Positions 1 to 64,000 are shown, counted from the stretch's first letter. The stretch is 64,000 bases of DNA from Chthoniobacterales bacterium (GCA_014879575.1 JACSRU010000090.1:1-64000); one strand, 5' to 3'. Program-made: numbers and translations. The notes: generated by a model from the sequence alone, not told the origin.

Positions 1-405
1 AAAAAGGCAGTGTCCCTTGGCAAGGGTTCCGTTGAGTCCAAGGACAGGCGGGCAGTCTTGGACTTGCTGCAGGCCAGAGAGGGCAGCGAACTCGACTTGG
101 AGAGCGTGAATGCCGCCATTGCCGAGGGAATGACAAGGCACATTGAAGAGAGGATGCCGTCAGATCCGGCCATCCTCGTAGATTCCAAGACTGGGAAGGC
201 CTGCTTTGGTTCCAGGGATACCAAGGGCGAGAACGCGGTGGTTCTAACCAGGTTCGATGGCACCCAGCTTGGTGAGATCCCCACGGTTGAGCAGATCGAG
301 GCAGGTTGCTACAGGAATTACGTTCAGGACATCGGCATTGCTGATGGGCTCAACAGGCTCTACGACCAGGCCAGAGGGCAGGAAAACGGGCAGGAACGCG
401 AGTAA
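1..405 (+). CDS. C-terminal fragment of an element protein with charged tail
   Basis: The frame is open from the first base, so this is probably the last 134 residues of a longer protein cut by the window edge; a GTG at position 10 is a less likely start. No family is recognised. Near its visible N-terminus it has S-K-D-R-R-A-V-L-D-L-L, a motif that recurs in the proteins at 7271-8179, 20494-21342 and 21359-22399. It ends in G-Q-E-R-E, similar to the tails of the relaxase and the ArdC-like protein. A rho-independent terminator follows 19 bases after the stop. I infer that it belongs to the conjugative element and may be a transferred protein. Function unknown. Confidence 0.7.
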   Translation, partial: KKAVSLGKGSVESKDRRAVLDLLQAREGSELDLESVNAAIAEGMTRHIEERMPSDPAILVDSKTGKACFGSRDTKGENAVVLTRFDGTQLGEIPTVEQIEAGCYRNYVQDIGIADGLNRLYDQARGQENGQERE

Positions 406-424
406 ATCACCCAACCCCCAATTG

Positions 425-455
425 AAGCCCGGATTCACCCTCCGGGCTTTTTTTG
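425..455 (+). terminator. rho-independent terminator
   Basis: A 9-bp stem (AAGCCCGGA with TCCGGGCTT, loop of seven) runs directly into seven T residues. It closes the gene ending at 405. Confidence 0.85.
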
Positions 456-518
456 TGCCTTTCGTTAATTGTGGAGATGCCGCCGAGCTTGCTACGCAAG
501 AACCATCCACACTGGTTC

Positions 519-540
519 ATGGCTCCGGTTCCCTATGCCA
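519..540 (+). repeat. 22-bp dispersed repeat, copy 1
   Basis: The core ATGGCTCCGGTTCCCTA followed by yGCCA occurs here and at 2005-2026 with one mismatch over 22 bases. Both copies lie in gaps 26 and 23 bases before small genes (566 and 2049). It may be a shared regulatory site. Confidence 0.6.
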
Positions 541-565
541 TTTTTTATCCAAGTCGGTATTCGTT

Positions 566-685
566 ATGAATACTCAAAATCAACTTCAAAGAATAACCAG
601 CAAATCAGGCCTCATCTTCCCAATCCGCATCAAAAGGGGATGCGTAGAAAACGGAAAACCCATTGTCAGGAAGGTTTGGAGGTAG
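566..685 (+). CDS. small basic protein (39 aa)
   Basis: A 39-residue ORF starting ATG, rich in Arg and Lys (about ten basic residues) with hydrophobic F-P-I-R-I-K. A clear terminator starts 9 bases after its stop and nothing else on this strand needs that terminator, which is the main reason for calling it real. A dispersed 22-bp repeat ends 25 bases upstream, as it also does near the gene at 2049. No Shine-Dalgarno is visible. No family is recognised; a small nucleic-acid-binding peptide is possible but not shown. Confidence 0.45.
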   Translation: MNTQNQLQRITSKSGLIFPIRIKRGCVENGKPIVRKVWR

Positions 686-694
686 AGCTGTTGG

Positions 695-725
695 AAGAGC
701 CGGATTCAATATCCGGCTCTTTCTT
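695..725 (+). terminator. rho-independent terminator
   Basis: An 11-bp perfect stem (AAGAGCCGGAT with ATCCGGCTCTT) with a five-base loop runs into TTCTT. It closes the small ORF 566-685. Confidence 0.8.
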
Positions 726-735
726 CCCCATTTTC

Positions 736-758
736 GTTGCTCCGCTTCGCTATGCAAC
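736..758 (+). repeat. small hairpin repeat, copy 1
   Basis: GTTGC and GCAAC form a 5-bp stem around TCCGCTTCGCTAT. A near-identical copy is at 1581-1603, and a variant with compensatory stem changes is at 6826-6848. REP-like intergenic element. Confidence 0.6.
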
Positions 759-768
759 TTTCATGTAG

Positions 769-774
769 TATAAT
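769..774 (+). promoter_or_regulatory. -10 box TATAAT, leaderless spacing
   Basis: TATAAT ends 8 bases before the ATG at 783. Transcription would start at or next to the start codon. It lacks the CTGC prefix of the main promoter family of this element. Confidence 0.6.
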
Positions 775-782
775 AGATACAT

Positions 783-992
783 ATGAACACAAAAACACAG
801 AAAATCGAAACAGCCCTTTTATGGGTATTCCTAGTCCTTGCAACCCTGATCTTGATTGCGGCTACAACGCTGGAGTTTCATGTAAACCCAGCCGTAAAGA
901 TCCCAATAATTTTGGGAGTTGTGGCAATGGATACACTTGTTATAGTCAATTGGATAATTCAGAGATTTTGGCGCAAGGCAGATAAGGCATAA
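783..992 (+). CDS. small membrane protein, two TM helices
   Basis: A 69-aa protein with two hydrophobic helices (about residues 11-29 and 39-58) and a basic C-terminus (R-F-W-R-K-A-D-K-A), so both termini are probably cytoplasmic. The start is fixed by a TATAAT box 8 bases upstream, consistent with a leaderless mRNA; no Shine-Dalgarno is present. It is one of several one- or two-helix proteins of this conjugative element (see 22399 and 23773). No family is recognised. An entry-exclusion or mating-related membrane role is possible but is only inference. Confidence 0.6.
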   Translation: MNTKTQKIETALLWVFLVLATLILIAATTLEFHVNPAVKIPIILGVVAMDTLVIVNWIIQRFWRKADKA

Positions 993-1032
993 AGATCTTG
1001 TCATATAGTCGATAAATGATATTCGAAGTGAT

Positions 1033-1302
1033 ATGACGACAACGCTTTTCCCGATTGGGCAATTGTTGGTTGCCCCCGGAGTAATGGAGGAATTTCCCCA
1101 TGATGTCATTATCTCATGCCTCAATAGACACGAGAACGGGGATTGGGGAGACTTGACGGAGGATGACAAGCAGGCCAACAACGACGCCCTTGAGAGTGGG
1201 GCAAGAATCTTCTCCTCCTACAATATCCGTGGAGACAAGCTGTGGATTATCACCGACGCCGAGCGGGAGACGACTACAATCATGCTCCCCAGTGAGTATT
1301 GA
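1033..1302 (+). CDS. conserved plasmid-related small protein (89 aa)
   Basis: An 89-aa acidic protein of a family often seen on plasmids and integrative elements and annotated only as plasmid-related. Recognisable family features are T-T-L-F-P-I-G-Q near the N-terminus, the central G-D-W-G-D-L-T-E-D-D-K-Q-A-N-N block (residues 36-50), and the ending K-L-W-I-I-T-D-A-E-R-E-T-T-T-I-M-L-P-S-E-Y. Function is unknown in the family. It supports the reading of this region as a mobile element. The match is from memory of the family, not from a search. Confidence 0.75.
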   Translation: MTTTLFPIGQLLVAPGVMEEFPHDVIISCLNRHENGDWGDLTEDDKQANNDALESGARIFSSYNIRGDKLWIITDAERETTTIMLPSEY

Positions 1303-1474
1303 ATCCAGATACCGGCAGATTTGCTCCAGATAGCGGCGGGATATTCCACCCATAATAGGGAACGCTGTATTCAACCTCTGGAAGGTGGGGGCTGGGTTCT
1401 GAATGAGGGTAATGCCCGATTTCCACCAGGAGGGCAGTTGCTACGACGATTGGGATTATGATTTTGTAGTTCAT
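1280..1474 (-). CDS. possible small exported protein (64 aa)
   Basis: On the minus strand, an ATG at 1474 opens a 64-aa ORF with a signal-anchor-like start (M-N-Y-K-I-I-I-P-I-V-V-A-T-A-L-L-V) followed by a Pro/Tyr/Ser-rich segment. A weak -10-like TAAATA lies 5 bases before the ATG, the spacing seen at other genes of this element. Its 3' end overlaps the last 22 bases of the convergent gene at 1033. The alternative is chance. No family is recognised. Confidence 0.35.
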   Translation of the reverse strand: MNYKIIIPIVVATALLVEIGHYPHSEPSPHLPEVEYSVPYYGWNIPPLSGANLPVSGFNTHWGA

Positions 1475-1580
1475 GGAAGTATTTATCCCCCTACTTCCAG
1501 AAATCAATGTTGGTTCTATTCTCATATCGGTAATTACACGCGCTATTCCCGAATGAGAGTATTTATTTTCAGGTATTTCC

Positions 1581-1603
1581 GTTGCTCCGCTCCGCTATGC
1601 AAC
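1581..1603 (+). repeat. small hairpin repeat, copy 2
   Basis: Same as 736-758 with one base change in the loop; identity extends over 26 bases including the following TTT. It lies inside the open frame that leads into the ORF at 1743. Confidence 0.6.
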
Positions 1604-1742
1604 TTTTTTCTTTGAAACCCTTGACGCAAGAGGGACACCGTATGTAACAGGCAGGGCGAGCAATGGGTATGGCATATGCAGTCCATACACCCCAGAGAAC
1701 ACCTTTATAGGTATTTCACAGGACGAACTCAAAGAGGCCAGC

Positions 1743-1997
1743 GTGATTTATCTTCAAAAACTGGACATCAATGTTCGTTGGACTCGGAACGGATTCAAAG
1801 ATGGAAGAGGATGCGACTATCACATCTACAAGGCTTCCCTCGCCCCTTTCGACGGTGGAGAGGCCTATGTGCCCGCAGCGGGTGGAGAAGTCTCAGATGG
1901 CGTAATCCTCTTTAATGGGCCGGGGTATATCAAGAAGGCCGCACGGGATTTTGTTTCCGGCCAGATCGGAGACATGCTGGCCCAGTTGGGGCTCTAA
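1743..1997 (+). CDS. hypothetical protein, 5' end unclear, perhaps frameshifted
   Basis: From GTG 1743 the ORF gives 84 aa, but the frame is open from 1557 and the upstream codons also read like protein (F-E-T-L-D-A-R-G-T-P-Y-V-T-G-R-A-S-N-G-Y). There is no ATG, GTG or TTG in that stretch. An ATG at 1597 lies one frame away, separated from this frame by a run of six T (1604-1609); one extra T would join them into a protein of about 133 aa. So this is either a frameshifted gene, a slippage site, or a gene with an odd start. The C-terminus (I-K-K-A-A-R-D-F-V-S-G-Q-I-G-D-M-L) looks like an amphipathic helix. No family is recognised. Confidence 0.4.
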   Translation: MIYLQKLDINVRWTRNGFKDGRGCDYHIYKASLAPFDGGEAYVPAAGGEVSDGVILFNGPGYIKKAARDFVSGQIGDMLAQLGL

Positions 1998-2004
1998 CGG
2001 GGAA

Positions 2005-2026
2005 ATGGCTCCGGTTCCCTACGCCA
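2005..2026 (+). repeat. 22-bp dispersed repeat, copy 2
   Basis: Second copy of the ATGGCTCCGGTTCCCTA-yGCCA repeat (see 519-540), ending 22 bases before the ATG at 2049. Confidence 0.6.
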
Positions 2027-2048
2027 GTTCCACTCCCCTACCGAATGT

Positions 2049-2342
2049 ATGAAAACATTTGGAGAACAATTCGAGGAAGGGGTAATTGCCGTTCACAATA
2101 AAGACGCAGGTCAAGCCAGGTTCATTGATGCGCACGTTTCAGGGATTACCGGAGTCTGGGTTGCCGCAGCCAACCAGCAAGACTGCCCCGAGTGGTTTTT
2201 CTACGCCCACTACTCAGATCCATCGCGATTTGTCAGGGGAGCAATTGCATGGAATCGGAATTGTCCGAAAGCCATCATCCGAATGATGGAGATGGTTCCC
2301 CAAGACAGCTACGTTTCGGCAGCCTTCAAATTCTCCAGATAA
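2049..2342 (+). CDS. hypothetical protein (97 aa)
   Basis: A 97-aa soluble protein with an aromatic central segment (P-E-W-F-F-Y-A-H-Y) and no signal or membrane segment. The ATG at 2049 is the first start after the 22-bp repeat. No Shine-Dalgarno or clear -10 is seen. It lies in the cluster of short accessory genes upstream of the relaxase, on the opposite strand. Function unknown. Confidence 0.5.
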   Translation: MKTFGEQFEEGVIAVHNKDAGQARFIDAHVSGITGVWVAAANQQDCPEWFFYAHYSDPSRFVRGAIAWNRNCPKAIIRMMEMVPQDSYVSAAFKFSR

Positions 2343-2502
2343 CGGGTTATTCACGAAGTTTGCTCCGACGAGCTGGACGTAAACTGCCCATTCTCGCAAA
2401 CTTGCTGGCGCTCCGACAGGCTACGCTGGGTATCTCTGCCCATCCCCCCATACTGAATAACCCTATCTTTCTCTGTGCGGAAAAAGATGAAAGGCAAGAT
2501 GT

Positions 2503-2952
2503 CTAAGTTAAACTTTGAATCTGTTTCTTGGTGAAACCAGCTTGCGCCAAGTTATCTGTATTATAGTCGGTGCAATCACGCAATGCGCTTACAATATATT
2601 TCCCGTTATATCGGGTGCTTGTGTCGAATAATCTCGATGTCTTAATCCATCCAAGAACTGAGGATTGCAATACGTGGTGGGGACAGAGGTTATTCCGGCC
2701 TAGTAGCATTATAAGGTTCAACCTAGCCTGATTGATTTTCTGCGCGGCTTCTGTCCTTAAATAAGAGTTTCGTTCTTGGGGCAGGGTTGCCAGAATATCC
2801 CTGACTGGCAATGTAAAATACTGTGGAGTGCCAGTTTCTATAGCACGCAGCAGATCGGAAGAAGGCGATTTATTCTCAGCAAGAGCAGCGGTAATTGTAT
2901 GATACGCGACTTGTGGGTCATTCGTCGTAGCAATAGTAGTCATGTGAGACAT
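2503..2952 (-). CDS. hypothetical protein (149 aa)
   Basis: A 149-aa protein, mostly helical by composition, without signal peptide or membrane segment. The start is supported by a TAGAAT box 6 bases upstream of the ATG, the leaderless arrangement used across this element. It lies downstream of the relaxase on the same strand, 66 bases beyond the relaxase start-distal end, with its own promoter. The C-terminal A-G-F-T-K-K-Q-I-Q-S-L resembles a helix-turn-helix or helix-hairpin end, but no family is recognised. Confidence 0.55.
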   Translation of the reverse strand: MSHMTTIATTNDPQVAYHTITAALAENKSPSSDLLRAIETGTPQYFTLPVRDILATLPQERNSYLRTEAAQKINQARLNLIMLLGRNNLCPHHVLQSSVLGWIKTSRLFDTSTRYNGKYIVSALRDCTDYNTDNLAQAGFTKKQIQSLT

Positions 2953-2958
2953 GGCGCG

Positions 2959-2964
2959 ATTCTA
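2959..2964 (-). promoter_or_regulatory. -10 box TAGAAT, leaderless spacing
   Basis: Reading on the minus strand, TAGAAT is followed by six bases and then the ATG at 2952. Confidence 0.5.
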
Positions 2965-3017
2965 CTACAGGGCATATACAAGGCAAGGCTCTCTACAACA
3001 CCCCATTGAATGCAAAC

Positions 3018-6000
3018 TTACCGTTCGTGCTCGATTTCTGCGGCTCTTACCGGCACCTGAACCGGCTGCCTCTCCACCTCTGCCACTTTTTCCCTCTCGC
3101 GCAGGATTCCCCGGAGCATCCCGATACCCTTGACGCAGATGTTCTGGAGTTCAGCGAATCCACGGACTGCCCAGTTGTGGGCGTCCAAGCTGCCGAACAG
3201 CTCCACTTTCTTTCCGGTTGATACGTCGATGCAGGGATGGGCTGCCTTGGCACCAGGATCTCCCAGGAAGGCGGACAACTCATCTGGGCGCTCAATGTCC
3301 TTTTCCAGCTCCCCTTGCCATTCTCCATGCCATACGGGGATGGGATCGGTTTCCCTCTCGACTTTCCCAGCGTTGAAATTCTCAATGGCCAGAGCCCGAG
3401 CGTTGTATTGATGGGGTTTGGCGTTAGCCAGGGTTTGTTTGGCACCATCCGGCAGGAAATATTTATCGAAGCCGAAGCCTGCATTACCCCGAGGCGGCAC
3501 AATCTGGCCATGCACTTCCCCGAGGTAATGGCACACCTTGCCATTCTCCACCATCCCCAGAATAACCCGGAATGTGGCCCGCTTGCCGATATACTGGTCC
3601 ATGTTTTCCAACTGCCATTTCACGTTCACCCCGACATCTGCCCCCTCGATGTCCAGGGAGGTGTCTTCTACCAGGGTATTTTCCGGCACTTGGGCAGCCT
3701 TGTAGGCCACAACCCGCCAGGCATCACTGGCCGGTTCCTTGAGATCCACGGAAGTCATGCCGACAATGTTCAGGCCCAGTTTGTCGAATTCCCTCAATTT
3801 GTCTGTGTTGCTGGTATTCAGGTTCACCTCGCGCAGGCCCAGACGCTCCACGGAGGGCACCAGCGGGCGCTTTACGGGCTTCACTGGCACCTTGTCTCTC
3901 TCCAGCTTCAAATCACTGGCGTTCTCGCGTTGCCCGAGATGCTGGATATGGTCCTGTAATGCCTCCCTATCGGCAGTGAAAATGGAACAACTCCATTTAC
4001 CACGAGATGTGGATACATACCAGTCCTCTGTTGTGAGACATGCCTTGCACATGGAGTCAGACATAAGAACATGGTCCACTGTTTCACCTTGGGAACCGTA
4101 AGATGTAACAGCATATCCATGTTTCAACATCTTAAAGTCCGAAGCAATGGTGAACTTTTTCCCATACCAAGGCTTTTTGTTCAAAAGTTCAACAACGACT
4201 AACGCACCATCTTTCTCCTGCTTTACTACTTCCATTATCTGCCCGTTTGCCAACTTTGACCTTCTCTTGGCAGTGATATTCTTGGTTATTGTAAGCGGGG
4301 AGCGCTTTTTCAGTTCGCCACTCGCAGAAGAAGCTGGGATGGAATACACCTTGCCGTCGGATGCCTTGACATAGATATAATTATCATCCTTGCCTTTCTT
4401 TGCGAATGTCACCGTTTCACCTGCTTTCAGTTTAGTTGTTACCTCATACTTGATATTCGCTTTCAATTGCACCTTGTCTCCTGCCGTCAGGTTCAACTTT
4501 GTAGGCACACAGACAGTTATACTTTTAAGCTCCTCTTCTTTAACCTTGCGCTCTTTACCATCTACGCTGATAACAATGCCTCTATTTTCATCCTCTCTCA
4601 CGAATTTTGCCACGGCTCCTGCCTTGGTGCTTCCAATATTCATGTTTAAGACGAGAACGGCATCATCAGGGTAATATCGGGCGCATTCCTTTTCTGCATC
4701 CGTCATGTCCACTGTTTTTAGCGTCTCTTTGTCAAACGAGGCGGACAGATCCAATTTGCCTACTTTTGCTAGTTCTTCCCGAATAGCCAGATTCAGGGCT
4801 TCCACTTCCGCATTTGTCTGGGATAGCATAAGCACATTGCCGCCAGTTTTTGTTTCTTTATTGTATTCTTTGCTATCGCCCATCCTTTGAACAAATGCCT
4901 TGGCAGCGATTGTGTTTTTATCTGCAAGGGTTGTATCGACGATTGAACCCATTTCATCCAGTATCTTCCAAGACAGGGAGGTGTCCCCTCGCGAAGCAGC
5001 AGCGACGGCAGACTTGTATTGTTCCGTCTGTTGACGCTGAATTGCATATTCTCCTTCCAGGGCTGCCGTTGTAGGGTCGGCATAGTTCTCGATTGCCCGC
5101 ATTGCATCCGAGGCTTCAACTGGCCCCTTCTGCTTTGTATCACCAGAAAGGATAATTCTGCCGCCTCCAGCCTTAACCTTTTCCATCAGCAGTTGCATAG
5201 ACTTGCCACCGATCTGCCCCGCTTCATCCACCAGAACAACAGTATCTTTGTCAACGGAGATGGAGGAAGCAGGATGAAGGAAAGTGGAAACCGTATAGGC
5301 ATCAAACTCGTCTCCTATCAAACCAATGACTTGCTTGTTCTGGGGAGCCAAGACAACAACCTTTTTTTCTTTAGCCTTGAGAGCCAATATCAAAGCAGCC
5401 TCGACATGTTGAAGGCTGAAACTTTTACCTGTTCCAGCGCCACCCCTGAATACCGTGCAAAAGTCACTGCTCGAAAGCAACTTTTCAGCTACAGGCAACT
5501 GGGTTTCGTTCAGTGGATGCGCCAATCGTGTAAGGGTGATAGGCAGCAATTCCCCAAGCGGTTCATATTTCCCTTTTCCACCACGCACCGTATCCAATAA
5601 GAACTTTTCTGTTGCAAGGGCTTCCTTCGTTGTCATCCTTGTAGTTCCTATTTCATGGAGGAAAGACTTATCAGCCATAAGCGCCTTTCGGTAGTCTTCT
5701 ACACTATAGTCTGTGCCGAGAGTGTGTTTCAGGCATGTAGTAAGGAACATCTCTTGAGTAACAACCGCGTTTCTCTCGAATAAATGCTTTTTTGTCCAAG
5801 CAACTGTTTCTTTGGGGGATTCACTCCGAACAGGTTCGTTGGTTTTTCCAAAACTCTTCAATGCTTCCAATTCGGAAGCCGTCATTTGAGCCTGCCATGA
5901 TTCCCGCAATTCCTCAGCCTCTTGGGAACCGGTTTTCCGCATTCTTGTCGAATGCGCTACCCTGTTTTTAAGCTTCTCATGGCCACTCTTGGCCCCTGAT

Positions 6001-6788
6001 GCTTCAAGTTCAGCAGTTGTCTCCTCAATCTTGCTGTGTCTCTTGCTGAATTTATCGCACAGGCTGGTTGGAATATGGTCCAGTTCCCAACCTTTCCCTT
6101 TACTCCGTATTGCATACCCCATTTTCTTGAGTTCCCGGCATAGTTCATAGTCATACACGGAACTGATGAATCTCTGATTTTTTAGCATTTCATAGTTTTG
6201 CAGCGCCTTCCACTTGTCGTTGTCACCGGGATCTTGGGTGCAGTTGAATACCAGAAGATGGGTATGAAGTTGCGGATCTCCCACCTGCTCAGCCGATACA
6301 GCCCTGCTTGTTTCGTGTGTAAATGCCGCCATTGTGAGGTTTCCTGTTGCCCTGTCCTTCCCATTCATCGAATCCCCTTTGGCCCTCACCCGTGCCGTCG
6401 CATACTTTTCCAGCTCCTTGGCGGCAATTGCCACCGCCTTGGCATGGGCCTTCAATATTCTGTCGTCTCCACCCACCAACGCCGCAACACTCACGCTTTT
6501 GGGAGGAGCGATCATCCAGTCATAAAATACACGCCGGTTGGGGGTGTCTCCCTCCCTCACGGTATTCATCCGTTGAGTCAACATGCTGCCGTCCGGTTTC
6601 TCTCCAGCGCACAGATGAATAAACTCCTTTTCGTGAACCTCGCCGTTTAATCCGAGTAATTCAGCTCCCTTGCCCATCCAGGTTCCAGGTGTGGCCTGCT
6701 TTGAACTATAGTAGTCCCCACTTGTTAGGTGCGACTTGAAGTAATTCTTAGCATTTGTGAGGTTTGTTTGGGGAACGGGCTTTATCAT
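3018..6788 (-). CDS. MobF relaxase-helicase with C-terminal HAM1-like domain
   Basis: A 1256-aa conjugative relaxase of the TrwC/TraI (MobF) type. It should nick oriT, bind the strand covalently through a tyrosine and unwind the plasmid. Candidate tyrosines are Y16 and Y26-Y27; the metal-binding histidines include H175-T-H177 in D-P-Q-L-H-T-H. The SF1 helicase part has Walker A G-A-G-T-G-K near residue 450, Walker B V-L-V-D-E-A near 520 and T-S-Y-G-S-Q-G-E-T near 895. Residues about 989-1143 match the HAM1/RdgB inosine-triphosphatase fold: N-T-D-K-L-R-E-F, L-V-E-D-T-S-L, R-A-T-F-R-V, P-R-G-N-A-G-F-G-F-D-K-Y-F-L-P-D-G and Y-N-A-R-A-L-A. The protein ends I-E-H-E-R, like other element proteins. 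ATG 6788 is preferred to GTG 6794 because the CTGCTATAAT box would leave only one base before the GTG. The HAM1 fusion is unusual for relaxases. Confidence 0.93.
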   Translation of the reverse strand: MIKPVPQTNLTNAKNYFKSHLTSGDYYSSKQATPGTWMGKGAELLGLNGEVHEKEFIHLCAGEKPDGSMLTQRMNTVREGDTPNRRVFYDWMIAPPKSVSVAALVGGDDRILKAHAKAVAIAAKELEKYATARVRAKGDSMNGKDRATGNLTMAAFTHETSRAVSAEQVGDPQLHTHLLVFNCTQDPGDNDKWKALQNYEMLKNQRFISSVYDYELCRELKKMGYAIRSKGKGWELDHIPTSLCDKFSKRHSKIEETTAELEASGAKSGHEKLKNRVAHSTRMRKTGSQEAEELRESWQAQMTASELEALKSFGKTNEPVRSESPKETVAWTKKHLFERNAVVTQEMFLTTCLKHTLGTDYSVEDYRKALMADKSFLHEIGTTRMTTKEALATEKFLLDTVRGGKGKYEPLGELLPITLTRLAHPLNETQLPVAEKLLSSSDFCTVFRGGAGTGKSFSLQHVEAALILALKAKEKKVVVLAPQNKQVIGLIGDEFDAYTVSTFLHPASSISVDKDTVVLVDEAGQIGGKSMQLLMEKVKAGGGRIILSGDTKQKGPVEASDAMRAIENYADPTTAALEGEYAIQRQQTEQYKSAVAAASRGDTSLSWKILDEMGSIVDTTLADKNTIAAKAFVQRMGDSKEYNKETKTGGNVLMLSQTNAEVEALNLAIREELAKVGKLDLSASFDKETLKTVDMTDAEKECARYYPDDAVLVLNMNIGSTKAGAVAKFVREDENRGIVISVDGKERKVKEEELKSITVCVPTKLNLTAGDKVQLKANIKYEVTTKLKAGETVTFAKKGKDDNYIYVKASDGKVYSIPASSASGELKKRSPLTITKNITAKRRSKLANGQIMEVVKQEKDGALVVVELLNKKPWYGKKFTIASDFKMLKHGYAVTSYGSQGETVDHVLMSDSMCKACLTTEDWYVSTSRGKWSCSIFTADREALQDHIQHLGQRENASDLKLERDKVPVKPVKRPLVPSVERLGLREVNLNTSNTDKLREFDKLGLNIVGMTSVDLKEPASDAWRVVAYKAAQVPENTLVEDTSLDIEGADVGVNVKWQLENMDQYIGKRATFRVILGMVENGKVCHYLGEVHGQIVPPRGNAGFGFDKYFLPDGAKQTLANAKPHQYNARALAIENFNAGKVERETDPIPVWHGEWQGELEKDIERPDELSAFLGDPGAKAAHPCIDVSTGKKVELFGSLDAHNWAVRGFAELQNICVKGIGMLRGILREREKVAEVERQPVQVPVRAAEIEHER

Positions 6789-6795
6789 ATCCACT

Positions 6796-6805
6796 ATTAT
6801 AGCAG
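6796..6805 (-). promoter_or_regulatory. CTGCTATAAT promoter box of the relaxase gene
   Basis: On the minus strand, CTGCTATAAT is followed by seven bases and the ATG at 6788. Extended -10 (TGCTATAAT), no convincing -35. It implies a leaderless mRNA. Confidence 0.75.
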
Positions 6806-6825
6806 ATATTGTTTACTTGTTTATT

Positions 6826-6848
6826 GTCGCTCCGTCTCACTACGCGAC
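6826..6848 (+). repeat. small hairpin repeat, covarying variant
   Basis: GTCGC and GCGAC flank TCCGTCTCACTAC. Compared with copies at 736 and 1581, the stem pair T-A has become C-G, so pairing is kept. It lies in the divergent gap between the relaxase and the gene at 6872. Confidence 0.5.
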
Positions 6849-6871
6849 TACCAACCTAAACAAGAAAACAT

Positions 6872-7138
6872 ATGACTACACAAAAAGCACTAGAAGTAAT
6901 GCAGCTATCAAAGAATATCGCCGAGGACATGCCGGTGGATGTTCAGTTCGCAATAACAATTCAGCATGGTGAAGTATCATTGATGTCTGAGGAATGGAAT
7001 ACAGACAAGAGTATAAATATCGGAATCGTTAAAGCATACAGGGTCACCAAACGGGGACTAGACATGCGAATAGCGGAATGCCTGTTGCCTCACGCCGAGG
7101 AAATCACAACCACAAGTTGGTCAATGTCCCCTTGGTAA
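6872..7138 (+). CDS. hypothetical protein (88 aa)
   Basis: An 88-aa soluble protein divergent from the relaxase. It has a helical N-terminus (T-T-Q-K-A-L-E-V-M-Q-L-S-K-N) and then an alternating beta-like segment (V-Q-F-A-I-T-I-Q-H-G-E-V-S-L). No Shine-Dalgarno or -10 box in the standard position is seen. Family not recognised; small accessory gene of the conjugative element. Confidence 0.55.
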   Translation: MTTQKALEVMQLSKNIAEDMPVDVQFAITIQHGEVSLMSEEWNTDKSINIGIVKAYRVTKRGLDMRIAECLLPHAEEITTTSWSMSPW

Positions 7139-7253
7139 TTCCAACCAATTATGCCAGTTTTGGCCAACATCAAGGACGCAGGAACCGTCCTGAATTATTC
7201 GGCACTACTGTGATATTGTATATGGGGTGGAAAAAAGAGGGGCTAGTCATAGC

Positions 7254-7263
7254 CTGCTATACT
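7254..7263 (+). promoter_or_regulatory. CTGCTATACT promoter box
   Basis: The box ends 7 bases before the ATG at 7271. Member of the CTGCTAyAmT family; implies a leaderless mRNA. Confidence 0.7.
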
Positions 7264-7270
7264 TGAAGGT

Positions 7271-8179
7271 ATGGAAAGGAACCTTCATTGCACCCCTTGG
7301 CCCGCGAACTTCCCCAGGGTGGTTGCCATGTCGTCTGGGGTGGCATTGCAGGCACACCCGCTTCATGCCCTGGCCAAGGCTGGGGACATGGATGCCGCAG
7401 CCCGGCTGGTTCTGGATCTTGCCAAGCCAGACAAAATCCAGATGCTGGCAGCCCAGTTCCCTGATGCCGTGATCGTTCCGGTTCATGCCCAGGAGGCCAC
7501 TGGGATCAACCACATTCCAAGGAAGTTCGCCGACTACATTGCTCACCTCACCGGACTGGAGGCAGATACGGACGTTATTCAGTCCTCGACGGTGTTCAGA
7601 ACCGGAAAGGGGGGATGGTATCGGATGGCCTTCCGCCCAGAGTTCGATGGTCCGGTTCGAGAGGGCAGAGAACACATTTTGGTTGATGATTGCGTTACAG
7701 GAGGTGGTTCCCTCTCAGAACTTCGCCAGCACATCATACGCGGTGGCGGTAATGTCGTGGCCATGAGCACGATAGGCTACGCGCAGTTTTCAACCAATAT
7801 AGCACTTACTGAAAATACTCGTAATGCCCTCACAATACGCTATAATGGGAAACTACTCTATGACTGGCTCCAACAACACAACATCTACTGCGGGGAAGTC
7901 GGAGCCCTCACCGAATCCGAGGCACGACTTATCTACAATGCCAAAAGCCTTAACACAGCTACAGAAAGACTCTCTGAGGCGAAGCAACAAGCTTTCGCAG
8001 ATTCACAGCCAGAGCTATTTCCAAAAAGAAGCCGCCAAGAAGACATAGCGGCTCTTTCTGCCCAGCGAGCGGGCGAGGAAATATCCAAGGACAGGCAAGC
8101 CGTTCTCGACTTGTTGATGGCGGCGGACAGGGAAGATCAAGCCAAGGGGAATGTTCAGGATAATGAACACTCTAGGTAA
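7271..8179 (+). CDS. phosphoribosyltransferase-like protein with element tail
   Basis: A 302-aa protein. The PRPP-binding loop is visible as H-I-L-V-D-D-C-V-T-G-G-G-S-L near residues 137-149, typical of type I phosphoribosyltransferases (orotate-, purine- or ComF-like), with a preceding beta strand A-V-I-V-P-V-H. The substrate base cannot be told from the sequence. The last third is not part of that fold: it is helical, carries S-K-D-R-Q-A-V-L-D-L-L near residue 272 and ends N-E-H-S-R, features shared with other element proteins. The ATG is set by a promoter box 7 bases upstream. I infer a role in nucleotide salvage during or after transfer. Confidence 0.75.
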   Translation: MERNLHCTPWPANFPRVVAMSSGVALQAHPLHALAKAGDMDAAARLVLDLAKPDKIQMLAAQFPDAVIVPVHAQEATGINHIPRKFADYIAHLTGLEADTDVIQSSTVFRTGKGGWYRMAFRPEFDGPVREGREHILVDDCVTGGGSLSELRQHIIRGGGNVVAMSTIGYAQFSTNIALTENTRNALTIRYNGKLLYDWLQQHNIYCGEVGALTESEARLIYNAKSLNTATERLSEAKQQAFADSQPELFPKRSRQEDIAALSAQRAGEEISKDRQAVLDLLMAADREDQAKGNVQDNEHSR

Positions 8180-8229
8180 GCGCCCCTTCTCTCATTCATG
8201 TATTCAGCGCTACGCATGGAAAATGAATG

Positions 8230-8255
8230 TCCATCGACGCCGAAGCGTCGATGGA
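8230..8255 (+). other. perfect 11-bp hairpin with CGAA loop
   Basis: TCCATCGACGC and GCGTCGATGGA form a perfect stem around CGAA. No T-run follows on the plus strand, so a classical terminator is not clear. It sits between the phosphoribosyltransferase gene and the promoter at 8295. Confidence 0.6.
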
Positions 8256-8294
8256 GACTAAAAAGGGTGAGGGTTAACCTTGTTTCATGTGCAT

Positions 8295-8323
8295 TTGACC
8301 TTGCCACTCGCTTGTCGTAGAAC
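8295..8323 (+). promoter_or_regulatory. sigma70-type promoter of the KAP-like ATPase gene
   Basis: TTGACC, 17 bases, TAGAAC. The -10 ends 7 bases before ATG 8331, again fitting a leaderless transcript. Confidence 0.6.
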
Positions 8324-8330
8324 GTCTGTC

Positions 8331-10040
8331 ATGGAAAGTCACCCTGAATTTGAGCGGCTGAAATCAACTGTCCTTTCGTTTGCCAGTTCTGAGAAGGCAG
8401 GAGCAATGCTTGTGCATGGGCCTTGGGGGGTCGGAAAGACCTACGCAGTTCTTGAAGCTCTCAAAGCGAATAGCGAATCAGATCAGATCCCATTCTCTTA
8501 CGTTTCTTTGTATGGTATTTCTACTCTGGACGACATCTATTTACGACTCGCAGTGGGTTGGATGAATAAAGTCACGAAGAAAATACCAACATGGTTGGCT
8601 GCCAGAATTGATGTCGCCAATGGTCAAACCGCTGGCGCCATAACAAGCACCGTTCAAAATATCGCAGGGTTCTTGTTTGGAAAACAAAGAATAGATGCAT
8701 TGACGGCCTCGCTAGCCTCAACGACTGGCTTGCTCGCGAATAAGGCTGTTGTAGTCATTGATGACCTTGAACGTAAAGCACCAATATTCAGTATTCATTC
8801 TGTGCTCGGAGTCGTGAGTTATCTTGTTGAGGCCCGAGAGTGCCGCGTAATAGTTATAACAAATGATGACCAGATAGAAGGACCTGAGAAGAAGGTTTTT
8901 GATGGACACAAAGAAAAGGTTTTTGATTTCGAGGTTGCTTACTCTCCCACCGTTGAACAAAACGCCGCAATCTTTGCTGGGAACTATGACAACTACCTTC
9001 GCCCTACATTATTGGCACTTGGAATTAAGAACCTTCGCGTGATTCGGCGAACCGCTCGAATACTTGAGTTAATTGATGCCAAATTACCGAGTAACTATAC
9101 TTTGGCTAAACAGTCGATTCTTACCTCCGCCACCCAAATTTGTGCTCTTTATCTTGGATTTCGCGAAAAAGTAGATTTATCCAAACTAAAAGACACGAGT
9201 TCCCTTCAAGTGGCACTGTACTACGAGTCAAACAATGATAATAATAATACACTGAGTGAGGGCGACACACTTATCTTAAAAAGCGGCTTTTCGAGCGGAC
9301 CATGTGACGAACTTCTTATCGAAGTAGTTAAAACTGGTGAAACCGATTGGCATCAATTTCAGGAACTTGCGAAGGAACTACAAGACCATCATGAGGAGAT
9401 TGTTGCGAATTCAGTATTCGAGAGAGAGTTGCGCGCCTTATTCGAGAACTTCTCAAGAAATGATGAGGATATCAACAGGGTAATTAAGCAGAAGTGCGAT
9501 GATACGCTGATTCTTTTGCGGCCTGGAACTATTGACTGGGCGGGCCAGATATTGGTTGATATGGGCGAAGAAGATTATCGGGAGGGGTGGTTTGAAAAAT
9601 GGGCACAAGCGAATATACGAAAAGTTCCGGACGATGAGATTCGGTTGGTTCTTGATGGAATTGAGAGCGTGCCGAAACTGCTCAAGGATAAGTATAAGGA
9701 AGAGGCTGAGCGGCGCAGACCCCCATTGGATATTGGCAAGGTTCTATTTGCCAGGTATTCAGGCCAGCTTTTCTCATCTGGGCAGATAGACAGAATATCA
9801 GAATTGCCGCACGAACAATTTGTCTCTTGGATTCGACAATCGAAGAGCGACGATCTGCGTGGAATTATCCGAGAGATCTTTAAGGAATCATACGGGAGAG
9901 AAGGAGCTGAGGGTATCATTGCTCAGAAAACGCTTCAAGCTGTCGATGAATTAGCAAAAGAGTCGCCTCTGAATGCGCTTCGAGCGAAATACCTAAAGAG
10001 CGCATTGCCTTCCGCAAATAATCTAAAACAAGAGAACTGA
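8331..10040 (+). CDS. KAP-like P-loop NTPase, possible defence protein
   Basis: A 569-aa P-loop ATPase. Walker A is H-G-P-W-G-V-G-K-T-Y near residues 29-38 and Walker B is V-V-V-I-D-D-L-E-R near 139-148, the arrangement of KAP/STAND-like NTPases (D-D-L-E-R is characteristic). No membrane segment is obvious. The C-terminal 300 residues are helical and not recognised; they may be a sensor or effector. KAP-family proteins are often part of anti-phage systems, but this one stands alone on its strand. The start at 8331 was chosen over ATG 8280 because a TTGACC-N17-TAGAAC promoter ends 7 bases before it. GAA/GAT-rich codon use differs from the flanking transfer genes, suggesting separate acquisition. 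Confidence 0.75.
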   Translation: MESHPEFERLKSTVLSFASSEKAGAMLVHGPWGVGKTYAVLEALKANSESDQIPFSYVSLYGISTLDDIYLRLAVGWMNKVTKKIPTWLAARIDVANGQTAGAITSTVQNIAGFLFGKQRIDALTASLASTTGLLANKAVVVIDDLERKAPIFSIHSVLGVVSYLVEARECRVIVITNDDQIEGPEKKVFDGHKEKVFDFEVAYSPTVEQNAAIFAGNYDNYLRPTLLALGIKNLRVIRRTARILELIDAKLPSNYTLAKQSILTSATQICALYLGFREKVDLSKLKDTSSLQVALYYESNNDNNNTLSEGDTLILKSGFSSGPCDELLIEVVKTGETDWHQFQELAKELQDHHEEIVANSVFERELRALFENFSRNDEDINRVIKQKCDDTLILLRPGTIDWAGQILVDMGEEDYREGWFEKWAQANIRKVPDDEIRLVLDGIESVPKLLKDKYKEEAERRRPPLDIGKVLFARYSGQLFSSGQIDRISELPHEQFVSWIRQSKSDDLRGIIREIFKESYGREGAEGIIAQKTLQAVDELAKESPLNALRAKYLKSALPSANNLKQEN

Positions 10041-10111
10041 CTTATTATCCACTGGCGAACATTTTAATTTTGTCTTGAGGTTCTAATCGCCAACAATCAG
10101 GGAAATAGGAG

Positions 10112-10978
10112 TTACTGTTTCAGCAAGTCGCCGAATGTGGCTGTCACATAATCCCGCGCCTCTGAGTAATCTATCAGCAGTGCGTCACGCACCATGCCAT
10201 GATTCTTGAACCTATTTAAGAATGCCTGAAAACCGGTGAGAGTGAAAACCAACAAATGCGATAATGGATATTGAATGTCGGATGCACCCACAACCGAGTT
10301 CAGGTATAACATAGCCTCGTTTACTTTGGACGGGTCTCCTACCAGATTCCCAGAATCATCGTAGTTGGCTATCCATAGCGCATCATCCCCGATCACTAGA
10401 ACAGGCAACGCGATTCCAACAGCCCATTGAGTCTTCGAGGTTTTCCAGTCATTCAATGTATCGCCCACAAGGTCATGGGCCGACGCGATAGCCTGTGCCC
10501 ATTTCTCATACACATCTGAATCGTTCGCAATAAACCGGTCGTCTGACTTCGTTTTTACCCCCACGCGGGCAGTTGCTTTGCCAACCGGCTCACCCCATTG
10601 AAATAGGCCCGTTTTTACCGGCCACAAGGAATACCTGCCTCCCCCAGAGCCCTTGGCTGAAACAAGAAAATGGGTTTGGGATTCGCTGGGCCTCCGGGGA
10701 ACCGTGCTTATCAGCAGCGGAAAATGGCTCCCAAGGTTCTTGCACTCGATAGCCAGGCGAATGTGCTTGAACTCGTCAGCATAGTGAGCCCGCACGTCAT
10801 ATTGCCGGTTCTGGCCTGTAACCGGATCTCTGTAGCTTCCCCCATGAGTTGCAGCAAACCCCGCTTCCATGCACATCCGAAATACCTCAATCTCCAGACG
10901 AAAATCATCAGTTGTGGCTAGGTAAGCCTTGATATCATCAACCGTTATGGGATCTTCTTTTAGTGATGGGCGGCTCAT
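10112..10978 (-). CDS. PD-(D/E)XK nuclease-like protein
   Basis: A 288-aa protein with a restriction-endonuclease-like core near the N-terminus: a helix with E-V-F-R-M-C, then G-G-S-Y-R-D-P, Q-Y-D-V-R-A and L-A-I-E-C-K-N, giving the D...E-x-K triad. The rest is not recognised. The ATG at 10978 has an AAAGGA site two bases upstream and lies 22 bases after the stop of the upstream gene; a longer frame (from 11032) would overlap that gene. It is the last gene of a minus-strand run 13021-10112 (hypothetical, LemA-like, membrane repeat protein, nuclease). A defence or DNA-processing role is likely but inferred. Confidence 0.65.
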   Translation of the reverse strand: MSRPSLKEDPITVDDIKAYLATTDDFRLEIEVFRMCMEAGFAATHGGSYRDPVTGQNRQYDVRAHYADEFKHIRLAIECKNLGSHFPLLISTVPRRPSESQTHFLVSAKGSGGGRYSLWPVKTGLFQWGEPVGKATARVGVKTKSDDRFIANDSDVYEKWAQAIASAHDLVGDTLNDWKTSKTQWAVGIALPVLVIGDDALWIANYDDSGNLVGDPSKVNEAMLYLNSVVGASDIQYPLSHLLVFTLTGFQAFLNRFKNHGMVRDALLIDYSEARDYVTATFGDLLKQ

Positions 10979-11000
10979 ATTCCTTTGAAAAGAGGCAAAT

Positions 11001-12119
11001 TCAGAGACTGGCAATGGTCCCAAATGCAACAATTTCCTTTTTTGGACCTCGCTCTACTCTATCCAGAATAATGATATAGCGGTCTCCAGATCTAAATGGT
11101 TCGTTTTTGCGGAGCCTGACTAGAGCCGGGTGTGAATTGACAATAACAGTTGTTTTCCCCTTAAGTGCAAAGGCAGTGGAGCCACCTTTGTTAATCGACT
11201 CGGCAACTACAGCCACGGCGCGAAGTTTCAGCGAATCGGGTTCGCGACTTTCAACGAAAAACTCACCAGTTAAAGGCAACCCTTTTACTTCCTTTCCTAC
11301 AAGTCCACTCAAGTTGCCAACATTTAATGGCTGATTTCTCTTTGGTTCAGATGATCGGGGATTGCCACTCTCTGGACGCGATTGATACTGACGTGCTAAA
11401 CTACGAACTATAACCGTCTCGTAATACTCGGTTTGCCCTTTTTGATTAACCCAATCGAGATCTGGCGACCACCACCCTGAATCGAAAAACCTTTTCAAGC
11501 CACTAAAGGTGCGAATTTCCGTTTCATCTCCGTTCCCCAAGTTGCTACTCCCAACTGTCTTTGCATCAACCTCTCCAACCATGATTTGAATCAATGGGTA
11601 TGGCCAGTCTCCTATTTTAGCCTGTCTCAGCCCCTGTTGTAAAAGGCTTCTGGCCTCAGAGCTATGCCCAGAAAGATGAAGGGCCACCGAAGTATAAAGA
11701 AGGATGTATTCCCAGTCTCTTCCCCTATCAGGCCATGAATTAACCCATTGTTTGCCAAAGGTTGCTCCCCACTCGGGTTGTCCTGCGGCTATTGAGCTTA
11801 CCAAAGCATAACAAATATCCGCTCGGTTCCATTCTTGTTTTGAACCCCAGGCATGGATGAACTCCTGAAGTGCTTTCTGTGGAAAACCTTGTTTGTAGAG
11901 CAAAACCCCACGCTCCTTACTTTGAATAGCTTCTGCCGTGTTACGCTGCTCAGAACGGATATTTGAATTCTCGGTTTCTTTCTGCCTCTGATGTTCCTGA
12001 TTTGCAGCAGCTAACTCGTTAGTTATCCTTTGAAATTGTTGAGCAATCCTTGGATATGTAAAATACAAAGAAGCCAGCAACACCAACACAATAATCGCAA
12101 TGACACCACGGTAAGTCAT
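11001..12119 (-). CDS. membrane-anchored protein with TPR-like region
   Basis: A 372-aa protein with one N-terminal transmembrane helix (V-I-A-I-I-V-L-V-L-L-A-S-L-Y-F), a short coiled coil rich in Gln, Glu and Arg (residues about 30-75), then helical repeats such as G-V-L-L-Y-K-Q-G-F-P-Q-K-A-L-Q-E-F and V-A-L-H-L-S-G-H-S-S-E-A-R-S-L-L that look like tetratricopeptide units. The last 110 residues are beta-rich. It probably exposes the repeats to one face of the inner membrane as a scaffold. It sits 14 bases after the LemA-like gene and 22 before the nuclease gene, suggesting one operon. Confidence 0.6.
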   Translation of the reverse strand: MTYRGVIAIIVLVLLASLYFTYPRIAQQFQRITNELAAANQEHQRQKETENSNIRSEQRNTAEAIQSKERGVLLYKQGFPQKALQEFIHAWGSKQEWNRADICYALVSSIAAGQPEWGATFGKQWVNSWPDRGRDWEYILLYTSVALHLSGHSSEARSLLQQGLRQAKIGDWPYPLIQIMVGEVDAKTVGSSNLGNGDETEIRTFSGLKRFFDSGWWSPDLDWVNQKGQTEYYETVIVRSLARQYQSRPESGNPRSSEPKRNQPLNVGNLSGLVGKEVKGLPLTGEFFVESREPDSLKLRAVAVVAESINKGGSTAFALKGKTTVIVNSHPALVRLRKNEPFRSGDRYIIILDRVERGPKKEIVAFGTIASL

Positions 12120-12132
12120 TTCGCAAATTATT

Positions 12133-12678
12133 CTACTCTTCCCCCTCTTCGGAATCCTCTAGTGAAAGACGCTTCATTGAGGGAAAGAATTGCGCAAGAA
12201 AACTACGTTCTCCACCTGAGAGATACAGGCCAGAAGGCAGGGCGAAGAATCCATCTGGGAACAAACAAGCTGGGAGGCGGGATTTTGCTAGGCGAAACGC
12301 CTCAACCGAATCGTTGTATGCTTCAACGGAATGCTGCAATTCCCTGAGGGCCTGATCTGCAACTTCTTGAAGTTTTTGAACTGCGACAATTCCAAGTTGA
12401 GGAATTGGGTGGAACTCCGCTGTTCTGAGCGAAGACTTCTCGGCTATATGCTTCCACGCCTCCAAATGCTCGCGTGTGTTGCTCTTATCGAGTCCCTGCT
12501 GGGTCGCAACAATTGACATCTGAACCGTGTAGCGAGCGTATACACTATCAACTTTATTCGAAAGGTTCGCTCGTGCTTTGCGTAGCGCTTCGGCCGGAAC
12601 GAGCAATGAAGTGCGAGTATCAAGAATAACTTTGATAATCACAACGCCAACAACGAATACTATGAGTAGCTCGATCAT
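12133..12678 (-). CDS. LemA-like membrane protein
   Basis: A 181-aa protein: N-terminal transmembrane helix (L-L-I-V-F-V-V-G-V-V-I-I-K-V-I-L), followed by long helices with the LemA-like elements N-L-S-N-K-V-D-S-V-Y-A-R-Y near residue 40 and A-Y-N-D-S-V-E-A-F-R-L-A-K-S-R-L-P near residue 120, and an acidic C-terminal tail. LemA proteins are helical-bundle membrane proteins of unclear function. The match is distant and based on layout and the Y-N-D-S-V-x-x-F motif. The operon context with a membrane repeat protein and a nuclease-like protein could point to a defence complex; this is inference. Confidence 0.5.
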   Translation of the reverse strand: MIELLIVFVVGVVIIKVILDTRTSLLVPAEALRKARANLSNKVDSVYARYTVQMSIVATQQGLDKSNTREHLEAWKHIAEKSSLRTAEFHPIPQLGIVAVQKLQEVADQALRELQHSVEAYNDSVEAFRLAKSRLPACLFPDGFFALPSGLYLSGGERSFLAQFFPSMKRLSLEDSEEGEE

Positions 12679-12700
12679 TTGTAGCTGGTAAAGCTTACTT

Positions 12701-13021
12701 TTACTCGCTATAGGTTGTAGTCACTGCTGTTGTGAACCCGGTTTCTGTCAGCGTGACTTTCCCTGCAATTCTTATTTCCTTACACGTCAGCTCAATTGTA
12801 TAAGTGGCATCATCAAAACATGCATATAGTTTTGACTCTCCCAAGTCGAAGCCCACACTCTCATCTGGAGTTGCCGAAAGTAGCTCAATTATTTTGTCAC
12901 ATACCGAGGAGAAAAAACTAATAACCTTTTCATCGGTTGCATTCAATAGCATCGGCATCTGCATCATTACGCTGAACAGGGCCGCTCGCTTCTTATCCGC
13001 TGCTTCTTCTGGTTCATTCAT
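12701..13021 (-). CDS. hypothetical protein (106 aa)
   Basis: A 106-aa soluble protein starting M-N-E-P-E-E-A-A-D-K-K-R (ATG 13021; a TTG at 13030 is possible). A helical N-terminal half is followed by beta strands (S-K-L-Y-A-C-F, Y-T-I-E-L-T-C, I-A-G-K-V-T-L). It is the first gene of the minus-strand run that includes the LemA-like, membrane repeat and nuclease-like genes. No family is recognised. Confidence 0.5.
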   Translation of the reverse strand: MNEPEEAADKKRAALFSVMMQMPMLLNATDEKVISFFSSVCDKIIELLSATPDESVGFDLGESKLYACFDDATYTIELTCKEIRIAGKVTLTETGFTTAVTTTYSE

Positions 13022-13060
13022 CGCTGTCAACCATTATCTGTGAATATCTGGCAGACAAGC

Positions 13061-13717
13061 CTATTTTCCCCACAGCTCCAATCCTCCCAACCGGCCCTTC
13101 CCCAGCTCCACGAACTCAGACACAATTTCTATCCCCACCGCCTCCCTGCCCCAGTATTCCGCCGCCACCAAGGTTGTCCCGCTCCCACAGAACGGATCGA
13201 GGATAATGTCCCCAGGCTCGCTCCACAGCCCCACCAGTTCCCGCACATGCCCCACACTCCGAGGACAGGGATGTTCGCTCCTTGCCTTTCCTCCCGACGC
13301 CATCACCCGCCCAGGGAACATCCGGGTTGATTGCCCGGCTGCAGGCGGCTCCCCAAACAAGTAAGCAACCTCGCAGCTCAACACATTCCGCCCCACAAAC
13401 GAGGGAACCGGATACTCCAAGTTCACGCTCCGGTAAAATGGCAGCTCCTCTGGCACCGCTCCCAAGAACCGGGGATCTGACAAGCAGGCCAGATGCACCA
13501 CCGCCCGTTTGGGCAGACAGGGCAGGGCTTCCCACATCTCCCACCACAAACCCCAAGGATCGTCAGCCCCCACCAGACAGGGCATTGCATTCGGCCATAC
13601 CGGATCAACCACTAGGACAACCCGGCTCCAGTCCAATTCCAGGGAAGGCAGGACCTCCCGACAGTCCCCATGATACAGCCGTATCCCACTCCCAGAGGTA
13701 AAAGCCGGGGCAATCAT
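13061..13717 (-). CDS. orphan DNA methyltransferase (phage type)
   Basis: A 218-aa amino-type DNA methyltransferase. Motif order is L-Y-H-G-D-C-R-E-V-L near the N-terminus, then the catalytic motif V-V-D-P-V-W-P-N in place of the usual D/S-P-P-Y, and at the C-terminus the SAM-binding D-P-F-C-G-S-G-T-T-L. This order fits beta-type enzymes. D-P-V-W-P-N variants occur, to my knowledge, in phage methylases. No cognate endonuclease is adjacent, so an orphan enzyme protecting the element from host restriction is plausible. It overlaps the stop of the upstream gene by ATGA, so the two are translationally coupled. Confidence 0.85.
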   Translation of the reverse strand: MIAPAFTSGSGIRLYHGDCREVLPSLELDWSRVVLVVDPVWPNAMPCLVGADDPWGLWWEMWEALPCLPKRAVVHLACLSDPRFLGAVPEELPFYRSVNLEYPVPSFVGRNVLSCEVAYLFGEPPAAGQSTRMFPGRVMASGGKARSEHPCPRSVGHVRELVGLWSEPGDIILDPFCGSGTTLVAAEYWGREAVGIEIVSEFVELGKGRLGGLELWGK

Positions 13718-14517
13718 TTCAACTCACCCTCCCCGAACAACTCCCCTTGCACCAAACCCGAATTATCTGTGAGTATTCTGCGAACAACTTTCCTTGGCCG
13801 CCTCTCCCCCTTTTCAGGTAGAGGGAACAACAGCCCATTATCCCGATAATTCGGCGATACTGTGATATTGTGTGTAGATTTGCCGTCCCTCCCATTTTTG
13901 GCCTTCTGGGATACCTTCTTTACCCGAGGTGGAGCCAGATTCACCAACCTGCCCGCGTATGCCCTGCGCCCACCATCCCCCAGATCCGGGAGAATGGGAA
14001 CAACCCACTCCTCCCCGTCATCCTCATCCTCTATGGGCTGTGTCAGGTATTCCCACAACTCCGATGTCAGATGCGGGTTTATCTCCTCAGCCCTCTCCAA
14101 TAAATTCAATGCCCTCTTCTGATACGCTGGCCAGACAACCAGGTCCGCCAGCTCAATCATCACTGTGAGCCCAGATACTGGGGCTGTCAGTTGCCACCGG
14201 ATTTCTGCCAGCGGTTTGGGGCCATATTCATTCCCCCTCACCAGCTCGCCTGCCAGCCGGGGTTGCAGAAACCATCTCAAATCTTCCAGCACATCATTTA
14301 GTTGTGCCATTACCATTCTTTGGTATTTGTCCAAGGCTAGCCAATCATCCGCAACGCTCCGGCGAACTGGGGATGTCTTGAATTTGTCGGAATAGCAGGT
14401 TTCGTTGGGATTCCGAAATGCTATTACTGGTTTGTTTCGCTTATTAATCGGACAGTCCAATTCGCTGAATTGACTATCATTTAATACTGACTGACTGGGG
14501 AGTGTTAGGGAGTTCAT
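13714..14517 (-). CDS. hypothetical protein coupled to the methyltransferase
   Basis: A 267-aa protein with a helical centre (residues about 60-165, including W-L-A-L-D-K-Y-Q-R-M and L-T-S-E-L-W-E-Y-L), an acidic turn E-D-E-D-D-G-E-E and a basic C-terminal half (K-K-V-S-Q-K-A-K-N-G-R-D-G-K). It overlaps the methyltransferase start by ATGA. The basic tail suggests DNA contact. It reads away from the repeat-rich gap at 14631-14757, so its promoter lies within or next to the oriT candidate. No family is recognised. Confidence 0.55.
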   Translation of the reverse strand: MNSLTLPSQSVLNDSQFSELDCPINKRNKPVIAFRNPNETCYSDKFKTSPVRRSVADDWLALDKYQRMVMAQLNDVLEDLRWFLQPRLAGELVRGNEYGPKPLAEIRWQLTAPVSGLTVMIELADLVVWPAYQKRALNLLERAEEINPHLTSELWEYLTQPIEDEDDGEEWVVPILPDLGDGGRRAYAGRLVNLAPPRVKKVSQKAKNGRDGKSTHNITVSPNYRDNGLLFPLPEKGERRPRKVVRRILTDNSGLVQGELFGEGELK

Positions 14518-14630
14518 TTTGAATCTTAATGGATACTACATAAGTTAGTCAATAATATTCGTTGGAGCACTTCATATTTTTTCGATGAACACTATACCCC
14601 TTAGGCTTCGCTAAGGACTCCGTGTAGGCT

Positions 14631-14757
14631 ACAACAAACGGACAACGCTGTTATCCATTTGTTGCCTGTTTGTTGTCATGGGCAGGTGTGTTTCTGGCAA
14701 AAATGACAACAAACGGATGACAGATGGACAACGGATAAACAACAAACGAACAACGGA
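14631..14757. other. repeat-rich region, candidate oriT or partition site
   Basis: In a 265-bp gap between divergent units, ACAACAAACGrA occurs at 14631, 14706 and 14739, and ACAACGGA at 14728 and 14750. A perfect 12-bp inverted repeat, GTTTGTTGTCAT (14668-14679) and ATGACAACAAAC (14703-14714), is separated by 23 bases. Just outside, CCTTAG-GCTTCG-CTAAGG (14599-14616) is another hairpin. The region precedes a unit resembling RP4 traK-traL-traM, where oriT lies next to traK. An origin of replication (iterons) or parS is an alternative. Confidence 0.55.
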
Positions 14758-14766
14758 AACAAGTAT

Positions 14767-14776
14767 CTGCTATAAT
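14767..14776 (+). promoter_or_regulatory. CTGCTATAAT promoter box of the traK-like unit
   Basis: Ends 6 bases before ATG 14783. Member of the CTGCTAyAmT family; it follows directly on the repeat region, so binding there could control it. Confidence 0.75.
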
Positions 14777-14782
14777 GTTCTT

Positions 14783-15115
14783 ATGAGTGAAAGAACATTA
14801 ATATCGCCGAGGATTGGAGATGATACGGAAGAGTTGATACATGCCAGCAAACTATTGTCGTTACAGGTGGAAGGGGTGGTTAAGGGGTATGTGGAGTTTT
14901 ACAGTTTACCGGTGGCCGACAGCTTGGAGAGAGCGGCGGGCATATTAAAGGGATTGGCAATGAAGGCCCGCAAGATAACGGATATGTCGAATGGAATAGA
15001 TTGGGATGATGGATGCGGCGGATGTCCACATGAACACAAATGCCCATGTCCACTTCAATTCTCTGATGAGCCATGTCCCCCGCACGGTAAAGAGCTAAGG
15101 AGGGAAAAACCATGA
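14783..15115 (+). CDS. hypothetical Cys-rich protein, first gene of transfer unit
   Basis: A 110-aa protein. The N-terminal 75 residues are helical (D-D-T-E-E-L-I-H-A-S-K-L-L-S-L); the end is cysteine-rich (C-G-G-C-P-H-E-H-K-C-P-C-P followed by E-P-C-P-P-H), which could bind zinc or an iron-sulfur cluster. ATG 14783 is fixed by the promoter box 6 bases upstream; a longer in-frame extension to 14678 would run through the repeats. Its stop overlaps the next ATG (ATGA). By position it may bind the neighbouring repeats. No family is recognised. Confidence 0.6.
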   Translation: MSERTLISPRIGDDTEELIHASKLLSLQVEGVVKGYVEFYSLPVADSLERAAGILKGLAMKARKITDMSNGIDWDDGCGGCPHEHKCPCPLQFSDEPCPPHGKELRREKP

Positions 15116-15441
15116 AAGCAGATCTAGAAAGCAAGCTGGCGCAGATATTGGCCATGAGGAAGCAACGCAAGTCGTATCGGGAGATATGCGTTGAACTGGG
15201 TAAGGAGGGAATTGTTGTGGAGCATGGCAATTTGCACAGGTGGTTGAAAAGGCAGCGTCAGAAGGCGGCTCGATTAGCTGAGGAGCTGGCCCCGTTCGAG
15301 GCATTGGAGAATGGAAAGACAAAGAGCCAGAAGCCATTAACGGCATTGGAAAAGATAAAGAGAGCCAGGGAGTCAGCCCAGGTGGAGAAGAAGGAACCAG
15401 TTTTTCGGTATGACGCCGAAGAGATAAGAAAAGCACAATAA
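15112..15441 (+). CDS. TraK-like HTH DNA-binding protein
   Basis: A 109-aa basic protein. Residues about 10-46 form a helix-turn-helix of the type I-L-A-M-R-K-Q-R-K-S-Y-R-E-I-C-x-x-L and H-G-N-L-H-R-W-L-K-R-Q-R, as in plasmid TraK-like and resolvase-like HTH proteins. A Lys/Glu-rich tail follows. An AAGGAGGG Shine-Dalgarno is 7 bases upstream and the ATG overlaps the previous stop. In RP4 TraK binds oriT; the same position here, ahead of a ParA/TraL-like gene, suggests it binds the repeats at 14631-14757 within the relaxosome. Confidence 0.6.
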   Translation: MKADLESKLAQILAMRKQRKSYREICVELGKEGIVVEHGNLHRWLKRQRQKAARLAEELAPFEALENGKTKSQKPLTALEKIKRARESAQVEKKEPVFRYDAEEIRKAQ

Positions 15442-15444
15442 CAT

Positions 15445-16176
15445 ATGAAAAAACAACTATACATAACAGCAGGCGGGAAAGGTGGGGTTGGCAAGACGAT
15501 TGCCCTACTCACATTAGCCGACTGCTTGAAACAACAAGACATTCCATTCGGCGCAATTGACGCCGATACGGAAAATGACGGGAAGGATGGAGCCTTTGGG
15601 AGCTATCTGGATGCAGAGACGGTGAACCTGAGAAGCTTGGAGGATTGCGACAGGCTGATTGGTTTGGCAGCGGAGAACGAGGTTACGCTGTGTGACTTAC
15701 CGGCGAATGCTGGGGGTGACATCATGCCTTGGTTCGAGAGTGTCATATCGCCCGAGGTATTGGAGGCTTTGGATTTGGAAATTACGCTGATTGGCAGTGT
15801 GAGCCCAGATGCCGGGAGTTTTGCCAGTGTCTGCGAGTGGGCCGGTAAATTGCAGGAGAGGGTGAAATACATTTTGGTGCTGAACCGGAAGACGATGCAG
15901 AGGACCGGGCGGACACTGGAGCAGACATTCCCCGAGGTGTATGCCACCAAGACGGGCCAGCAGTTCTTGAAAGGGCTAAAACCGGCGATTGTGGACATTG
16001 AGGGCCTGTTTGAAGTCTCCATGAGGCTTTGGGCCAAGAGCGGGCAGTTACCCAGCGCGGCGGCAGTTGCCCCTGAAATTCCGATTCTGGACAGGGCAAG
16101 GGTGAAGAACTGGGTATCCAAGATCCACCCGCAATGGGTGAAGGCCACGGTGGCAACATGGGAGGTGGACAAATAA
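15445..16176 (+). CDS. ParA/TraL-like ATPase
   Basis: A 243-aa deviant Walker ATPase: G-G-K-G-G-V-G-K-T-I near residues 10-19, A-I-D-A-D-T-E-N-D near residue 37 and V-T-L-C-D-L-P-A-N near 80. It resembles conjugal TraL proteins and ParA/MinD partition ATPases. No ParB-like gene is adjacent; the next gene is a membrane protein. The gene lies 3 bases after the traK-like stop. A role in positioning the relaxosome or element DNA is likely from the family; whether it serves transfer or partition cannot be told here. Confidence 0.8.
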   Translation: MKKQLYITAGGKGGVGKTIALLTLADCLKQQDIPFGAIDADTENDGKDGAFGSYLDAETVNLRSLEDCDRLIGLAAENEVTLCDLPANAGGDIMPWFESVISPEVLEALDLEITLIGSVSPDAGSFASVCEWAGKLQERVKYILVLNRKTMQRTGRTLEQTFPEVYATKTGQQFLKGLKPAIVDIEGLFEVSMRLWAKSGQLPSAAAVAPEIPILDRARVKNWVSKIHPQWVKATVATWEVDK

Positions 16177-16177
16177 T

Positions 16178-17128
16178 ATGAGCCTTCCACTGGCACCGGG
16201 GATGGGAGAGGAGGCGGAATTCGAGAATGCCGTTTCCAGAGGGGATGACTTGGCGGATCTGGCATACCCGGACGTTGAATTACCTGATGCGTCCCCAGCA
16301 CCGGTTTCCCCAAGTGCCCCGAGTTCCCCCAGTGATTCGTGGCAGAAGATGAGTGTAGGGCAGCCAGAGGCGGTAGCCCAGCCGGATGGGAGCCCGAGTG
16401 AGGCACCTACCCTGCCCACGGCATTGAAGCGTCATTCCTCACCAGTTCGGGAGAAGGTGATGGCCCACGCAAGGACATTTGGCATTTCGGATGACGATCC
16501 CATCTGGCCGGTAATCATGGCCATGAGGGAGGGAGACGAGAGGTTGTTGCGGGCAGAGGAGAATTTCGTTCAGGCAGTCGAGTGGCTGGAAGCGACGATG
16601 GACGAGCTACCGGCGAAAATGAGGGAAGCGGTGGATGGGGTGACTCTGGGGTATCAGATGAACAACCGGGTAGCCCAGGAGAACAAGGCAGTAATTGATA
16701 AGGTTGAGGGCAGCGTGAAGGAATTCACGGCTGAGGTTGCGGCGATGAGGAGAGACAGGAAATGGCTATATGGGTGGATGATCGGTTTGACAGGACTTGT
16801 CATTGCCATTGCCGGATGGAGCACCCTTGAGAACAGCATAACGCGGAAGCTGGCTGGTGAATTCGATACCGACAGGTTGGCAGTGGTTGGCGAGGCGAAG
16901 GTTTTACAGGGGATGCAGCGACTTGTGATCGAGCGAGCCCAGGTGAACGCCATAAGGGAAGAACTCAAAATGCAATACCAGGGCTTCAAGGATTTGGTTG
17001 GGGAACGTGGAATGACGGCGGAAATGCAGGAGAAGAAAGCGGCAATTGAAGGGGCGTTTGCAGCTCTACAGCAGAGGGAAACAAATTTGGAGAAAAAGGA
17101 GAAACAAGCTTATGAAAAGAAATATTAA
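16178..17128 (+). CDS. TraM-like membrane protein with coiled coil
   Basis: A 316-aa protein: acidic and Pro/Ser-rich N-terminus (to about residue 85), helical segment, one transmembrane helix near residues 200-217 (W-M-I-G-L-T-G-L-V-I-A-I-A-G-W) and a long C-terminal coiled coil ending K-K-E-K-Q-A-Y-E-K-K-Y. The P-x-x-x-S-P-S-A-P-S-S-P linker is encoded by a G-tract microrepeat on the opposite strand. It starts one base after the ParA-like stop with GGAGGTGG upstream. The position matches RP4 traM, but sequence homology cannot be claimed. Confidence 0.6.
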   Translation: MSLPLAPGMGEEAEFENAVSRGDDLADLAYPDVELPDASPAPVSPSAPSSPSDSWQKMSVGQPEAVAQPDGSPSEAPTLPTALKRHSSPVREKVMAHARTFGISDDDPIWPVIMAMREGDERLLRAEENFVQAVEWLEATMDELPAKMREAVDGVTLGYQMNNRVAQENKAVIDKVEGSVKEFTAEVAAMRRDRKWLYGWMIGLTGLVIAIAGWSTLENSITRKLAGEFDTDRLAVVGEAKVLQGMQRLVIERAQVNAIREELKMQYQGFKDLVGERGMTAEMQEKKAAIEGAFAALQQRETNLEKKEKQAYEKKY

Positions 17129-17477
17129 ACACAGGTTGGAAGCAAAGTTGGATGACATCATGAGGGAGAACCCGAAGCATAACCCGTGGAACCAGGATGC
17201 GAAGGCACTCCTTTATATGATTCGCCAGATATTTGTATTGGCGAAGCGTCCATTGGATATGGCAGAAATATGCAGGCACACGCTGTCACCCGATGCGGCG
17301 ATTGCGGCATTGAAGGCAATTGACGCCAAAGGGGACAAGGCCATGAAGAAGGAACTGTGTGTCCTGATGGGATATTTCTACGACTTCAAAGCAATTGGAT
17401 ACATGGAGAGGACGGAAACGAGCATGAGGTTATTGAATATGCTCCATAAGCGGGGGTTGTCCGGTATCACCCGATAG
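17112..17477 (+). CDS. hypothetical protein (121 aa)
   Basis: A 121-aa basic helical protein (M-K-R-N-I-K-H-R-L-E-A-K-L). ATG 17112 has AAGGAG 9 bases upstream and overlaps the previous gene by 17 bases; an ATG at 17046 would overlap much more. Segments such as R-Q-I-F-V-L-A-K-R-P-L-D-M-A-E-I look like a winged-helix start, so DNA binding is possible. It ends the traK-like unit, just before the promoter of the first coupling-protein gene. Confidence 0.55.
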   Translation: MKRNIKHRLEAKLDDIMRENPKHNPWNQDAKALLYMIRQIFVLAKRPLDMAEICRHTLSPDAAIAALKAIDAKGDKAMKKELCVLMGYFYDFKAIGYMERTETSMRLLNMLHKRGLSGITR

Positions 17478-17481
17478 GGAT

Positions 17482-17491
17482 CTGCTACAAT
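17482..17491 (+). promoter_or_regulatory. CTGCTACAAT promoter box
   Basis: Ends 6 bases before ATG 17498. Member of the CTGCTAyAmT family. Confidence 0.65.
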
Positions 17492-17497
17492 GACGTT

Positions 17498-18973
17498 ATG
17501 AAGAACCTATTTGAGAAGATATTTAATGGAGCGAAAACCGGTGAGCCTAAACAAGCGAGGTTATCGGATAAAACGGTATGGGATTTGGAAGAGGCTCTAG
17601 TGACGCTGCGTGCATTGGACGAGGATATTCCAATCACGGTGGGCCAGGCTTGCGAGGGAATTATGGTTTTTGGAACATCCGGGTCCGGCAAAACGAGTGG
17701 AGCACTGAACACCATTCAAATGGGCATGATGGAGGCTGGGTTTGGAATGCTGAATATCTGCGTGAAGGCGGATGAGGCTGACAGGGTGATTGCTTTGGCC
17801 AAGAAAGCAGGGCGGGAAAAGGATTTGCGGATTATGCGGTTGGGATGCGATGAAACACGTTTTAACTTTTTGGATTCTTTGAGAGCAGGTGGGGCAACTG
17901 CCGTCACGGCGGCATTTAAGCGCATTAACCAGTCGTTGCTTGGCAAGGTGGATGAGGATGAGTGGACACAGGCCAGCCAGGAGCACCTTACGAACCTTGT
18001 GCAGCTCTTCATTATGGCAGGAGAGAAGCTGGACATATCAGCGTTGAGAATGGCGCTGGATGACAAGCCATTACACAAGCAGATGATTGTTGATGCTTTG
18101 GATCGGTGCCCGAAGGGGAGCAGCGAGGAGCACACCATAAAAATGTTGGGGAACTACTTTTTGAAGCAATGGGTGGCGATGGGTGACAAGACGATGGCCA
18201 GCGTATTGATGAGTATCACGCCTACGTTGAATCCGTTTTGCACAGGTTACATGCGGGACTTGTTCTGCACCGACACGAATTTTACGCCGAGGGATCTGCG
18301 ACATGGAACAATACTGGTTTTGGACATTCCTTGCACCGGAGATAACTTTTCCTACGGGATCGCGGCAGGAACAATTTTGAAGTATATGACTCAGAAGATG
18401 ATTGAGTCGTATTTCGGCGAAGGGCAGGTTGCGGGGCAGAAGAAGCAGAAGAAGGCAGGTAAGGCGACGAGGCCGGTGGTAATTGTTGTGGACGAATGCC
18501 ATTACGTCACAACGGCGGATGATTCTGAATTTGTTACCACGTCCCGCTCAATGAGAGGCGGGCTATTTTACCTTACCCAGGACATAAACAACTTTTACAA
18601 GCGGGGGGCGAAGACAATTGAAGCCGAAACCGGGGCTCTTTTGAGCAATCTTCACGGCGTCAGGATTATGCATCAAAACGCTGATGATAAGACGTTCCAG
18701 TGGTTCTCGAATGTGCTTGGCAAGGAAATGAAGGAGCAGTTCTCCGAGTCTGGCAGCTTTTCTGGCCCAACAGGAACCGGTTCTGTGAGCACAAGCAGAT
18801 CGTTGCAGGAGAAGGATCAGATTTCCCGCAGGGATTTCAATATCGGGTTGGCCAGGGGAGGCCCGAAATGGAAATTTGTCGTTACTGGGATATTACAGCA
18901 GGATGGACGAGTCTATAAAGAAGGTAAGATGTGGAAGCAGGTTGCCTTTCAGCAAATGGACTTGGATAAATAA
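17498..18973 (+). CDS. conjugative coupling protein (VirD4/TraG-like), copy 1
   Basis: A 491-aa ATPase. Walker A is G-T-S-G-S-G-K-T near residues 59-66, Walker B V-V-I-V-V-D-E-C-H-Y near 327-336, followed by a serine/threonine-rich T-T-S-R-S-M-R-G-G motif. This fits type IV coupling proteins or TraD/VirD4-like ATPases that bring relaxase-DNA to the secretion channel. It lacks the usual N-terminal transmembrane pair, so it may rely on a partner such as the membrane protein at 16178. Set by its own promoter box; a terminator follows its stop. A paralogue comes next at 19118. Confidence 0.82.
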   Translation: MKNLFEKIFNGAKTGEPKQARLSDKTVWDLEEALVTLRALDEDIPITVGQACEGIMVFGTSGSGKTSGALNTIQMGMMEAGFGMLNICVKADEADRVIALAKKAGREKDLRIMRLGCDETRFNFLDSLRAGGATAVTAAFKRINQSLLGKVDEDEWTQASQEHLTNLVQLFIMAGEKLDISALRMALDDKPLHKQMIVDALDRCPKGSSEEHTIKMLGNYFLKQWVAMGDKTMASVLMSITPTLNPFCTGYMRDLFCTDTNFTPRDLRHGTILVLDIPCTGDNFSYGIAAGTILKYMTQKMIESYFGEGQVAGQKKQKKAGKATRPVVIVVDECHYVTTADDSEFVTTSRSMRGGLFYLTQDINNFYKRGAKTIEAETGALLSNLHGVRIMHQNADDKTFQWFSNVLGKEMKEQFSESGSFSGPTGTGSVSTSRSLQEKDQISRRDFNIGLARGGPKWKFVVTGILQQDGRVYKEGKMWKQVAFQQMDLDK

Positions 18974-19045
18974 GCTTAATCCCAGATTTGCAGCCATCGT
19001 TGGAAAGGCATTCTGGGAATAGGCGAGGCGCACATATTAAAGAGC

Positions 19046-19079
19046 GGGCAACTTTAACACGGTTGCCCTTTTTCTTTTT
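19046..19079 (+). terminator. rho-independent terminator
   Basis: GGGCAAC and GTTGCCC with a nine-base loop, followed by TTTTTCTTTTT. It separates the two coupling-protein genes. Confidence 0.85.
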
Positions 19080-19100
19080 GTAAATATGAGTATGGCGGTT

Positions 19101-19110
19101 CTGCTATAAT
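19101..19110 (+). promoter_or_regulatory. CTGCTATAAT promoter box
   Basis: Ends 7 bases before ATG 19118, downstream of the terminator at 19046. Member of the CTGCTAyAmT family. Confidence 0.75.
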
Positions 19111-19117
19111 ATGTTAT

Positions 19118-20428
19118 ATGAACACAAAAAACAATGTTTGGAAACGGGATAGTGAATTGCTTAAACTTAAAGGAGCCAAAGGAAATATAGTTATTCCTAT
19201 TGGTCAGGTTCTGGAGGGAGTCATGGTATTGGGAGGTGTCGGATCTGGTAAAACCAGCAGGAGCCTAAATACTATCCAGAAAGCGATGATGGAAAAAGGC
19301 TTTGGGATGCTGAATTGCTGCGTGAAGGCGGACGAGGCAGACAGAGCCAAGAAGTTGGCGCAAATTACTGGTAGAGGGGATGATGTCAGGGTGATGAAGC
19401 TGGACGGCAGCGTTAAGTTCAACATCTTGGAGGCATTGCGCCTAGACGGGAGGGCAAAGGTGACGAATGCTATCCTACAGATTAGCGAACCCGAATGGGC
19501 GAAAGAAGGTTGCGGGTGGGCACAAGCAGCGCATGAACACCTTAACAACCTTGTATGGTTGTTTATTTTGGCGGGAGAGAAACTTGATATTTCGGCGATA
19601 AGGTTGGCACTCGACGACGCGCAGGTTCACAAGAAGCTACTCACAGAGGCAGCGAAATCAATTACGAAAGGAGCGAAGGAAGAGCACGAGTTACTTTTGC
19701 TCACCGCCTACTTTCTGCAACAGTGGACGAGAATAAGTGAAAAGACAAGGGAAAGCATATTAACTCCTCTGAAAGCTTCCCTGTCCCCGTTTTGCAACGG
19801 CCCTATGCGTGATATTTTTTGCACCGACACTACCTTTGATCTCAAGGAACTACGAGAGGGCAAGATACTCATTGTGGACATTCCGTGTGTGGGGGAGAAC
19901 GCAATATCTGGAATAGCCGCAAACAAGATCATGAAATTTATGGTTGAGCAGATGATTGAAAACACAAAGATTGTGAATGAGAGCATTCGTCCTGTAATCA
20001 TTGTTGCTGATGATTGCCACTATGTTACAACATCATATGATGCCGTATTCGCAACGTGCGCCCGTAGCGTCAAAGGTGGACTTTTCTTCCTTACTACGGG
20101 TATAGACGCATTATCACGCACACCAGGCATTTTAACGGCTTTGAGAGGATTGAGGGTCCTGCACAGCAGCCCCGAGGCATTGCATCAGTTGATAACGGGT
20201 GCGCGGGCTGCCAAAGTTTCAACGTATATCTGGTTTCGGGAGAAGCTGTCAGAAACACATCTGGATAAAATACCTTGGTGGGCATTCTGGCTAAAGGGCT
20301 CTCCTCTTCCATCGGAGCGGGACTTTCCCAATGGCTCCAATGAGGCACTAATTCAGTTGAACCCAGATTTTTACCCAATAAAGCACAGGGCGTATGCCAA
20401 GATCAAGTTCCCTTCTCCGAGCAGGTAA
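19118..20428 (+). CDS. conjugative coupling protein-like ATPase, copy 2
   Basis: A 436-aa paralogue of the preceding ATPase; the two share long stretches, for example G-F-G-M-L-N then C-V-K-A-D-E-A-D-R, L-A-G/I-M-A-G-E-K-L-D-I-S-A, and D-I-F/L-F-C-T-D-T. Walker A is G-G-V-G-S-G-K-T near residue 40. The Walker B glutamate is replaced: V-I-I-V-A-D-D-C-H-Y instead of V-V-D-E-C-H-Y, so hydrolysis may be weaker. The C-terminal 60 residues differ from copy 1 and end in a basic segment. It has its own promoter box. It could form mixed hexamers or serve other substrates. Confidence 0.75.
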   Translation: MNTKNNVWKRDSELLKLKGAKGNIVIPIGQVLEGVMVLGGVGSGKTSRSLNTIQKAMMEKGFGMLNCCVKADEADRAKKLAQITGRGDDVRVMKLDGSVKFNILEALRLDGRAKVTNAILQISEPEWAKEGCGWAQAAHEHLNNLVWLFILAGEKLDISAIRLALDDAQVHKKLLTEAAKSITKGAKEEHELLLLTAYFLQQWTRISEKTRESILTPLKASLSPFCNGPMRDIFCTDTTFDLKELREGKILIVDIPCVGENAISGIAANKIMKFMVEQMIENTKIVNESIRPVIIVADDCHYVTTSYDAVFATCARSVKGGLFFLTTGIDALSRTPGILTALRGLRVLHSSPEALHQLITGARAAKVSTYIWFREKLSETHLDKIPWWAFWLKGSPLPSERDFPNGSNEALIQLNPDFYPIKHRAYAKIKFPSPSR

Positions 20429-20478
20429 CCAACGACGAGAATTCCGTTCGGTGGGTTGCGGGCTACGAATGAATTAAC

Positions 20479-20488
20479 CTGCTATAAT
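20479..20488 (+). promoter_or_regulatory. CTGCTATAAT promoter box
   Basis: Ends 5 bases before ATG 20494. Member of the CTGCTAyAmT family. Confidence 0.75.
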
Positions 20489-20493
20489 GGGGT

Positions 20494-21342
20494 ATGAAGA
20501 CAAAAAACCCAGAATTAGATAAGTTAAACGAACTTGGCATAACAACTGGCCTGTTTATGGAGAACGCGGATGTTCATGCCGTGTTCTTTTACATGGGCCA
20601 GGATGTAAAGCAGGTGCGTCTTGGAGAGATTTCACGCCCAGAGAAGGAGGATATTGAGGAATGGGTAAAGATGGAGGGAACGGAGAAGGTATTGGAGGAT
20701 ACCAAGTTGATGCGGATGTTTGCCCTTAGCGACTACATCCAGGACGAGAGCGACAAACTGGTTAAGGCAGCCCAAGACGAGTTTTATAGGAATACAGACA
20801 GGGAGGACATTGAGGAGAACTGGCCGGAAGAGTCCGCTTTAATTGCACCGTCAGTGAGGGAGATTTATCCGCTTTACGATTTGGACAAGCTGATTGACAA
20901 GGTGCCCGATGCGAAGGCTGTTGAGCAGTATGCAGTGGAGCATGGACGTATTGAATCAGGGTATGGGCACATGAGCCAGAAGCTCCATGCGGAGACTGGA
21001 ACAGGCGCGAATATCATCAAATGGCCCCAGAGGATCGAGGAGGCCACCAGAGCAAGGGCAGAGGCACAGGAAGCGGAGAAAGCTGCACAGGAGGCTGCCA
21101 AGACCCCGGAACAGGTGAAGGCGGAAAGGCGGGCAGAACTGGAAGCAGAGTTTTTACAACCAGAGCCAACGAAGCCAAAAGCTGAGAAGGCAGAGGAGCT
21201 ATCTGATGACAGGAAGGAAATCCTCGCCATGCTTGGGGAAAGCGGCAAGAGCGGTGGGAAATACATCTCCAAAGGCCATAAGGGATTGATGAAAGTCGAC
21301 GAATTTGCCGAGGCGTATATGGAGGAAGGGCGGGCACTTTAA
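20494..21342 (+). CDS. element protein with S-D-D-R motif
   Basis: A 282-aa acidic protein, no signal or membrane segment. Residues about 185-225 are an Ala/Glu-rich coiled coil (E-A-Q-E-A-E-K-A-A-Q-E-A-A-K). Near residue 237 it has S-D-D-R-K-E-I-L-A-M-L, the motif shared with the proteins at 1-405, 7271 and 21359, followed by a short Gly/Lys-rich tail. It lacks the E-H-x-R ending. Single-gene unit with its own promoter box; the next gene's box starts 2 bases after its stop. Function unknown; grouping with the tail-bearing proteins suggests a transfer-related role. Confidence 0.6.
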   Translation: MKTKNPELDKLNELGITTGLFMENADVHAVFFYMGQDVKQVRLGEISRPEKEDIEEWVKMEGTEKVLEDTKLMRMFALSDYIQDESDKLVKAAQDEFYRNTDREDIEENWPEESALIAPSVREIYPLYDLDKLIDKVPDAKAVEQYAVEHGRIESGYGHMSQKLHAETGTGANIIKWPQRIEEATRARAEAQEAEKAAQEAAKTPEQVKAERRAELEAEFLQPEPTKPKAEKAEELSDDRKEILAMLGESGKSGGKYISKGHKGLMKVDEFAEAYMEEGRAL

Positions 21343-21343
21343 T

Positions 21344-21353
21344 CTGCTATACT
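21344..21353 (+). promoter_or_regulatory. CTGCTATACT promoter box
   Basis: Ends 5 bases before ATG 21359. Member of the CTGCTAyAmT family. Confidence 0.7.
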
Positions 21354-21358
21354 TGTTT

Positions 21359-22399
21359 ATGAATAGATCATTTACTGATAGTGCCGATTTTGAGGTTGAA
21401 TTCATGTTGAATCCCGATGAGTTGTCGGCTGCCGAGCGGGCGGAAAATGAAGCGGAGAAGGCCCGGTTGAGGTTGGAAGCGGAGCAGGTTAAACGGCAGG
21501 ACCAACCGGTTTTTGTGCAGCCGAAAGACATATTGAGAGCCGGGGAAAAGGAGGAGCTGATGCAGCGGGTTCCGGTTGGTAACTATGTTGTCACCTCCCC
21601 CAATGGCAACAGGACGGTGCTGGAAGTCCGGGTTGCCAAGAGCAGTGGCAATCAATACGTCAACATAGGCCAGGGCAGGGATAAGGAATACCTTGGATTC
21701 TCCCTCCCACATCTACGTCTTCTTGCCCAGAGCGATCTGGCAAAGGCGGCAGAGGACTACAAGAACACGGTTCGGGAGCCAGTGAAGAGCCCGGCAATTG
21801 CACCTGTGAGGCCACCCCAGACACGCGAGGAATGGACGCGGGAGCAGGCAACGAAGCGCGGGTTGACAGATGCGCAGGCCAAGGGGTTGAACATGAAATG
21901 GGAGCGGGATATGGCGAATCTGGATGAATTCTACTTCCCGTCCGCCAGTCCGGTGCAGGAGGCATCAGACGACAGGCGGGCGATTTTGAAGCTCTTGGCG
22001 GCCGACACGCACGAAATCAACGGCAGGGAGGTTGAATTGACGGAGTGGAAATACCGGCACAGCAGCATGGAGGTTTCCGAGAATGGCAGAAAATACCCAT
22101 CTGGGGAGATCGAGGCCCAAATTGCGGTTGGGGGTGAAAAGTCTGTGTTGGCGATGGAGGAAACTTTCGATGAGGCGGGCAATTTCGCCGGTTACGGGTT
22201 CACAGACAGCAGGGAGAACAAGAGCAGGCTGTATCCCATGCTTGAAACAGTGATGGGCGAAGAGGAATACACGGAATTCTTGGAAAGCGGTGGAAGCACG
22301 GTTGAAAAAGCAAATGAGGTATTCGCTCCGATTGTGCGGGAGGCCAACGAGAAGCTTTCCCAGTGGGTGAATGACAGAGAACACGCGAGGGAGGCATGA
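21359..22399 (+). CDS. element protein with S-D-D-R motif and charged tail
   Basis: A 346-aa protein. ATG 21359 is chosen because the promoter box ends 5 bases before it; an upstream ATG (21305) would lie inside the previous gene. A charged coiled coil (residues about 24-42) leads to a beta-rich segment (G-N-Y-V-V-T-S-P-N-G-N-R), then S-D-D-R-R-A-I-L-K-L-L near residues 203-213 and a C-terminal domain of about 130 residues ending D-R-E-H-A-R-E-A. No family is recognised. The stop overlaps the ATG of the small membrane protein at 22399. It is a candidate protein substrate of the transfer system. Confidence 0.6.
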   Translation: MNRSFTDSADFEVEFMLNPDELSAAERAENEAEKARLRLEAEQVKRQDQPVFVQPKDILRAGEKEELMQRVPVGNYVVTSPNGNRTVLEVRVAKSSGNQYVNIGQGRDKEYLGFSLPHLRLLAQSDLAKAAEDYKNTVREPVKSPAIAPVRPPQTREEWTREQATKRGLTDAQAKGLNMKWERDMANLDEFYFPSASPVQEASDDRRAILKLLAADTHEINGREVELTEWKYRHSSMEVSENGRKYPSGEIEAQIAVGGEKSVLAMEETFDEAGNFAGYGFTDSRENKSRLYPMLETVMGEEEYTEFLESGGSTVEKANEVFAPIVREANEKLSQWVNDREHAREA

Positions 22400-22536
22400 T
22401 GAAAACCATTCTTAAAAACGTCATGTATGCTTTTGCTGGTATCGCGGCAGTATTGGTGTTGTGCGGGATAATCTGGTTGAAGATGGCAATTAACGAAGGA
22501 TTGGCGCATCCACCGCAGGCAGCACAAATCAGATAA
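22399..22536 (+). CDS. single-helix membrane peptide (45 aa)
   Basis: The ATG overlaps the stop of the previous gene (ATGATG). The 45-aa product has a basic start (M-K-T-I-L-K-N-V) and one hydrophobic helix (Y-A-F-A-G-I-A-A-V-L-V-L-C-G-I-I-W), then a short polar end. A terminator begins 18 bases after the stop, which supports the call. Inner-membrane location expected. Function unknown. Confidence 0.55.
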   Translation: MKTILKNVMYAFAGIAAVLVLCGIIWLKMAINEGLAHPPQAAQIR

Positions 22537-22554
22537 GCGAATCTACTAACAAGG

Positions 22555-22583
22555 AAGGCGACTCTTAACCGGGTCGCCTTTTG
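22555..22583 (+). terminator. rho-independent terminator
   Basis: AAGGCGAC and GTCGCCTT around a ten-base loop, running into TTTTG. Closes the unit 21359-22536. Confidence 0.8.
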
Positions 22584-22609
22584 TGTTATCTGAAAGGGTT
22601 ATTTTCTGT

Positions 22610-22619
22610 CTGCTATAAT
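22610..22619 (+). promoter_or_regulatory. CTGCTATAAT promoter box
   Basis: Ends 5 bases before ATG 22625. Member of the CTGCTAyAmT family; drives the unit that includes the ArdC-like gene. Confidence 0.75.
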
Positions 22620-22624
22620 AGGTT

Positions 22625-22822
22625 ATGAACCTATTATTAACAAAATACTTTTTCCCTTACATTGATAAGGGATACAGGCAGGAACAAACGCCGCTATTCA
22701 GCCGTGTGGTTGATGGGAAACCACTGGCGGCAGTTTTAGCAAAAGAGCTACGTGAACTCACGCCTTCCCAAATCATAGAGGAAATCGAATACGCACAACG
22801 GGAGGTAGAGTTAGCCGATTAA
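22625..22822 (+). CDS. hypothetical protein (65 aa)
   Basis: A 65-aa protein, first gene after the promoter box, 22 bases before the ArdC-like gene. An aromatic N-terminus (Y-F-F-P-Y-I-D-K-G-Y) is followed by an acidic helix ending E-E-I-E-Y-A-Q-R-E-V-E-L-A-D. Position suggests co-expression with ArdC. No family is recognised. Confidence 0.55.
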   Translation: MNLLLTKYFFPYIDKGYRQEQTPLFSRVVDGKPLAAVLAKELRELTPSQIIEEIEYAQREVELAD

Positions 22823-22844
22823 AACACGGCAAACATAAAAGTCT

Positions 22845-23786
22845 ATGAAAGACATCTACCAACAAATTACCGACAGGATGGTTGAGCAGTTGAAAAAGGG
22901 CAATGTTCCTTGGCAACGCCCTTGGGTTGAAGCCCAGAACATCGTTACCCAGAAACCATACAGAGGGGTGAATACGTTCGTTTTGGCGTGTGAGGAGCGG
23001 GAAAGCCCATTCTGGATGACATACCGGCAGGCAGTGGAGCTGGGGGGCAACGTCAAGAAGGGCGAGAAATCTACCCCCATCATCTACTGGAATTTCAAAG
23101 ACATGAAGGATGACAAGGGGATTGTGATGCTGGACAGCAAAGGCAATCCCAAGCAGATCCCGTTCATCCGGTGGGCGAATGTGTTCAACCTTGAGCAGAC
23201 GGAGAACATCAAGGCCCCGGAACTGGCCAAGGATGGGGATACGCGGCTGCCATTGGAGAAGGCACAGGAGATTCTGGAAAAGGCGCAGGTTTGTGAAATG
23301 AGCCTGAATGCCCAGCTTTCCGGTCCGTGCTACATCCCTTTGCTGGACAAGGTAGAGGTTCCGAGCATCCAGAGGTATCCGAATCCGGCGCTGTTTTACC
23401 ATTCTGTCTTTCACGAGCTGGCACATGCAACCGGACATGCCAGCCGGTTGAACAGGGAGGGCATTACTCTCCCCAGGGGCAAGGAGCGGTATGCCAAGGA
23501 GGAGCTGATTGCCGAATTGTCATCCAGCTTCCTGTGCAATGATGCGGGGATTCTGGGGGAAGTCGAATTCAAGAATTCATCCGCCTACATCTCCAGTTGG
23601 CTCGAAGCCCTTGGGAACGATCCGAAACTTTTGATTGCCGCCAGTTCGTCCGCACAGAAGGCGGCGGAATACGTGAAGGGAGAGAGGGAGATCCAGAAGA
23701 AGTCAACCAGGGAGGAGATATTGGACATGATAGTGGGTTCCAGCTCCACCCAGAACGAGAGGGGGAACGAGCATGAGCGCGAGTAA
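22845..23786 (+). CDS. ardC: ArdC-like antirestriction protein
   Basis: A 313-aa protein with the ArdC two-domain layout. The N-terminal ssDNA-binding part starts D-I-Y-Q-Q-I-T-D-R-M-V-E-Q-L and contains P-W-x-R-P-W and Y-R-G-V-N. The C-terminal metallopeptidase-like part has F-H-E-L-A-H-A-T-G-H near residues 188-198 and a later E-E-L-I-A-E-L. ArdC proteins protect incoming DNA from restriction and that of plasmid pSa is known to travel to the recipient. This one ends G-N-E-H-E-R-E, the tail shared with the relaxase and others. The last 14 bases also encode the start of the next gene. Confidence 0.88.
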   Translation: MKDIYQQITDRMVEQLKKGNVPWQRPWVEAQNIVTQKPYRGVNTFVLACEERESPFWMTYRQAVELGGNVKKGEKSTPIIYWNFKDMKDDKGIVMLDSKGNPKQIPFIRWANVFNLEQTENIKAPELAKDGDTRLPLEKAQEILEKAQVCEMSLNAQLSGPCYIPLLDKVEVPSIQRYPNPALFYHSVFHELAHATGHASRLNREGITLPRGKERYAKEELIAELSSSFLCNDAGILGEVEFKNSSAYISSWLEALGNDPKLLIAASSSAQKAAEYVKGEREIQKKSTREEILDMIVGSSSTQNERGNEHERE

Positions 23787-24144
23787 GGAATCATACCACG
23801 GCATGCTGATTGGTGGTTCCCTTGCGGTGGGCACCCTGATTTCCGCCTGTATCCTGAATGAGAACAAGTGGCATCCGGTGGTTGCCAACATCCTGAATTT
23901 CGGGAACTGGATAGCCGGTTTTGCCAGTTTGCACGGATACTGGGCGGCTCTTTTAACATCATCCGTTTTAGGCGGACTTGTGTTGATGTGTGTGGTTCTC
24001 GGGGTTGCACCCTACTTGGAAGAGAAGGTGGCACTGGCGGGCAAGGAGAGAGCGCGGCGTGCGCTACAGGAGAAGGAGGGCATGACGGTTGAACAGGAGC
24101 GGGATGCCCTCATTGCCCGCTTCGGACAAAGCAAACCCTCATAA
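23773..24144 (+). CDS. membrane protein overlapping ardC (123 aa)
   Basis: A 123-aa protein with two hydrophobic helices (about residues 11-26, and 55-82 with L-T-S-S-V-L-G-G-L-V-L-M-C-V-V-L) and a charged C-terminal coiled coil. The ATG lies inside the last codons of ardC (14-base overlap) with GAGGGGG upstream. It belongs to the unit with ardC and the exported proteins 24149 and 25430, so a mating-channel or envelope role is plausible. No family is recognised. Confidence 0.6.
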   Translation: MSASKESYHGMLIGGSLAVGTLISACILNENKWHPVVANILNFGNWIAGFASLHGYWAALLTSSVLGGLVLMCVVLGVAPYLEEKVALAGKERARRALQEKEGMTVEQERDALIARFGQSKPS

Positions 24145-24148
24145 CGGC

Positions 24149-25426
24149 ATGAAAAAGACTCTCCTCATATTTTTAACTTTGGCCACCCTGAATACCGCGA
24201 GGGCCGATTACTGGACTTACCTGTATCTCTACTACAACGGTTTCCAGATGTTCGACGTTGGCAAGGGAATGCAGCAGCAGTCCGCGAACATGATGCTGGG
24301 GACGATGATGCTGCCGACCGGGCAGGGCATCCTGAACACCGAGATGGACAAGTTGACGGTGAACCAGAAGGAGCTGGATAACCTCGCCGAGGTTTTTGAC
24401 AACATTGGCATCAAGGCCAAATCAGACGGTATGGGCGGCACGGTTGTTGCCTTGGATGAAGCCATCCAGTTGGGGGATGTCACCGACAAGACGCTGGAGA
24501 ATGCATTGAAGCAGGCCCAGGCGCTGGGGCTAGATCCCACCCAATTGCAGACGATGGGAGCGGCTGCCAAGGCAACAGCAAGGGCGCAGGCATTCGATGT
24601 CACTTTGAGGCAATACGAGCAACTGGGGGGCAGGCCCATGTCATTGAACGAACGTTCAGCCCTGAATGCACAGATCCAGAGTTTGGCGGACGAGCAGTTG
24701 AACGAGCAAATCCTGTTGAAGGTGGCTACAGAGTTTGCCGAGGCATCCAAAAACGAGCAGAAACTTGAAGCCGAGCAGATCGGCAGGCGGGTTGTCCAAG
24801 GGGCAGCCTTGAACGGTGAGAATATCAACCCGCAGGGGGATGAGTATTCCAGCTTTGCCCCTGCCAAGAAATTGGAACTGAGCCCTGATTTGTATAAATA
24901 CCAGGCTCTGGGGGGCATCAGGAAATTGATGCAGGTGACAGATCCGGTGACAGGCCAGCCGCTTCAGCAGGTAGATCCGGTGACAGGGCAGCCGGTGGAT
25001 GTATTCACAGGGGAGAAGCAATTTGTCGGGGATGCTCCTCCCAACCCGGAGAACATGGCTCCGGGGCTGTCCAGGGCTGGGGAGATGGCTTTGGACAACG
25101 ACGGCATACCTTGGTTCAACAAGAGCATGGATGGCACCTACCAGAGCGGGACATCCATGACAATCAATGGCAGGCCGGTGGACGGTTCCCAAGTGCCGTT
25201 CATTGTGGCGAACAAGGACGATAGGGCGGGAGGTGTGCGGGTTGGGGACTGGGCACAGGTGACGAATAACAGCACGGGAAAGACAATATGGGCGATTGTC
25301 GCCGATGCAGGCCCCGATCAGGCGCGAGTTGAAGGTTCTCCCGCGCTGTGGGATGGTTTGGGAGTATCCCACGGCCTCAATTCCATAAGCGGCACAGCCA
25401 CCGTAACATTTTACAAAAAACGATAA
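24149..25426 (+). CDS. exported protein with C-terminal GH75-like domain
   Basis: A 425-aa secreted protein. ATG 24149 gives a clean signal peptide (M-K-K-T-L-L-I-F-L-T-L-A-T-L-N-T-A-R-A then D-Y-W). Residues about 40-260 are helical and Gln/Glu-rich. Residues about 318-425 resemble glycoside hydrolase family 75 (chitosanase): V-P-F-I-V-A-N, G-V-R-V-G-D-W-A-Q-V-T-N-N-S-T-G, then A-I-V-A-D-A-G-P and E-G-S-P-A-L. D386 and E395 would be the acid pair. In a conjugation unit this may open the cell wall, the task usually done by VirB1-type lytic transglycosylases. That role is inference. Confidence 0.6.
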   Translation: MKKTLLIFLTLATLNTARADYWTYLYLYYNGFQMFDVGKGMQQQSANMMLGTMMLPTGQGILNTEMDKLTVNQKELDNLAEVFDNIGIKAKSDGMGGTVVALDEAIQLGDVTDKTLENALKQAQALGLDPTQLQTMGAAAKATARAQAFDVTLRQYEQLGGRPMSLNERSALNAQIQSLADEQLNEQILLKVATEFAEASKNEQKLEAEQIGRRVVQGAALNGENINPQGDEYSSFAPAKKLELSPDLYKYQALGGIRKLMQVTDPVTGQPLQQVDPVTGQPVDVFTGEKQFVGDAPPNPENMAPGLSRAGEMALDNDGIPWFNKSMDGTYQSGTSMTINGRPVDGSQVPFIVANKDDRAGGVRVGDWAQVTNNSTGKTIWAIVADAGPDQARVEGSPALWDGLGVSHGLNSISGTATVTFYKKR

Positions 25427-25429
25427 CCT

Positions 25430-25945
25430 ATGAAAAAGACAATACTACTACTATGCATGGTTGCCATAACCGGAAGGGCAGAAATAACGATTGACGGGGA
25501 TACAAAGTCACCAGATGGCCTTTATTCTATTCAAGCTGGCAAGGATGCCGTTACCCTCAATGCTGCCGGTGGAGAAAGCTTGGGGACTGTCATTGACAGG
25601 ACAGCAGACATCCAAGCCACCGTTTCCGCTTTATGGAGCCCAAACAGCCAAGCCGTTGTTACTGTGGAGCAATACGGGAAAACCGCAGATGTCCTTATTA
25701 CCACCATGTATGACAAAAAATGTCAGACTCGCATGGTGAACGATGAAGGCAAGATAGCCGAGTTCTACAAGGCACAGGGCATCTACGACAAAGTTGCAAC
25801 CGAAGTGGTATATGCCCAGAAATGGCTGGATGATTACCGAGTTGTCATTGCCACCACTGCCACCACCCGCGATGGCAAGGTTGTCATTTACCGCTACATG
25901 GCGGGACTGGATGGCAAAACCGGGCCTTGCAAGGTTTGGGAGTGA
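25430..25945 (+). CDS. exported protein of unknown function (171 aa)
   Basis: A 171-aa protein with a short signal peptide (M-K-K-T-I-L-L-L-C-M-V-A-I-T-G-R-A then E-I-T-I-D-G) and a beta-rich mature part with repeated strand-like segments (Y-S-I-Q-A-G-K, A-V-V-T-V-E-Q-Y, R-V-V-I-A-T-T). It starts 4 bases after the GH75-like gene and is probably its partner. The next gene runs convergently. No family is recognised. Confidence 0.6.
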   Translation: MKKTILLLCMVAITGRAEITIDGDTKSPDGLYSIQAGKDAVTLNAAGGESLGTVIDRTADIQATVSALWSPNSQAVVTVEQYGKTADVLITTMYDKKCQTRMVNDEGKIAEFYKAQGIYDKVATEVVYAQKWLDDYRVVIATTATTRDGKVVIYRYMAGLDGKTGPCKVWE

Positions 25946-25987
25946 TACGCAGAATCATCCAATCGAAATCGCAGCTATCCATAGTTT

Positions 25988-26677
25988 TCATTCAGAAACC
26001 AGTTTTCCGACTATTGAACGAATAGGAGCTAGAAAGATTCTATCTGCACTTCCGTAAAAAATAACTGAACCATCGCGGCGAATATCACACGAGCTTGGTT
26101 CTTTTTTATCTTTATCTGAGTCAATAACTTTTACAGAGGCAATTGACTTAGTGACTCCTTTAGCAATGCGGTCAATAAATGGGCGAACATCATTTGCCCC
26201 TGAAACAGTGCATTTCGCTGAAACGCTTTTAGAAAGAGTTATTTCGTTTATTTTTACCGCACTGGCGATGAGGGAATCCTTTTCGGCTTTTAAGGCATCA
26301 AATACTTCAAATGGCTCAATCTGAATCGGATCAATACGAAATGACATCGAAAACGCCACGCTCAATTGTCCTATAAACAAACTAATTCCGCGAGACGGAA
26401 CCACAACTTCCAATTCGGGGGCAACAAGGGATATTTTGAAAGGAATGCGACGGAACTCAATACGTTCATAAATGATTTCCTTACCGTATGGGTCTTCAAC
26501 TGTGTCGCTCAGCTCGACTTTATGAATAAAAGTTCCTTCAAGATAACTCGGCCTTATCTCTTTGACTGAAAATCCAATGCCTTTTTCATCGGAATATTCA
26601 GCAGCAAGGATTCTCGCTCCCGCAGCCTTTAATGCTTTGGAGTCAAGTTTGGGAAGTCGCAACCACTGAACCTTCAT
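25988..26677 (-). CDS. third protein of nuclease-like cassette
   Basis: A 229-aa soluble protein, last in a three-gene minus-strand operon. The ATG overlaps the stop of the 384-aa gene (ATGA). It alternates strands and helices (K-I-S-L-V-A-P-E-L-E-V-V-V-P-S-R; I-A-S-A-V-K-I-N-E-I-T-L-S-K) and has the C-terminal D-K-D-K-K-E segment. AT-rich codons match its two partners and differ from the neighbouring exported genes. No family is recognised. Role inferred only from the operon. Confidence 0.6.
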   Translation of the reverse strand: MKVQWLRLPKLDSKALKAAGARILAAEYSDEKGIGFSVKEIRPSYLEGTFIHKVELSDTVEDPYGKEIIYERIEFRRIPFKISLVAPELEVVVPSRGISLFIGQLSVAFSMSFRIDPIQIEPFEVFDALKAEKDSLIASAVKINEITLSKSVSAKCTVSGANDVRPFIDRIAKGVTKSIASVKVIDSDKDKKEPSSCDIRRDGSVIFYGSADRIFLAPIRSIVGKLVSE

Positions 26678-27828
26678 TTTTTCTCCTCTTCTGGTTGGGA
26701 ATCTGAACCTGTATTGCTATTTTCAAGACTTTCTTCAACCTTGGCATATGCAGAATAAGCCGCTTTTTCGAGTGCCCGTTTGATTTTTGCCATGTCTGGA
26801 GGAACCCCTTTGGGCTTCTTTTTTCCTTTATCCACATTCGGCTTAATTACTCGACGAACTGCAAAATTGAACTCGTTGGCATAGACAGGATCATCGAATG
26901 AGCAGGCGAATTCCGCGATGCGATGGTCGCCGCCTATTTCTTGGGCAGTCCAGACAATACTTCCAATGTAATAGCCGCTATCCTTTAATTGGTCGTAAAA
27001 ATCCGTGGTGTGAACTGCCTTACCGTTCAAGGCTGCCTTGCGCAGCAATCCCTTGATGGCCTCTGATTCGGCAGATTCCTCTTTCGTTTCCTCGCCCCCC
27101 TCTTCCTCATCATCCTCTTCTTCGTCTGGAAGACGATGTTCCATATGAATTTCCTTTACGTCGAGAAGAGTGAATCCTTCAACATTTTGAATAATATCAA
27201 AAAAGAATGCGATACGTGCCGCCGAGTCACGAACATCGTGCAGAGAGATAATCCGTTGAGTGCTTTTATCTTTGTCTTTATATGGGAGTGCGCGAACCAG
27301 TTGACGAACAACCTCACCCGCTCTTTCGATGCCTGAAAATCGAATATCAAGAGAGCCAGGCGTGTTTTCCAACTCGATTGTGAATACGCGTTGAATTCGT
27401 TGTAATGGCGTAGCACTCTTTAGATTCAACTCCACGAATGACACTTCAACATTGTAGGAATTATCTTTGCCGGATATTGGGGTGATTTTGTAGTTTTCTT
27501 TGAATGATGTTCTTGCCTTAAATGTTTCTTCAATGGCGTCCTTGATCTTTTCTGCATCCAATTCGCCAAGAACTTGGCGTGTCTTTTCCTTCGAGATATT
27601 GTCTGCTATATTGAGTTCGGACGAAATCCTTTCGACTGTCGAAAAAGAGAATATCTGTGAACACAGGTAGTTTTGGACATCTTCAATGTCATCATTACTC
27701 GACATCAGGATTCCACGACGGTTCCCAATTTTAAGAAGTTTTGTTTTTGGGATTTCTTTCCCAGCGAATAAATCCCTTAAATCTTTGTCGGTAAGATACT
27801 GCGAGGCTAACTGTATTATCTTTGACAT
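26674..27828 (-). CDS. second protein of nuclease-like cassette
   Basis: A 384-aa protein. Residues about 240-255 are strongly acidic (P-D-E-E-E-D-D-E-E-E-G-G-E-E), separating an N-terminal alpha/beta region from a C-terminal one with a Lys-rich end and acidic tail. No membrane segment and no recognised motif; I looked for Walker and HNH motifs and saw none. It overlaps the upstream nuclease-like gene by one base and the downstream gene by ATGA, so the three products are probably made in fixed ratio as a complex. Confidence 0.6.
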   Translation of the reverse strand: MSKIIQLASQYLTDKDLRDLFAGKEIPKTKLLKIGNRRGILMSSNDDIEDVQNYLCSQIFSFSTVERISSELNIADNISKEKTRQVLGELDAEKIKDAIEETFKARTSFKENYKITPISGKDNSYNVEVSFVELNLKSATPLQRIQRVFTIELENTPGSLDIRFSGIERAGEVVRQLVRALPYKDKDKSTQRIISLHDVRDSAARIAFFFDIIQNVEGFTLLDVKEIHMEHRLPDEEEDDEEEGGEETKEESAESEAIKGLLRKAALNGKAVHTTDFYDQLKDSGYYIGSIVWTAQEIGGDHRIAEFACSFDDPVYANEFNFAVRRVIKPNVDKGKKKPKGVPPDMAKIKRALEKAAYSAYAKVEESLENSNTGSDSQPEEEKK

Positions 27829-28835
27829 TATTTCATTCCTTGGCCGGTTTCTGAAAATGCAGGCGCGGTAGCTGGAACCCTCTTTATTGTTATCTGTGCC
27901 AACTGACGCTCCATAGCAGATTTTGTTGTCTCTTTTTTGTCTATATTATATAAAGGCCAGTATTCCTCCGCATAGATTCTTTTTGCTTTTTCAAATACTG
28001 CTTCCGCATTTTTATGCGGAGATGGCATCCTGATCGTAATAGGAACCTCGCCTACGGCAATCTGGTATTGAAATAGATAATCGAACAGATACTGAAACTC
28101 CTTGTCTGTTTCTCCAGAAATATCGGTATAAACAAGGTAGCCATTGGTCCCGCCTGCTCGCCCATATTCAATTACCTGCCAAGGAGCCAGAAGTGTTTCA
28201 ATAGAAGCAACCTTGCTGCGTGTCTCAAAAAAATGGATCGTGGAAAGCACTGGATACACAAAATGCTTTGGCGGATTTGCCCCCAACAACCCCTTGGGCC
28301 TATATTCCGACTCTATATCCTTTTTGATCGAATATAGGTAACGCACTCGCGCGGGAGAGAGCACATAGAGCCGTTTACCTTTATCCAAATTAAGGCTGCG
28401 CGGATTAAGCTCTTCTAATTCCTTTGAGAAGTCCTTTGTATAATCCCCATCATTATTATATATAAATAAGAGTCCCCGAGTGTGATTCTTGTCGGATTCA
28501 TTGACATATAAAGTTCTGAATTCTTTTGATAACTCGGCGCAACTGATTGTCTCACCGATATTCTTTAGGCAGTCCTCCATATCAAATCCGTCAATCGAGG
28601 CAGCTTTATAACTTTTAAGATCGGAGATAAGGTAAACTACCTCTCCAAAGTGTGGATCGCAGTAACGGAAAACCATATCGCTCGTATGGCCTCCGGCCTG
28701 TTTTTTTGAATGACGCTTTTTCTGTTCGCATGGCCAATTGGAATTTGTGGGGCCAACTCTTTCCCAGCCAAACATCTCGAATATCTCTTGTGCGAGATCT
28801 TCCGCCATTGATTGAATATTTACGGTTTCAGCCAT
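27828..28835 (-). CDS. PD-(D/E)XK-like protein, first in three-gene cassette
   Basis: A 335-aa protein. Near residues 48-80 it has H-T-S-D-M-V-F-R-Y then V-V-Y-L-I-S-D-L-K-S-Y, the D ... D-x-K pattern of PD-(D/E)XK nucleases, after a basic patch K-K-R-H-S-K-K. The remaining 250 residues are not recognised. First gene of an operon of three tightly overlapping genes located at the edge of the conjugative element, next to host-like genes, which is typical of defence cassettes. DNA or RNA cleavage on phage infection is a guess; the nuclease call itself rests on the motif only. Confidence 0.55.
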   Translation of the reverse strand: MAETVNIQSMAEDLAQEIFEMFGWERVGPTNSNWPCEQKKRHSKKQAGGHTSDMVFRYCDPHFGEVVYLISDLKSYKAASIDGFDMEDCLKNIGETISCAELSKEFRTLYVNESDKNHTRGLLFIYNNDGDYTKDFSKELEELNPRSLNLDKGKRLYVLSPARVRYLYSIKKDIESEYRPKGLLGANPPKHFVYPVLSTIHFFETRSKVASIETLLAPWQVIEYGRAGGTNGYLVYTDISGETDKEFQYLFDYLFQYQIAVGEVPITIRMPSPHKNAEAVFEKAKRIYAEEYWPLYNIDKKETTKSAMERQLAQITIKRVPATAPAFSETGQGMK

Positions 28836-28957
28836 TTTGAGAGCATTCGTTGGAACTGGGGTATTCCTCGTTACAGGACATGATCTGGAATACCGTGATA
28901 ATCTGCGGGATTAAAGAAAAAATTGCCAACTCGTCCGCGCTCAATTCCAATTACAAA

Positions 28958-29341
28958 ATGTCTGACAATTTGCTGTTCGCTTGGACGTATAGGGTGGGGA
29001 AGCGGGAATTTCTCGTCGAGATTTTCCGCGATGGAACCTGTCTCTTCTACGACGAGTCCATTCGCCAGTTCCTCTCCCGTGCAGGGAAGACGCCCCAAGC
29101 CTTCCTGATCGAGGAAATCGAGGCCGACGATCCCTCCCCTGCCCGTGCCCGCAAAACTGAATTTGCGATCCGCCTCAAAATTGATTCCGAGCACCTGAAC
29201 CTCATTCGGAACGCTCGCGAGGAGTTTGACGAGAAAGACGATGTTTCCGCCGAGTTGGAAGGCCAGATCAATTCCCGCTTTGGCCCAATTTTCTCATCAG
29301 AGGTGAAGCCATTTTTGGCCATACCGCTGGCAGATTTGTAA
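28958..29341 (+). CDS. hypothetical protein (127 aa)
   Basis: A 127-aa soluble protein from ATG 28958; the frame is open back to 28841 (with TTG 28850), so a longer product is possible, and truncation by the adjacent cassette cannot be excluded. It starts M-S-D-N-L-L-F-A-W-T-Y-R-V-G-K-R-E-F and has an acidic second half (E-E-I-E-A-D-D; E-E-F-D-E-K-D-D). No family is recognised. It is divergent from the nuclease-like cassette. A 26-bp palindrome follows 18 bases after its stop. Confidence 0.5.
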   Translation: MSDNLLFAWTYRVGKREFLVEIFRDGTCLFYDESIRQFLSRAGKTPQAFLIEEIEADDPSPARARKTEFAIRLKIDSEHLNLIRNAREEFDEKDDVSAELEGQINSRFGPIFSSEVKPFLAIPLADL

Positions 29342-29359
29342 TTTCAGGCGTGCCCTTCA

Positions 29360-29385
29360 CCGTTCCGGTAAATTTACCGGAACGG
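29360..29385. repeat. 26-bp perfect palindrome
   Basis: Half-site CCGTTCCGGTAAA is followed directly by its complement. No loop bases are needed, but as RNA it would fold into a strong stem. No T-run on either side, so an operator or a terminator without U-tract are both possible. It separates the accessory region from the envelope genes. Confidence 0.7.
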
Positions 29386-29460
29386 GAACACACAACAATC
29401 ACGACTGTTTGAGCGCGTTTTTCTTGAAGTAGTGCCGAATCCCTTCCAGAATCTCCCGCG

Positions 29461-29931
29461 ATGCAGGAACACCAGCCAATCGATCCAGGAGAAAACCCGA
29501 TCATCTCCCCATTTTCTGATGCAGCGAGTCCTGTTTTGCAGAAGCGGCGGAAGAGCCACCTTGCGCTGTGGGTTTCTTTTGGCGTTATCCTCTGTCTGGT
29601 TCTGGCAGTCGGGGGATTTTTCCTCACCCGATACCTGAACGATCCGCTTCGCACTCTGGAGCCATTCCCGGTGGGGAAATATCTGGAGAGTTACAAGGCA
29701 CTGGCAGGCTCGAAATTCCGAGGCACGCTCCGGGTGGAGAATGACCTTGGCTGGAAAGAGGGTTCGGGCCGACTCATGGTATTCTCGTTCCGGGACAATC
29801 CCCACCCCATCGTGGTGATGATTCCCCCCAGTCTTGCACAGATTTATTTCACCAAGGGCCAAACCTATGAGGGGGAGCTTGAAGTCAAAGAAGGAGGAAT
29901 GATTTATGCGAATTCCATTCGGAAAAACTAG
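29461..29931 (+). CDS. membrane protein of envelope cluster (156 aa)
   Basis: A 156-aa protein with a cytoplasmic start, one transmembrane helix (A-L-W-V-S-F-G-V-I-L-C-L-V-L-A-V-G-G-F-F-L) near residues 35-55 and a beta-rich outer domain. Its end overlaps the next gene by 26 bases. The two genes and the ABC transporter at 31888 follow one another with little space, so they are probably one operon. No family is recognised. Confidence 0.6.
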   Translation: MQEHQPIDPGENPIISPFSDAASPVLQKRRKSHLALWVSFGVILCLVLAVGGFFLTRYLNDPLRTLEPFPVGKYLESYKALAGSKFRGTLRVENDLGWKEGSGRLMVFSFRDNPHPIVVMIPPSLAQIYFTKGQTYEGELEVKEGGMIYANSIRKN

Positions 29932-31867
29932 CGCGGCGATCATCGTCGCCAGTTCCATTGCCCTTGCGCAGGAACCGCCGAAACCGTCAGCCCAGGCAGG
30001 AACGCCCGATGCCCCCGCTGTTCCAGCAAAACCTGAGAATGCGACTGTCCCCGCAGGTTCTCCTTCCTCTGCAAAGGGCAACGGAAGCGACATGTCGGCT
30101 GCCTTGGACTACCTGATGAACCGCAAGCCGCAGGATGGATCAATGGGCAAGCAAGCACTGGATTCTGGCAAACGCGGTGAATCCAAGGTCATCGCAGACG
30201 ATGCGGTTGGCAGCCATCGGAATGAGGATCAGGAAATGAGATCTCGTTTTGAGCGCTACCTTGGTATGGCTCCGGTTCCCCAAGAAACGCTTACCGAATA
30301 TTTCACCAAGATGAAGCAGGTATCCACCCTGCTTCGCGATAAACAGATTTTTCAGGCATGGAAGCAACTCCACGACTTGGGAGACTACACCATGATTGAT
30401 GCCGGTATCAGCAGGGAGCTTGCAAATCGGGTTGAGTCAATCTGGAACACTGACAGAGCTTCTGCCCATATTGATCAAAAGAACGATGCCATCCGTAAGG
30501 ATGTAAAGACATCGAATCGGAATGCTGATCTGATGTCCGGGCAAATCATGGACCAAGAGATTGAGTATCAGCGGAAACTCAATCAGGGGAACAAGCAGAA
30601 GCAACAGGGGCAGCAACAACCTGCACAGCCGAACGGCGGGGTCCCCCAAGCACCTCAAGATGGGGGGAATGCACCCGCACCTAGCATGGTAGGACTGGAG
30701 GGGAAACTTCAGCTCACGGAGGAATACCTTCGTTCGCTGGAACTCAAGGCCAAGATCAAACTCAATGAGTTGAAGCAGGAAAAATTGCTTGAGCAGGCCA
30801 AAACGAATTTCTCTGAATACATTTCAGCCCTCTACAACAGCGGGCGGCTGAACCACGTTGTTCTTGCCGCCGATTTTTACCGGAAAATTTTTGAGGAAGC
30901 GGAATACCCGGTTGAGATGGCCAAGCAAGTGAATGCTGCCCTCGAAATCCAGCGTGATGTCCAGAGCGCCATCGAGGTTTTCCGCTACAAGGTGGATCGC
31001 GGGCAATTGTCGGGTGCCAGTGACAGCCTGCAAACGGCATTCATGATCAATGAACTCAGTCCTGCGGTCCTTGGTTTGGAGCGTCCGTTGAAAGAGAAGG
31101 TGGCAGACTTCAACGCCAGCCTCGACCAGATGCGGAACCTCATCGAAGCCCGAGATTTTGGAAATTTGGAAAACCTGCTGCAAAAGATGAAGTCATCCGC
31201 CACGGACTTCGACACGACGAAACCGATGGCCATTGTCAATGGAGTGAAGCTGGAGAGCAAAATGCGGTTGGGGAAGGCGAAGCTGGCCGCCCAGCAAGGC
31301 GACTTGAAACTGGCGATGGAGGAATTTCAGGCAGCAGCGGAGGCGTGGCCAGGCAATCCCGATTTACAGGACAAGGCCCTGACATTCTTCGACACCCAGG
31401 ATGTGAAGTCCCAAGCTCTTGTGGAATTTGACAGGCTGGTTGAAGAGCAGAACTACCGGGCGATATTTGACAAGCAACTCGGGTTTGCCCCTGCCATCAA
31501 GGGCGATGCCAAGCGCGAAGAATCCCTGAAAACCGCCTTGCTGGCCATCAAGGATGCGGAGATGGCCTCAGAGAAAGCCAATGTCCTGATGTTGAATGGA
31601 GACTACTTTGGGGCATGGGAGACCATTGAACTCGCCAGCAGCAAACTCCCTGATGACAAGAAACTGAACAAGCTCCGCGCCGATCTTTCCGGCCGGAGCG
31701 CTGAATTCGTTTCCGCCATCAACAAGGCAAGGGATGCTGAGGGCCGGAATGAAATTGGATTCAGCATCACTTGGTTTGTCAATGCACAGCGGCAATACCC
31801 TGCCAGTCAGATTGCGAACGAAGGCATTGAGCGTCTGAGTAAGAAATTGCTGGAAGCCAAAATGTAG
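29906..31867 (+). CDS. exported helical repeat protein
   Basis: A 653-aa protein with signal peptide (to A-L-A-Q-E near residue 22), a Pro/Ala/Gln-rich linker, then long helical repeats (TPR-like) to the C-terminus, for example L-A-A-Q-Q-G-D-L-K-L-A-M-E-E-F-Q-A-A-A-E-A-W-P-G-N-P. An ideal AAGGAGG site lies 8 bases before ATG 29906, in contrast to the leaderless genes of the mobile element. Operon with a small membrane protein and an ABC transporter; it may be the periplasmic or surface part of that system. Confidence 0.65.
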   Translation: MRIPFGKTSAAIIVASSIALAQEPPKPSAQAGTPDAPAVPAKPENATVPAGSPSSAKGNGSDMSAALDYLMNRKPQDGSMGKQALDSGKRGESKVIADDAVGSHRNEDQEMRSRFERYLGMAPVPQETLTEYFTKMKQVSTLLRDKQIFQAWKQLHDLGDYTMIDAGISRELANRVESIWNTDRASAHIDQKNDAIRKDVKTSNRNADLMSGQIMDQEIEYQRKLNQGNKQKQQGQQQPAQPNGGVPQAPQDGGNAPAPSMVGLEGKLQLTEEYLRSLELKAKIKLNELKQEKLLEQAKTNFSEYISALYNSGRLNHVVLAADFYRKIFEEAEYPVEMAKQVNAALEIQRDVQSAIEVFRYKVDRGQLSGASDSLQTAFMINELSPAVLGLERPLKEKVADFNASLDQMRNLIEARDFGNLENLLQKMKSSATDFDTTKPMAIVNGVKLESKMRLGKAKLAAQQGDLKLAMEEFQAAAEAWPGNPDLQDKALTFFDTQDVKSQALVEFDRLVEEQNYRAIFDKQLGFAPAIKGDAKREESLKTALLAIKDAEMASEKANVLMLNGDYFGAWETIELASSKLPDDKKLNKLRADLSGRSAEFVSAINKARDAEGRNEIGFSITWFVNAQRQYPASQIANEGIERLSKKLLEAKM

Positions 31868-31887
31868 CAAGGGATGAAACTGACCAC

Positions 31888-33582
31888 ATGGCCAGCGCAA
31901 TCAGGGTCCACAATCTTTCGGTAGCCGTCCGAGAAAAGAGTCATGCCAAGACGCTTCTCTCCAATGTCAATTTGGGGGTAGAGCGGGGGAAGTTTGTCGC
32001 TGTCATCGGTGCATCAGGCTGCGGGAAAAGCACCCTGATCAAGTCGATGGCTGGGTTGATTGAGCCATCAGCCGGCCAAATCCTTTTCGCAGGGCAATCA
32101 GTTCAGGATTTGAATGACCATCTCCCACTTGCCGTTGGTTATCTGCCTCAATTTGGGGCCTTCCATGAAAAACTGACAGTGGGGGAAAATCTCTCCACCG
32201 CATCTGCATTGCGGCTTCCGCGAAAAGTCACGGGAGAACGGCGGCAGGCATGGATGCATCACATCACGGAGTTGGCCCGCATTGATCCCCTGCTTCCCCA
32301 AGAGTATCGTACTCTTTCCGGTGGACAGATGCGCCGGATGGCTCTTGCGGAAGAATTGATTGGAGATCCAGCTTTCCTCCTCCTCGATGAGCTGACCAGT
32401 GGGCTCGATCCTTTTTCCGAACTGGAAATGATGGCATGGTTGCGGGATCTGGCACACGACATGGCCAAAACGGTTGTGCTCGTCACCCACGCCACCAACA
32501 ACCTGCATTATTGCGATGCCATCATGTTCCTCCACAAGGGGAGGTTGGTTCATTTTGGGGATTACCAGTCATTGTTGGATTCGCATGGAGTCAGTTCCAT
32601 CGCCGAGCTTTTCGGACTCTACCAGACGCAGGACGTTGACATGTCGGCGCTTGATGTTCCGGTTGGAGAACCTGCAAACGATGCGCCGGATGATGCTCTC
32701 ACTATCAAATCCATGCCCCCTCCGGGAGGATGGGTGCAGATGCCGACGCTTTTGGCCAGGCAGGCGAAACTATTCTGGCGCGACAAGGGACAGATCATCC
32801 TTCACGTCGCCCTCATCCTCACTTTCCCGATATTGGTGGCAGTTTTTGCCACGAGTGGCCTGCCACAAGTCCGAAGCCAGACGCTCTCCCTCGAAACCAA
32901 CATCCTTCGCACCCTCCAAGATCAGCTTTTCTATCTCAAAGAATCTTTCCAAGCCGCCTCCCTAATTTCGGGACTGGCAATGTTCCAGGTGATTCTTTTG
33001 ACACTCATTGGTGCGAACAATGGGGCACGGGAGATTGCCAAGGAACGGGGTATCCTTGCCAAGGAGCTTCGTGCCGGACTCTCCCCGACCGCCTACGTCT
33101 TGGTGAAGTTCCTGCAAATTGCCCTTCTCTGCGCGGTACAGGCATTCTGGATGGCATGGTTCGTCAAAACTGTCTGCGGTTTTCCAGGGAACCTCTGGGA
33201 TCAATTTACGATCCTGTTTGCAACCACCCTCGCCATGAGCACAACCTGCTTGGCGATTTCTGCGGCCTCACCGTCTCCAGAGCGGGCATCCCTTTTGGCA
33301 ATCTACCTTGTTGGCTTCCAACTTCCGCTTTCCGGTGCGGCTCTCGCTCTCCCAGATTGGCTCAGCACGATTTGCCGTCCATTCATCGCGGCCTATTGGG
33401 GCTGGAGCGGATACCTGCAAACATTCCAGGACACCCGGTATTTTGACATTGTGCGCCAATCCCGCGAAACATGGATTGCTCCTTACCCACTCGGGATGGC
33501 GGTGCTGGGATTGCACATTCTTGTAGCTTTGGTTGCCTCCGTATTCCTGACATCGGCAATCAAGCGGAGGGCGTCCGAATGA
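31888..33582 (+). CDS. ABCG-type ABC transporter, ATPase fused to permease
   Basis: A 564-aa half transporter. The ATPase part has Walker A G-A-S-G-C-G-K-S-T near residues 40-48, signature L-S-G-G-Q-M near 144 and Walker B F-L-L-L-D-E near 165, with the switch histidine in V-L-V-T-H-A. The C-terminal part has about six transmembrane helices of the ABC-2 type (for example L-I-L-H-V-A-L-I-L-T-F-P-I-L-V-A-V-F-A). ATPase-first order defines the ABCG class. It is likely to export a lipid, glycan or protein. It follows the exported repeat protein by 20 bases. Confidence 0.85.
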   Translation: MASAIRVHNLSVAVREKSHAKTLLSNVNLGVERGKFVAVIGASGCGKSTLIKSMAGLIEPSAGQILFAGQSVQDLNDHLPLAVGYLPQFGAFHEKLTVGENLSTASALRLPRKVTGERRQAWMHHITELARIDPLLPQEYRTLSGGQMRRMALAEELIGDPAFLLLDELTSGLDPFSELEMMAWLRDLAHDMAKTVVLVTHATNNLHYCDAIMFLHKGRLVHFGDYQSLLDSHGVSSIAELFGLYQTQDVDMSALDVPVGEPANDAPDDALTIKSMPPPGGWVQMPTLLARQAKLFWRDKGQIILHVALILTFPILVAVFATSGLPQVRSQTLSLETNILRTLQDQLFYLKESFQAASLISGLAMFQVILLTLIGANNGAREIAKERGILAKELRAGLSPTAYVLVKFLQIALLCAVQAFWMAWFVKTVCGFPGNLWDQFTILFATTLAMSTTCLAISAASPSPERASLLAIYLVGFQLPLSGAALALPDWLSTICRPFIAAYWGWSGYLQTFQDTRYFDIVRQSRETWIAPYPLGMAVLGLHILVALVASVFLTSAIKRRASE

Positions 33583-33619
33583 AAATCGCAGTAGGAAAAC
33601 TCAACAATCCTGCTTTGGA

Positions 33620-35953
33620 GTGAATATTTTCATTTACCAAGACGCTGCGGAAACCGGCCCGTTCACTTGGGTTGATGTGTTCATCCTGCTCAGGAAGGGC
33701 GATCTCTCCACAGACACCCCCGCACGGATAGAAGGCAGCAACGAGATCAGGAGCCTTGAAGAGTGGGGGCTTTGGCGGGAAGGTGATGAAGTCGGACCAT
33801 TCACATGGGATGAGATTTCCGCCATGCTTGAAGCGGGGGTTCTGGATCTTGAGAACAAGGCGCGTTTCGAGGGCGACCCGGAATTGAGCAACCTGAAAGG
33901 CGTCATCCGTAAAAGCCAGGAGATTTGCCTTCCTGCCGAGAATCGAAAGCTGGGAGCCTTGTGGGAACTTGGGGAACTGGGGGGCTTGTGGATTCGCAAC
34001 ATTCGGGATGCGCTCAGGGCTCCGAGAACCAGATTCCATGTGGCGGGAGGCCTCGCCGTTATTCTGGTCTGTGCGCTCGCTTTGTTCTCATGGGGAAGGA
34101 ACACCCAACCGAAAATCGAACCGCCAGCCGAAAAGCGAACAGCGATCACGGAACAGAATTCCGGCGTTCAAGAACCCGTTCCCCCCCAGATCTCAGAGAC
34201 CAAACCAGAACCCGTTTCCACACAACCTGCAATGGCCGTGGCATCCTCTGAGAATCAGCCGCCACTAGCAGCAGAACCATCCATCCCCAAAACGGACTCT
34301 GAAAATCCTCCTCCTCTTGAGAAGACCGCGCAGGAGATCCCCGCACCTTCAAAGCCTGATGTTGCCTCTGTTCCCTCCCCTCAGCCGTCTGGCCCTACTC
34401 AACCTGCAGCACCGACAATCCCGGTTGCAACCTCAGTTCAACCGAACGCACCACAGGTTGCCCAAGCCAATTTACCCACTCCGAAGCCAGTTGCCACACC
34501 CGCACCCGTCGTCACTTCTGTCACCGATTTCTTTAAAATTCTGTCCGTCAAATTGCTGAATAAGGAACCGAAGGATGGGATCGGGGTATGGAAGTTACCC
34601 GAAATAGGCAAAAAAGACTCAAAAACCGTATTCTTGCCTTGTTTGGAAGTTAAGCTTGCGACCGCTGAAAATGCCCGTTCCGAGAAGATGACAATGAAAG
34701 CCTACTTCTATGATCGGAACAATAAGCTGCTCGCGACGGCTTCAAAACCTTCCAAATCCGGAAAGAAGGCCCTGAGAACTCTTTTCGAAATGCCAGTGCT
34801 TTTTTACAAGGAGAAGCCGGACCGGATATTTTTCGAGATCCCTGTGGATGTCGCAAAAACTGAATGGAAGGCAGTGGTTGTGGTTGGAGACAAACAGGAG
34901 GCGAAGTCTGCATGTTACCCTTCTGACGTTGACGATTACAGGCTCGACTATGCGGAAAAACAACTCGTGCATGACCGTTCGGCCAAGCGGGTGGCCAGAA
35001 AGCCCGCCATCGATCCGCTGATCGAGTATGTCGTCAAAACCAAAAACCCTAAAGTTCCACAGATCACCCTGTTTCTTCGCCCTCCGAAGGGCGTTGATAA
35101 TGGGGAGGAAATCAAGGGTGTTCTTGCACTTTGCCTCCTCGCGAACGGGCTGGAACCGATAAGGCAGGAGTTGCAGAAGGAAGAGATGAGCGGCGACTAC
35201 AATGGGCTGCTTGCTTTTGCCAATAAGCACAAACTTGCCGTTCTGGCTTGGGGAAGCAGTTCCGCTCTTTGGGCGAACGCAAACTATGATGATATTTCCT
35301 CTGCGCAGGGGAGGGAACTCAAAGCATCCTTCAATATTGTTGCGAATGCATGGGAGCGCGGCGTGCTTGAACTTGGCGAAAAATACGGGCTCCCGACGAA
35401 GAATTTTTTGATGTGGGGGCAATGCGGATCGGCTCATTTGGCGCACGCATTGTGCTTGGCCAAACCGAATTATTTCCTCGCGATTGATGTCCACATTCCC
35501 GGCTTTTTTGAGAAGCCAACGCCTGAGGCCTCCAAGATTCTTTGGTGCGTAACTACCGGCGAACTCTATTACAGTTACGACTATTCCCTTCGCTTTGTCG
35601 CAGACTGCAAGAAGCTCGGGTACCCGATTGTGTACAAGGCGATTGTTGGACTTGGTCACGCCGGACATCCAGATGCCACCGCGATGGGGCTGACATTTTT
35701 CGAGTTTGCGCTCACGCAGAAAGATCTTCGGGACGAATACGAGAAAAAAATGGCGAGTTCCATTGATAGAGCGAAAATGGCAAAATCAGATGAGCCAACA
35801 CCTTGGCCCGAGGCATTTCAAAATCCGCCCTATTTTGGGGACATCATCAATCAGGAAACGTATCCGGCTTCACAAAAGGAAATGATCCCGGAGAAATTCA
35901 GGATTCCAATTCCCACGAAGGAAATTCGCGAAATATGGGCGAGGCAAAATTAA
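33620..35953 (+). CDS. GYF_2-domain membrane protein with C-terminal hydrolase
   Basis: A 777-aa protein starting at GTG 33620. Two GYF_2-like units occur at residues about 8-45 and 55-90 (each with G-P-F-T-W and ending A-R-I-E-G or A-R-F-E-G). A transmembrane helix (L-A-V-I-L-V-C-A-L-A-L-F-S-W) near 145-160, a long Pro/Ala/Gln linker to about 300, and a C-terminal alpha/beta hydrolase with M-W-G-Q-C-G-S-A-H-L near 595 follow; the usual G-x-S-x-G nucleophile appears as G-Q-C-G. GYF_2 domains are common in planctomycetes and verrucomicrobia. The linker start is encoded by a G-tract microrepeat. Probably anchored in the inner membrane with the hydrolase outside. Confidence 0.7.
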   Translation: MNIFIYQDAAETGPFTWVDVFILLRKGDLSTDTPARIEGSNEIRSLEEWGLWREGDEVGPFTWDEISAMLEAGVLDLENKARFEGDPELSNLKGVIRKSQEICLPAENRKLGALWELGELGGLWIRNIRDALRAPRTRFHVAGGLAVILVCALALFSWGRNTQPKIEPPAEKRTAITEQNSGVQEPVPPQISETKPEPVSTQPAMAVASSENQPPLAAEPSIPKTDSENPPPLEKTAQEIPAPSKPDVASVPSPQPSGPTQPAAPTIPVATSVQPNAPQVAQANLPTPKPVATPAPVVTSVTDFFKILSVKLLNKEPKDGIGVWKLPEIGKKDSKTVFLPCLEVKLATAENARSEKMTMKAYFYDRNNKLLATASKPSKSGKKALRTLFEMPVLFYKEKPDRIFFEIPVDVAKTEWKAVVVVGDKQEAKSACYPSDVDDYRLDYAEKQLVHDRSAKRVARKPAIDPLIEYVVKTKNPKVPQITLFLRPPKGVDNGEEIKGVLALCLLANGLEPIRQELQKEEMSGDYNGLLAFANKHKLAVLAWGSSSALWANANYDDISSAQGRELKASFNIVANAWERGVLELGEKYGLPTKNFLMWGQCGSAHLAHALCLAKPNYFLAIDVHIPGFFEKPTPEASKILWCVTTGELYYSYDYSLRFVADCKKLGYPIVYKAIVGLGHAGHPDATAMGLTFFEFALTQKDLRDEYEKKMASSIDRAKMAKSDEPTPWPEAFQNPPYFGDIINQETYPASQKEMIPEKFRIPIPTKEIREIWARQN

Positions 35954-35979
35954 ACGCTCCTGCCGGATGGCAACACAAA

Positions 35980-36813
35980 ATGTGGAATCTCAGCTTCAAT
36001 AGATGGCGGGGCCTCATGCTCTGTTTTGTTTGTTCCTCCGCATATGCAGAGATCGGCACGCTGGTCATGAAACCGACTACCGACATGGAGAGAGCGGAAG
36101 TAAGTTATCTCAAGCCTATCGGGAGTCCGAAAGCTGCATTGGTTCTATGCCCCGGATGTAATGGGGACGGACTTGGGATGATTCAGCAAAGGGAATGGCA
36201 GGATTTCGCCAACCGAGAGCACTTGGGGTTGATGGGGATCCATTTTCAATCGCCAATCGACCTGTTGTCGATGTGCCAAGGTTATTATCAGGCATCGAAG
36301 GGTTCTGGAGAAATTCTACTGAAAAGCATCCGAAGCATTTACGGGCGCGACTTGCCCATACTGATTTATGGGTTTTCCGGCGGGGCGCATTTCACCACCC
36401 GTTTCATTGCCTGGAAGCCCGAGAGAATTCTTGGCTGGTGCGCTCTTGGAGCCGGAGTTCTGGACCAACCTGTGCCCTCCAGCAGCAATCCTCCAGGAAT
36501 CATGGCCTGTGGGGAGGATGATTCCCGCCTTGGGGGGGCTTTGGTGTTCTTCAAGCAAGGCCGAGCGGCCCAGAAACCGTGGCTGTGGATCGAGGTTCCC
36601 AAAACCGGTCATGCCACTTCCCCCAATCTCGACAATTTTGTTCGCTCCTATTTCACGTCCTTACTGCACCATGCCTCCGTGACGGGCACTTGGGTGGATA
36701 TCGATTTGATGAAAGAAATCTCGCGCGAGGAAGCCCAGCAGACTCCCTCTTTGAGCGGTTGGTTGCCCGACCGTGACCTTTTCAAATCTTGGGAGCAATT
36801 CCGTGAGAATTAA
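35980..36813 (+). CDS. exported alpha/beta hydrolase
   Basis: A 277-aa protein. ATG 35980 gives a signal peptide (M-W-N-L-S-F-N-R-W-R-G-L-M-L-C-F-V-C-S then A-Y-A-E); ATG 35935, overlapping the previous gene, is an alternative. Hydrolase features: A-L-V-L-C-P-G-C-N-G-D-G, I-Y-G-F-S-G-G-A-H-F (nucleophile elbow G-F-S-G-G) and a late V-P-K-T-G-H with the histidine. The core resembles the C-terminal part of the preceding protein, so the two genes may be related by duplication. Substrate unknown. Confidence 0.7.
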   Translation: MWNLSFNRWRGLMLCFVCSSAYAEIGTLVMKPTTDMERAEVSYLKPIGSPKAALVLCPGCNGDGLGMIQQREWQDFANREHLGLMGIHFQSPIDLLSMCQGYYQASKGSGEILLKSIRSIYGRDLPILIYGFSGGAHFTTRFIAWKPERILGWCALGAGVLDQPVPSSSNPPGIMACGEDDSRLGGALVFFKQGRAAQKPWLWIEVPKTGHATSPNLDNFVRSYFTSLLHHASVTGTWVDIDLMKEISREEAQQTPSLSGWLPDRDLFKSWEQFREN

Positions 36814-36825
36814 TTCTATAATCAC

Positions 36826-38151
36826 ATGAACCTCACTTTCAACGGCGTATGGCGGATGGATTGGGGATTTGGCAACCCGAATATCACCGCAGCTTTTATT
36901 GTGTGCCTTCTCGTTCTGGCGTGGCTTCCGGCATTTCTCTGGCGTCGAGGATTCTGGCTGAGTCTTCTCATTTCCATTGCTCTCGGCATTTGTCTTGTCC
37001 ATACCATGTCAAGAGGCGGTATTCTGGGCGGATTTGTGGGACTCGCTACTCTCGCCCTGCTGGCACCCCGTCCGTGGCCTGCCAAACGCCTGCTCGCCGC
37101 AGGTCTTGGAATCTGGATCGTCATCCTTGGGGTATTTTGGTTGAATGCCCATGAGCGCTTCGGACAGGGGATCGTTCAGGAGGACAAGTCTATTTCCCAT
37201 CGCCTTGCGATTTGGCGATGCTCGCCTCAGATGCTCGCCGCAAACCCGCAAGGTTGGGGCTGGAACGAGAGCGGGCAAGCCTACATGGACTGGTTTCAGC
37301 CGTTGGATAGACACGAGAATTACGGAAGCCTGGTCAACACCCACCTGAGCAAAGTTGTCGAGCTGGGCATTTTCGGCGGGAGCCTGTATCTGTTCCTTTG
37401 GGCCACCGTATTATTGGCCGGTTGGCCAAGCGAGGGTTCCCGATGGAGGGCCGTGCCTTTTGCGATTCTTGCGGGGTTTGGAACCGCAGCCCTTTTTACA
37501 AATATGGCAAGAGATCCCAGTGTTTGGATTCTTCCTGCTCTTTGCGTCGCAGCCATCTTTGTTGATCGTCTGTTTCGCCGGGAAGCACCCAACTGGGGGC
37601 ATATCTTCGCCGCAGGCCTTGCCTGCTTTTCGGTTGTTTTTGCACTGTATTTCATCGGAAAGAGCGGGGAACGCATTGTATCAGTTTCCAATAAAGTCGC
37701 ATTTGTCGGGGGCAACCCCGAATACTGGATTGTTATGGATGCCGAGAAGTTTCGTTCTTATCCCCGTCACTTGCGGAAATTCCTCGCCGAGCACCCAGGA
37801 ACATCTTTTGCGGTCGTCAAATCTGTTCTGGATCTTCCAGATAATCCACAAAAGGGCACGAAAAAGCCCGGAACTCCTGTTTTGATCATGAAGGATACCG
37901 ACGTTCAGGAAAGAGGCATGCTTTTGAAGAAGGTGACATCAGCCACATTTCTGGCCCCTCAATTCACTCCATCCGAATTGCCGGACCAACTCCAAGCACA
38001 GGCAATCTATGGCGAATTTTCGAATTCTCGTTATGCTGTCTTCTGGGATGAACAGAAGCTTTCTCGCCGAATTCCTGGAATCAGTGACTTCATCCCAGAT
38101 TGGACAACGAACCTACTTGCCCCATTTCTTGCTAAATCTGACGGGGAGTGA
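36826..38151 (+). CDS. Wzy/O-antigen ligase-like membrane protein, short N-terminus
   Basis: A 441-aa membrane protein. It begins near the conserved G-F-G-N-P-N-I-T-A-A segment of the Wzy_C/O-antigen ligase family, followed by T-M-S-R-G-G and E-N-Y-G-S-L-V-N-T-H-L with V-E-L-G-I-F-G-G. The first four or five helices usual in the family are missing, so the protein is short or truncated. The last 170 residues are soluble and not recognised. The ATG is in frame with, and 12 bases after, the stop of the hydrolase gene. Its 3' end overlaps the convergent glycosyltransferase gene by 20 bases. Confidence 0.65.
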   Translation: MNLTFNGVWRMDWGFGNPNITAAFIVCLLVLAWLPAFLWRRGFWLSLLISIALGICLVHTMSRGGILGGFVGLATLALLAPRPWPAKRLLAAGLGIWIVILGVFWLNAHERFGQGIVQEDKSISHRLAIWRCSPQMLAANPQGWGWNESGQAYMDWFQPLDRHENYGSLVNTHLSKVVELGIFGGSLYLFLWATVLLAGWPSEGSRWRAVPFAILAGFGTAALFTNMARDPSVWILPALCVAAIFVDRLFRREAPNWGHIFAAGLACFSVVFALYFIGKSGERIVSVSNKVAFVGGNPEYWIVMDAEKFRSYPRHLRKFLAEHPGTSFAVVKSVLDLPDNPQKGTKKPGTPVLIMKDTDVQERGMLLKKVTSATFLAPQFTPSELPDQLQAQAIYGEFSNSRYAVFWDEQKLSRRIPGISDFIPDWTTNLLAPFLAKSDGE

Positions 38152-39445
38152 AGTTTCTAGCGTGGCTCATCAGAAATTGCGAGCTGCTTTCTTCTGCATT
38201 CTTGGGTCTGGGAGTGATGGCCCAAACCAGATTCATCAATAGAAGCGGTTCCAATGGTTTTCTATACCGCCCCTCTGATGTTGCCACATTCTGGAACATC
38301 AGGAAGAGGGTGAATACCGTTGTCGCCACGGGAAGCAGGTCGAACCGTCGCTTGTAAAAATCACGGATATTGCAATCCAGTACAAAGAAGATGATGGGTG
38401 CCCACATCCATCTGGACATTACAGTCAGCCATCCATCCCATTCGTTGGTATTGCAATCAGGCCAGGAAGGGGCGAACAAAAAGAGGACGATATTCTCACC
38501 CCATTGTGACATCCATTCCCGCCATCCCACATCAAGGCGCTGATAGGAATCTTTCCAGTCTCTCTCCCCCGCTTTGACATCGACATCAACTTTGACTGTT
38601 GAGTCTTCCAAGGCACGCCGCATCGTCCACTTGCTCAAAGGAGCAAGTGGATAAATTACACAACTTGGAGAGACAAACCCCCATTCTCCGCCTTTGAACG
38701 CTATCTCAATTTTCCTCGCGCCTGAACGATGCTGAATCTTCGTCAACCAAGGATTTCCGAAGGAAGCGACAAAACCGAGTTGAGCGTATGTCCTGATGGA
38801 GTTCGGCAGAAGCAGAATTGCTGCAATCCCGATTGCAGTGAATGCAGTGGCGAGTTTGCGAGGAGACTCCCACCAAATCCAAGCCAGACACAGAGCTGCC
38901 AAAGGAACAACGGTTGCCTTGGTCAGGCATGCCAGCATCCAAAACATGACTGCTGTAGCAAAGCTACTTAGCGACTTCTTCCTCAGATGACGAGCCGTCA
39001 TCCACAAAGCCATTCCAAGCAACGGAAGCAGCAGCGTTTCCATCATGAAATAGTGATAAATGGTGAAAAGAGACGGCGTGATGGCAATCAAAAGAAACAA
39101 TACGAGCGCGGGAACCTTATGCATGCCGAATTCCCGTGCAGCCCGGTAGAATGTCCAAGGCATCAGGGCAGAAAACAACCCCGTCAATAAACCGACAATG
39201 AGCCGGTTGTCAAATGAAAGCGAATGGAGAATCCAGATGTAAAATTGATAAAGGATTGGATCGGATGCTCCCATCAGATCTGGATGAAAAAAACGCTCCC
39301 CATTTAACCAATGGCGAGCAGGATCAGAGAACTGATAATCGAAAGGATTTTTCTGCGTTAGGTATAACAGTCTAAATGCAAATACCAATACGTTCAATAA
39401 ACATAGTCGCGTTTCTAAACACCTAGATTTACTATTTAGACTCAT
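38132..39445 (-). CDS. ArnT/PMT-like glycosyltransferase (GT39/83 type)
   Basis: A 437-aa protein with about ten transmembrane helices. The first loop has Q-F-S-D-P-A-R-H-W, close to the D-x-x-x-W region where this class keeps its catalytic aspartate, and Y-H-Y-F-M-M-E-T-L-L occurs near residue 133. Such enzymes move a lipid-linked sugar onto an envelope acceptor on the outer face of the inner membrane. It forms a pair with the Wzy-like gene running convergently. A gap of 240 bp upstream (39446-39686) holds nothing I can recognise apart from its probable promoter. Confidence 0.7.
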   Translation of the reverse strand: MSLNSKSRCLETRLCLLNVLVFAFRLLYLTQKNPFDYQFSDPARHWLNGERFFHPDLMGASDPILYQFYIWILHSLSFDNRLIVGLLTGLFSALMPWTFYRAAREFGMHKVPALVLFLLIAITPSLFTIYHYFMMETLLLPLLGMALWMTARHLRKKSLSSFATAVMFWMLACLTKATVVPLAALCLAWIWWESPRKLATAFTAIGIAAILLLPNSIRTYAQLGFVASFGNPWLTKIQHRSGARKIEIAFKGGEWGFVSPSCVIYPLAPLSKWTMRRALEDSTVKVDVDVKAGERDWKDSYQRLDVGWREWMSQWGENIVLFLFAPSWPDCNTNEWDGWLTVMSRWMWAPIIFFVLDCNIRDFYKRRFDLLPVATTVFTLFLMFQNVATSEGRYRKPLEPLLLMNLVWAITPRPKNAEESSSQFLMSHARNFTPRQI

Positions 39446-39686
39446 ATTTGTCGTTCACTGCCAAACTATATGACAAGGAAAGTCTGACTTGTACTGGAAC
39501 CAAGACAATTATACAGTTCCATTTGATAAGAGAAATCAAAGCACCAGAAATATTATAGTAGATTCACCGATTCTGACAATTTGTTGCCTTCGAACTTTAC
39601 GGAAAACTGAGTGAGTGTATAGACTACCACCCTTTTTATGCCCAAATACACCATTAGTTACAATAATACATAGTAGACTAATATAC

Positions 39687-40124
39687 TTATTCGATACCAA
39701 GCCAGAATAATATCAATATCCATATAAATAACACATTTACTCCGATGCCCATAACGAGACTCACGAAGGTTGCCCTATTTATTCCAGGAATTAAGACAGA
39801 TTCAGAACTGTTATTTTGATTGATATATACGCTAATATTCGCACCTTTCAGCATTACAGAAGTATTCTGTAACATTCTTTCCGAAACACGCGCATGACGC
39901 AATCCAATAAATAAACGCGATCCATCGTATTCAACGTTATTGATTGAATATTTGTAACATACTGTTACGTTGCCATTTCGGTTAATATTAAATAGAGAAA
40001 CAATTGCAGGAGCGCGCATCCATTTATCTGAATGATAAGCTTTACAAATATTTAGTAATCCAACAAGACTCATCCAGGTTCCAGACATGAGTGGGATCAA
40101 TATAATAAGCGCGCAGCCCATCAT
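39687..40124 (-). CDS. DUF3592-like membrane protein, copy 2
   Basis: A 145-aa protein with transmembrane helices at both ends (A-L-I-I-L-I-P-L-M-S-G-T-W and V-M-G-I-G-V-N-V-L-F-I-W-I-L-I-L-F) and a beta-rich outer loop, the DUF3592 layout. ATG 40124 overlaps the stop of copy 1 (ATGA); a longer start at 40154 is possible. It is a tandem paralogue of the next-upstream gene. AT-rich. Confidence 0.65.
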   Translation of the reverse strand: MMGCALIILIPLMSGTWMSLVGLLNICKAYHSDKWMRAPAIVSLFNINRNGNVTVCYKYSINNVEYDGSRLFIGLRHARVSERMLQNTSVMLKGANISVYINQNNSSESVLIPGINRATFVSLVMGIGVNVLFIWILILFWLGIE

Positions 40125-40642
40125 ATGTTTATCGCGCTGCCTTGGCGCATCCAATTGCTATCGTCAATGCGGATTGTGGTTAACCACAAAAGTAAAAACA
40201 TCCAAATTGAAAACAATACAATGCCGCTACCAAAGATTAGTGAAGAGATACTATATTTAGTTAATCCAACCACCAATACAGAGTTGCCGGGTGATGCTGG
40301 ATCATAAAATACTTTTATGATTGTTTCCTTTTGATAGCGCGCGGTGAATAACGATGATTTTTTGTAGCTATTGCTGAGTCCAAAATTGAAAAAGTCTAAC
40401 CCAAACGCAATTCTACTCCCTATATATTTGGTGTCTTTAACCCAATATACATATGAAATTCTGGGCAAGTAAACAGATTGCTCTGAACCTGATGATCGGA
40501 TAATCTCAGATTGAGTGATAATCCCAGAAGTTACGCTCCACTTACTTGCAGCGAGCGATGAGGACAGCGTTTTGATTCCGATAAATAAAAATACAAGGCC
40601 AATGCCTAACAACAAGGTCAAGAAAAGACGTTGCTTCATCAA
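40121..40642 (-). CDS. DUF3592-like membrane protein, copy 1
   Basis: A 173-aa protein: N-terminal helix (L-F-L-T-L-L-L-G-I-G-L-V-F-L-F-I-G), a loop with S-V-T-S-G-I-I-T-Q-S-E-I and V-F-Y-D-P-A-S-P-G-N-S-V-L (the V-x-Y-x-P-x-x-P motif of DUF3592), and a C-terminal helix. Function of the family is not known. The ATG overlaps the stop of the DUF1573-like gene, so the three genes are translationally coupled. Confidence 0.75.
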   Translation of the reverse strand: MMKQRLFLTLLLGIGLVFLFIGIKTLSSSLAASKWSVTSGIITQSEIIRSSGSEQSVYLPRISYVYWVKDTKYIGSRIAFGLDFFNFGLSNSYKKSSLFTARYQKETIIKVFYDPASPGNSVLVVGLTKYSISSLIFGSGIVLFSIWMFLLLWLTTIRIDDSNWMRQGSAINI

Positions 40643-41301
40643 TTCAATTGCTTATTTCTAATCACACTTAAACTATATAGTTTTTCGGTGCCGTCAGAAA
40701 ATATTGCAGCAATTTCACATTTCTTTACTCCTGTAAATCCTGAGCCAACCATAAGATGCAGTTGAAAGTTTTCATCATTAGGATGAATATTTCCAGTAAT
40801 ATTTGTATCTGGTGACCTAAATTCAATCGAGGCTAATTTATGCTCTGGTTTTGCGCGGATATTAATTTCCAACGCTGTATCTTTAGGGAACTCGGGAACG
40901 CTTATTACTGGAGGATCAATGTTTATCGCACTCTTTATGTCAATATCAAGCGTAACTAGTTCAACATATTGATGTTGGTCATCAGTTTCATACTCTATCG
41001 CGATCGGCTTTTTCTGCAGTCCAGTTGATTTTCCAGGTTTATACACAACTGTTAGATCTCCCTTTTCGCCAGGATTTAGTATTTGTTGAGATACGGAAGC
41101 GACTGTACATCCGCACGTTGTCGACCATTTCGTGATATAGATAATTTGTTTTGTATTGTTTGCAAAGTGGAATGTTTTAGTCAAGCTAGAATCTAACGGA
41201 CTCGCACTTACACTAATACACTTTGAATCCCAGGTTAAAAGATCGGCAAAACAATTTCCCAATCCGAATAGTAAACTTAGAAATATAAATAGTTTATTCA
41301 T
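40639..41301 (-). CDS. DUF1573-like exported protein
   Basis: A 220-aa protein with signal peptide (M-N-K-L-F-I-F-L-S-L-L-F-G-L-G-N-C-F-A). The mature start matches DUF1573: F-H-F-A-N-N-T-K-Q-I-I-Y-I-T, then T-T-C-G-C-T-V-A-S and L-N-P-G-E-K-G-D-L. This is an Ig-like periplasmic or surface fold, common in Bacteroidetes and the PVC group, with unknown role. First gene of the operon with two DUF3592 proteins. Confidence 0.8.
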   Translation of the reverse strand: MNKLFIFLSLLFGLGNCFADLLTWDSKCISVSASPLDSSLTKTFHFANNTKQIIYITKWSTTCGCTVASVSQQILNPGEKGDLTVVYKPGKSTGLQKKPIAIEYETDDQHQYVELVTLDIDIKSAINIDPPVISVPEFPKDTALEINIRAKPEHKLASIEFRSPDTNITGNIHPNDENFQLHLMVGSGFTGVKKCEIAAIFSDGTEKLYSLSVIRNKQLN

Positions 41302-41382
41302 TCAATCTTGGAAGCAGCCCAACTGAATTACGAAGAGGCGTATTAGGGATAACTAATATTTAACTGTGGATAGTCGCGCTTC

Positions 41383-42042
41383 TTATTCCACTGTCAAGCC
41401 AGGAATACCCCGATTAAAGCGGGCAATCAAAGCATTAGTTATATTAGATGCAATTGGATTCGATGCATCAATGCTTTCACCAGCCAACATGTAGATTGGC
41501 CCGAAGCGCTTCAAAATATCAACTTGAAGCATCTGTTTATCTTTAGTATTTAACGTGTACCAAACACAAATAGTATCATTCTGTTTTATTGCTAAAACAA
41601 ATGTCAAGGACTGAACTTTCTCATACAATTTGGCGGTTTCAACAAGAACATTTGGGGCAAATAGTTCTTTCGCTAAATCTATTTTCTCAGGATTGAATAG
41701 GGCAATCGCTTGCGCGGCATCACCTTCTTTTTGCGCCAACGCAGTTGCAATAATTGTATTGAACGGATCGGATAAATCAAGTGACTTGTAGGTTGATTTA
41801 AAATTAGCGAACTCGAACACTTTTGATAATTGATTAGAGGGTTTTTGATTCAAAAAATCAATTCCCTCGATTTCTTTGTAAACAAGCGGTTCACCTGGCT
41901 TTGCATCAACCAATCCTCTGACATCCTTTGATATTGTAATTGTTAACTTGGTGAAGAGCCTCGAAATATCCAATTGTTCGGAAGTCATAGCGCGTTCGCC
42001 AATGCATAAAACTGAGCAAAATATAGCAATCCAAGTTTTCAT
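41383..42042 (-). CDS. exported protein of unknown function (219 aa)
   Basis: A 219-aa protein with a signal peptide (W-I-A-I-F-C-S-V-L-C-I-G-E-R-A). The mature part is alpha/beta and not recognised; the end has I-A-R-F-N-R-G-I-P-G-L-T-V-E. It lies between the Cys-rich secreted protein (42061) and the DUF1573 operon on the same strand, in an AT-rich stretch of surface genes. Confidence 0.6.
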   Translation of the reverse strand: MKTWIAIFCSVLCIGERAMTSEQLDISRLFTKLTITISKDVRGLVDAKPGEPLVYKEIEGIDFLNQKPSNQLSKVFEFANFKSTYKSLDLSDPFNTIIATALAQKEGDAAQAIALFNPEKIDLAKELFAPNVLVETAKLYEKVQSLTFVLAIKQNDTICVWYTLNTKDKQMLQVDILKRFGPIYMLAGESIDASNPIASNITNALIARFNRGIPGLTVE

Positions 42043-42060
42043 ATTCTACATTCAAGCATT

Positions 42061-42855
42061 TTATCCAAGTATTCTATGCGACATTCTAAGAATTGTTCCA
42101 CCGCCAGCTTTGACTCTAAAAAAGACTTCAGCGTATGCACTCGCCGTTGGGCTGGCGAGATTCCAACTCCCACTGCTATCGAGAGTGGCGTTTGCTGTGC
42201 CTTGTCCGCTCCCACTCAGACCTCCATCTAATGTAATGAAACCTCCCACAACATCTCCTTCTACTCCCCCAGCAAGGGTAATTGTTACACTCCCAATACT
42301 AGCTGTTGAACTTGGACTTGTGCAGGACGTTTCCCATACCAACCCGTTACAGGAATATTTTGCTCCAAAATCAACGAACAATGAAAGACTTGCCAAAAAT
42401 TCGGGAAGACACGAAGACAATAGATTTGCAGTGCAGTGATAACTACCAAAATCAAGGCTCGCACTTAAAGTTATTTTTTTTAGCTCTGTGTCAACGTTGC
42501 TACAGCATTCATGATGTTTTGCAACCTCGGCAGAAACGCTGAGAGATCCCCCTGGTTTCAGTTCGCATCCGTTGCCATTTGTTATATCTTTAAATCCTTT
42601 TGCTGCAAGTGATATCACATTATACCAAGCCTGCAAATCGAGACTTATCTTACTCGTTGATTGTTTTGTGGGATCAATCGGCTTATCGTCACAGCAGACT
42701 TTTGGCGTGGATATTATTTCGCCATTACAGCAAGTATCAGTAGCTCTAAGGTAAGAAGCTGAAAATATAATCAAGGTCGCTGCGTATACTGTTGTCCTTC
42801 TCGATTGAAAGATTCGTCCGGTTTTTACTTTTTTATTCGCGTTTTTGTTTTTCAT
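42061..42855 (-). CDS. exported Cys-rich surface protein
   Basis: A 264-aa protein. From ATG 42855 a basic start leads to a hydrophobic segment (T-V-Y-A-A-T-L-I-I-F-S-A-S-Y-L-R-A) and a Cys-rich region (T-C-C-N-G-E; K-V-C-C-D-D; H-E-C-C-S), then a Gly/Ser/Thr-rich beta region. The start overlaps the end of the YD-repeat gene by 23 bases; ATG 42870 or 42879 are possible. Disulfide-stabilised surface protein expected. No family is recognised. Confidence 0.55.
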   Translation of the reverse strand: MKNKNANKKVKTGRIFQSRRTTVYAATLIIFSASYLRATDTCCNGEIISTPKVCCDDKPIDPTKQSTSKISLDLQAWYNVISLAAKGFKDITNGNGCELKPGGSLSVSAEVAKHHECCSNVDTELKKITLSASLDFGSYHCTANLLSSCLPEFLASLSLFVDFGAKYSCNGLVWETSCTSPSSTASIGSVTITLAGGVEGDVVGGFITLDGGLSGSGQGTANATLDSSGSWNLASPTASAYAEVFFRVKAGGGTILRMSHRILG

Positions 42856-44293
42856 AGATTTTTTTTCCATTGCTATCAAGAATTGATACTGAGGAATAAT
42901 TTCCAGAATGCATCATTACAATCAGTGATGCCCCCACTAAGGCGTACTGAGCCTGCAATGTTGATATATTGTCGTTAAAATCTCTATTGTCATCATAGAT
43001 ATAGTTAGTTTCAGTTCCATTGATGATCTTTTTTGTTACTCTTCCTTTTAAATCATGTTCTTCAGCCCAGATTGTCTGATTGCTTCCTGCAATCTTCTGA
43101 AGAATACCTTCTTGATTATATTCGTATTTCCTTAGCGTATTGGTTACCGAATCGTAGTCTCTAACCAAGAGCCCATTTTCATCGTATGAATAGTTTATAT
43201 TTACTAGATTATTGTTTTCTTTGTTAGCTACTACTTGGCTTCGAACTTTTCCTGCTAGAAAACCAGATGTAAACCAAGTTTTTATTTGTTGATCGCCATC
43301 TGCATATTTAGAAATCTCCCGACCATGAGCCAAATCCAAGAACCACAATTCCTCTTGATTAGCCTTGTTCTTTCGTCCAATGGAAGCGTTGAAACCTTTG
43401 ATCAGGGAAGGCTTGATGTCATATGTCCATTCTCCATCCGACTTGATGAACCTCGATACCGGGTCCCATGCGATGTGACGAGGCGACTTCCCCGAATCGG
43501 ATACCATGAGTTTTGGCTGCAATCCATCGGTCACCCCGTATTCGTAGGCTTTTATGACATCACTTTCGCCGCTGACTTTCCCCAAACTCATATCCTTCCC
43601 GGCTACTACATTCTTACCAAGAATTGATTGAATCCTCGGTTTTTCCGTCTGCTCTATACCGATATGTTTGTCTCCCAAGACAAGTCCAGTCACGGTCCCC
43701 TTGAAATCTCGCTCGACTCTCACAACCACCTTGCCGTCGTACGTCGCTTCCTTCGCTACCCCTGTTGCATCCCTACTGATTACAAGAGTTTTTCCTTTCG
43801 GAGTTCCGATAGAGGTGATTTTGCCTTTGGTATAGTTCAGCTTCCATCCACAAGTTGCCCAGAGGGTAATTGTGTCTCCCGAAATCTCACCCTTCCAACC
43901 TTTTGGCCCAGAGAGAATGGTCGGCTTTTTCCCGTCGCGTCCAAGCGGCACCGTGTAGCCATCAGGCGCAATCATTTCAAAGCTATTTTCCCCAGTCTGG
44001 ACCAAATTCGAGTCAAACAGGGCCAGCACCCAGCCATAGCCGAGGTAAGGGGAGGCCCATTCCCGGTCGGATTGGAACCCGATCACCAGCGGGATAGACA
44101 GGCCTTCACCAAGATCCAAATCAGCGATCTTATCCCAGTAACTGACGTAGCCATATTCATTTACGCCATCGAAGTGATCCTTTGGCACCTTGAAATCGAC
44201 CCCACAGCCGAAACCTTGGAGCGGGAGCAATGCAGCCATTGCAACCACCTTGAAGGCTTCGGTAAATATGGAAGTCGGGCGAAACATTTGCAA
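42833..44293 (-). CDS. YD-repeat (RHS-like) exported protein
   Basis: A 486-aa protein with signal peptide near residues 10-30 (K-V-V-A-M-A-A-L-L-P-L-Q-G-F-G-C-G). It starts like the RHS/YD N-terminal cap (G-W-V-L-A-L-F-D-S-N) and ends with YD-like repeats (Y-S-Y-D-E-N-G-L-L-V-R-D-Y-D; Y-E-Y-N-Q-E-G-I-L-Q-K-I; D-L-K-G-R-V-T). It lacks the core P-x-x-x-x-D-P-x-G cap and toxin domain, so it is short for an RHS toxin. Probably a surface or adhesion protein. The next gene downstream overlaps its end. Confidence 0.7.
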   Translation of the reverse strand: MQMFRPTSIFTEAFKVVAMAALLPLQGFGCGVDFKVPKDHFDGVNEYGYVSYWDKIADLDLGEGLSIPLVIGFQSDREWASPYLGYGWVLALFDSNLVQTGENSFEMIAPDGYTVPLGRDGKKPTILSGPKGWKGEISGDTITLWATCGWKLNYTKGKITSIGTPKGKTLVISRDATGVAKEATYDGKVVVRVERDFKGTVTGLVLGDKHIGIEQTEKPRIQSILGKNVVAGKDMSLGKVSGESDVIKAYEYGVTDGLQPKLMVSDSGKSPRHIAWDPVSRFIKSDGEWTYDIKPSLIKGFNASIGRKNKANQEELWFLDLAHGREISKYADGDQQIKTWFTSGFLAGKVRSQVVANKENNNLVNINYSYDENGLLVRDYDSVTNTLRKYEYNQEGILQKIAGSNQTIWAEEHDLKGRVTKKIINGTETNYIYDDNRDFNDNISTLQAQYALVGASLIVMMHSGNYSSVSILDSNGKKIYEKQKRE

Positions 44294-44308
44294 CTCGATA
44301 GAATCTGA

Positions 44309-44509
44309 TTATTTTTCCCCGCCGCTTGTGCTGGTGGAGGATGAGCTGGAAGAGGAGCAACTGGTTTGGGTCATGGGAAGCAGCCGACGCATTTGGCCGC
44401 TGTCTTGTTTGACTTGAGCGGCGTATGTCACGACGACAAAGGCCCACAGCCCTAGAACGAATACGGTCACGCCCAGCAATCCTTTTGTGTTTTTTACGAT
44501 GGAACTCAT
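44309..44509 (-). CDS. small exported Ser-rich protein (66 aa)
   Basis: A 66-aa protein with an N-terminal hydrophobic helix (G-V-T-V-F-V-L-G-L-W-A-F-V-V-V-T-Y-A-A) and a Ser/Thr-rich end (S-C-S-S-S-S-S-S-S-T-S-T-S-G-G). ATG 44509 is preferred; ATG 44548 would add 13 polar residues. It lies 15 bases upstream of the YD-repeat gene. The 234-bp gap upstream to 44744 shows nothing I recognise except possible promoters. Confidence 0.5.
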   Translation of the reverse strand: MSSIVKNTKGLLGVTVFVLGLWAFVVVTYAAQVKQDSGQMRRLLPMTQTSCSSSSSSSTSTSGGEK

Positions 44510-44755
44510 AGCACGACTGATTGAGCGGGAATTTCCAAAAACCGTCAACAGAAAAACCGAAAAGATTTTGTCACATTTGGCTTCTCCTGACTAATCGCCT
44601 TACATTCAGTGAGATATTCGATTCGGATTTTTCTCGGAAAGTGGTTGCAATCGATAATCTGGGGACCGATGCGGAAAATTCCTGCTGATTGGGAGCCCTG
44701 CGAGATATCATTTGCCGACCCTGCACCAATCAGGTAGCAGCGTGTGCTTTCACGC

Positions 44756-46222
44756 ATGCGCTCGACTCAGAACAGGAATCAACCCGATCAGCAGATACTT
44801 GTTGTCGGTGCTGGACCGGCGGGCCTCACTGCAGCGTCAGCTCTCGCCGAAACGGGATTCTCCGTCGTGATTCTTGAAAAAGATGCTGAATATGTAGGCG
44901 GGATCGCCCGCACCGTCCGTTACAAGGGATTCAGGTTCGACATCGGAGGGCATCGCTTTTTCAGCAAAAGCGATGAGATAACGGCATGGTGGCATGCCCG
45001 CATGGGCAAGGATTTTATCAAAGTCCGCCGCATGTCCCGGATCTTTTACCGGGGAAGGTTTTTTGATTACCCGTTGAAAGCGTGGAATGCGCTGGCAGGA
45101 TTGGGCGTCTGGACGAGCGTTCTCTGTGTCCTCAGTTACATCCTTGCCAAGATTTTTCCGACGCCAGAGAATTCTTTCTCCGATTGGGTTGCTAACCGGT
45201 TCGGGAAGAGGCTTTTCAAGATTTTCTTCGAATCCTACACGGAAAAGGTCTGGGGAGTGCCATGCTCCCAGATCAGCGCCGATTGGGCCGCTCAAAGAAT
45301 TCGCGGCTTGTCTCTCTCCAGGGCGGTGTGGCACGCGATTTGCCCGCCACGGAACCGCGCGCAGAAGGCACCTATCAAAACGTTGACCGAGGAATTCAAT
45401 TACCCCCGGCTCGGGCCGGGAATGATGTGGGAGAAAACCAGGGATGACATTCAGGAACTCGGTGGCCGGATACGAATGGGAACTGAAATTACCGCCTTCC
45501 AATGGAGTGGGAATCGAGTAGAATCCGCGACCACCACCGATCAATGGGGCGAAACGGAGACCATGCAGGCTGGGCAGTTTATTGTGTCCATGCCGCTCCG
45601 TGATTGCGTCATGGCGTTCCATCCCCCGCTCTCGGAATCCGTTCGACAGGCGGCGGACAAATTGAAATACCGTGATTTTATCACGGTGGCTTTGATGGTC
45701 GGCAAAAAGGATATCTTCCCCGACAATTGGATCTATGTTCACGATCCGAGCGTAAAAATTGGAAGAATCCAAAATTTCAACAACTGGAGTTCAGAAATGG
45801 TGCCAGGCGAAGGAGTCACCTGTTTGGGACTGGAATACTTCTGCTTTGTAGGAGATGAGCTTTGGCGGATGCCCGACGAAGACCTCGTCGCCTTGGCAAA
45901 AAGGGAAATCGCTAAACTCGGCTTGGCTGCCGAAAAGGACATTGATGATGGGTGTGTCGTTCGAATGGAGAAAGCGTATCCTCTCTATTACCCCGGTTAC
46001 GAAGAGGATGTGTCAATAATCAGATCGGCATTGGAAGCGTTCGAAAATTTTCAGGTTATCGGGCGGAATGGGATGCACAAATACAACAATCAGGATCATT
46101 CCATGATGACAGCATTACTGGCTGCAAGGAGGTTGACCGGCGAGAAACGGAACCCTTGGAATGTCAACATCGATGCGGAATACCACGAAGAGCAATCTGC
46201 CATTAATGCTACAAGCAAATGA
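44756..46222 (+). CDS. FAD-dependent oxidoreductase (amine oxidase / UGM-like)
   Basis: A 488-aa flavoprotein. The dinucleotide fold is [12 protein letters not shown] near residues 20-31; [16 protein letters not shown] and a late [10 protein letters not shown] complete the pattern of the amine oxidase/UDP-galactopyranose mutase-like group often found in polysaccharide loci. ATG 44756 is used; GTG 44744 in frame is possible. Its end overlaps the convergent glycosyltransferase gene at 46209. A sugar-nucleotide or isoprenoid substrate is plausible. Confidence 0.75.
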
Positions 46223-47993
46223 GCATGGCAAGGAATAGCGCACAGTTTGCGAGAAGGAATCCAAGAACGAGATAGCCTAGGGCTTTCAGCATTTTGGGTG
46301 CCACCTGAAATCCTTCAAGAAGGAAAAAACCCAAGGGAATGATTATCGCAATGAAATACCGGAAGTCCTGCCCGCAGGCAAACGGCTCCATGACGAGCCA
46401 TGTTATCTGGGAACCAAGAAATCCCCCGAGGCAAATGCCAAGCGGCCACCCATACGAGTCATGTTTTCGCAACGAAGAACATGCCCCCAACACAATAAAC
46501 GGAAGCATAAGCATTGCGGCAACCACAATGGTTCGCGCAATAACCAGATACTCGTCGGGTTGTTTCCATTCCCCAAAGAACGAGGATCGGAAGAAGTATT
46601 CCCAAAAATAATCGCGTCTGGGGTTGTCAGGAGAAGACCATGTAAAAGGTTGTTTGATAACTTCTGCCGGATCGAACGTCAGTATGTTCGATACTTTTGG
46701 GGTGAGCTTCAGCTCATCCGCCAAGCCGTTAAGATTTCCCACGACGAACGATGAGGGATCTTTGCTTTCAGCAGCTCTCCTGAGCAGATACGGGCTGTAT
46801 ATCAAAAGGGAAATACCACAGAAAATTGCGGCAATGAGGGCCTTTCTCTTCCAGGGAACGAATCTCATTACACACAGCATCGTCAATGTGATTGGAATGA
46901 ACACCAGCGCACTGCTCTTTGTCAGCAATCCAAGACCTGTCGCAATAGCCAGGCGGAGCAACCATTTCCAGGATGGGTGTCTCCAAAAGACAAGAAGCAC
47001 TCCCAGCCAGATAAAGGAAATCAACCCAAAAAGCACATCATTGTTGATCCGGCTGGAGTAGTAAACTATCGAAGGGAAAACGGCCACGATCCCAAGCAGC
47101 CAAAGGCGGCGGTGATCAGGAGGGGGATACAGAATCCTTGCAATCCAGACTGTCGCGCAAATTGTAAATAATGAAATGCCGAATGATTCCCATTGAAGGC
47201 TCTGCATTACCCCTTCAGAACCCGACCCGAAAAATAAGGCAATCCAACTACAAAAGGCAGAAACAATGTAATATAACGGAGGTTGGAAGGTTTCCCATCC
47301 CAGATTGTGAGGCGGAAGACGAAAGTGTTCGGCAACGAACTTGATATAAGATAGATGCCCTCCTAGATCATATGTTCTAAGAAAATATGGCGTTCCTAGA
47401 ACGTAAAGGAGTCTTAATCCCGTTGCTATCCACAGTATCAAAGCCTCTTCATAACCGAGAAGAGCTGGAAAGATAAGCAGTGCCCACCGAAATAGTAAAC
47501 CAAAACCGGCCAAGGCCATGCCAAGCAAGATAAATCCCCATGAGCCGGAGAAAGCCGGTTGCCAGAAGAATCGGACACCAGCGAAAGCATTCTCGATTTT
47601 TACCGAAATGGTGTTTTTCCCTGCGTGCAAGCACCCTGACAAATCGAGCGTTTTTGGGGTATCATAAACAATCGGATAACCTTTAGGGACCACATTCTGT
47701 CCGTTCACGAGCAGTTCTTGTACCCAATCGTCAACATAGGCTGTGAATGTGGTTGGAAAGAATGCTGAAAGCTCAATGATTGTCTCAAGTCGATGCGTGC
47801 CAATTTGAGCGTCATCTTGAAAAAACGGGAACGCGACGATTTTGGTGTTCCCATCAGGTTGAGTCCATTTGCTTGCAGAGTATTTGGGCGCGGTCAGTTG
47901 AGTTATTCCCAGGGACATCAGGAGCAAAACGGTTCCTGCAAACAAAACCGGCACAGGTTTGTTCCAGAATATTCTTTTGATCTTTGAGTGCAT
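46209..47993 (-). CDS. ArnT-like glycosyltransferase with N-terminal outer domain
   Basis: A 594-aa membrane protein. ATG 47993 gives an N-terminal helix ([18 protein letters not shown]) followed by a beta-rich periplasmic domain of about 130 residues ([18 protein letters not shown]), then about ten transmembrane helices of the GT39/GT83 class with T-Y-D-L-G-G-H and F-Q-P-P-L-Y-Y-I. The frame extends upstream to 48173 but that would overlap the ICMT-like gene. It closes the operon 50356-46209. Confidence 0.7.
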
Positions 47994-48015
47994 GATCTTG
48001 GTTTCCGTGCAATCC

Positions 48016-49344
48016 TTATTCAGAGTCGGCTGAATTGAAACGGCGCTGGATTGGGGACAACGCAGACGGAATGCTCTGCAAGACAGTGGCGAACAAGCCG
48101 TTTTTGTCCATCCAAGTGGCATATTCTCGGTATGCAGGGTCCGCCATAAGATGTCTTTCCTCTGTTTTTGCACGGACGTAGTAAATCCCGTTCAGCACTG
48201 CCAGCATGAAGCAGGCGCGAAGATTGTCTTCCAGCGATACATGCGACACGAACGGCACATACATCAGCCACCACGCGAGGTTTTTTGTCAGATAGGCCGG
48301 GTGTTTCAAAAAACGGTATGGCCCATCGATGATAATCCCCCGGTTTGTCAGATTTGAAAACCGGCATCCGAATGACAGGGTAGCCCAGAGATAAATGGAC
48401 AGCAGGACAAGAATAGCGAAGCCCCATGTGATAAAGATAACAGGGGAGTTTTTCAACCAGTCCGACCACTCAACAGGTCCCCGGTATTTCAAGAATGACG
48501 ACATGGCTTGCGACCACGGCGGGTAACAGATCAGCGTGGCCACCCAACCTATCCCCAGCGGCTGGGGCGACCGGATCTGGGCATCCAGGATTCTCAGGGT
48601 AAGCAGGTAGCCGACCGCCCCAAAAATTGTGTCCACACAATAGATGATTGAGATGCTTGTCAGGTAGAGGAATCCGAAGGAGGTGGGATTCCACCCATCG
48701 GCCAGCACTCCTGTTGCGTTCTCAACAACCCCCGAAAGCATGAAGGGCAGGAAAAACCCCTTGATGAACCATCCGAGCCCGTATTCCCGGAGGATTTCCC
48801 AGTTCACAGATTTCCATTTTCCCAGAAAGAGCATCCCACAATGCCAATAGGCGTCCTCCGGTTCCTGCATACGGCAATCAATCCATGCGAAGTAGAAGCC
48901 TGTCGCTATCGTAACAGGAATAAAGAGAAGGGTGGACGCTTCCCATACAGGGGCGTAGCGGGGTTTGGAATATTCTGGGAAAAGCCAGTAGCAAAAAGCA
49001 AGCAACCCCATAGTTCCCAGAAACCCCAGGAGTTTTATGCCGACTCTGGCATAGTTGATTTTCCCAGGCTCGGGAACCAATCCGCTTGTTCGGCGGAGGT
49101 GAGTTTTGACAAGGAAGACGCTGAACAAAACCATCGGTGCCACAGTGAGCGCGACAAAGAGAATGAGATGGATTCCAGGAGATAAAAAGGGGGTATGCGC
49201 GGTCATTGCCCACGCCGCACTGAATCCGGCCAGCCCCCCCAAGGCAACCGTTTGATCCCCGATGACATCCCCTTTTCTCCGGGCGAAGTTCAATTCCCTC
49301 TCAGGATCGGGTGAGTCGCCGGTTGGCTGGCGTGCCGTCCTCAT
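48016..49344 (-). CDS. ICMT/PEMT-like membrane methyltransferase family protein
   Basis: A 442-aa membrane protein with about nine helices. The C-terminal part has the isoprenylcysteine methyltransferase/PEMT-like signature G-P-Y-R-F-L-K-H-P-A-Y-L and A-K-T-E-E-R-H-L with Y-R-E-Y. Such proteins methylate lipids or small hydrophobic substrates; in this position one longer than usual may act on an envelope lipid. The start overlaps the stop of the MauE-like gene (ATGA). Confidence 0.7.
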   Translation of the reverse strand: MRTARQPTGDSPDPERELNFARRKGDVIGDQTVALGGLAGFSAAWAMTAHTPFLSPGIHLILFVALTVAPMVLFSVFLVKTHLRRTSGLVPEPGKINYARVGIKLLGFLGTMGLLAFCYWLFPEYSKPRYAPVWEASTLLFIPVTIATGFYFAWIDCRMQEPEDAYWHCGMLFLGKWKSVNWEILREYGLGWFIKGFFLPFMLSGVVENATGVLADGWNPTSFGFLYLTSISIIYCVDTIFGAVGYLLTLRILDAQIRSPQPLGIGWVATLICYPPWSQAMSSFLKYRGPVEWSDWLKNSPVIFITWGFAILVLLSIYLWATLSFGCRFSNLTNRGIIIDGPYRFLKHPAYLTKNLAWWLMYVPFVSHVSLEDNLRACFMLAVLNGIYYVRAKTEERHLMADPAYREYATWMDKNGLFATVLQSIPSALSPIQRRFNSADSE

Positions 49345-49787
49345 TCCTTTTCAGAGGAGCAATTGCCGAGATTCTTGGAATACAGCCACGTTCCGGCGAG
49401 AAAAAGCAGGCCCGCCCTGCCCAGAGACAGCCAGGTTTTCACAGCCGAGGGCTCCCCAGAACCGAAACAACCACAATCCACCGAAAGCCCGCGAGCAATC
49501 GCCTGACCAAGGGTGATACCGAAGACGATGGCAAGGGCAGTGATACCGAGCGAGGCCGTTCGTGCCTTCCAGCCGACAAGGAGCATAAAACCCAGCAGGA
49601 CTTCCAAGGGCGGGAGACCGAGTGCAATGATGCTGATGAACTGGGGCGACAAAATCTTGAAAGTGGCGATGCTGTCGGCGAACGCTTGGGGATTCCCGAT
49701 TTTCGTCGCTCCCGCATAGAGGAAAAGTCCCCCCAAGACGACCCGGAGGAAACGCAAAAACCAGCGATTTTCAAGGAATCTTCTCAT
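49341..49787 (-). CDS. MauE/DoxX-like membrane protein
   Basis: A 148-aa protein with four helices: V-V-L-G-G-L-F-L-Y-A-G-A-T-K-I, I-I-A-L-G-L-P-P-L-E-V-L-L-G, A-L-A-I-V-F-G-I-T-L and a last one. The conserved V-D-C-G-C-F-G motif near residue 103 is that of MauE/DoxX-type proteins involved in redox or disulfide reactions. ATG 49787 overlaps the stop of the rhodanese gene; the ORF could start at 49823 but that overlaps more. Confidence 0.85.
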   Translation of the reverse strand: MRRFLENRWFLRFLRVVLGGLFLYAGATKIGNPQAFADSIATFKILSPQFISIIALGLPPLEVLLGFMLLVGWKARTASLGITALAIVFGITLGQAIARGLSVDCGCFGSGEPSAVKTWLSLGRAGLLFLAGTWLYSKNLGNCSSEKE

Positions 49788-50356
49788 TGTGCGGATTCCT
49801 CCGGTTTTTTTGCGCCTGTCCATTCGCCCCAGCCACCTTCAAAGAGGGCAAGATTGGTGTATCCCAGTGCAGCGAGAGATTTTTTGAGGAGTCCCGAATC
49901 CTCGCAGGACGCGCCGGAACAGTAGATGGCAATCGGCTGGGAACGGTCTGCCTCCAATTTTTCCTTCAACGAGGCATATCCCTTTTCAAAGTCGTCACGC
50001 GGCAGGCTGAGGGCACCGGGGACATGCCCCAGACGGTGGAAAATTTCAGGGCGGGCATCGAGGACCAATCCCCCTTTGCTCTCCACGTAGGAGGAAAATT
50101 CTTCCAGGGAGAGTTTTTCCGGCAGATGAACCGCAGGAGCGGGTGCAGGGGGCGCTTCTTTGGTCGCAATCCGCTGAACCGAATCCTGCAGGCGTTCAGC
50201 CTTGCCTTTGTAAACAAGGGGAAGAGGGGTATCGCGTAGCTGATTGATCAAGATCCCCGCCACCAAGGAGATACTGGCAGCGAGGAAGAGGAAGGTAAGA
50301 TCTGCTTTCAAGATCGCTCCTTGCGCGGCCACCAGTTGTCGTATCGAAAACTTCAC
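49784..50356 (-). CDS. membrane-anchored rhodanese-like protein
   Basis: A 190-aa protein: N-terminal transmembrane helix (L-F-L-A-A-S-I-S-L-V-A-G-I-L-I), linker, then a rhodanese domain with L-D-A-R-P-E-I-F-H, H-V-P-G-A-L-S-L-P and the active-site loop I-Y-C-S-G-A-S-C. The catalytic cysteine is present. Pairing with a MauE-like protein suggests periplasmic sulfur or disulfide chemistry. First gene of the four-gene operon that continues to 46209. Confidence 0.85.
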   Translation of the reverse strand: MKFSIRQLVAAQGAILKADLTFLFLAASISLVAGILINQLRDTPLPLVYKGKAERLQDSVQRIATKEAPPAPAPAVHLPEKLSLEEFSSYVESKGGLVLDARPEIFHRLGHVPGALSLPRDDFEKGYASLKEKLEADRSQPIAIYCSGASCEDSGLLKKSLAALGYTNLALFEGGWGEWTGAKKPEESAQ

Positions 50357-50357
50357 A

Positions 50358-50391
50358 GCCCCGCCTGATAGAGCGTGGCGGCAGGCGGGGC
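50358..50391. repeat. GC-rich hairpin
   Basis: GCCCCGCCT and AGGCGGGGC form a 9-bp stem around a 16-base loop, immediately upstream of the rhodanese gene. It could be a REP-like element or part of the regulatory region. No T-run. Confidence 0.5.
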
Positions 50392-50510
50392 AAGAAATTA
50401 TCGCGCACTCGTGATAATCAGCCGAGAGTTTCCAGAAATCTGCGTGGGGGAGGACAACTGCATCGCCCTGCCACCTGCAAGAGCTGGGGAAGATGTGCCG
50501 TATGCCCTGG

Positions 50511-50705
50511 CTACAGCCCCTTCGTCAGGTCTGTCCAGTCGCACTTCAACGCCCTTTGAAGGCGTGCAGCAATTGCGACAGATGGTGTCTTTCGACAGGC
50601 TTCCACATCTTGATAATACCGAGTGTGGAGGCGGGCCAATTCCGAGACTTTCGCTTGCGTCATGCCTTTCTCGTGACGGATTCGTTTTAGGTTATCTCCG
50701 AACAT
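50511..50705 (-). CDS. XRE-family transcriptional regulator
   Basis: A 64-aa Cro/C1-type helix-turn-helix protein: L-K-R-I-R-H-E-K-G-M-T-Q-A-K-V-S-E-L-A-R then Y-Y-Q-D-V-E-A-C-R-K-T-P-S-V-A-I-A. ATG 50705 is chosen because the family starts here and TATATT lies 5 bases upstream. It is upstream-neighbour and same strand to the replication protein at 50908-54153; the direct repeats at 50776-50814 may be its operators. Confidence 0.8.
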   Translation of the reverse strand: MFGDNLKRIRHEKGMTQAKVSELARLHTRYYQDVEACRKTPSVAIAARLQRALKCDWTDLTKGL

Positions 50706-50710
50706 GGCCA

Positions 50711-50716
50711 AATATA
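50711..50716 (-). promoter_or_regulatory. -10 box TATATT of the XRE gene
   Basis: On the minus strand TATATT is followed by five bases and the ATG at 50705. Spacing as in the leaderless genes of the element, but without the CTGC prefix. Confidence 0.4.
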
Positions 50717-50775
50717 CGCCTGCGAAACAGGTTGCACAAAGCGGGATTCTTGTGAACCGTTTAACTAGCACTTAA

Positions 50776-50814
50776 ATGTTATAGCATCATGCTCTTTATT
50801 AGAATGTTATAGCG
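50776..50814. promoter_or_regulatory. direct repeats, possible XRE operators
   Basis: AATGTTATAGC occurs at 50776-50786 and 50804-50814, 28 bases apart start to start, in the 202-bp gap between the replication gene and the XRE gene. Otherwise the gap shows no gene. Confidence 0.55.
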
Positions 50815-50907
50815 TTTCCAGAAATCTGTTCTATCAATAGAATTCTGGAGTCGAATGCGGCGGGCTGCTGCAAAGGGGCACCTACAGAAATTTGTAACAA
50901 ATGTTCC

Positions 50908-53900
50908 TCATCTGCGAGCGATGGGAGATTTTGCCAGCTTGAGCAGTCTTTCCAGGCGGGGATTGCGGCGGCGGGACGGTTCCTCAAGTTCTCCCAGATC
51001 CCCCAGATCCCCGAACTCCCCAAAGTCCCCTTCCGCGAACTCAATATGTTCACTTTGGAAACGGCACAAAGTCTGCCGGTAGTCCTTTGACAGAGTGCCG
51101 TTTTTCCAGAGTTGGTAAGCTTTCCATTCATGCAGGTTGGTAAGCCCCTGCATCTTGGAAACCAAATGCATATCCTTGAAGGCGACAAGGGGGTTTCCCT
51201 CGCTGTCTTTCGGGAAGAACCTTCCCTCAGCATGTAACAAGTCTCCTTTTTGCACCATCACAGCCATTGCCCTGATAGTCATTTCGGCGGGAATCCCCTC
51301 TTGAGCGCACGATGAGAGCAATTCATCGTAGGCGGGACCGCCAACAGATAGTTGAGAAATGGTGGCGAAAACCCTCTCTGGAATCGGTCCGAACGAAAAA
51401 CCACTGGGTATCGGGGAGGATGCGGGTTTTTCTTGGGGATTTGTGGGAGCTGGGGGAATTCCACCCGTTGAGGCCGACGCTCCGGGTGGGAAAAAGATGT
51501 AGCAGGGCATTTTCCGGCGGTCACCGTGTTCCTCCCGGAATATCTCTTTTTCAACCCGATGAATTTGATAGCTATCAATTATAATTTCATGGGGAGTTTG
51601 GGGATCTTCGGGAACCGGAACGGGCTTGAAGTTCCGGCTGAATATTTTCCCTGCCAGCAGCTTATCCACATCGGTATCCCCACGGGCGGTGAGCGCATAA
51701 ATCTGTTTTTGGTCGCAGGTGTCCGCAATATCCTGACAAGTCATTATTTGCCCAGCTTTCCCGCTTGTGCATACCGCTATTGCTACCCGGCGAAGGAATG
51801 GATGATCCGTGTTATTAACCCGTGATGCGCTGTCATCCGGCGAAACCTCATTCAGGATGTTTGACGTAATCCAGTCCATTGCCTGCCACCACTTTTTGAA
51901 ACGGCCAACCCCGAATTCCGCGTCTGTTCTCTCCATTCCGGCTTCAACCCATGTTTTCACCACGGTAAAGATCGAACCGAGGTATTTATCACGGTTCGCT
52001 TTGATATGCTCCTGCAAGCCCCCTTCCTGATATTCCTTGAATTTGGTTTTCCCTTTGTAACGCAGGCGGACGAAGCACATTCTATTGAGAAGGTCGGGAG
52101 TCGAAGTAAGCCCGTTGCTTGTGAGATGAAAAATCCGTCCTTTGGGATCTATCTGGACTTCTCCTTTGTATGGGACTCTAACCGGAATGGTTTGCGCACT
52201 GCCGGGAGTCAGGACAGCTTCCAAATACTGTGATGGAAAAGTGCCGCGAAAGTTATCGAATTGGATAAATGGGACACCACTGATGAGCGCTTGGGCCAGC
52301 GATTCATCTATGCTTCCCACACCTCCCTTTTTTTGGACAACATAAGCTGCCGTTTCCCCGTAAACAGTCTGAATCAACTCTGCCAAAAACCCCTTTCCTG
52401 TTTGCGAAACATCAGCTTCAAACATGAAGGCAGGGCAATGGTAAGGCATCAGCCCGCCTGTCACCAGCGCGGGAGAAATCAAAGCACAAAACGCCCTGCT
52501 GCGGTCGGCATCGGTATGGAATGGGCATTGGTGAAGCAACTCTTTCAGATTCTCGATTGCCTCTTTCAACTCGATAGTATTATCAACATTCCCATTTGCG
52601 ATATACCTGCCTCCTGCTTCTTCATGGTATCCTTTTCCAAGTGCCTTTACGATCCCGTCAACACAAACGAAAATAGGCGAGTTATGAATACCGCAAATCG
52701 GCTGCAAATAATCAATTGGTTCCGCGCAAATCAACATTCTGAGTTCCTCCACTTTCGGTTGCTCACCCGTTATCGTCCGTGGCCAGCCGCCCTTGTCTGG
52801 CACCTTACGGGAGATCCGAACATCTTTCGACATGCGAGACCTGAGCTTATCAGGATTTAGAGATTCGAGCGTATCTAGTTCGGTAAGGAACATCAAAAGC
52901 CGATTGTTGCTGAAATATTTCTTTGCGGTAGCGAGGGCTTTGAAGACAGAAACTGCCGATTCGTAGTCAGTGGTAAATCTTCCCGGCAAGAACACTTCAG
53001 GCTTCTGGTCATCCTCACTGACTTTTTTACCGGTTTTTGCGATCTTGGGACGTGGAACCACCTTTCCAGTATAAAGGGCTTTAATGGCTGTCTTCATAGC
53101 CGCTTTCGCACTTAATGACGGTTTGGGGGGCATGCTTCTTATCATACCAACGCCGGTTTCAAGGGCGGCTTTATCGAATTGTGCCTTTTCAGTGATAGAG
53201 AAGAAACGGGGGTGGGAGTCGGCTGAAAGATAGTTTGCAATTTGTGTGAAACGATAGAAATACTCTTGCGCCTCCTCGCCCTGCGCCGAGGCAATTGTAA
53301 GAATTTGGTGTTCTATCAGATCCATGCACAACTCGTCTCTCCGAGTCTTGAGTAAAGGGGATGTTTTTGTTAATGCGCCGGTTAATGGCGGCACAGGGAT
53401 GGCATTCTTCGTAATATCTAACCAGAAAACATTGAAGGCAGCTCCCAGCTTTGCTTTCACATCATCAATGCCTTTTGGTTGAGTCAGAGGGATGCGCGGC
53501 AGAAACATCGGGATGGTTGGTGAGCAACCGCCGAGAATGGCACTGTATTTGATGGCTGCATCAGCAAACCCCCAGTTGAGAGAAGTGTCATTGTCCCCAA
53601 GGAAATATACCTTTTCGACATCAAGCGCAGACAACAGCGAGAGGAATTCGGGGATAAACGATATTGTTCCCGCTTGGATAAGTCCATAAAACCCGCCAAT
53701 CCCAACAGCGGGGATTCCTTCCTCTACCAAAGATATTGCCTTTATTTCGCCTTCCACTACAACCAGTTCTTTGGTGTCTAATCCTTTTAGCCCATTTGGA
53801 ATATAGACGTGGGCTTTGCTGCCTGCTGATTGCAGGTATTTCGGCCCAATGGGGCTGGCACGGCGTATTCTCACATACGGTTTACCATTATCGAATATCA

Positions 53901-54153
53901 TTTTCCCTGTAAGGTCACGATAGGGAATTAAAAAGCCAGGACTCCACATCGGATCAAAAATCTCATTAATTTCTGTCAGTGTCGGGCGGTGAATGTCATT
54001 AGCATCAAGGGACGACTGCATCACACCGTCACGGCCAATAACTTTTCTGCTATCTATATCCTCTGGGGATAGCCAATCTGGAAACGCATGATAATGCTTG
54101 AGTTGTTTATCAAGGTGTTCTTTGGAATTTTGAGATATATATGGAGTCGGCAT
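50908..54153 (-). CDS. TOPRIM (DUF3854-like) and SF3-like helicase replication protein
   Basis: A 1081-aa protein. The N-terminal third has a TOPRIM core: L-V-V-V-E-G-E-I-K-A near residue 130 and V-Y-F-L-G-D-N-D near 180, as in DUF3854 proteins. The middle third has a helicase core with a Walker A variant D-V-S-Q-T-G-K-G-F near 590, F-I-Q-F-D-N-F-R-G near 640 and sensor-like L-T-S-N-G-L-T near 700. The combination is typical of phage, satellite and plasmid primase-helicases. The last 200 residues include Pro-rich and Glu/Gly/Leu-rich linkers encoded by G-tract microrepeats. No integrase is adjacent. Confidence 0.75.
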   Translation of the reverse strand: MPTPYISQNSKEHLDKQLKHYHAFPDWLSPEDIDSRKVIGRDGVMQSSLDANDIHRPTLTEINEIFDPMWSPGFLIPYRDLTGKMIFDNGKPYVRIRRASPIGPKYLQSAGSKAHVYIPNGLKGLDTKELVVVEGEIKAISLVEEGIPAVGIGGFYGLIQAGTISFIPEFLSLLSALDVEKVYFLGDNDTSLNWGFADAAIKYSAILGGCSPTIPMFLPRIPLTQPKGIDDVKAKLGAAFNVFWLDITKNAIPVPPLTGALTKTSPLLKTRRDELCMDLIEHQILTIASAQGEEAQEYFYRFTQIANYLSADSHPRFFSITEKAQFDKAALETGVGMIRSMPPKPSLSAKAAMKTAIKALYTGKVVPRPKIAKTGKKVSEDDQKPEVFLPGRFTTDYESAVSVFKALATAKKYFSNNRLLMFLTELDTLESLNPDKLRSRMSKDVRISRKVPDKGGWPRTITGEQPKVEELRMLICAEPIDYLQPICGIHNSPIFVCVDGIVKALGKGYHEEAGGRYIANGNVDNTIELKEAIENLKELLHQCPFHTDADRSRAFCALISPALVTGGLMPYHCPAFMFEADVSQTGKGFLAELIQTVYGETAAYVVQKKGGVGSIDESLAQALISGVPFIQFDNFRGTFPSQYLEAVLTPGSAQTIPVRVPYKGEVQIDPKGRIFHLTSNGLTSTPDLLNRMCFVRLRYKGKTKFKEYQEGGLQEHIKANRDKYLGSIFTVVKTWVEAGMERTDAEFGVGRFKKWWQAMDWITSNILNEVSPDDSASRVNNTDHPFLRRVAIAVCTSGKAGQIMTCQDIADTCDQKQIYALTARGDTDVDKLLAGKIFSRNFKPVPVPEDPQTPHEIIIDSYQIHRVEKEIFREEHGDRRKMPCYIFFPPGASASTGGIPPAPTNPQEKPASSPIPSGFSFGPIPERVFATISQLSVGGPAYDELLSSCAQEGIPAEMTIRAMAVMVQKGDLLHAEGRFFPKDSEGNPLVAFKDMHLVSKMQGLTNLHEWKAYQLWKNGTLSKDYRQTLCRFQSEHIEFAEGDFGEFGDLGDLGELEEPSRRRNPRLERLLKLAKSPIARR

Positions 54154-54172
54154 AAAATTCGTGGATTGGCGG

Positions 54173-54403
54173 TTATTTTTGTTGTGAGCCGGAAGCTTCT
54201 TTCATGGTTTTGCGAGCGAGGCCATCCAAGAGGGCGAGAGATTCACGACTGTCCATCCCTCTTGGGGTGGTAATTCCCTTGCCGGAAATCGGCGTAAGCA
54301 CATTTTTTACGAGGAGCCTGTCAAGCCATCCCTGTTTCGTCTCGACAGACGCATCTGCCAAGGAGAGGCATGACGAAATTAAAACCAGCAGGGTGATGCG
54401 CAT
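54173..54403 (-). CDS. small exported protein (76 aa)
   Basis: A 76-aa protein with signal peptide (M-R-I-T-L-L-V-L-I-S-S-C-L-S-L-A-D-A then S-V-E-T). The mature 58 residues are helical and charged. ATG 54403 is chosen for the signal peptide; the frame extends to 54493. It lies between the replication protein and the PolX-like gene on the same strand. No family is recognised. Confidence 0.55.
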   Translation of the reverse strand: MRITLLVLISSCLSLADASVETKQGWLDRLLVKNVLTPISGKGITTPRGMDSRESLALLDGLARKTMKEASGSQQK

Positions 54404-54532
54404 TGTAGCGGGTAAGGAGGATGGGGTATCAGATGTGGGGTGCGGAAGAAAAGCCTCCAAAAAATGTTTTTCAATCGCCCCCTCTCGCCGCATTGACTAC
54501 CTCGCCTTTGGCGATGTCTGGCAGTGAACCGG

Positions 54533-55117
54533 CTAGATCCGATTTTCTGGGGGAAGGCAGGGCAGCCCGACGAAGGCGAAAATTTCCTCCTCAGAATGGA
54601 CCGGGATGATTCCGCCGTTGCGCATGTCTTCAAACCCAGGGCCGCCTGTCCGCCAGTGGTAGCCTCTCGCAAGGGCGGCATTTGAAACTCTCTCGTTCGA
54701 GTCTGCACTACCGGTGCGGCAGGTGAAGACGTTCCACCAGCTCTCCGATTGGCAGGAGAAAAAGTCCACAGGGATTCCACTGGGGACGTGAACCAGGAAT
54801 TTGTTCCGGGTTCCAAACCCAATGGGGCGGCCATTTTTATTCAGCCGGAGGCACAGAGGTCCGGCAGCCACCAATTTGCTGATCTCCTCATCCACGAGAT
54901 TGACGGATTGGGAATGCGGGAAAAGCTGGCCGGGGATTTCTTTTCTCTCCACTCGGGGGACATAGACGATTTCGATGTCAGAAACTTCTGGTTTCTTTCG
55001 CCGGACACTCCCGGCAATTGCCCACCGATCACACAGCCCGCCGAGGTTGAATTTTGACACCATGAGTTCAGCCGCTACCGCCTCCGCTTCTGACAGTGGA
55101 AATGATTTTTTCGCCAT
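54533..55117 (-). CDS. PolX-like nucleotidyltransferase
   Basis: A 194-aa protein resembling the palm of family X DNA polymerases as found in phages: A-G-S-V-R-R-K-K-P-E-V near residues 35-45, S-D-I-E-I-V-Y-V-P with the first two metal-binding acids (D and E rather than D and D), and G-I-P-V-D-F-F with the third. The fingers/8-kDa domain is missing. Probably part of the small phage- or satellite-like block 50511-55117 near a tRNA gene. Whether it polymerises or transfers single nucleotides is unclear. Confidence 0.7.
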   Translation of the reverse strand: MAKKSFPLSEAEAVAAELMVSKFNLGGLCDRWAIAGSVRRKKPEVSDIEIVYVPRVERKEIPGQLFPHSQSVNLVDEEISKLVAAGPLCLRLNKNGRPIGFGTRNKFLVHVPSGIPVDFFSCQSESWWNVFTCRTGSADSNERVSNAALARGYHWRTGGPGFEDMRNGGIIPVHSEEEIFAFVGLPCLPPENRI

Positions 55118-55301
55118 GTTTTTTTGTTTTCAGGCGAAGAACCAAACTGGGGAAGCCTTCCGACAACTGCCGAGTTTGGGACAGTTTGGGACAAAACAAC
55201 CGCCGAAATGTGTCCCAAACTGCCGATTTGTCTTTTCCGCTCAGAAGGCAGAAACCCCTGTATTTATCAGGTTTCTATGGTGAAATCGCCACAAATGAAA
55301 A

Positions 55302-55377
55302 TGGCGACCCTAACGGGATTCGAACCCGTGTTACCGCCGTGAAAGGGCGGTGTCCTAGGCCACTGGACGATAGGGTC
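55302..55377 (-). tRNA. tRNA-Glu (anticodon TTC)
   Basis: On the minus strand a full cloverleaf is seen: acceptor GACCCTA with TAGGGTC, anticodon stem CCGCC/GGCGG with loop CTTTCAC (TTC anticodon), T-arm GGGTTCGAATCCC, discriminator G and encoded CCA. It stands alone between the satellite-like block and the CRISPR-Cas operon; tRNA genes are common attachment sites. Confidence 0.97.
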
Positions 55378-55580
55378 TTGGCGGGGGTTAGGAAGATGGG
55401 GCAAAGAGCACCGGGGTGCAAGGGAAAATTCTGGGAATCCTGTGATCCTGACAATGGAAGGTTGCCATTTTCCAAAATATTCCCGAAGTTTTTTGAAGTG
55501 TAGGTCTATAAATGTCCAACCCTCAATGCTTCAATCGCACGCATAAACCCCACACTTCCCAAACTTTCCCTCCCAAAACC

Positions 55581-58268
55581 ATGCCCGAAAACTTCCCCGC
55601 CTTCTTCTCCCGGGCATTTTTCGACGCCAGGCAACCTTATGCCTTCCAAACCCGTCTCGCTTGTGGGGTGAAAGCAAATTCCAGTGCTCCGGAATCTTTG
55701 ACCCACGGCACCGCCTGCGCAAGCCGCCTCATCGACATCCCCACCGGCCTCGGCAAAACCGCCGCCGTGGTCCTCGCGTGGCTCTGGAACCGCGTCGCGC
55801 ATTCCGACCCCGCGGCCCACGCCAAATGGCCGCGCCGCCTCGTCTATTGCCTGCCCATGCGCACGCTGGTGGAGCAGACCCATGACGAAACCGGGCGCTG
55901 GCTGAAAAACCTTGGCCTCGACGAGCAAGTCGGCCTCCACCTCCTCATGGGAGGCGAGGACGCCGGCGAATGGGACATCCATCCCGAGCGCGCTGCCATC
56001 CTCATCGGCACCCAGGACATGCTCCTCTCCCGCGCCCTCAACCGCGGCTACGGCATGTCCCGCTACCGCTGGCCCATCCACTTCGGCCTGCTCAACAACG
56101 ACTGCCTGTGGGTGATGGACGAGACGCAGCTCATGGGGCCGGGGCTGGGCACGGCCTGCCAGTTGGAAGCGTTTCGAAACCCAGCCCCACAAGGCTTCGA
56201 GTCGTTCGGCGGCAATGGCTCGGTGACTTGGTATCTTTCGGCGACGAGCAACCTCGATCTGCTGAAAACACGGGATTGGCGCGATGTTCCTCGCTCAGAA
56301 GAATTCGTCTTCGGCCTCACTGACGAGGAGAAGGCGGCGACTGACGGTGACATTCCGCGCCGCCGCAACGCCGCAAAACGGCTGGAACTGAAATCGGGTT
56401 CCCATTTCGGCGATATAACGGCAGCCGGAGCGCCCGTCTCATCCATTCTTGCGGAACATCGGCACATGCTCGAAGCCATCGGCAATGACACCGATCTGCC
56501 CGCGCGGACGCTGATCATCTGCAACACCGTAGATCGCGCCATGGCGGTGCATCAGCAACTCGCGACAGAAAAGCCGGACGGTTGCGACCTGCTGCTGCTC
56601 CATTCCCGTTTCCGCCCCGTGGAACGCAGTGCGCAGATGGAGCGTCTCGGCTCGGTTGACCGAACGGCTTTCCCCAAGGGCCAAATCGTCGTCGCCACCC
56701 AGGTCATCGAAGCGGGCGTGGATGTTTCCAGCGGCATCCTGTGGTCGGAGGTCGCCCCGCTGGCCTCGCTCGTGCAGCGGCTCGGACGGCTGAACCGGGC
56801 GGGTGAGTTCAATGAATCGAACTGGCAGCCCTTGGCGGTCATTGTCGGCATCGGTCTCGAAAACGCCCCGCAACGGGAGAACAAGGAAGCGAAGGAAAAG
56901 CGCGAGAGGGAAAATGCCAAGCGTTGCCTGCCCTACGGACTCGCAGCCTGCGAAACCGCCTGGACATCGCTGGACATCCTCAACGCAAACGCCTCCCCGG
57001 CAAACCTCGCAACCATCCAGCCCGAAATCGCCGCATCCATCCCGCGCTGTCCGTATTCGCTCCAGCACCACGAGTTGCTCGATTTCTTCGACACCGACGC
57101 CAATCTCTCGCTCGGCTTCACCGATGTCTCGCCGTTCGTTCGCGGGCTGGACGAGGACACGGACATTCAAGTGCTCTGGCGCGAAAGCTGGCTGCAGAAG
57201 GACGGCGAAGAAGGCACCAGAGAACCCGGATTCACCCCCGACTTCCAGCGCGATGAACTTTGTTCTGTCCCCATCGGCAAAGCGCTCAAGGCCCGCGACA
57301 TTCTGAATCAAGGTTGGATCTGGCGCGGCAAGGACGCCGGTTGGGCCAGCGTGCGGGACGCCGGACTTGCTCCCGGCATGACCATCCTCCTGCCACTCAC
57401 CGCCGGAGGCTACGACGAGCAGGCCGGCTGGACGGGTAACACAGACAACAACAGGCACTCCTCGCCCTACAAACCGCAGAAAACCAAGACCGACGAAGAT
57501 CTGCTTTCCTATCTGGACAACGGCTGGCGCAGCATCGCCGCGCACACGTGCGATGTCGGCGACGAACTCACGAGCCTGCTGGATGTCCTGCTTCCAAAAT
57601 ACGAATCGGAGCGCAGCGCCCTGTTGGCGGCGGCCCCCTGGCACGATGTCGGCAAGAACCACCCCGACTGGCAGTCCGCCGTGGTTAGTGCCTTGGGGAA
57701 AGCTGGCATTGATGGAAAAGACGAACACAAGCCCTTCGCCAAGTTCTCGCTTTCGGAAAGCCCGCGCCTCCGCGGCCTGACGGACGCTGACCTGCGAAAG
57801 GAAATCGCCCGCCTCAAGCGCCTGTTCCGTCCCGGCCTCGCCCACGAAGTCGCCTCCGCCCTCGCCTTCCGCCAGGCCGAGCAGGCGCGTCTCGGCCACG
57901 ACCGCGACACCGACCTCGCCAGCCTGCTCGCCGAATACGTCATCATGAGCCACCACGGGCGCGTCCGGAAAGTCCTCCGCGACGAAATCCCCCGGAATCC
58001 GAAAGACGCAAAAGACACCGAAACCGTGCGCGGCATTGCCGGGGGAACCGAACTTCCTGCGGTCGTCATCAACGACGAGTCGCTTGGTTGCAAGGACCTC
58101 GCCACCGACTGCCGCAAGATGGGTCGCGGCGCGGACGGCCACGAAAGCTACACGCGCGGCGTCCTGCGCCTGCTCGACCACTACGGTCCCTTCCGCCTCG
58201 CCTATTTCGAAGCCGTTTTCCGCTCAGCGGACATCCGCGCATCCATCCAAGCACAACAGAATCCATGA
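55581..58268 (+). CDS. cas3: Cas3 helicase-nuclease, type I-G (I-U)
   Basis: An 895-aa Cas3 with helicase first and HD nuclease last, the order of type I-G. Walker A is D-I-P-T-G-L-G-K-T-A near residue 55, the DExH-box V-M-D-E-T-Q near 180, I-E-A-G-V-D-V near 385 and Q-R-L-G-R-L-N-R near 400. The HD motif A-P-W-H-D-V-G-K-N-H-P is near 687, with later M-S-H-H-G. It unwinds and degrades DNA marked by the Cascade complex. ATG 55581 is preferred; ATG 55512 in frame adds 23 residues. GC content is much higher than in the preceding regions. The stop overlaps the next ATG. Confidence 0.93.
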   Translation: MPENFPAFFSRAFFDARQPYAFQTRLACGVKANSSAPESLTHGTACASRLIDIPTGLGKTAAVVLAWLWNRVAHSDPAAHAKWPRRLVYCLPMRTLVEQTHDETGRWLKNLGLDEQVGLHLLMGGEDAGEWDIHPERAAILIGTQDMLLSRALNRGYGMSRYRWPIHFGLLNNDCLWVMDETQLMGPGLGTACQLEAFRNPAPQGFESFGGNGSVTWYLSATSNLDLLKTRDWRDVPRSEEFVFGLTDEEKAATDGDIPRRRNAAKRLELKSGSHFGDITAAGAPVSSILAEHRHMLEAIGNDTDLPARTLIICNTVDRAMAVHQQLATEKPDGCDLLLLHSRFRPVERSAQMERLGSVDRTAFPKGQIVVATQVIEAGVDVSSGILWSEVAPLASLVQRLGRLNRAGEFNESNWQPLAVIVGIGLENAPQRENKEAKEKRERENAKRCLPYGLAACETAWTSLDILNANASPANLATIQPEIAASIPRCPYSLQHHELLDFFDTDANLSLGFTDVSPFVRGLDEDTDIQVLWRESWLQKDGEEGTREPGFTPDFQRDELCSVPIGKALKARDILNQGWIWRGKDAGWASVRDAGLAPGMTILLPLTAGGYDEQAGWTGNTDNNRHSSPYKPQKTKTDEDLLSYLDNGWRSIAAHTCDVGDELTSLLDVLLPKYESERSALLAAAPWHDVGKNHPDWQSAVVSALGKAGIDGKDEHKPFAKFSLSESPRLRGLTDADLRKEIARLKRLFRPGLAHEVASALAFRQAEQARLGHDRDTDLASLLAEYVIMSHHGRVRKVLRDEIPRNPKDAKDTETVRGIAGGTELPAVVINDESLGCKDLATDCRKMGRGADGHESYTRGVLRLLDHYGPFRLAYFEAVFRSADIRASIQAQQNP

Positions 58269-59119
58269 GTGCCCTCGCCCTTTTTGAAGAAAAACAAGTC
58301 CGCCGCGCCTGGAACCAGGCCGAGGAAAAATGGTATTTCTCCGTCGATGACGTGGTGCAGATCCTGACCGAATCAGCCAATGTCAAAGACTACATCAAGA
58401 AGCTCCGCAAGCGCGATCCTGCCCTCGAATCCTACTGGGGGACAAATTGTCCCCTGGTAGCCATGCCCGGAGCCGACGGCAAAATTCGCCCCATCCGTGC
58501 GGCCAGTGCCGAGGGTTTGCTCCGCATCATCCAATCCATTCCCTCGCCCAAGGCCGAACCCTTCAAGCTCTGGCTCGCCAAAGTCGGTTACGAGCGGCTG
58601 GAGGAAATCGAAAACCCTGAACTTGCAGCCAAGCGAATGCGTGAGCTTTATGAGCAGAAAGGCTACTCCGAAGACTGGATTGAAAAACGACTACGCGGCA
58701 TCGCGGTGCGCGATGAACTCACCGACGAATGGAAAAAACGCGGTGTGAAGGAGCAGAAAGAATTCGCCATTCTCACCGCCGAAATCAGCCGCGCCACCTT
58801 CGGCATGACCCCCTCCGAATACAAAGCACACAAAGCCCTCGCCAACCCGAAGGACAACTTGCGTGATCACATGACCGACCTGGAACTTATCTTCACCATG
58901 CTCGGCGAAGCCTCCACCACCGAGATTGCCAAGAAACGAGACGCTCGGGGCTTTCCGCAAAACCGGATCGCCGCCCAAGCCGGAGGCACCGTCGCCGGCA
59001 ACGCCCGCAAGGAACTCGAAGCCCAGAGCGGCACCAAGGTCTCCACCAAAGGAAACTTCAAAGCCTTGACAGGCAGCTCGGCCAAGAAACTGCCCCGCCG
59101 CAACCCCAAAATCGACTGA
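58265..59119 (+). CDS. BRO-N/DinD-like protein within the cas operon
   Basis: A 284-aa protein. The N-terminus has the BRO-N pattern (V-R-R-A-W-N-Q-A-E-E-K-W-Y-F-S-V-D-D-V-V-Q-I-L-T), Y-I-K-K-L-R-K-R-D near residue 42 and a middle part resembling DinD (Y-S-E-D-W-I-E-K-R-L-R-G-I-A). The end is Lys/Arg-rich. BRO-N proteins act as phage antirepressors, and E. coli DinD inhibits RecA. ATGA overlap with cas3 and only 5 bases before csx17 show that it is a coupled member of the operon. It is not a standard type I-G gene. Regulation of the operon or of repair near cleaved DNA are possible roles. Confidence 0.85.
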   Translation: MSALALFEEKQVRRAWNQAEEKWYFSVDDVVQILTESANVKDYIKKLRKRDPALESYWGTNCPLVAMPGADGKIRPIRAASAEGLLRIIQSIPSPKAEPFKLWLAKVGYERLEEIENPELAAKRMRELYEQKGYSEDWIEKRLRGIAVRDELTDEWKKRGVKEQKEFAILTAEISRATFGMTPSEYKAHKALANPKDNLRDHMTDLELIFTMLGEASTTEIAKKRDARGFPQNRIAAQAGGTVAGNARKELEAQSGTKVSTKGNFKALTGSSAKKLPRRNPKID

Positions 59120-59124
59120 CCGCC

Positions 59125-61440
59125 ATGCCCGCCCATTTCGAACTCAAAGGCTGCCGCCACGACATCCTCGGCCACTATCTCAAGGCCATCGGCCTGCTTC
59201 GCGTGCTGGCCAAATGTGCCGCCCCCGAACATCGCGACCCCGACGCCGAAGGCTGGTGGGATGCCGACAAAGCCTGCTTCTGCCTCCGCTCGCCGAAGTA
59301 TGACACGCGGGAGAAGTTGGTGGAGTTTTTAACACTGTATTATCGCCCTACACCCCTGTTTGCCGCGTGGAACAAAGAGCCGGGAAGCAGCGCAGGAGAG
59401 AGCGAGAAATTGTCCGCGCTCGACGAATGGAACGTCGCCAATACCTTCTCCGTGCAGGTCGTCAGCGTGGCAGATCGAGCAAAGCCCGCGAATCAGCACA
59501 AACTCATCGCCATCGAGGCACTGGAGGCATACCGCGATGTAGCATCGTCCGCCGTGACCGAGACGTTGGATTCGATTGTCGCACCATTCCTCAAATCCAG
59601 CGCGGACCATCCCCTTTTTCTCTCCAAAGGCATCGCTGGTCGCGCTCACCTGTGGCGCACACATTGGGAATATTTGTCGGCGTTTCAAAAACACCGAGAA
59701 GCTTATGCCAAAGCAGTCGAGAAAGTGAACTCTCACCAAGGCACCGCCAAACAATTGGTGAAACTCCAAGACAAAGCGGCTGAGGCCCTTCGACCAATAC
59801 AGGACTTGCTCCCGTTCGAGGAAACATGCGCATCCGCAGCGAAAGGCAAAGGCACGCCCTTCTTCCCTGACGCCATCAAAGCCTACAACATCGGCTCCGG
59901 TTGGGTGACGGAGAACTATCCGTTCAACGCGCTCGACTACGTGCTCGCCGTCGAAGGCGGGTTTGCCATGCGCGGCAGCGTCGGACGCACGCTGGCAGCA
60001 AACTCGCGTCGCTTCGCGGCTTTTCCCTTTGTCTTCGATGCCGGCGAAGAGTTGGTGGACGATGGCAACGAAGTCAAAGGCACCGCCAGTTCCCTGTGGT
60101 TTCCCTTGTGGGACAGGCCGGCGACCTTTGAGGAACTTTCCAGCTTCATCAGCGACGCTCAGGCCCGCCTGCCCGGCAAAGAGGCCCGCTTCAGCGCCGA
60201 GTTCATGCGGGCGCTGCACAGCCAGGGCGTGGATGCGGGATTCACCGGCTGGCAGGAATTCCGCTTCAAAATGAAGATCAGTCGCGTGCCGTGGATCACC
60301 ACCGGGACGCACATCGAAACCGCCTATCGCGAGGATGCCACGCGGCTCAACCACGCGCTCCAACCGCTGGATGAAAGCCAGTTCCTCGACCAGTTTGAGA
60401 TGAAGTGGAAGGGCGGCAAGGCCGACAGCAAAAGCCCGCATCCCGTCCGCAACGCCATCATGTCCGCGATGGAGACCGCCACCCGGGAGACCACGCCTTA
60501 TCACTGCCTCGACCTGCTCGGCACCATCTTCCGAGCCTGCCGACAGATGGCGATTTCCAAATCCTTCCGCGAAACGCTGCCGGGTGCGCGCGCCCGTTTT
60601 TTCAAGCCGTTGCCGATGGAGCATTGGAACCACCTGCTGCGCGAGATGGAACAGCCCGAGTTCCGCATCGCCCGCGCCGTGGCCTCGATGCGCGGCGGAG
60701 GCACGCAGCGCTGCGGCGAGTATTCCGAAGTGCTGCCCCTGCTCGGCTCGCTGCTGCCGCTCAAGCTCCGCCAGAGCGGTTGGTATCTGCCGGGAAAATC
60801 CGAAGCTCCCACCAAACAAGCCGTCTGGACCGGCTCTGCGGTCTGCCACGATCTCGCCGCCGTGCTGGCACGGCGTTACCTGGACTCGCTCACCGACGAC
60901 CGCCCCGCGCTAACATCCTCCTTCGGCGCGCCGCTCGGCGATGTGCTTGCCTTTCTCAACGGCGAACTGGACGACCACCTCATCGCCCGCTGGATCGAAG
61001 CCCTCAGCCTCATCGGCTGGGAGTTCACAAAGGTGAATGAAACTGGGGACGATGAAACCTGTGAAAGTCCCGCCATCCCGCCCGAATTCGCCGCCCTGCG
61101 CACCCTCCTCGAGTTGGAATGCGAATGGCAGGGCAACGATGCCAGCACCTGGAAGAAACGTCGCAGCCAGCAACCCATCGCCCTGCTCTGCCAGCACTCC
61201 GCCTCCACGCTGCCGCTGGCCGTTACCGAGGCCCTGCGCTGGATCGGCATCTGGGGCGTGCCGAATCCTTACGAGAACAACGCGGAAAAAGAACGCCTCG
61301 CCGGGCGCGACATCATCCGCCCGAGCCACATCGTCCCATCCACCGATCCCGCCCGCCTCGCCGCCGCCGTCTGCATCCCGCTCCATTGGCGCGACCGCCA
61401 GATTCTCTACCGCGCCGTTTCCCTCCCCCAATCCATCTGA
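59125..61440 (+). CDS. csx17: Csx17 (Cas8g), type I-G large subunit
   Basis: A 771-aa protein, the usual size for Csx17. Features: start H-F-E-L-K-G-C-R-H-D-I-L-G-H-Y-L-K-A-I-G, typical of the family (L-x-G-x-x-x-x-P/D-x-x-x-Y-L-K-x-L-G), F-N-A-L-D-Y-V-L-A-V-E-G near residue 270, R-G-S-V-G-R and W-E-F near the end. It is the Cas8-type subunit that recognises the PAM and target DNA in type I-G Cascade. It follows the BRO-N gene by 5 bases. Confidence 0.9.
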   Translation: MPAHFELKGCRHDILGHYLKAIGLLRVLAKCAAPEHRDPDAEGWWDADKACFCLRSPKYDTREKLVEFLTLYYRPTPLFAAWNKEPGSSAGESEKLSALDEWNVANTFSVQVVSVADRAKPANQHKLIAIEALEAYRDVASSAVTETLDSIVAPFLKSSADHPLFLSKGIAGRAHLWRTHWEYLSAFQKHREAYAKAVEKVNSHQGTAKQLVKLQDKAAEALRPIQDLLPFEETCASAAKGKGTPFFPDAIKAYNIGSGWVTENYPFNALDYVLAVEGGFAMRGSVGRTLAANSRRFAAFPFVFDAGEELVDDGNEVKGTASSLWFPLWDRPATFEELSSFISDAQARLPGKEARFSAEFMRALHSQGVDAGFTGWQEFRFKMKISRVPWITTGTHIETAYREDATRLNHALQPLDESQFLDQFEMKWKGGKADSKSPHPVRNAIMSAMETATRETTPYHCLDLLGTIFRACRQMAISKSFRETLPGARARFFKPLPMEHWNHLLREMEQPEFRIARAVASMRGGGTQRCGEYSEVLPLLGSLLPLKLRQSGWYLPGKSEAPTKQAVWTGSAVCHDLAAVLARRYLDSLTDDRPALTSSFGAPLGDVLAFLNGELDDHLIARWIEALSLIGWEFTKVNETGDDETCESPAIPPEFAALRTLLELECEWQGNDASTWKKRRSQQPIALLCQHSASTLPLAVTEALRWIGIWGVPNPYENNAEKERLAGRDIIRPSHIVPSTDPARLAAAVCIPLHWRDRQILYRAVSLPQSI

Positions 61441-61477
61441 AAACTCCCAACCAACCAACCCCATCCATACAAACACC

Positions 61478-62569
61478 ATGAGCAACACCACACAACCAGC
61501 CAACCTCCTCGAATTCGGAGGCTTCACCATCCCCGCGGGCTGCCGCCGCATCTTCATCACCGCCGAGCTGGAGCCCTCCAACGGCGATCCGCGCATCCAG
61601 CCCACCGGCTTCCCCGACATCGGCCCCGTGCTTTATCCCGACCCTGCTGGAAAGGATGGGCTGATCTGCCTCATCGAATCTGAAGCCTCGATGGCAAATC
61701 GCTTGGAGGAGGTCTGCTTCTCCAACAAATATGAAGGCACTATGAAAGCAGCCTTCCAGGGCTTGCCCTATTTGCGGGCCGAGAAATCGGGCGAACTCAA
61801 AACCACATCCACTCTCGATGGCCACCGCTTTGCTTCCGATTTCCTCGCGAAAGGAACCGCCGACTTTGGAAATGGAAACAAATCGTTGGCGGCGCACATC
61901 AAAGAGACCCTCGGCATGGCTGCGGACGGCAAGACGATGCCCATCGCCAATGTTCCAAACGTGTTTCCCCTCGTGCTCGGACTCGACACCATGTCGCTCA
62001 TTCACGGCTTCCAAGTGTCGAACGAGCAAATCTCGTTCGTCGGTCTGCGGCTCGCACGGGCTTTGTCCGCATCGCTCATCGGTCTCGGCTGTGACCGGGT
62101 CAGCGTGCCGGGCATCAAATTCAACGTCGGCCAGGTCGAGAGCGAATCCGGACAAGCGATCTTCCAAAAGCAGCGCATCACAGCGAAGAAGATCGAGGCA
62201 CGCTTCTCGATCGATGTCGGGCTGCTGACTTCGCTCCGCCTCGATGCGCCGAACGCAAACGGTGCTCCCGGCCAGCATCAAGCCGCCCGCGTTCAACTCC
62301 TGCTCGCCATCGCCCTTTGGAAAGTGGCCGCGTTCCTTGATCTTTTGAGCGTCGAACTGAGCCTGCGGACGGAGTGCAAGTTGCGGCTGAAGCGCGGGAG
62401 CGGCGGGCAACCACTCGTTGGGGCAGCATGTGAAGGCGGACCAAATCCGAGCTCTCCAGTCTTCGGATTTGCCACCATCGCAGCCACCTCCCTCGCAGGC
62501 ACAGACGGCCTCATCGCCGGCGCACACCTCCCCGCCAATCGCTCGCCTCTCACGCTGCAATTCGCATGA
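61478..62569 (+). CDS. csb1: Csb1 (Cas7), type I-G backbone subunit
   Basis: A 363-aa protein with Csb1 features: early L-E-P-S-N-G-D-P-R-I-Q-P-T-G-F-P, L-I-E-S-E-A-S-M-A-N-R-L-E, L-V-L-G-L-D-T-M-S-L-I-H-G and A-R-A-L-S-A-S-L-I. It forms the crRNA-covering backbone of the complex. It starts 37 bases after csx17. The ATG 61478 is the first in frame with the family start. Its stop overlaps the ATG of csb2. Confidence 0.92.
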   Translation: MSNTTQPANLLEFGGFTIPAGCRRIFITAELEPSNGDPRIQPTGFPDIGPVLYPDPAGKDGLICLIESEASMANRLEEVCFSNKYEGTMKAAFQGLPYLRAEKSGELKTTSTLDGHRFASDFLAKGTADFGNGNKSLAAHIKETLGMAADGKTMPIANVPNVFPLVLGLDTMSLIHGFQVSNEQISFVGLRLARALSASLIGLGCDRVSVPGIKFNVGQVESESGQAIFQKQRITAKKIEARFSIDVGLLTSLRLDAPNANGAPGQHQAARVQLLLAIALWKVAAFLDLLSVELSLRTECKLRLKRGSGGQPLVGAACEGGPNPSSPVFGFATIAATSLAGTDGLIAGAHLPANRSPLTLQFA

Positions 62570-64000
62570 CCACTATCCAGATCACCTTCCCCTGGGGCCG
62601 CTACTATGCGCACCCCTGGGGCATCAATCCGACGCGCCTGCGCGAGCCGGAGTGGCCGCCGAGTCCGTGGCGGCTGTTGCGCGCGCTCGTCTCCGCGTGG
62701 TTCCGCGCCCATCCGGGACAGACACCGAGCGCGGAGTGCGACGCGCTCATCAAGTCGCTGGGCAACGAGTTGCCGCAGATCGGTTTCGGCAAGGTCAGCT
62801 TCGGCCAGACCGTCCACTGGCAGCCGAACTACGGCGCCGCGGGCGAAGGTAAGCCCGATGTTGTCCGACAGCGCAGGGAGAACGCTGAATACAAAAATAC
62901 CCGCCACGAAAACCACTTCGCCGCCGTCCACGGCCCCGTTTTCTTTCGCTGGTCGAAGTTGGAACTCACGCCGGAACACCGCAGCCTGCTCGAATCCCTG
63001 CTCGCCGAACTGACCTACTTCGGTCGTGCCGAGTCGCTCTGCCACGCGGAACTCTACGATGCGGAGTCACCCGCCGACATCGGCTGGTGCGTCCCCACCG
63101 ACGGACGGAAAATCTCCTCCGCCTGCCGCGATGTCTTTTGCCCGATGCCGGGCGATTTTCGTTTCACCGACCTCTGGATGCGGAGAGCCGATGTGGCGGG
63201 CTACAACTCAGACAATGCCCCGCCGCACTTCGTGGACACGCTGCTTTCCTCCACGATGCAAGCCGATGGCGCGGAATGGCGTTCCTACCGGATGCCGAAC
63301 GATTGGCCGAAGGCCCGTCTCGTGCGCACCCCGCGCACCAGCAAGCCCGCGAACAACCCCGCGCCCGGCGCAGGCCCGAAGGTCGCGCACTACCTGTGTT
63401 TTTCTCTCGAATGCCGGCTGCCGCTGCTGCCGAAGTTTGTCGTTTCGCTGAGTGAACAGTTCCGCACGGCCGCCAATTCCCAGCTTTGCAAAGTTCATGG
63501 CGACGGAGCGGAAAGTTTTGCGCTGCTCGGTCACGGTGAGCGTCCACCCGATGCTCAAGGCGATCACCAGCACGCCTTCTACCTGCCTATGAGCAAGCCG
63601 GGAGATTCGAGCGGATTTCTCACCGACCTGCATATCTGGTGTCCCTACGGCCTCACACAGGCGGAAGTGGAAATCCTGATGCGCGTCCAACGTCTGAACT
63701 GGGGCAGTGGCCGGTATCCCGTGCGCCCCGTGTTGACCGCGCTTTCCAAGGAAGCTCCCACGGACGCGCCGTTTTCCACCGGCAAAACCGCCTCGAAGCT
63801 CTGGCGCAGCGCCAGCCCCTTCGTGCCGCCGCGCTATTTTTACCGGGGCAGCGGGCGCAAAATCCAAGTGAAGGAAAAAGATCGTCCTGATTTCCAACTC
63901 GCCGAGTGTCTGAAGGCGTCCGGCACATCCACGCCGACATCCATCCGCAGTTACCCGCTTGAAAATGGCGCGACGCAAAATGACAAGCCGCTCTGGGACA
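62566..64000 (+). CDS. csb2: Csb2 (Cas5/Cas6-like), type I-G, partial
   Basis: The ATG overlaps the csb1 stop (ATGA) and the frame is open to the end of the window (478 codons), so the gene is cut. Features: M-T-T-I-Q-I-T-F-P-W-G-R-Y-Y-A-H-P-W, P-S-P-W-R-L-L-R-A-L-V-S-A-W (family motif) and L-H-I-W-C-P-Y-G-L-T near residue 350. Csb2 joins Cas5- and Cas6-like roles: 5'-handle binding and crRNA processing. Genes for adaptation (cas4-cas1 fusion, cas2) would be expected further on. Confidence 0.9.
   Translation, partial: MTTIQITFPWGRYYAHPWGINPTRLREPEWPPSPWRLLRALVSAWFRAHPGQTPSAECDALIKSLGNELPQIGFGKVSFGQTVHWQPNYGAAGEGKPDVVRQRRENAEYKNTRHENHFAAVHGPVFFRWSKLELTPEHRSLLESLLAELTYFGRAESLCHAELYDAESPADIGWCVPTDGRKISSACRDVFCPMPGDFRFTDLWMRRADVAGYNSDNAPPHFVDTLLSSTMQADGAEWRSYRMPNDWPKARLVRTPRTSKPANNPAPGAGPKVAHYLCFSLECRLPLLPKFVVSLSEQFRTAANSQLCKVHGDGAESFALLGHGERPPDAQGDHQHAFYLPMSKPGDSSGFLTDLHIWCPYGLTQAEVEILMRVQRLNWGSGRYPVRPVLTALSKEAPTDAPFSTGKTASKLWRSASPFVPPRYFYRGSGRKIQVKEKDRPDFQLAECLKASGTSTPTSIRSYPLENGATQNDKPLWD

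Follow-up and report, generated by a model that had tools for sequence, protein, structure and literature searches.

A MobF relaxase-helicase fused to a compact HAM1 domain, a predicted nucleotide pyrophosphatase, in a Chthoniobacterales bacterium

The window, a 64,000-nucleotide stretch of DNA from a Chthoniobacterales bacterium, was found to encode a MobF relaxase and SF1 helicase that continue, in a single reading frame, into a compact HAM1 domain. The fusion is real and was seen once so far in what was searched. In the reading preferred here, to which a probability of about 0.5 was assigned, the relaxase of a mobilizable element has acquired a C-terminal HAM1 pyrophosphatase, predicted to be active, which would lower non-canonical purine triphosphates near the transferred strand.

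Fusion gene and HAM1 domain

The gene and the parts of its product were located as follows.

3018..6794, minus strand: MobF relaxase-helicase-HAM1 fusion gene, 1258 aa, GTG start at 6794, alternative ATG at 6788
5880..6755, minus strand: TrwC/MobF relaxase domain, residues 14-305 (Pfam TrwC, NCBIfam MobF)
4938..5513, minus strand: SF1 helicase ATPase core (AAA_30), residues 428-619 (Pfam, E 1.9e-31)
3315..3839, minus strand: compact HAM1 domain, residues about 986-1160, including the W-x-G-x-x-Q tail motif (Pfam, alignment, fold and tree)
3021..3314, minus strand: C-terminal tail, residues 1161-1258, a long low-confidence helix matching no family (GC3 0.69)

Translation of the window gave 1258 uninterrupted codons from the GTG to the stop codon at 3018-3020, the ATG being in frame. 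The relaxase part was identified with Pfam TrwC (E 1.5e-76, 258 bits against a cut-off of 25) and with NCBIfam MobF on the N-terminus (228 bits against a cut-off of 100). Its catalytic tyrosines (Y18 and Y28/Y29) and HUH histidines (THETS at 159 and HTHLL at 177, with HTH at 177-179) were in place. In the helicase that follows, Walker A (GGAGTGKS at 451) and Walker B (DEAG at 523) were both intact, and homology to relatives extended to about residue 965-985. The frame crosses the helicase-to-HAM1 junction unbroken through a basic, proline-rich linker, and neither a stop nor a frameshift was present across the approximately 270 added residues. GC3 was 0.66 in the HAM1 domain and 0.69 in the tail, compared with 0.50 in the first 980 codons (Fisher p about 1e-4), which is compatible with a later gain of domain and tail. 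However, the first 150 codons, encoding the relaxase N-terminus, also showed a high GC3 (0.60), and thus the contrast is weak evidence.

Pfam Ham1p_like (PF01725) scored 55.3 bits over residues 992-1138, above its curated cut-off of 22.5 (E 9.9e-15), and the match in the whole-genome DNA search reached 58.8 bits (E 1.4e-15). NCBIfam HAM1 models matched the same region with E values from 5e-9 to 5e-4, far under the RdgB/HAM1 equivalog cut-offs (31.0 vs 145.4 bits for TIGR00042 and 36.2 vs 272 bits for PRK14823). Therefore, the relaxase-fused domain was regarded as a divergent HAM1 member. Its motifs comprised N-T-S-N-T-D-K-L-R-E-F from about residue 993, VEDTSL from 1042, RATFRV, GFGFDKYFLPDG from 1106, and YNARALA around R1133. 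An AlphaFold model of residues 970-1258, based on an eight-sequence alignment, gave the HAM1 domain with confidence (pLDDT mostly 80-95); the linker and tail were modelled poorly, the tail mostly with pLDDT under 60. The best Foldseek matches were PH1917 with ITP (3.2e-12) and human ITPase (4.2e-12), with TMt of 0.65-0.74. The human ITPase ITP complex, Plasmodium Ham1, and KomB were also matched, and Maf proteins came far behind.

Glu44, Asp72, Phe149, and Arg178 have been named crucial in human ITPA (PMC9016069), and Arg178 reads the 6-oxo group and was classed essential for selectivity (PMC5075207). These four residues correspond to E1020, D1044, F1107, and R1133 of the relaxase-fused domain. 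D1110 (Asp152 in ITPA), K1032, the phosphate-binding T994-S-N-x-x-K999, and E1043-D1044-T1045 were likewise kept, so that metal, catalytic, and 6-keto-binding residues are all retained. The SHR signature was not found; the domain has NAR, with alanine for histidine and only the arginine kept. Because of this alanine and of the shortened region after EDT, the substrate and oligomeric state may differ from those of RdgB, and the shortening also makes the dimer mode uncertain. Profile, fold, and residues agreed, and chance was excluded as an explanation of the HAM1 identification.

The sequence-only reading had described a MobF relaxase, an SF1 helicase, and a HAM1 domain in one protein, and the profile, fold, and residue checks bore this out. 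All the motifs that it quoted are present in the order given, the comparison with ITPA structures returned the ITPase fold, and the alignment indicates a kept HAM1 active site. Its description of the spacing held in part: the spacing is HAM1-like, but the interval from EDT to GFGFD is shorter than the canonical one.

Compact HAM1 subfamily and occurrence of the fusion

The host encodes a canonical RdgB on another contig of the same assembly (C100), and thus the fused domain does not represent a relocated housekeeping gene. An origin by duplication of the host rdgB was rejected by the tree and the alignment. Besides the host RdgB, the best full-length matches were standalone proteins of approximately 0.9-Mb Vibrio and Pseudomonas megaplasmids. 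When the megaplasmid alignment was used as the query, uncultured viral contigs (242, 543, 102, 68, 55 kb, and others) and Chlamydiota genomes were recovered, with up to 57% identity across part of the domain. The compact proteins share VEDTxL, GFD, and, where the sequence reaches that far, the W-x-G-x-x-Q tail. N/S-A-R replaces S-H-R in them, with N-P-R in the phage contig L084 and S-S-R in one Pseudomonas member, and approximately 15-20 residues that follow the EDT/DDS motif in RdgB are missing. Since most key residues were invariant in eight members from phages, plasmids, and Chlamydiota, the function is under selection in this subfamily.

In a maximum-likelihood tree, the relaxase-fused domain grouped with the phage contigs L084 and L085 (100/97), and Chlamydiota members and the jumbo-phage L086 came next outwards (97/94). 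The whole compact group was moderately supported (81/76), and KomB adjoined it on a long branch. The jumbo-phage HAM1 gene is located approximately 2.3 kb from a dCMP deaminase gene. In L085, HAM1 again forms the C-terminal part of a fusion; the gene follows those for portal, major head, and virion structural proteins, and the HAM1 sequence lacks the entire N-terminal TSNxxK segment. No PHROGs family was matched by the HAM1 domain, and GenBank phages gave no match to the domain or to two megaplasmid members and weak matches only to the jumbo-phage member. Patterns back-translated from a single sequence recovered no close relatives in IMG/VR or GTDB contigs, and no relaxase was found in the genomes and records holding standalone compact HAM1 proteins. 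The HAM1 domain was apparently gained from a mobile gene pool of phages and megaplasmids.

Among 384 genomes belonging to the same class, 79 gave a MobF match to the fusion protein, as did 29 of 213 belonging to the same order. Among the matches listed, homology of the class relatives ended near residue 985, their tails being short and often basic, and residues 990-1140 were covered only by the gene itself (E<=1e-10 for the order and E<=1e-12 for the class). A compact-subfamily profile run on 388 genomes of the phylum (E<=1e-15) likewise returned only the fusion gene. On inspection, the long relaxases of the class (1017-1348 aa) carried no HAM1 domain, and their extensions looked low-complexity or basic. 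A plasmid tblastn search with the whole protein gave ordinary MobF relaxases, with the C-terminus uncovered among the matches listed, and none of the 13 records obtained with the HAM1 domain alone was annotated as a relaxase. No paper combining relaxase, inosine triphosphate, and conjugation terms was found, nor did titles and abstracts contain a relaxase-HAM1 architecture. The earlier statement that no such relaxase had been described thus agrees with the sources searched, in which the architecture is previously undescribed, both component families being known.

Mobile element and proposed role

The genes around the relaxase included the following.

7271..8179, plus strand: phosphoribosyltransferase-like protein with a ILVDDCVTGGGSLSE motif (NCBIfam pyrE_Therm, E 2.3e-5), start codon uncertain
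15445..16176, plus strand: ParA-like ATPase of the mobile element
17498..18973, plus strand: T4SS coupling protein (T4SS-DNA_transf/TraG; Pfam, 1.7e-9)
19118..20428, plus strand: second, shorter T4CP-like ATPase (Pfam, 1.7e-5)
22845..23786, plus strand: ArdC antirestriction protein (ArdcN and MPTase-PolyVal; Pfam, 3.7e-32 and 3.6e-28)

The phosphoribosyltransferase-like gene adjoins the relaxase gene in divergent orientation, and its product had no Pfam match. Such genes have been reported for mobile elements, including Verrucomicrobiae ones (PMC5512222). A KAP-type NTPase and a DNA methylase were also encoded around the relaxase, and ParA and T4CP homologues likewise adjoin the relaxase in related genomes. 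A search of the assembly for VirB4-type ATPases (PF19044, PF03135) found none, and thus the element could at most be mobilized by another system; it is probably mobilizable. The relaxase contig gave no match to a tyrosine integrase, and no att-type repeats bounding the element were evident, the repeats present being short hairpins only. The contig may stop short of the left end of the element. In its right part, the window has a chromosomal appearance, as judged from an ABC transporter, an O-antigen ligase, and a type I-G CRISPR-Cas system.

MobF relaxases remain covalently attached to the strand that they transfer and enter the recipient with it, and their helicase tracks on the DNA. As the strand-bound relaxase would enter the recipient carrying the HAM1 domain, the latter would work next to the helicase and at the site of complementary-strand synthesis. 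The domain would cleave a (d)ITP/XTP-like or other 6-oxo-purine triphosphate to the monophosphate and PPi, and non-canonical purine triphosphates would be lowered around the strand as it is displaced or copied. The domain is most likely an active pyrophosphatase for non-canonical purine triphosphates, and its complete catalytic set is mild evidence of enzymatic function. Since the compact, SHR-lacking subfamily is tied to phages and megaplasmids, the exact substrate should not be assumed to be ITP, dITP, or XTP. Clean-up during strand copying is plausible by analogy, being reasonable because potyviruses offer a direct precedent for a HAM1 that removes ITP/XTP while fused to a replication protein (PMC8893687) and because relaxases travel into recipients.

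A different role, considered unlikely, would be that the domain binds a nucleotide without hydrolysing it and gates the relaxase or helicase as a sensor. KomB, a solved structural match of the domain with a HAM1 fold and S-M-R for S-H-R, is the model for such sensing, being described as a dITP receptor in Kongming (PMC12948488). The compact subfamily likewise lacks the SHR histidine, and the loss of TSNxxK in the close phage relative L085 suggests that non-enzymatic reuse occurs in the clade. However, every catalytic or metal residue checked is retained in the relaxase-fused domain. Moreover, no KomA- or KomC-like gene was present among the window ORFs scanned, and no adenosine deaminase or SIR2 partner of the Kongming kind was found in the 30 ORFs scanned with Pfam.

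It is less likely again that the relaxase injects the HAM1 domain, covalently linked to DNA, as a shield for the incoming strand, erasing a non-canonical, modified, or signalling purine nucleotide with which recipients counter invading DNA. The compact subfamily would then be a shared counter-defence module, and relaxases would be delivery vehicles for nucleotide-metabolism effectors. Removal of a nucleotide used in defence had been raised from the sequence at the outset, and its basis is indirect, namely the analogy with the HAM1-fold KomB, which binds dITP in Kongming (PMC12948488). The spread of the subfamily across mobile elements, the ArdC gene and DNA methylase on the relaxase's element, and the existence of nucleotide-based defences such as Kongming are consistent with this role. 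However, nothing tied the domain directly to a defence system, the phage counter-measures listed for Kongming comprise Dmp enzymes and a delay in kinase expression rather than HAM1 (PMC12948488), and Chlamydiota genomes hold subfamily members without an evident conflict context.

It appears improbable that the domain is a recent neutral passenger, a gene of phage origin that became attached to the relaxase end by chance and has no role in transfer. The single occurrence of the fusion, its absence from related relaxases, and the raised GC3 of domain and tail would fit such an origin, but the domain has kept its active-site residues and the tail motif of the subfamily, the added residues contain no stop or frameshift, and the GC3 contrast is weakened by the relaxase N-terminus. 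An artefact joining two unrelated genes in a draft assembly of 178 contigs is very improbable, since the frame runs unbroken through the basic, proline-rich linker and a chance in-frame chimera of a helicase end and a HAM1 start would hardly arise.

If the domain is an active pyrophosphatase, as preferred here, this would be the first relaxase with a nucleotide-sanitising enzyme attached, within the tools and open papers searched, and the pairing of polymerase and HAM1 in plant viruses would have a parallel in bacterial conjugation. The fusion suggests that an element may carry its own nucleotide clean-up tool together with its DNA. Two ideas become testable: that the quality of the nucleotide pool limits replacement-strand synthesis in recipients, and that enzymes directed against nucleotide-based immune signals travel on mobile elements. 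The fusion also draws attention to a compact HAM1 subfamily, shared by phages, megaplasmids, and Chlamydiota, that has no PHROGs match.

Comparison with known systems

The domain resembles HAM1/RdgB/ITPA proteins (PF01725) in fold, motif order, and the equivalents of Glu44, Asp72, Phe149, Asp152, and Arg178. Unlike these free homodimers, it is compact, has NAR for SHR and an extra W-x-G-x-x-Q tail, and is joined to a relaxase-helicase. The relaxase and SF1 helicase parts are shared with TrwC/TraI and with the 930-1000-aa MobF relaxases of the class. The nearest of the latter were 37-43% identical to the fusion protein and had similar ParA and T4CP neighbours, but only a short tail follows their helicase, and they have no HAM1 domain. 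RSF1010 MobA-RepB' is a relaxase-primase fusion of the MOBQ type. It likewise joins a relaxase to an enzyme that would aid replacement-strand synthesis in the recipient; however, the enzyme is a primase in that MOBQ protein and a nucleotide pyrophosphatase, as predicted, in the present MOBF protein.

Similar to KomB, the domain has a HAM1 fold in which the SHR histidine is replaced and the arginine kept. In contrast, KomB is a dITP receptor encoded in an operon with KomC (SIR2) and KomA, and no such partners were seen here. Separately, a Kongming-like operon was observed in L051. The polyvalent proteins of conjugative elements and phages (PMC5512222) also bring effector domains in with invading elements, and ArdC and phosphoribosyltransferase-like genes occur on the present element; however, the carrier in the present case is the relaxase itself, and a text search of that paper gave no mention of HAM1.

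In the NIb-HAM1 of cassava brown streak viruses (Potyviridae), HAM1 is C-terminal to the genome-replication protein of a mobile genome, as in the fusion described here (PMC8893687). In UCBSV, a fraction of HAM1 remains covalently attached to the RNA polymerase, and the natural host is where the ITPase activity of HAM1 is needed (PMC8893687). The viral partner is an RNA virus polymerase from which HAM1 is partly cleaved, whereas the partner here is a bacterial relaxase-helicase for DNA transfer.

Further features of the window

The features recorded in the window were as follows.
513-544, 730-761, 1575-1606, 2005-2029 and 6820-6851: short hairpin in five copies, with conserved loop and covarying stems
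7271-8179: phosphoribosyltransferase-like protein, adjoining the relaxase
26674-28835, minus strand: two-gene pair with PADLOC Hp1 and Hp2 matches
55512-61440, continuing to 69337 in the source contig (L012): type I-G CRISPR-Cas with Cas3g and Csx17

The hairpin loop was conserved as GCTCCGNYTCNCTANGC (chance expectation, 0.04), and the stems covaried among copies (ATGGC/GCCAT, GTTGC/GCAAC, and GTCGC/GCGAC). All five copies were confined to the left 7 kb, where they were sited between small genes or just 5' of the relaxase start. In Verrucomicrobiae and Proteobacteria, mobile elements are reported to carry phosphoribosyltransferase-like domains (PMC5512222).

The two-gene pair matched Hp1 at 1.9e-45 and Hp2 at 1.5e-23, and no Pfam match was obtained for it. 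This pair, which adjoins the probably mobilizable element, is a candidate defence cassette. The repetitive ORF at the contig end, beside the type I-G genes, looks like a CRISPR array.

HAM1 proteins in other replicons

L085:5773-6384, uncultured phage contig: HAM1 domain fused to a phrog_13934-like N-terminus
L051:2703-5022, Vibrio parahaemolyticus plasmid pHLA: Kongming-like operon of adenosine deaminase, HAM1, and SIR2

The phage fusion gene was located within a head-gene cluster; its HAM1 domain was without the N-terminal TSNxxK part and is likely non-catalytic. Compact HAM1, the subfamily of the relaxase C-terminal domain, occurred as a standalone protein on megaplasmids of ~0.9 Mb, two from Vibrio (L048 and L050) and one from Pseudomonas (L049), and in Vibrio a CCA-adding enzyme gene lay directly downstream. 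The Parachlamydiaceae copy (L081:6000-6600) appears to be frameshift-split; its two matches fell in different frames. As for the Kongming-like operon on pHLA, tet(B) was found nearby.
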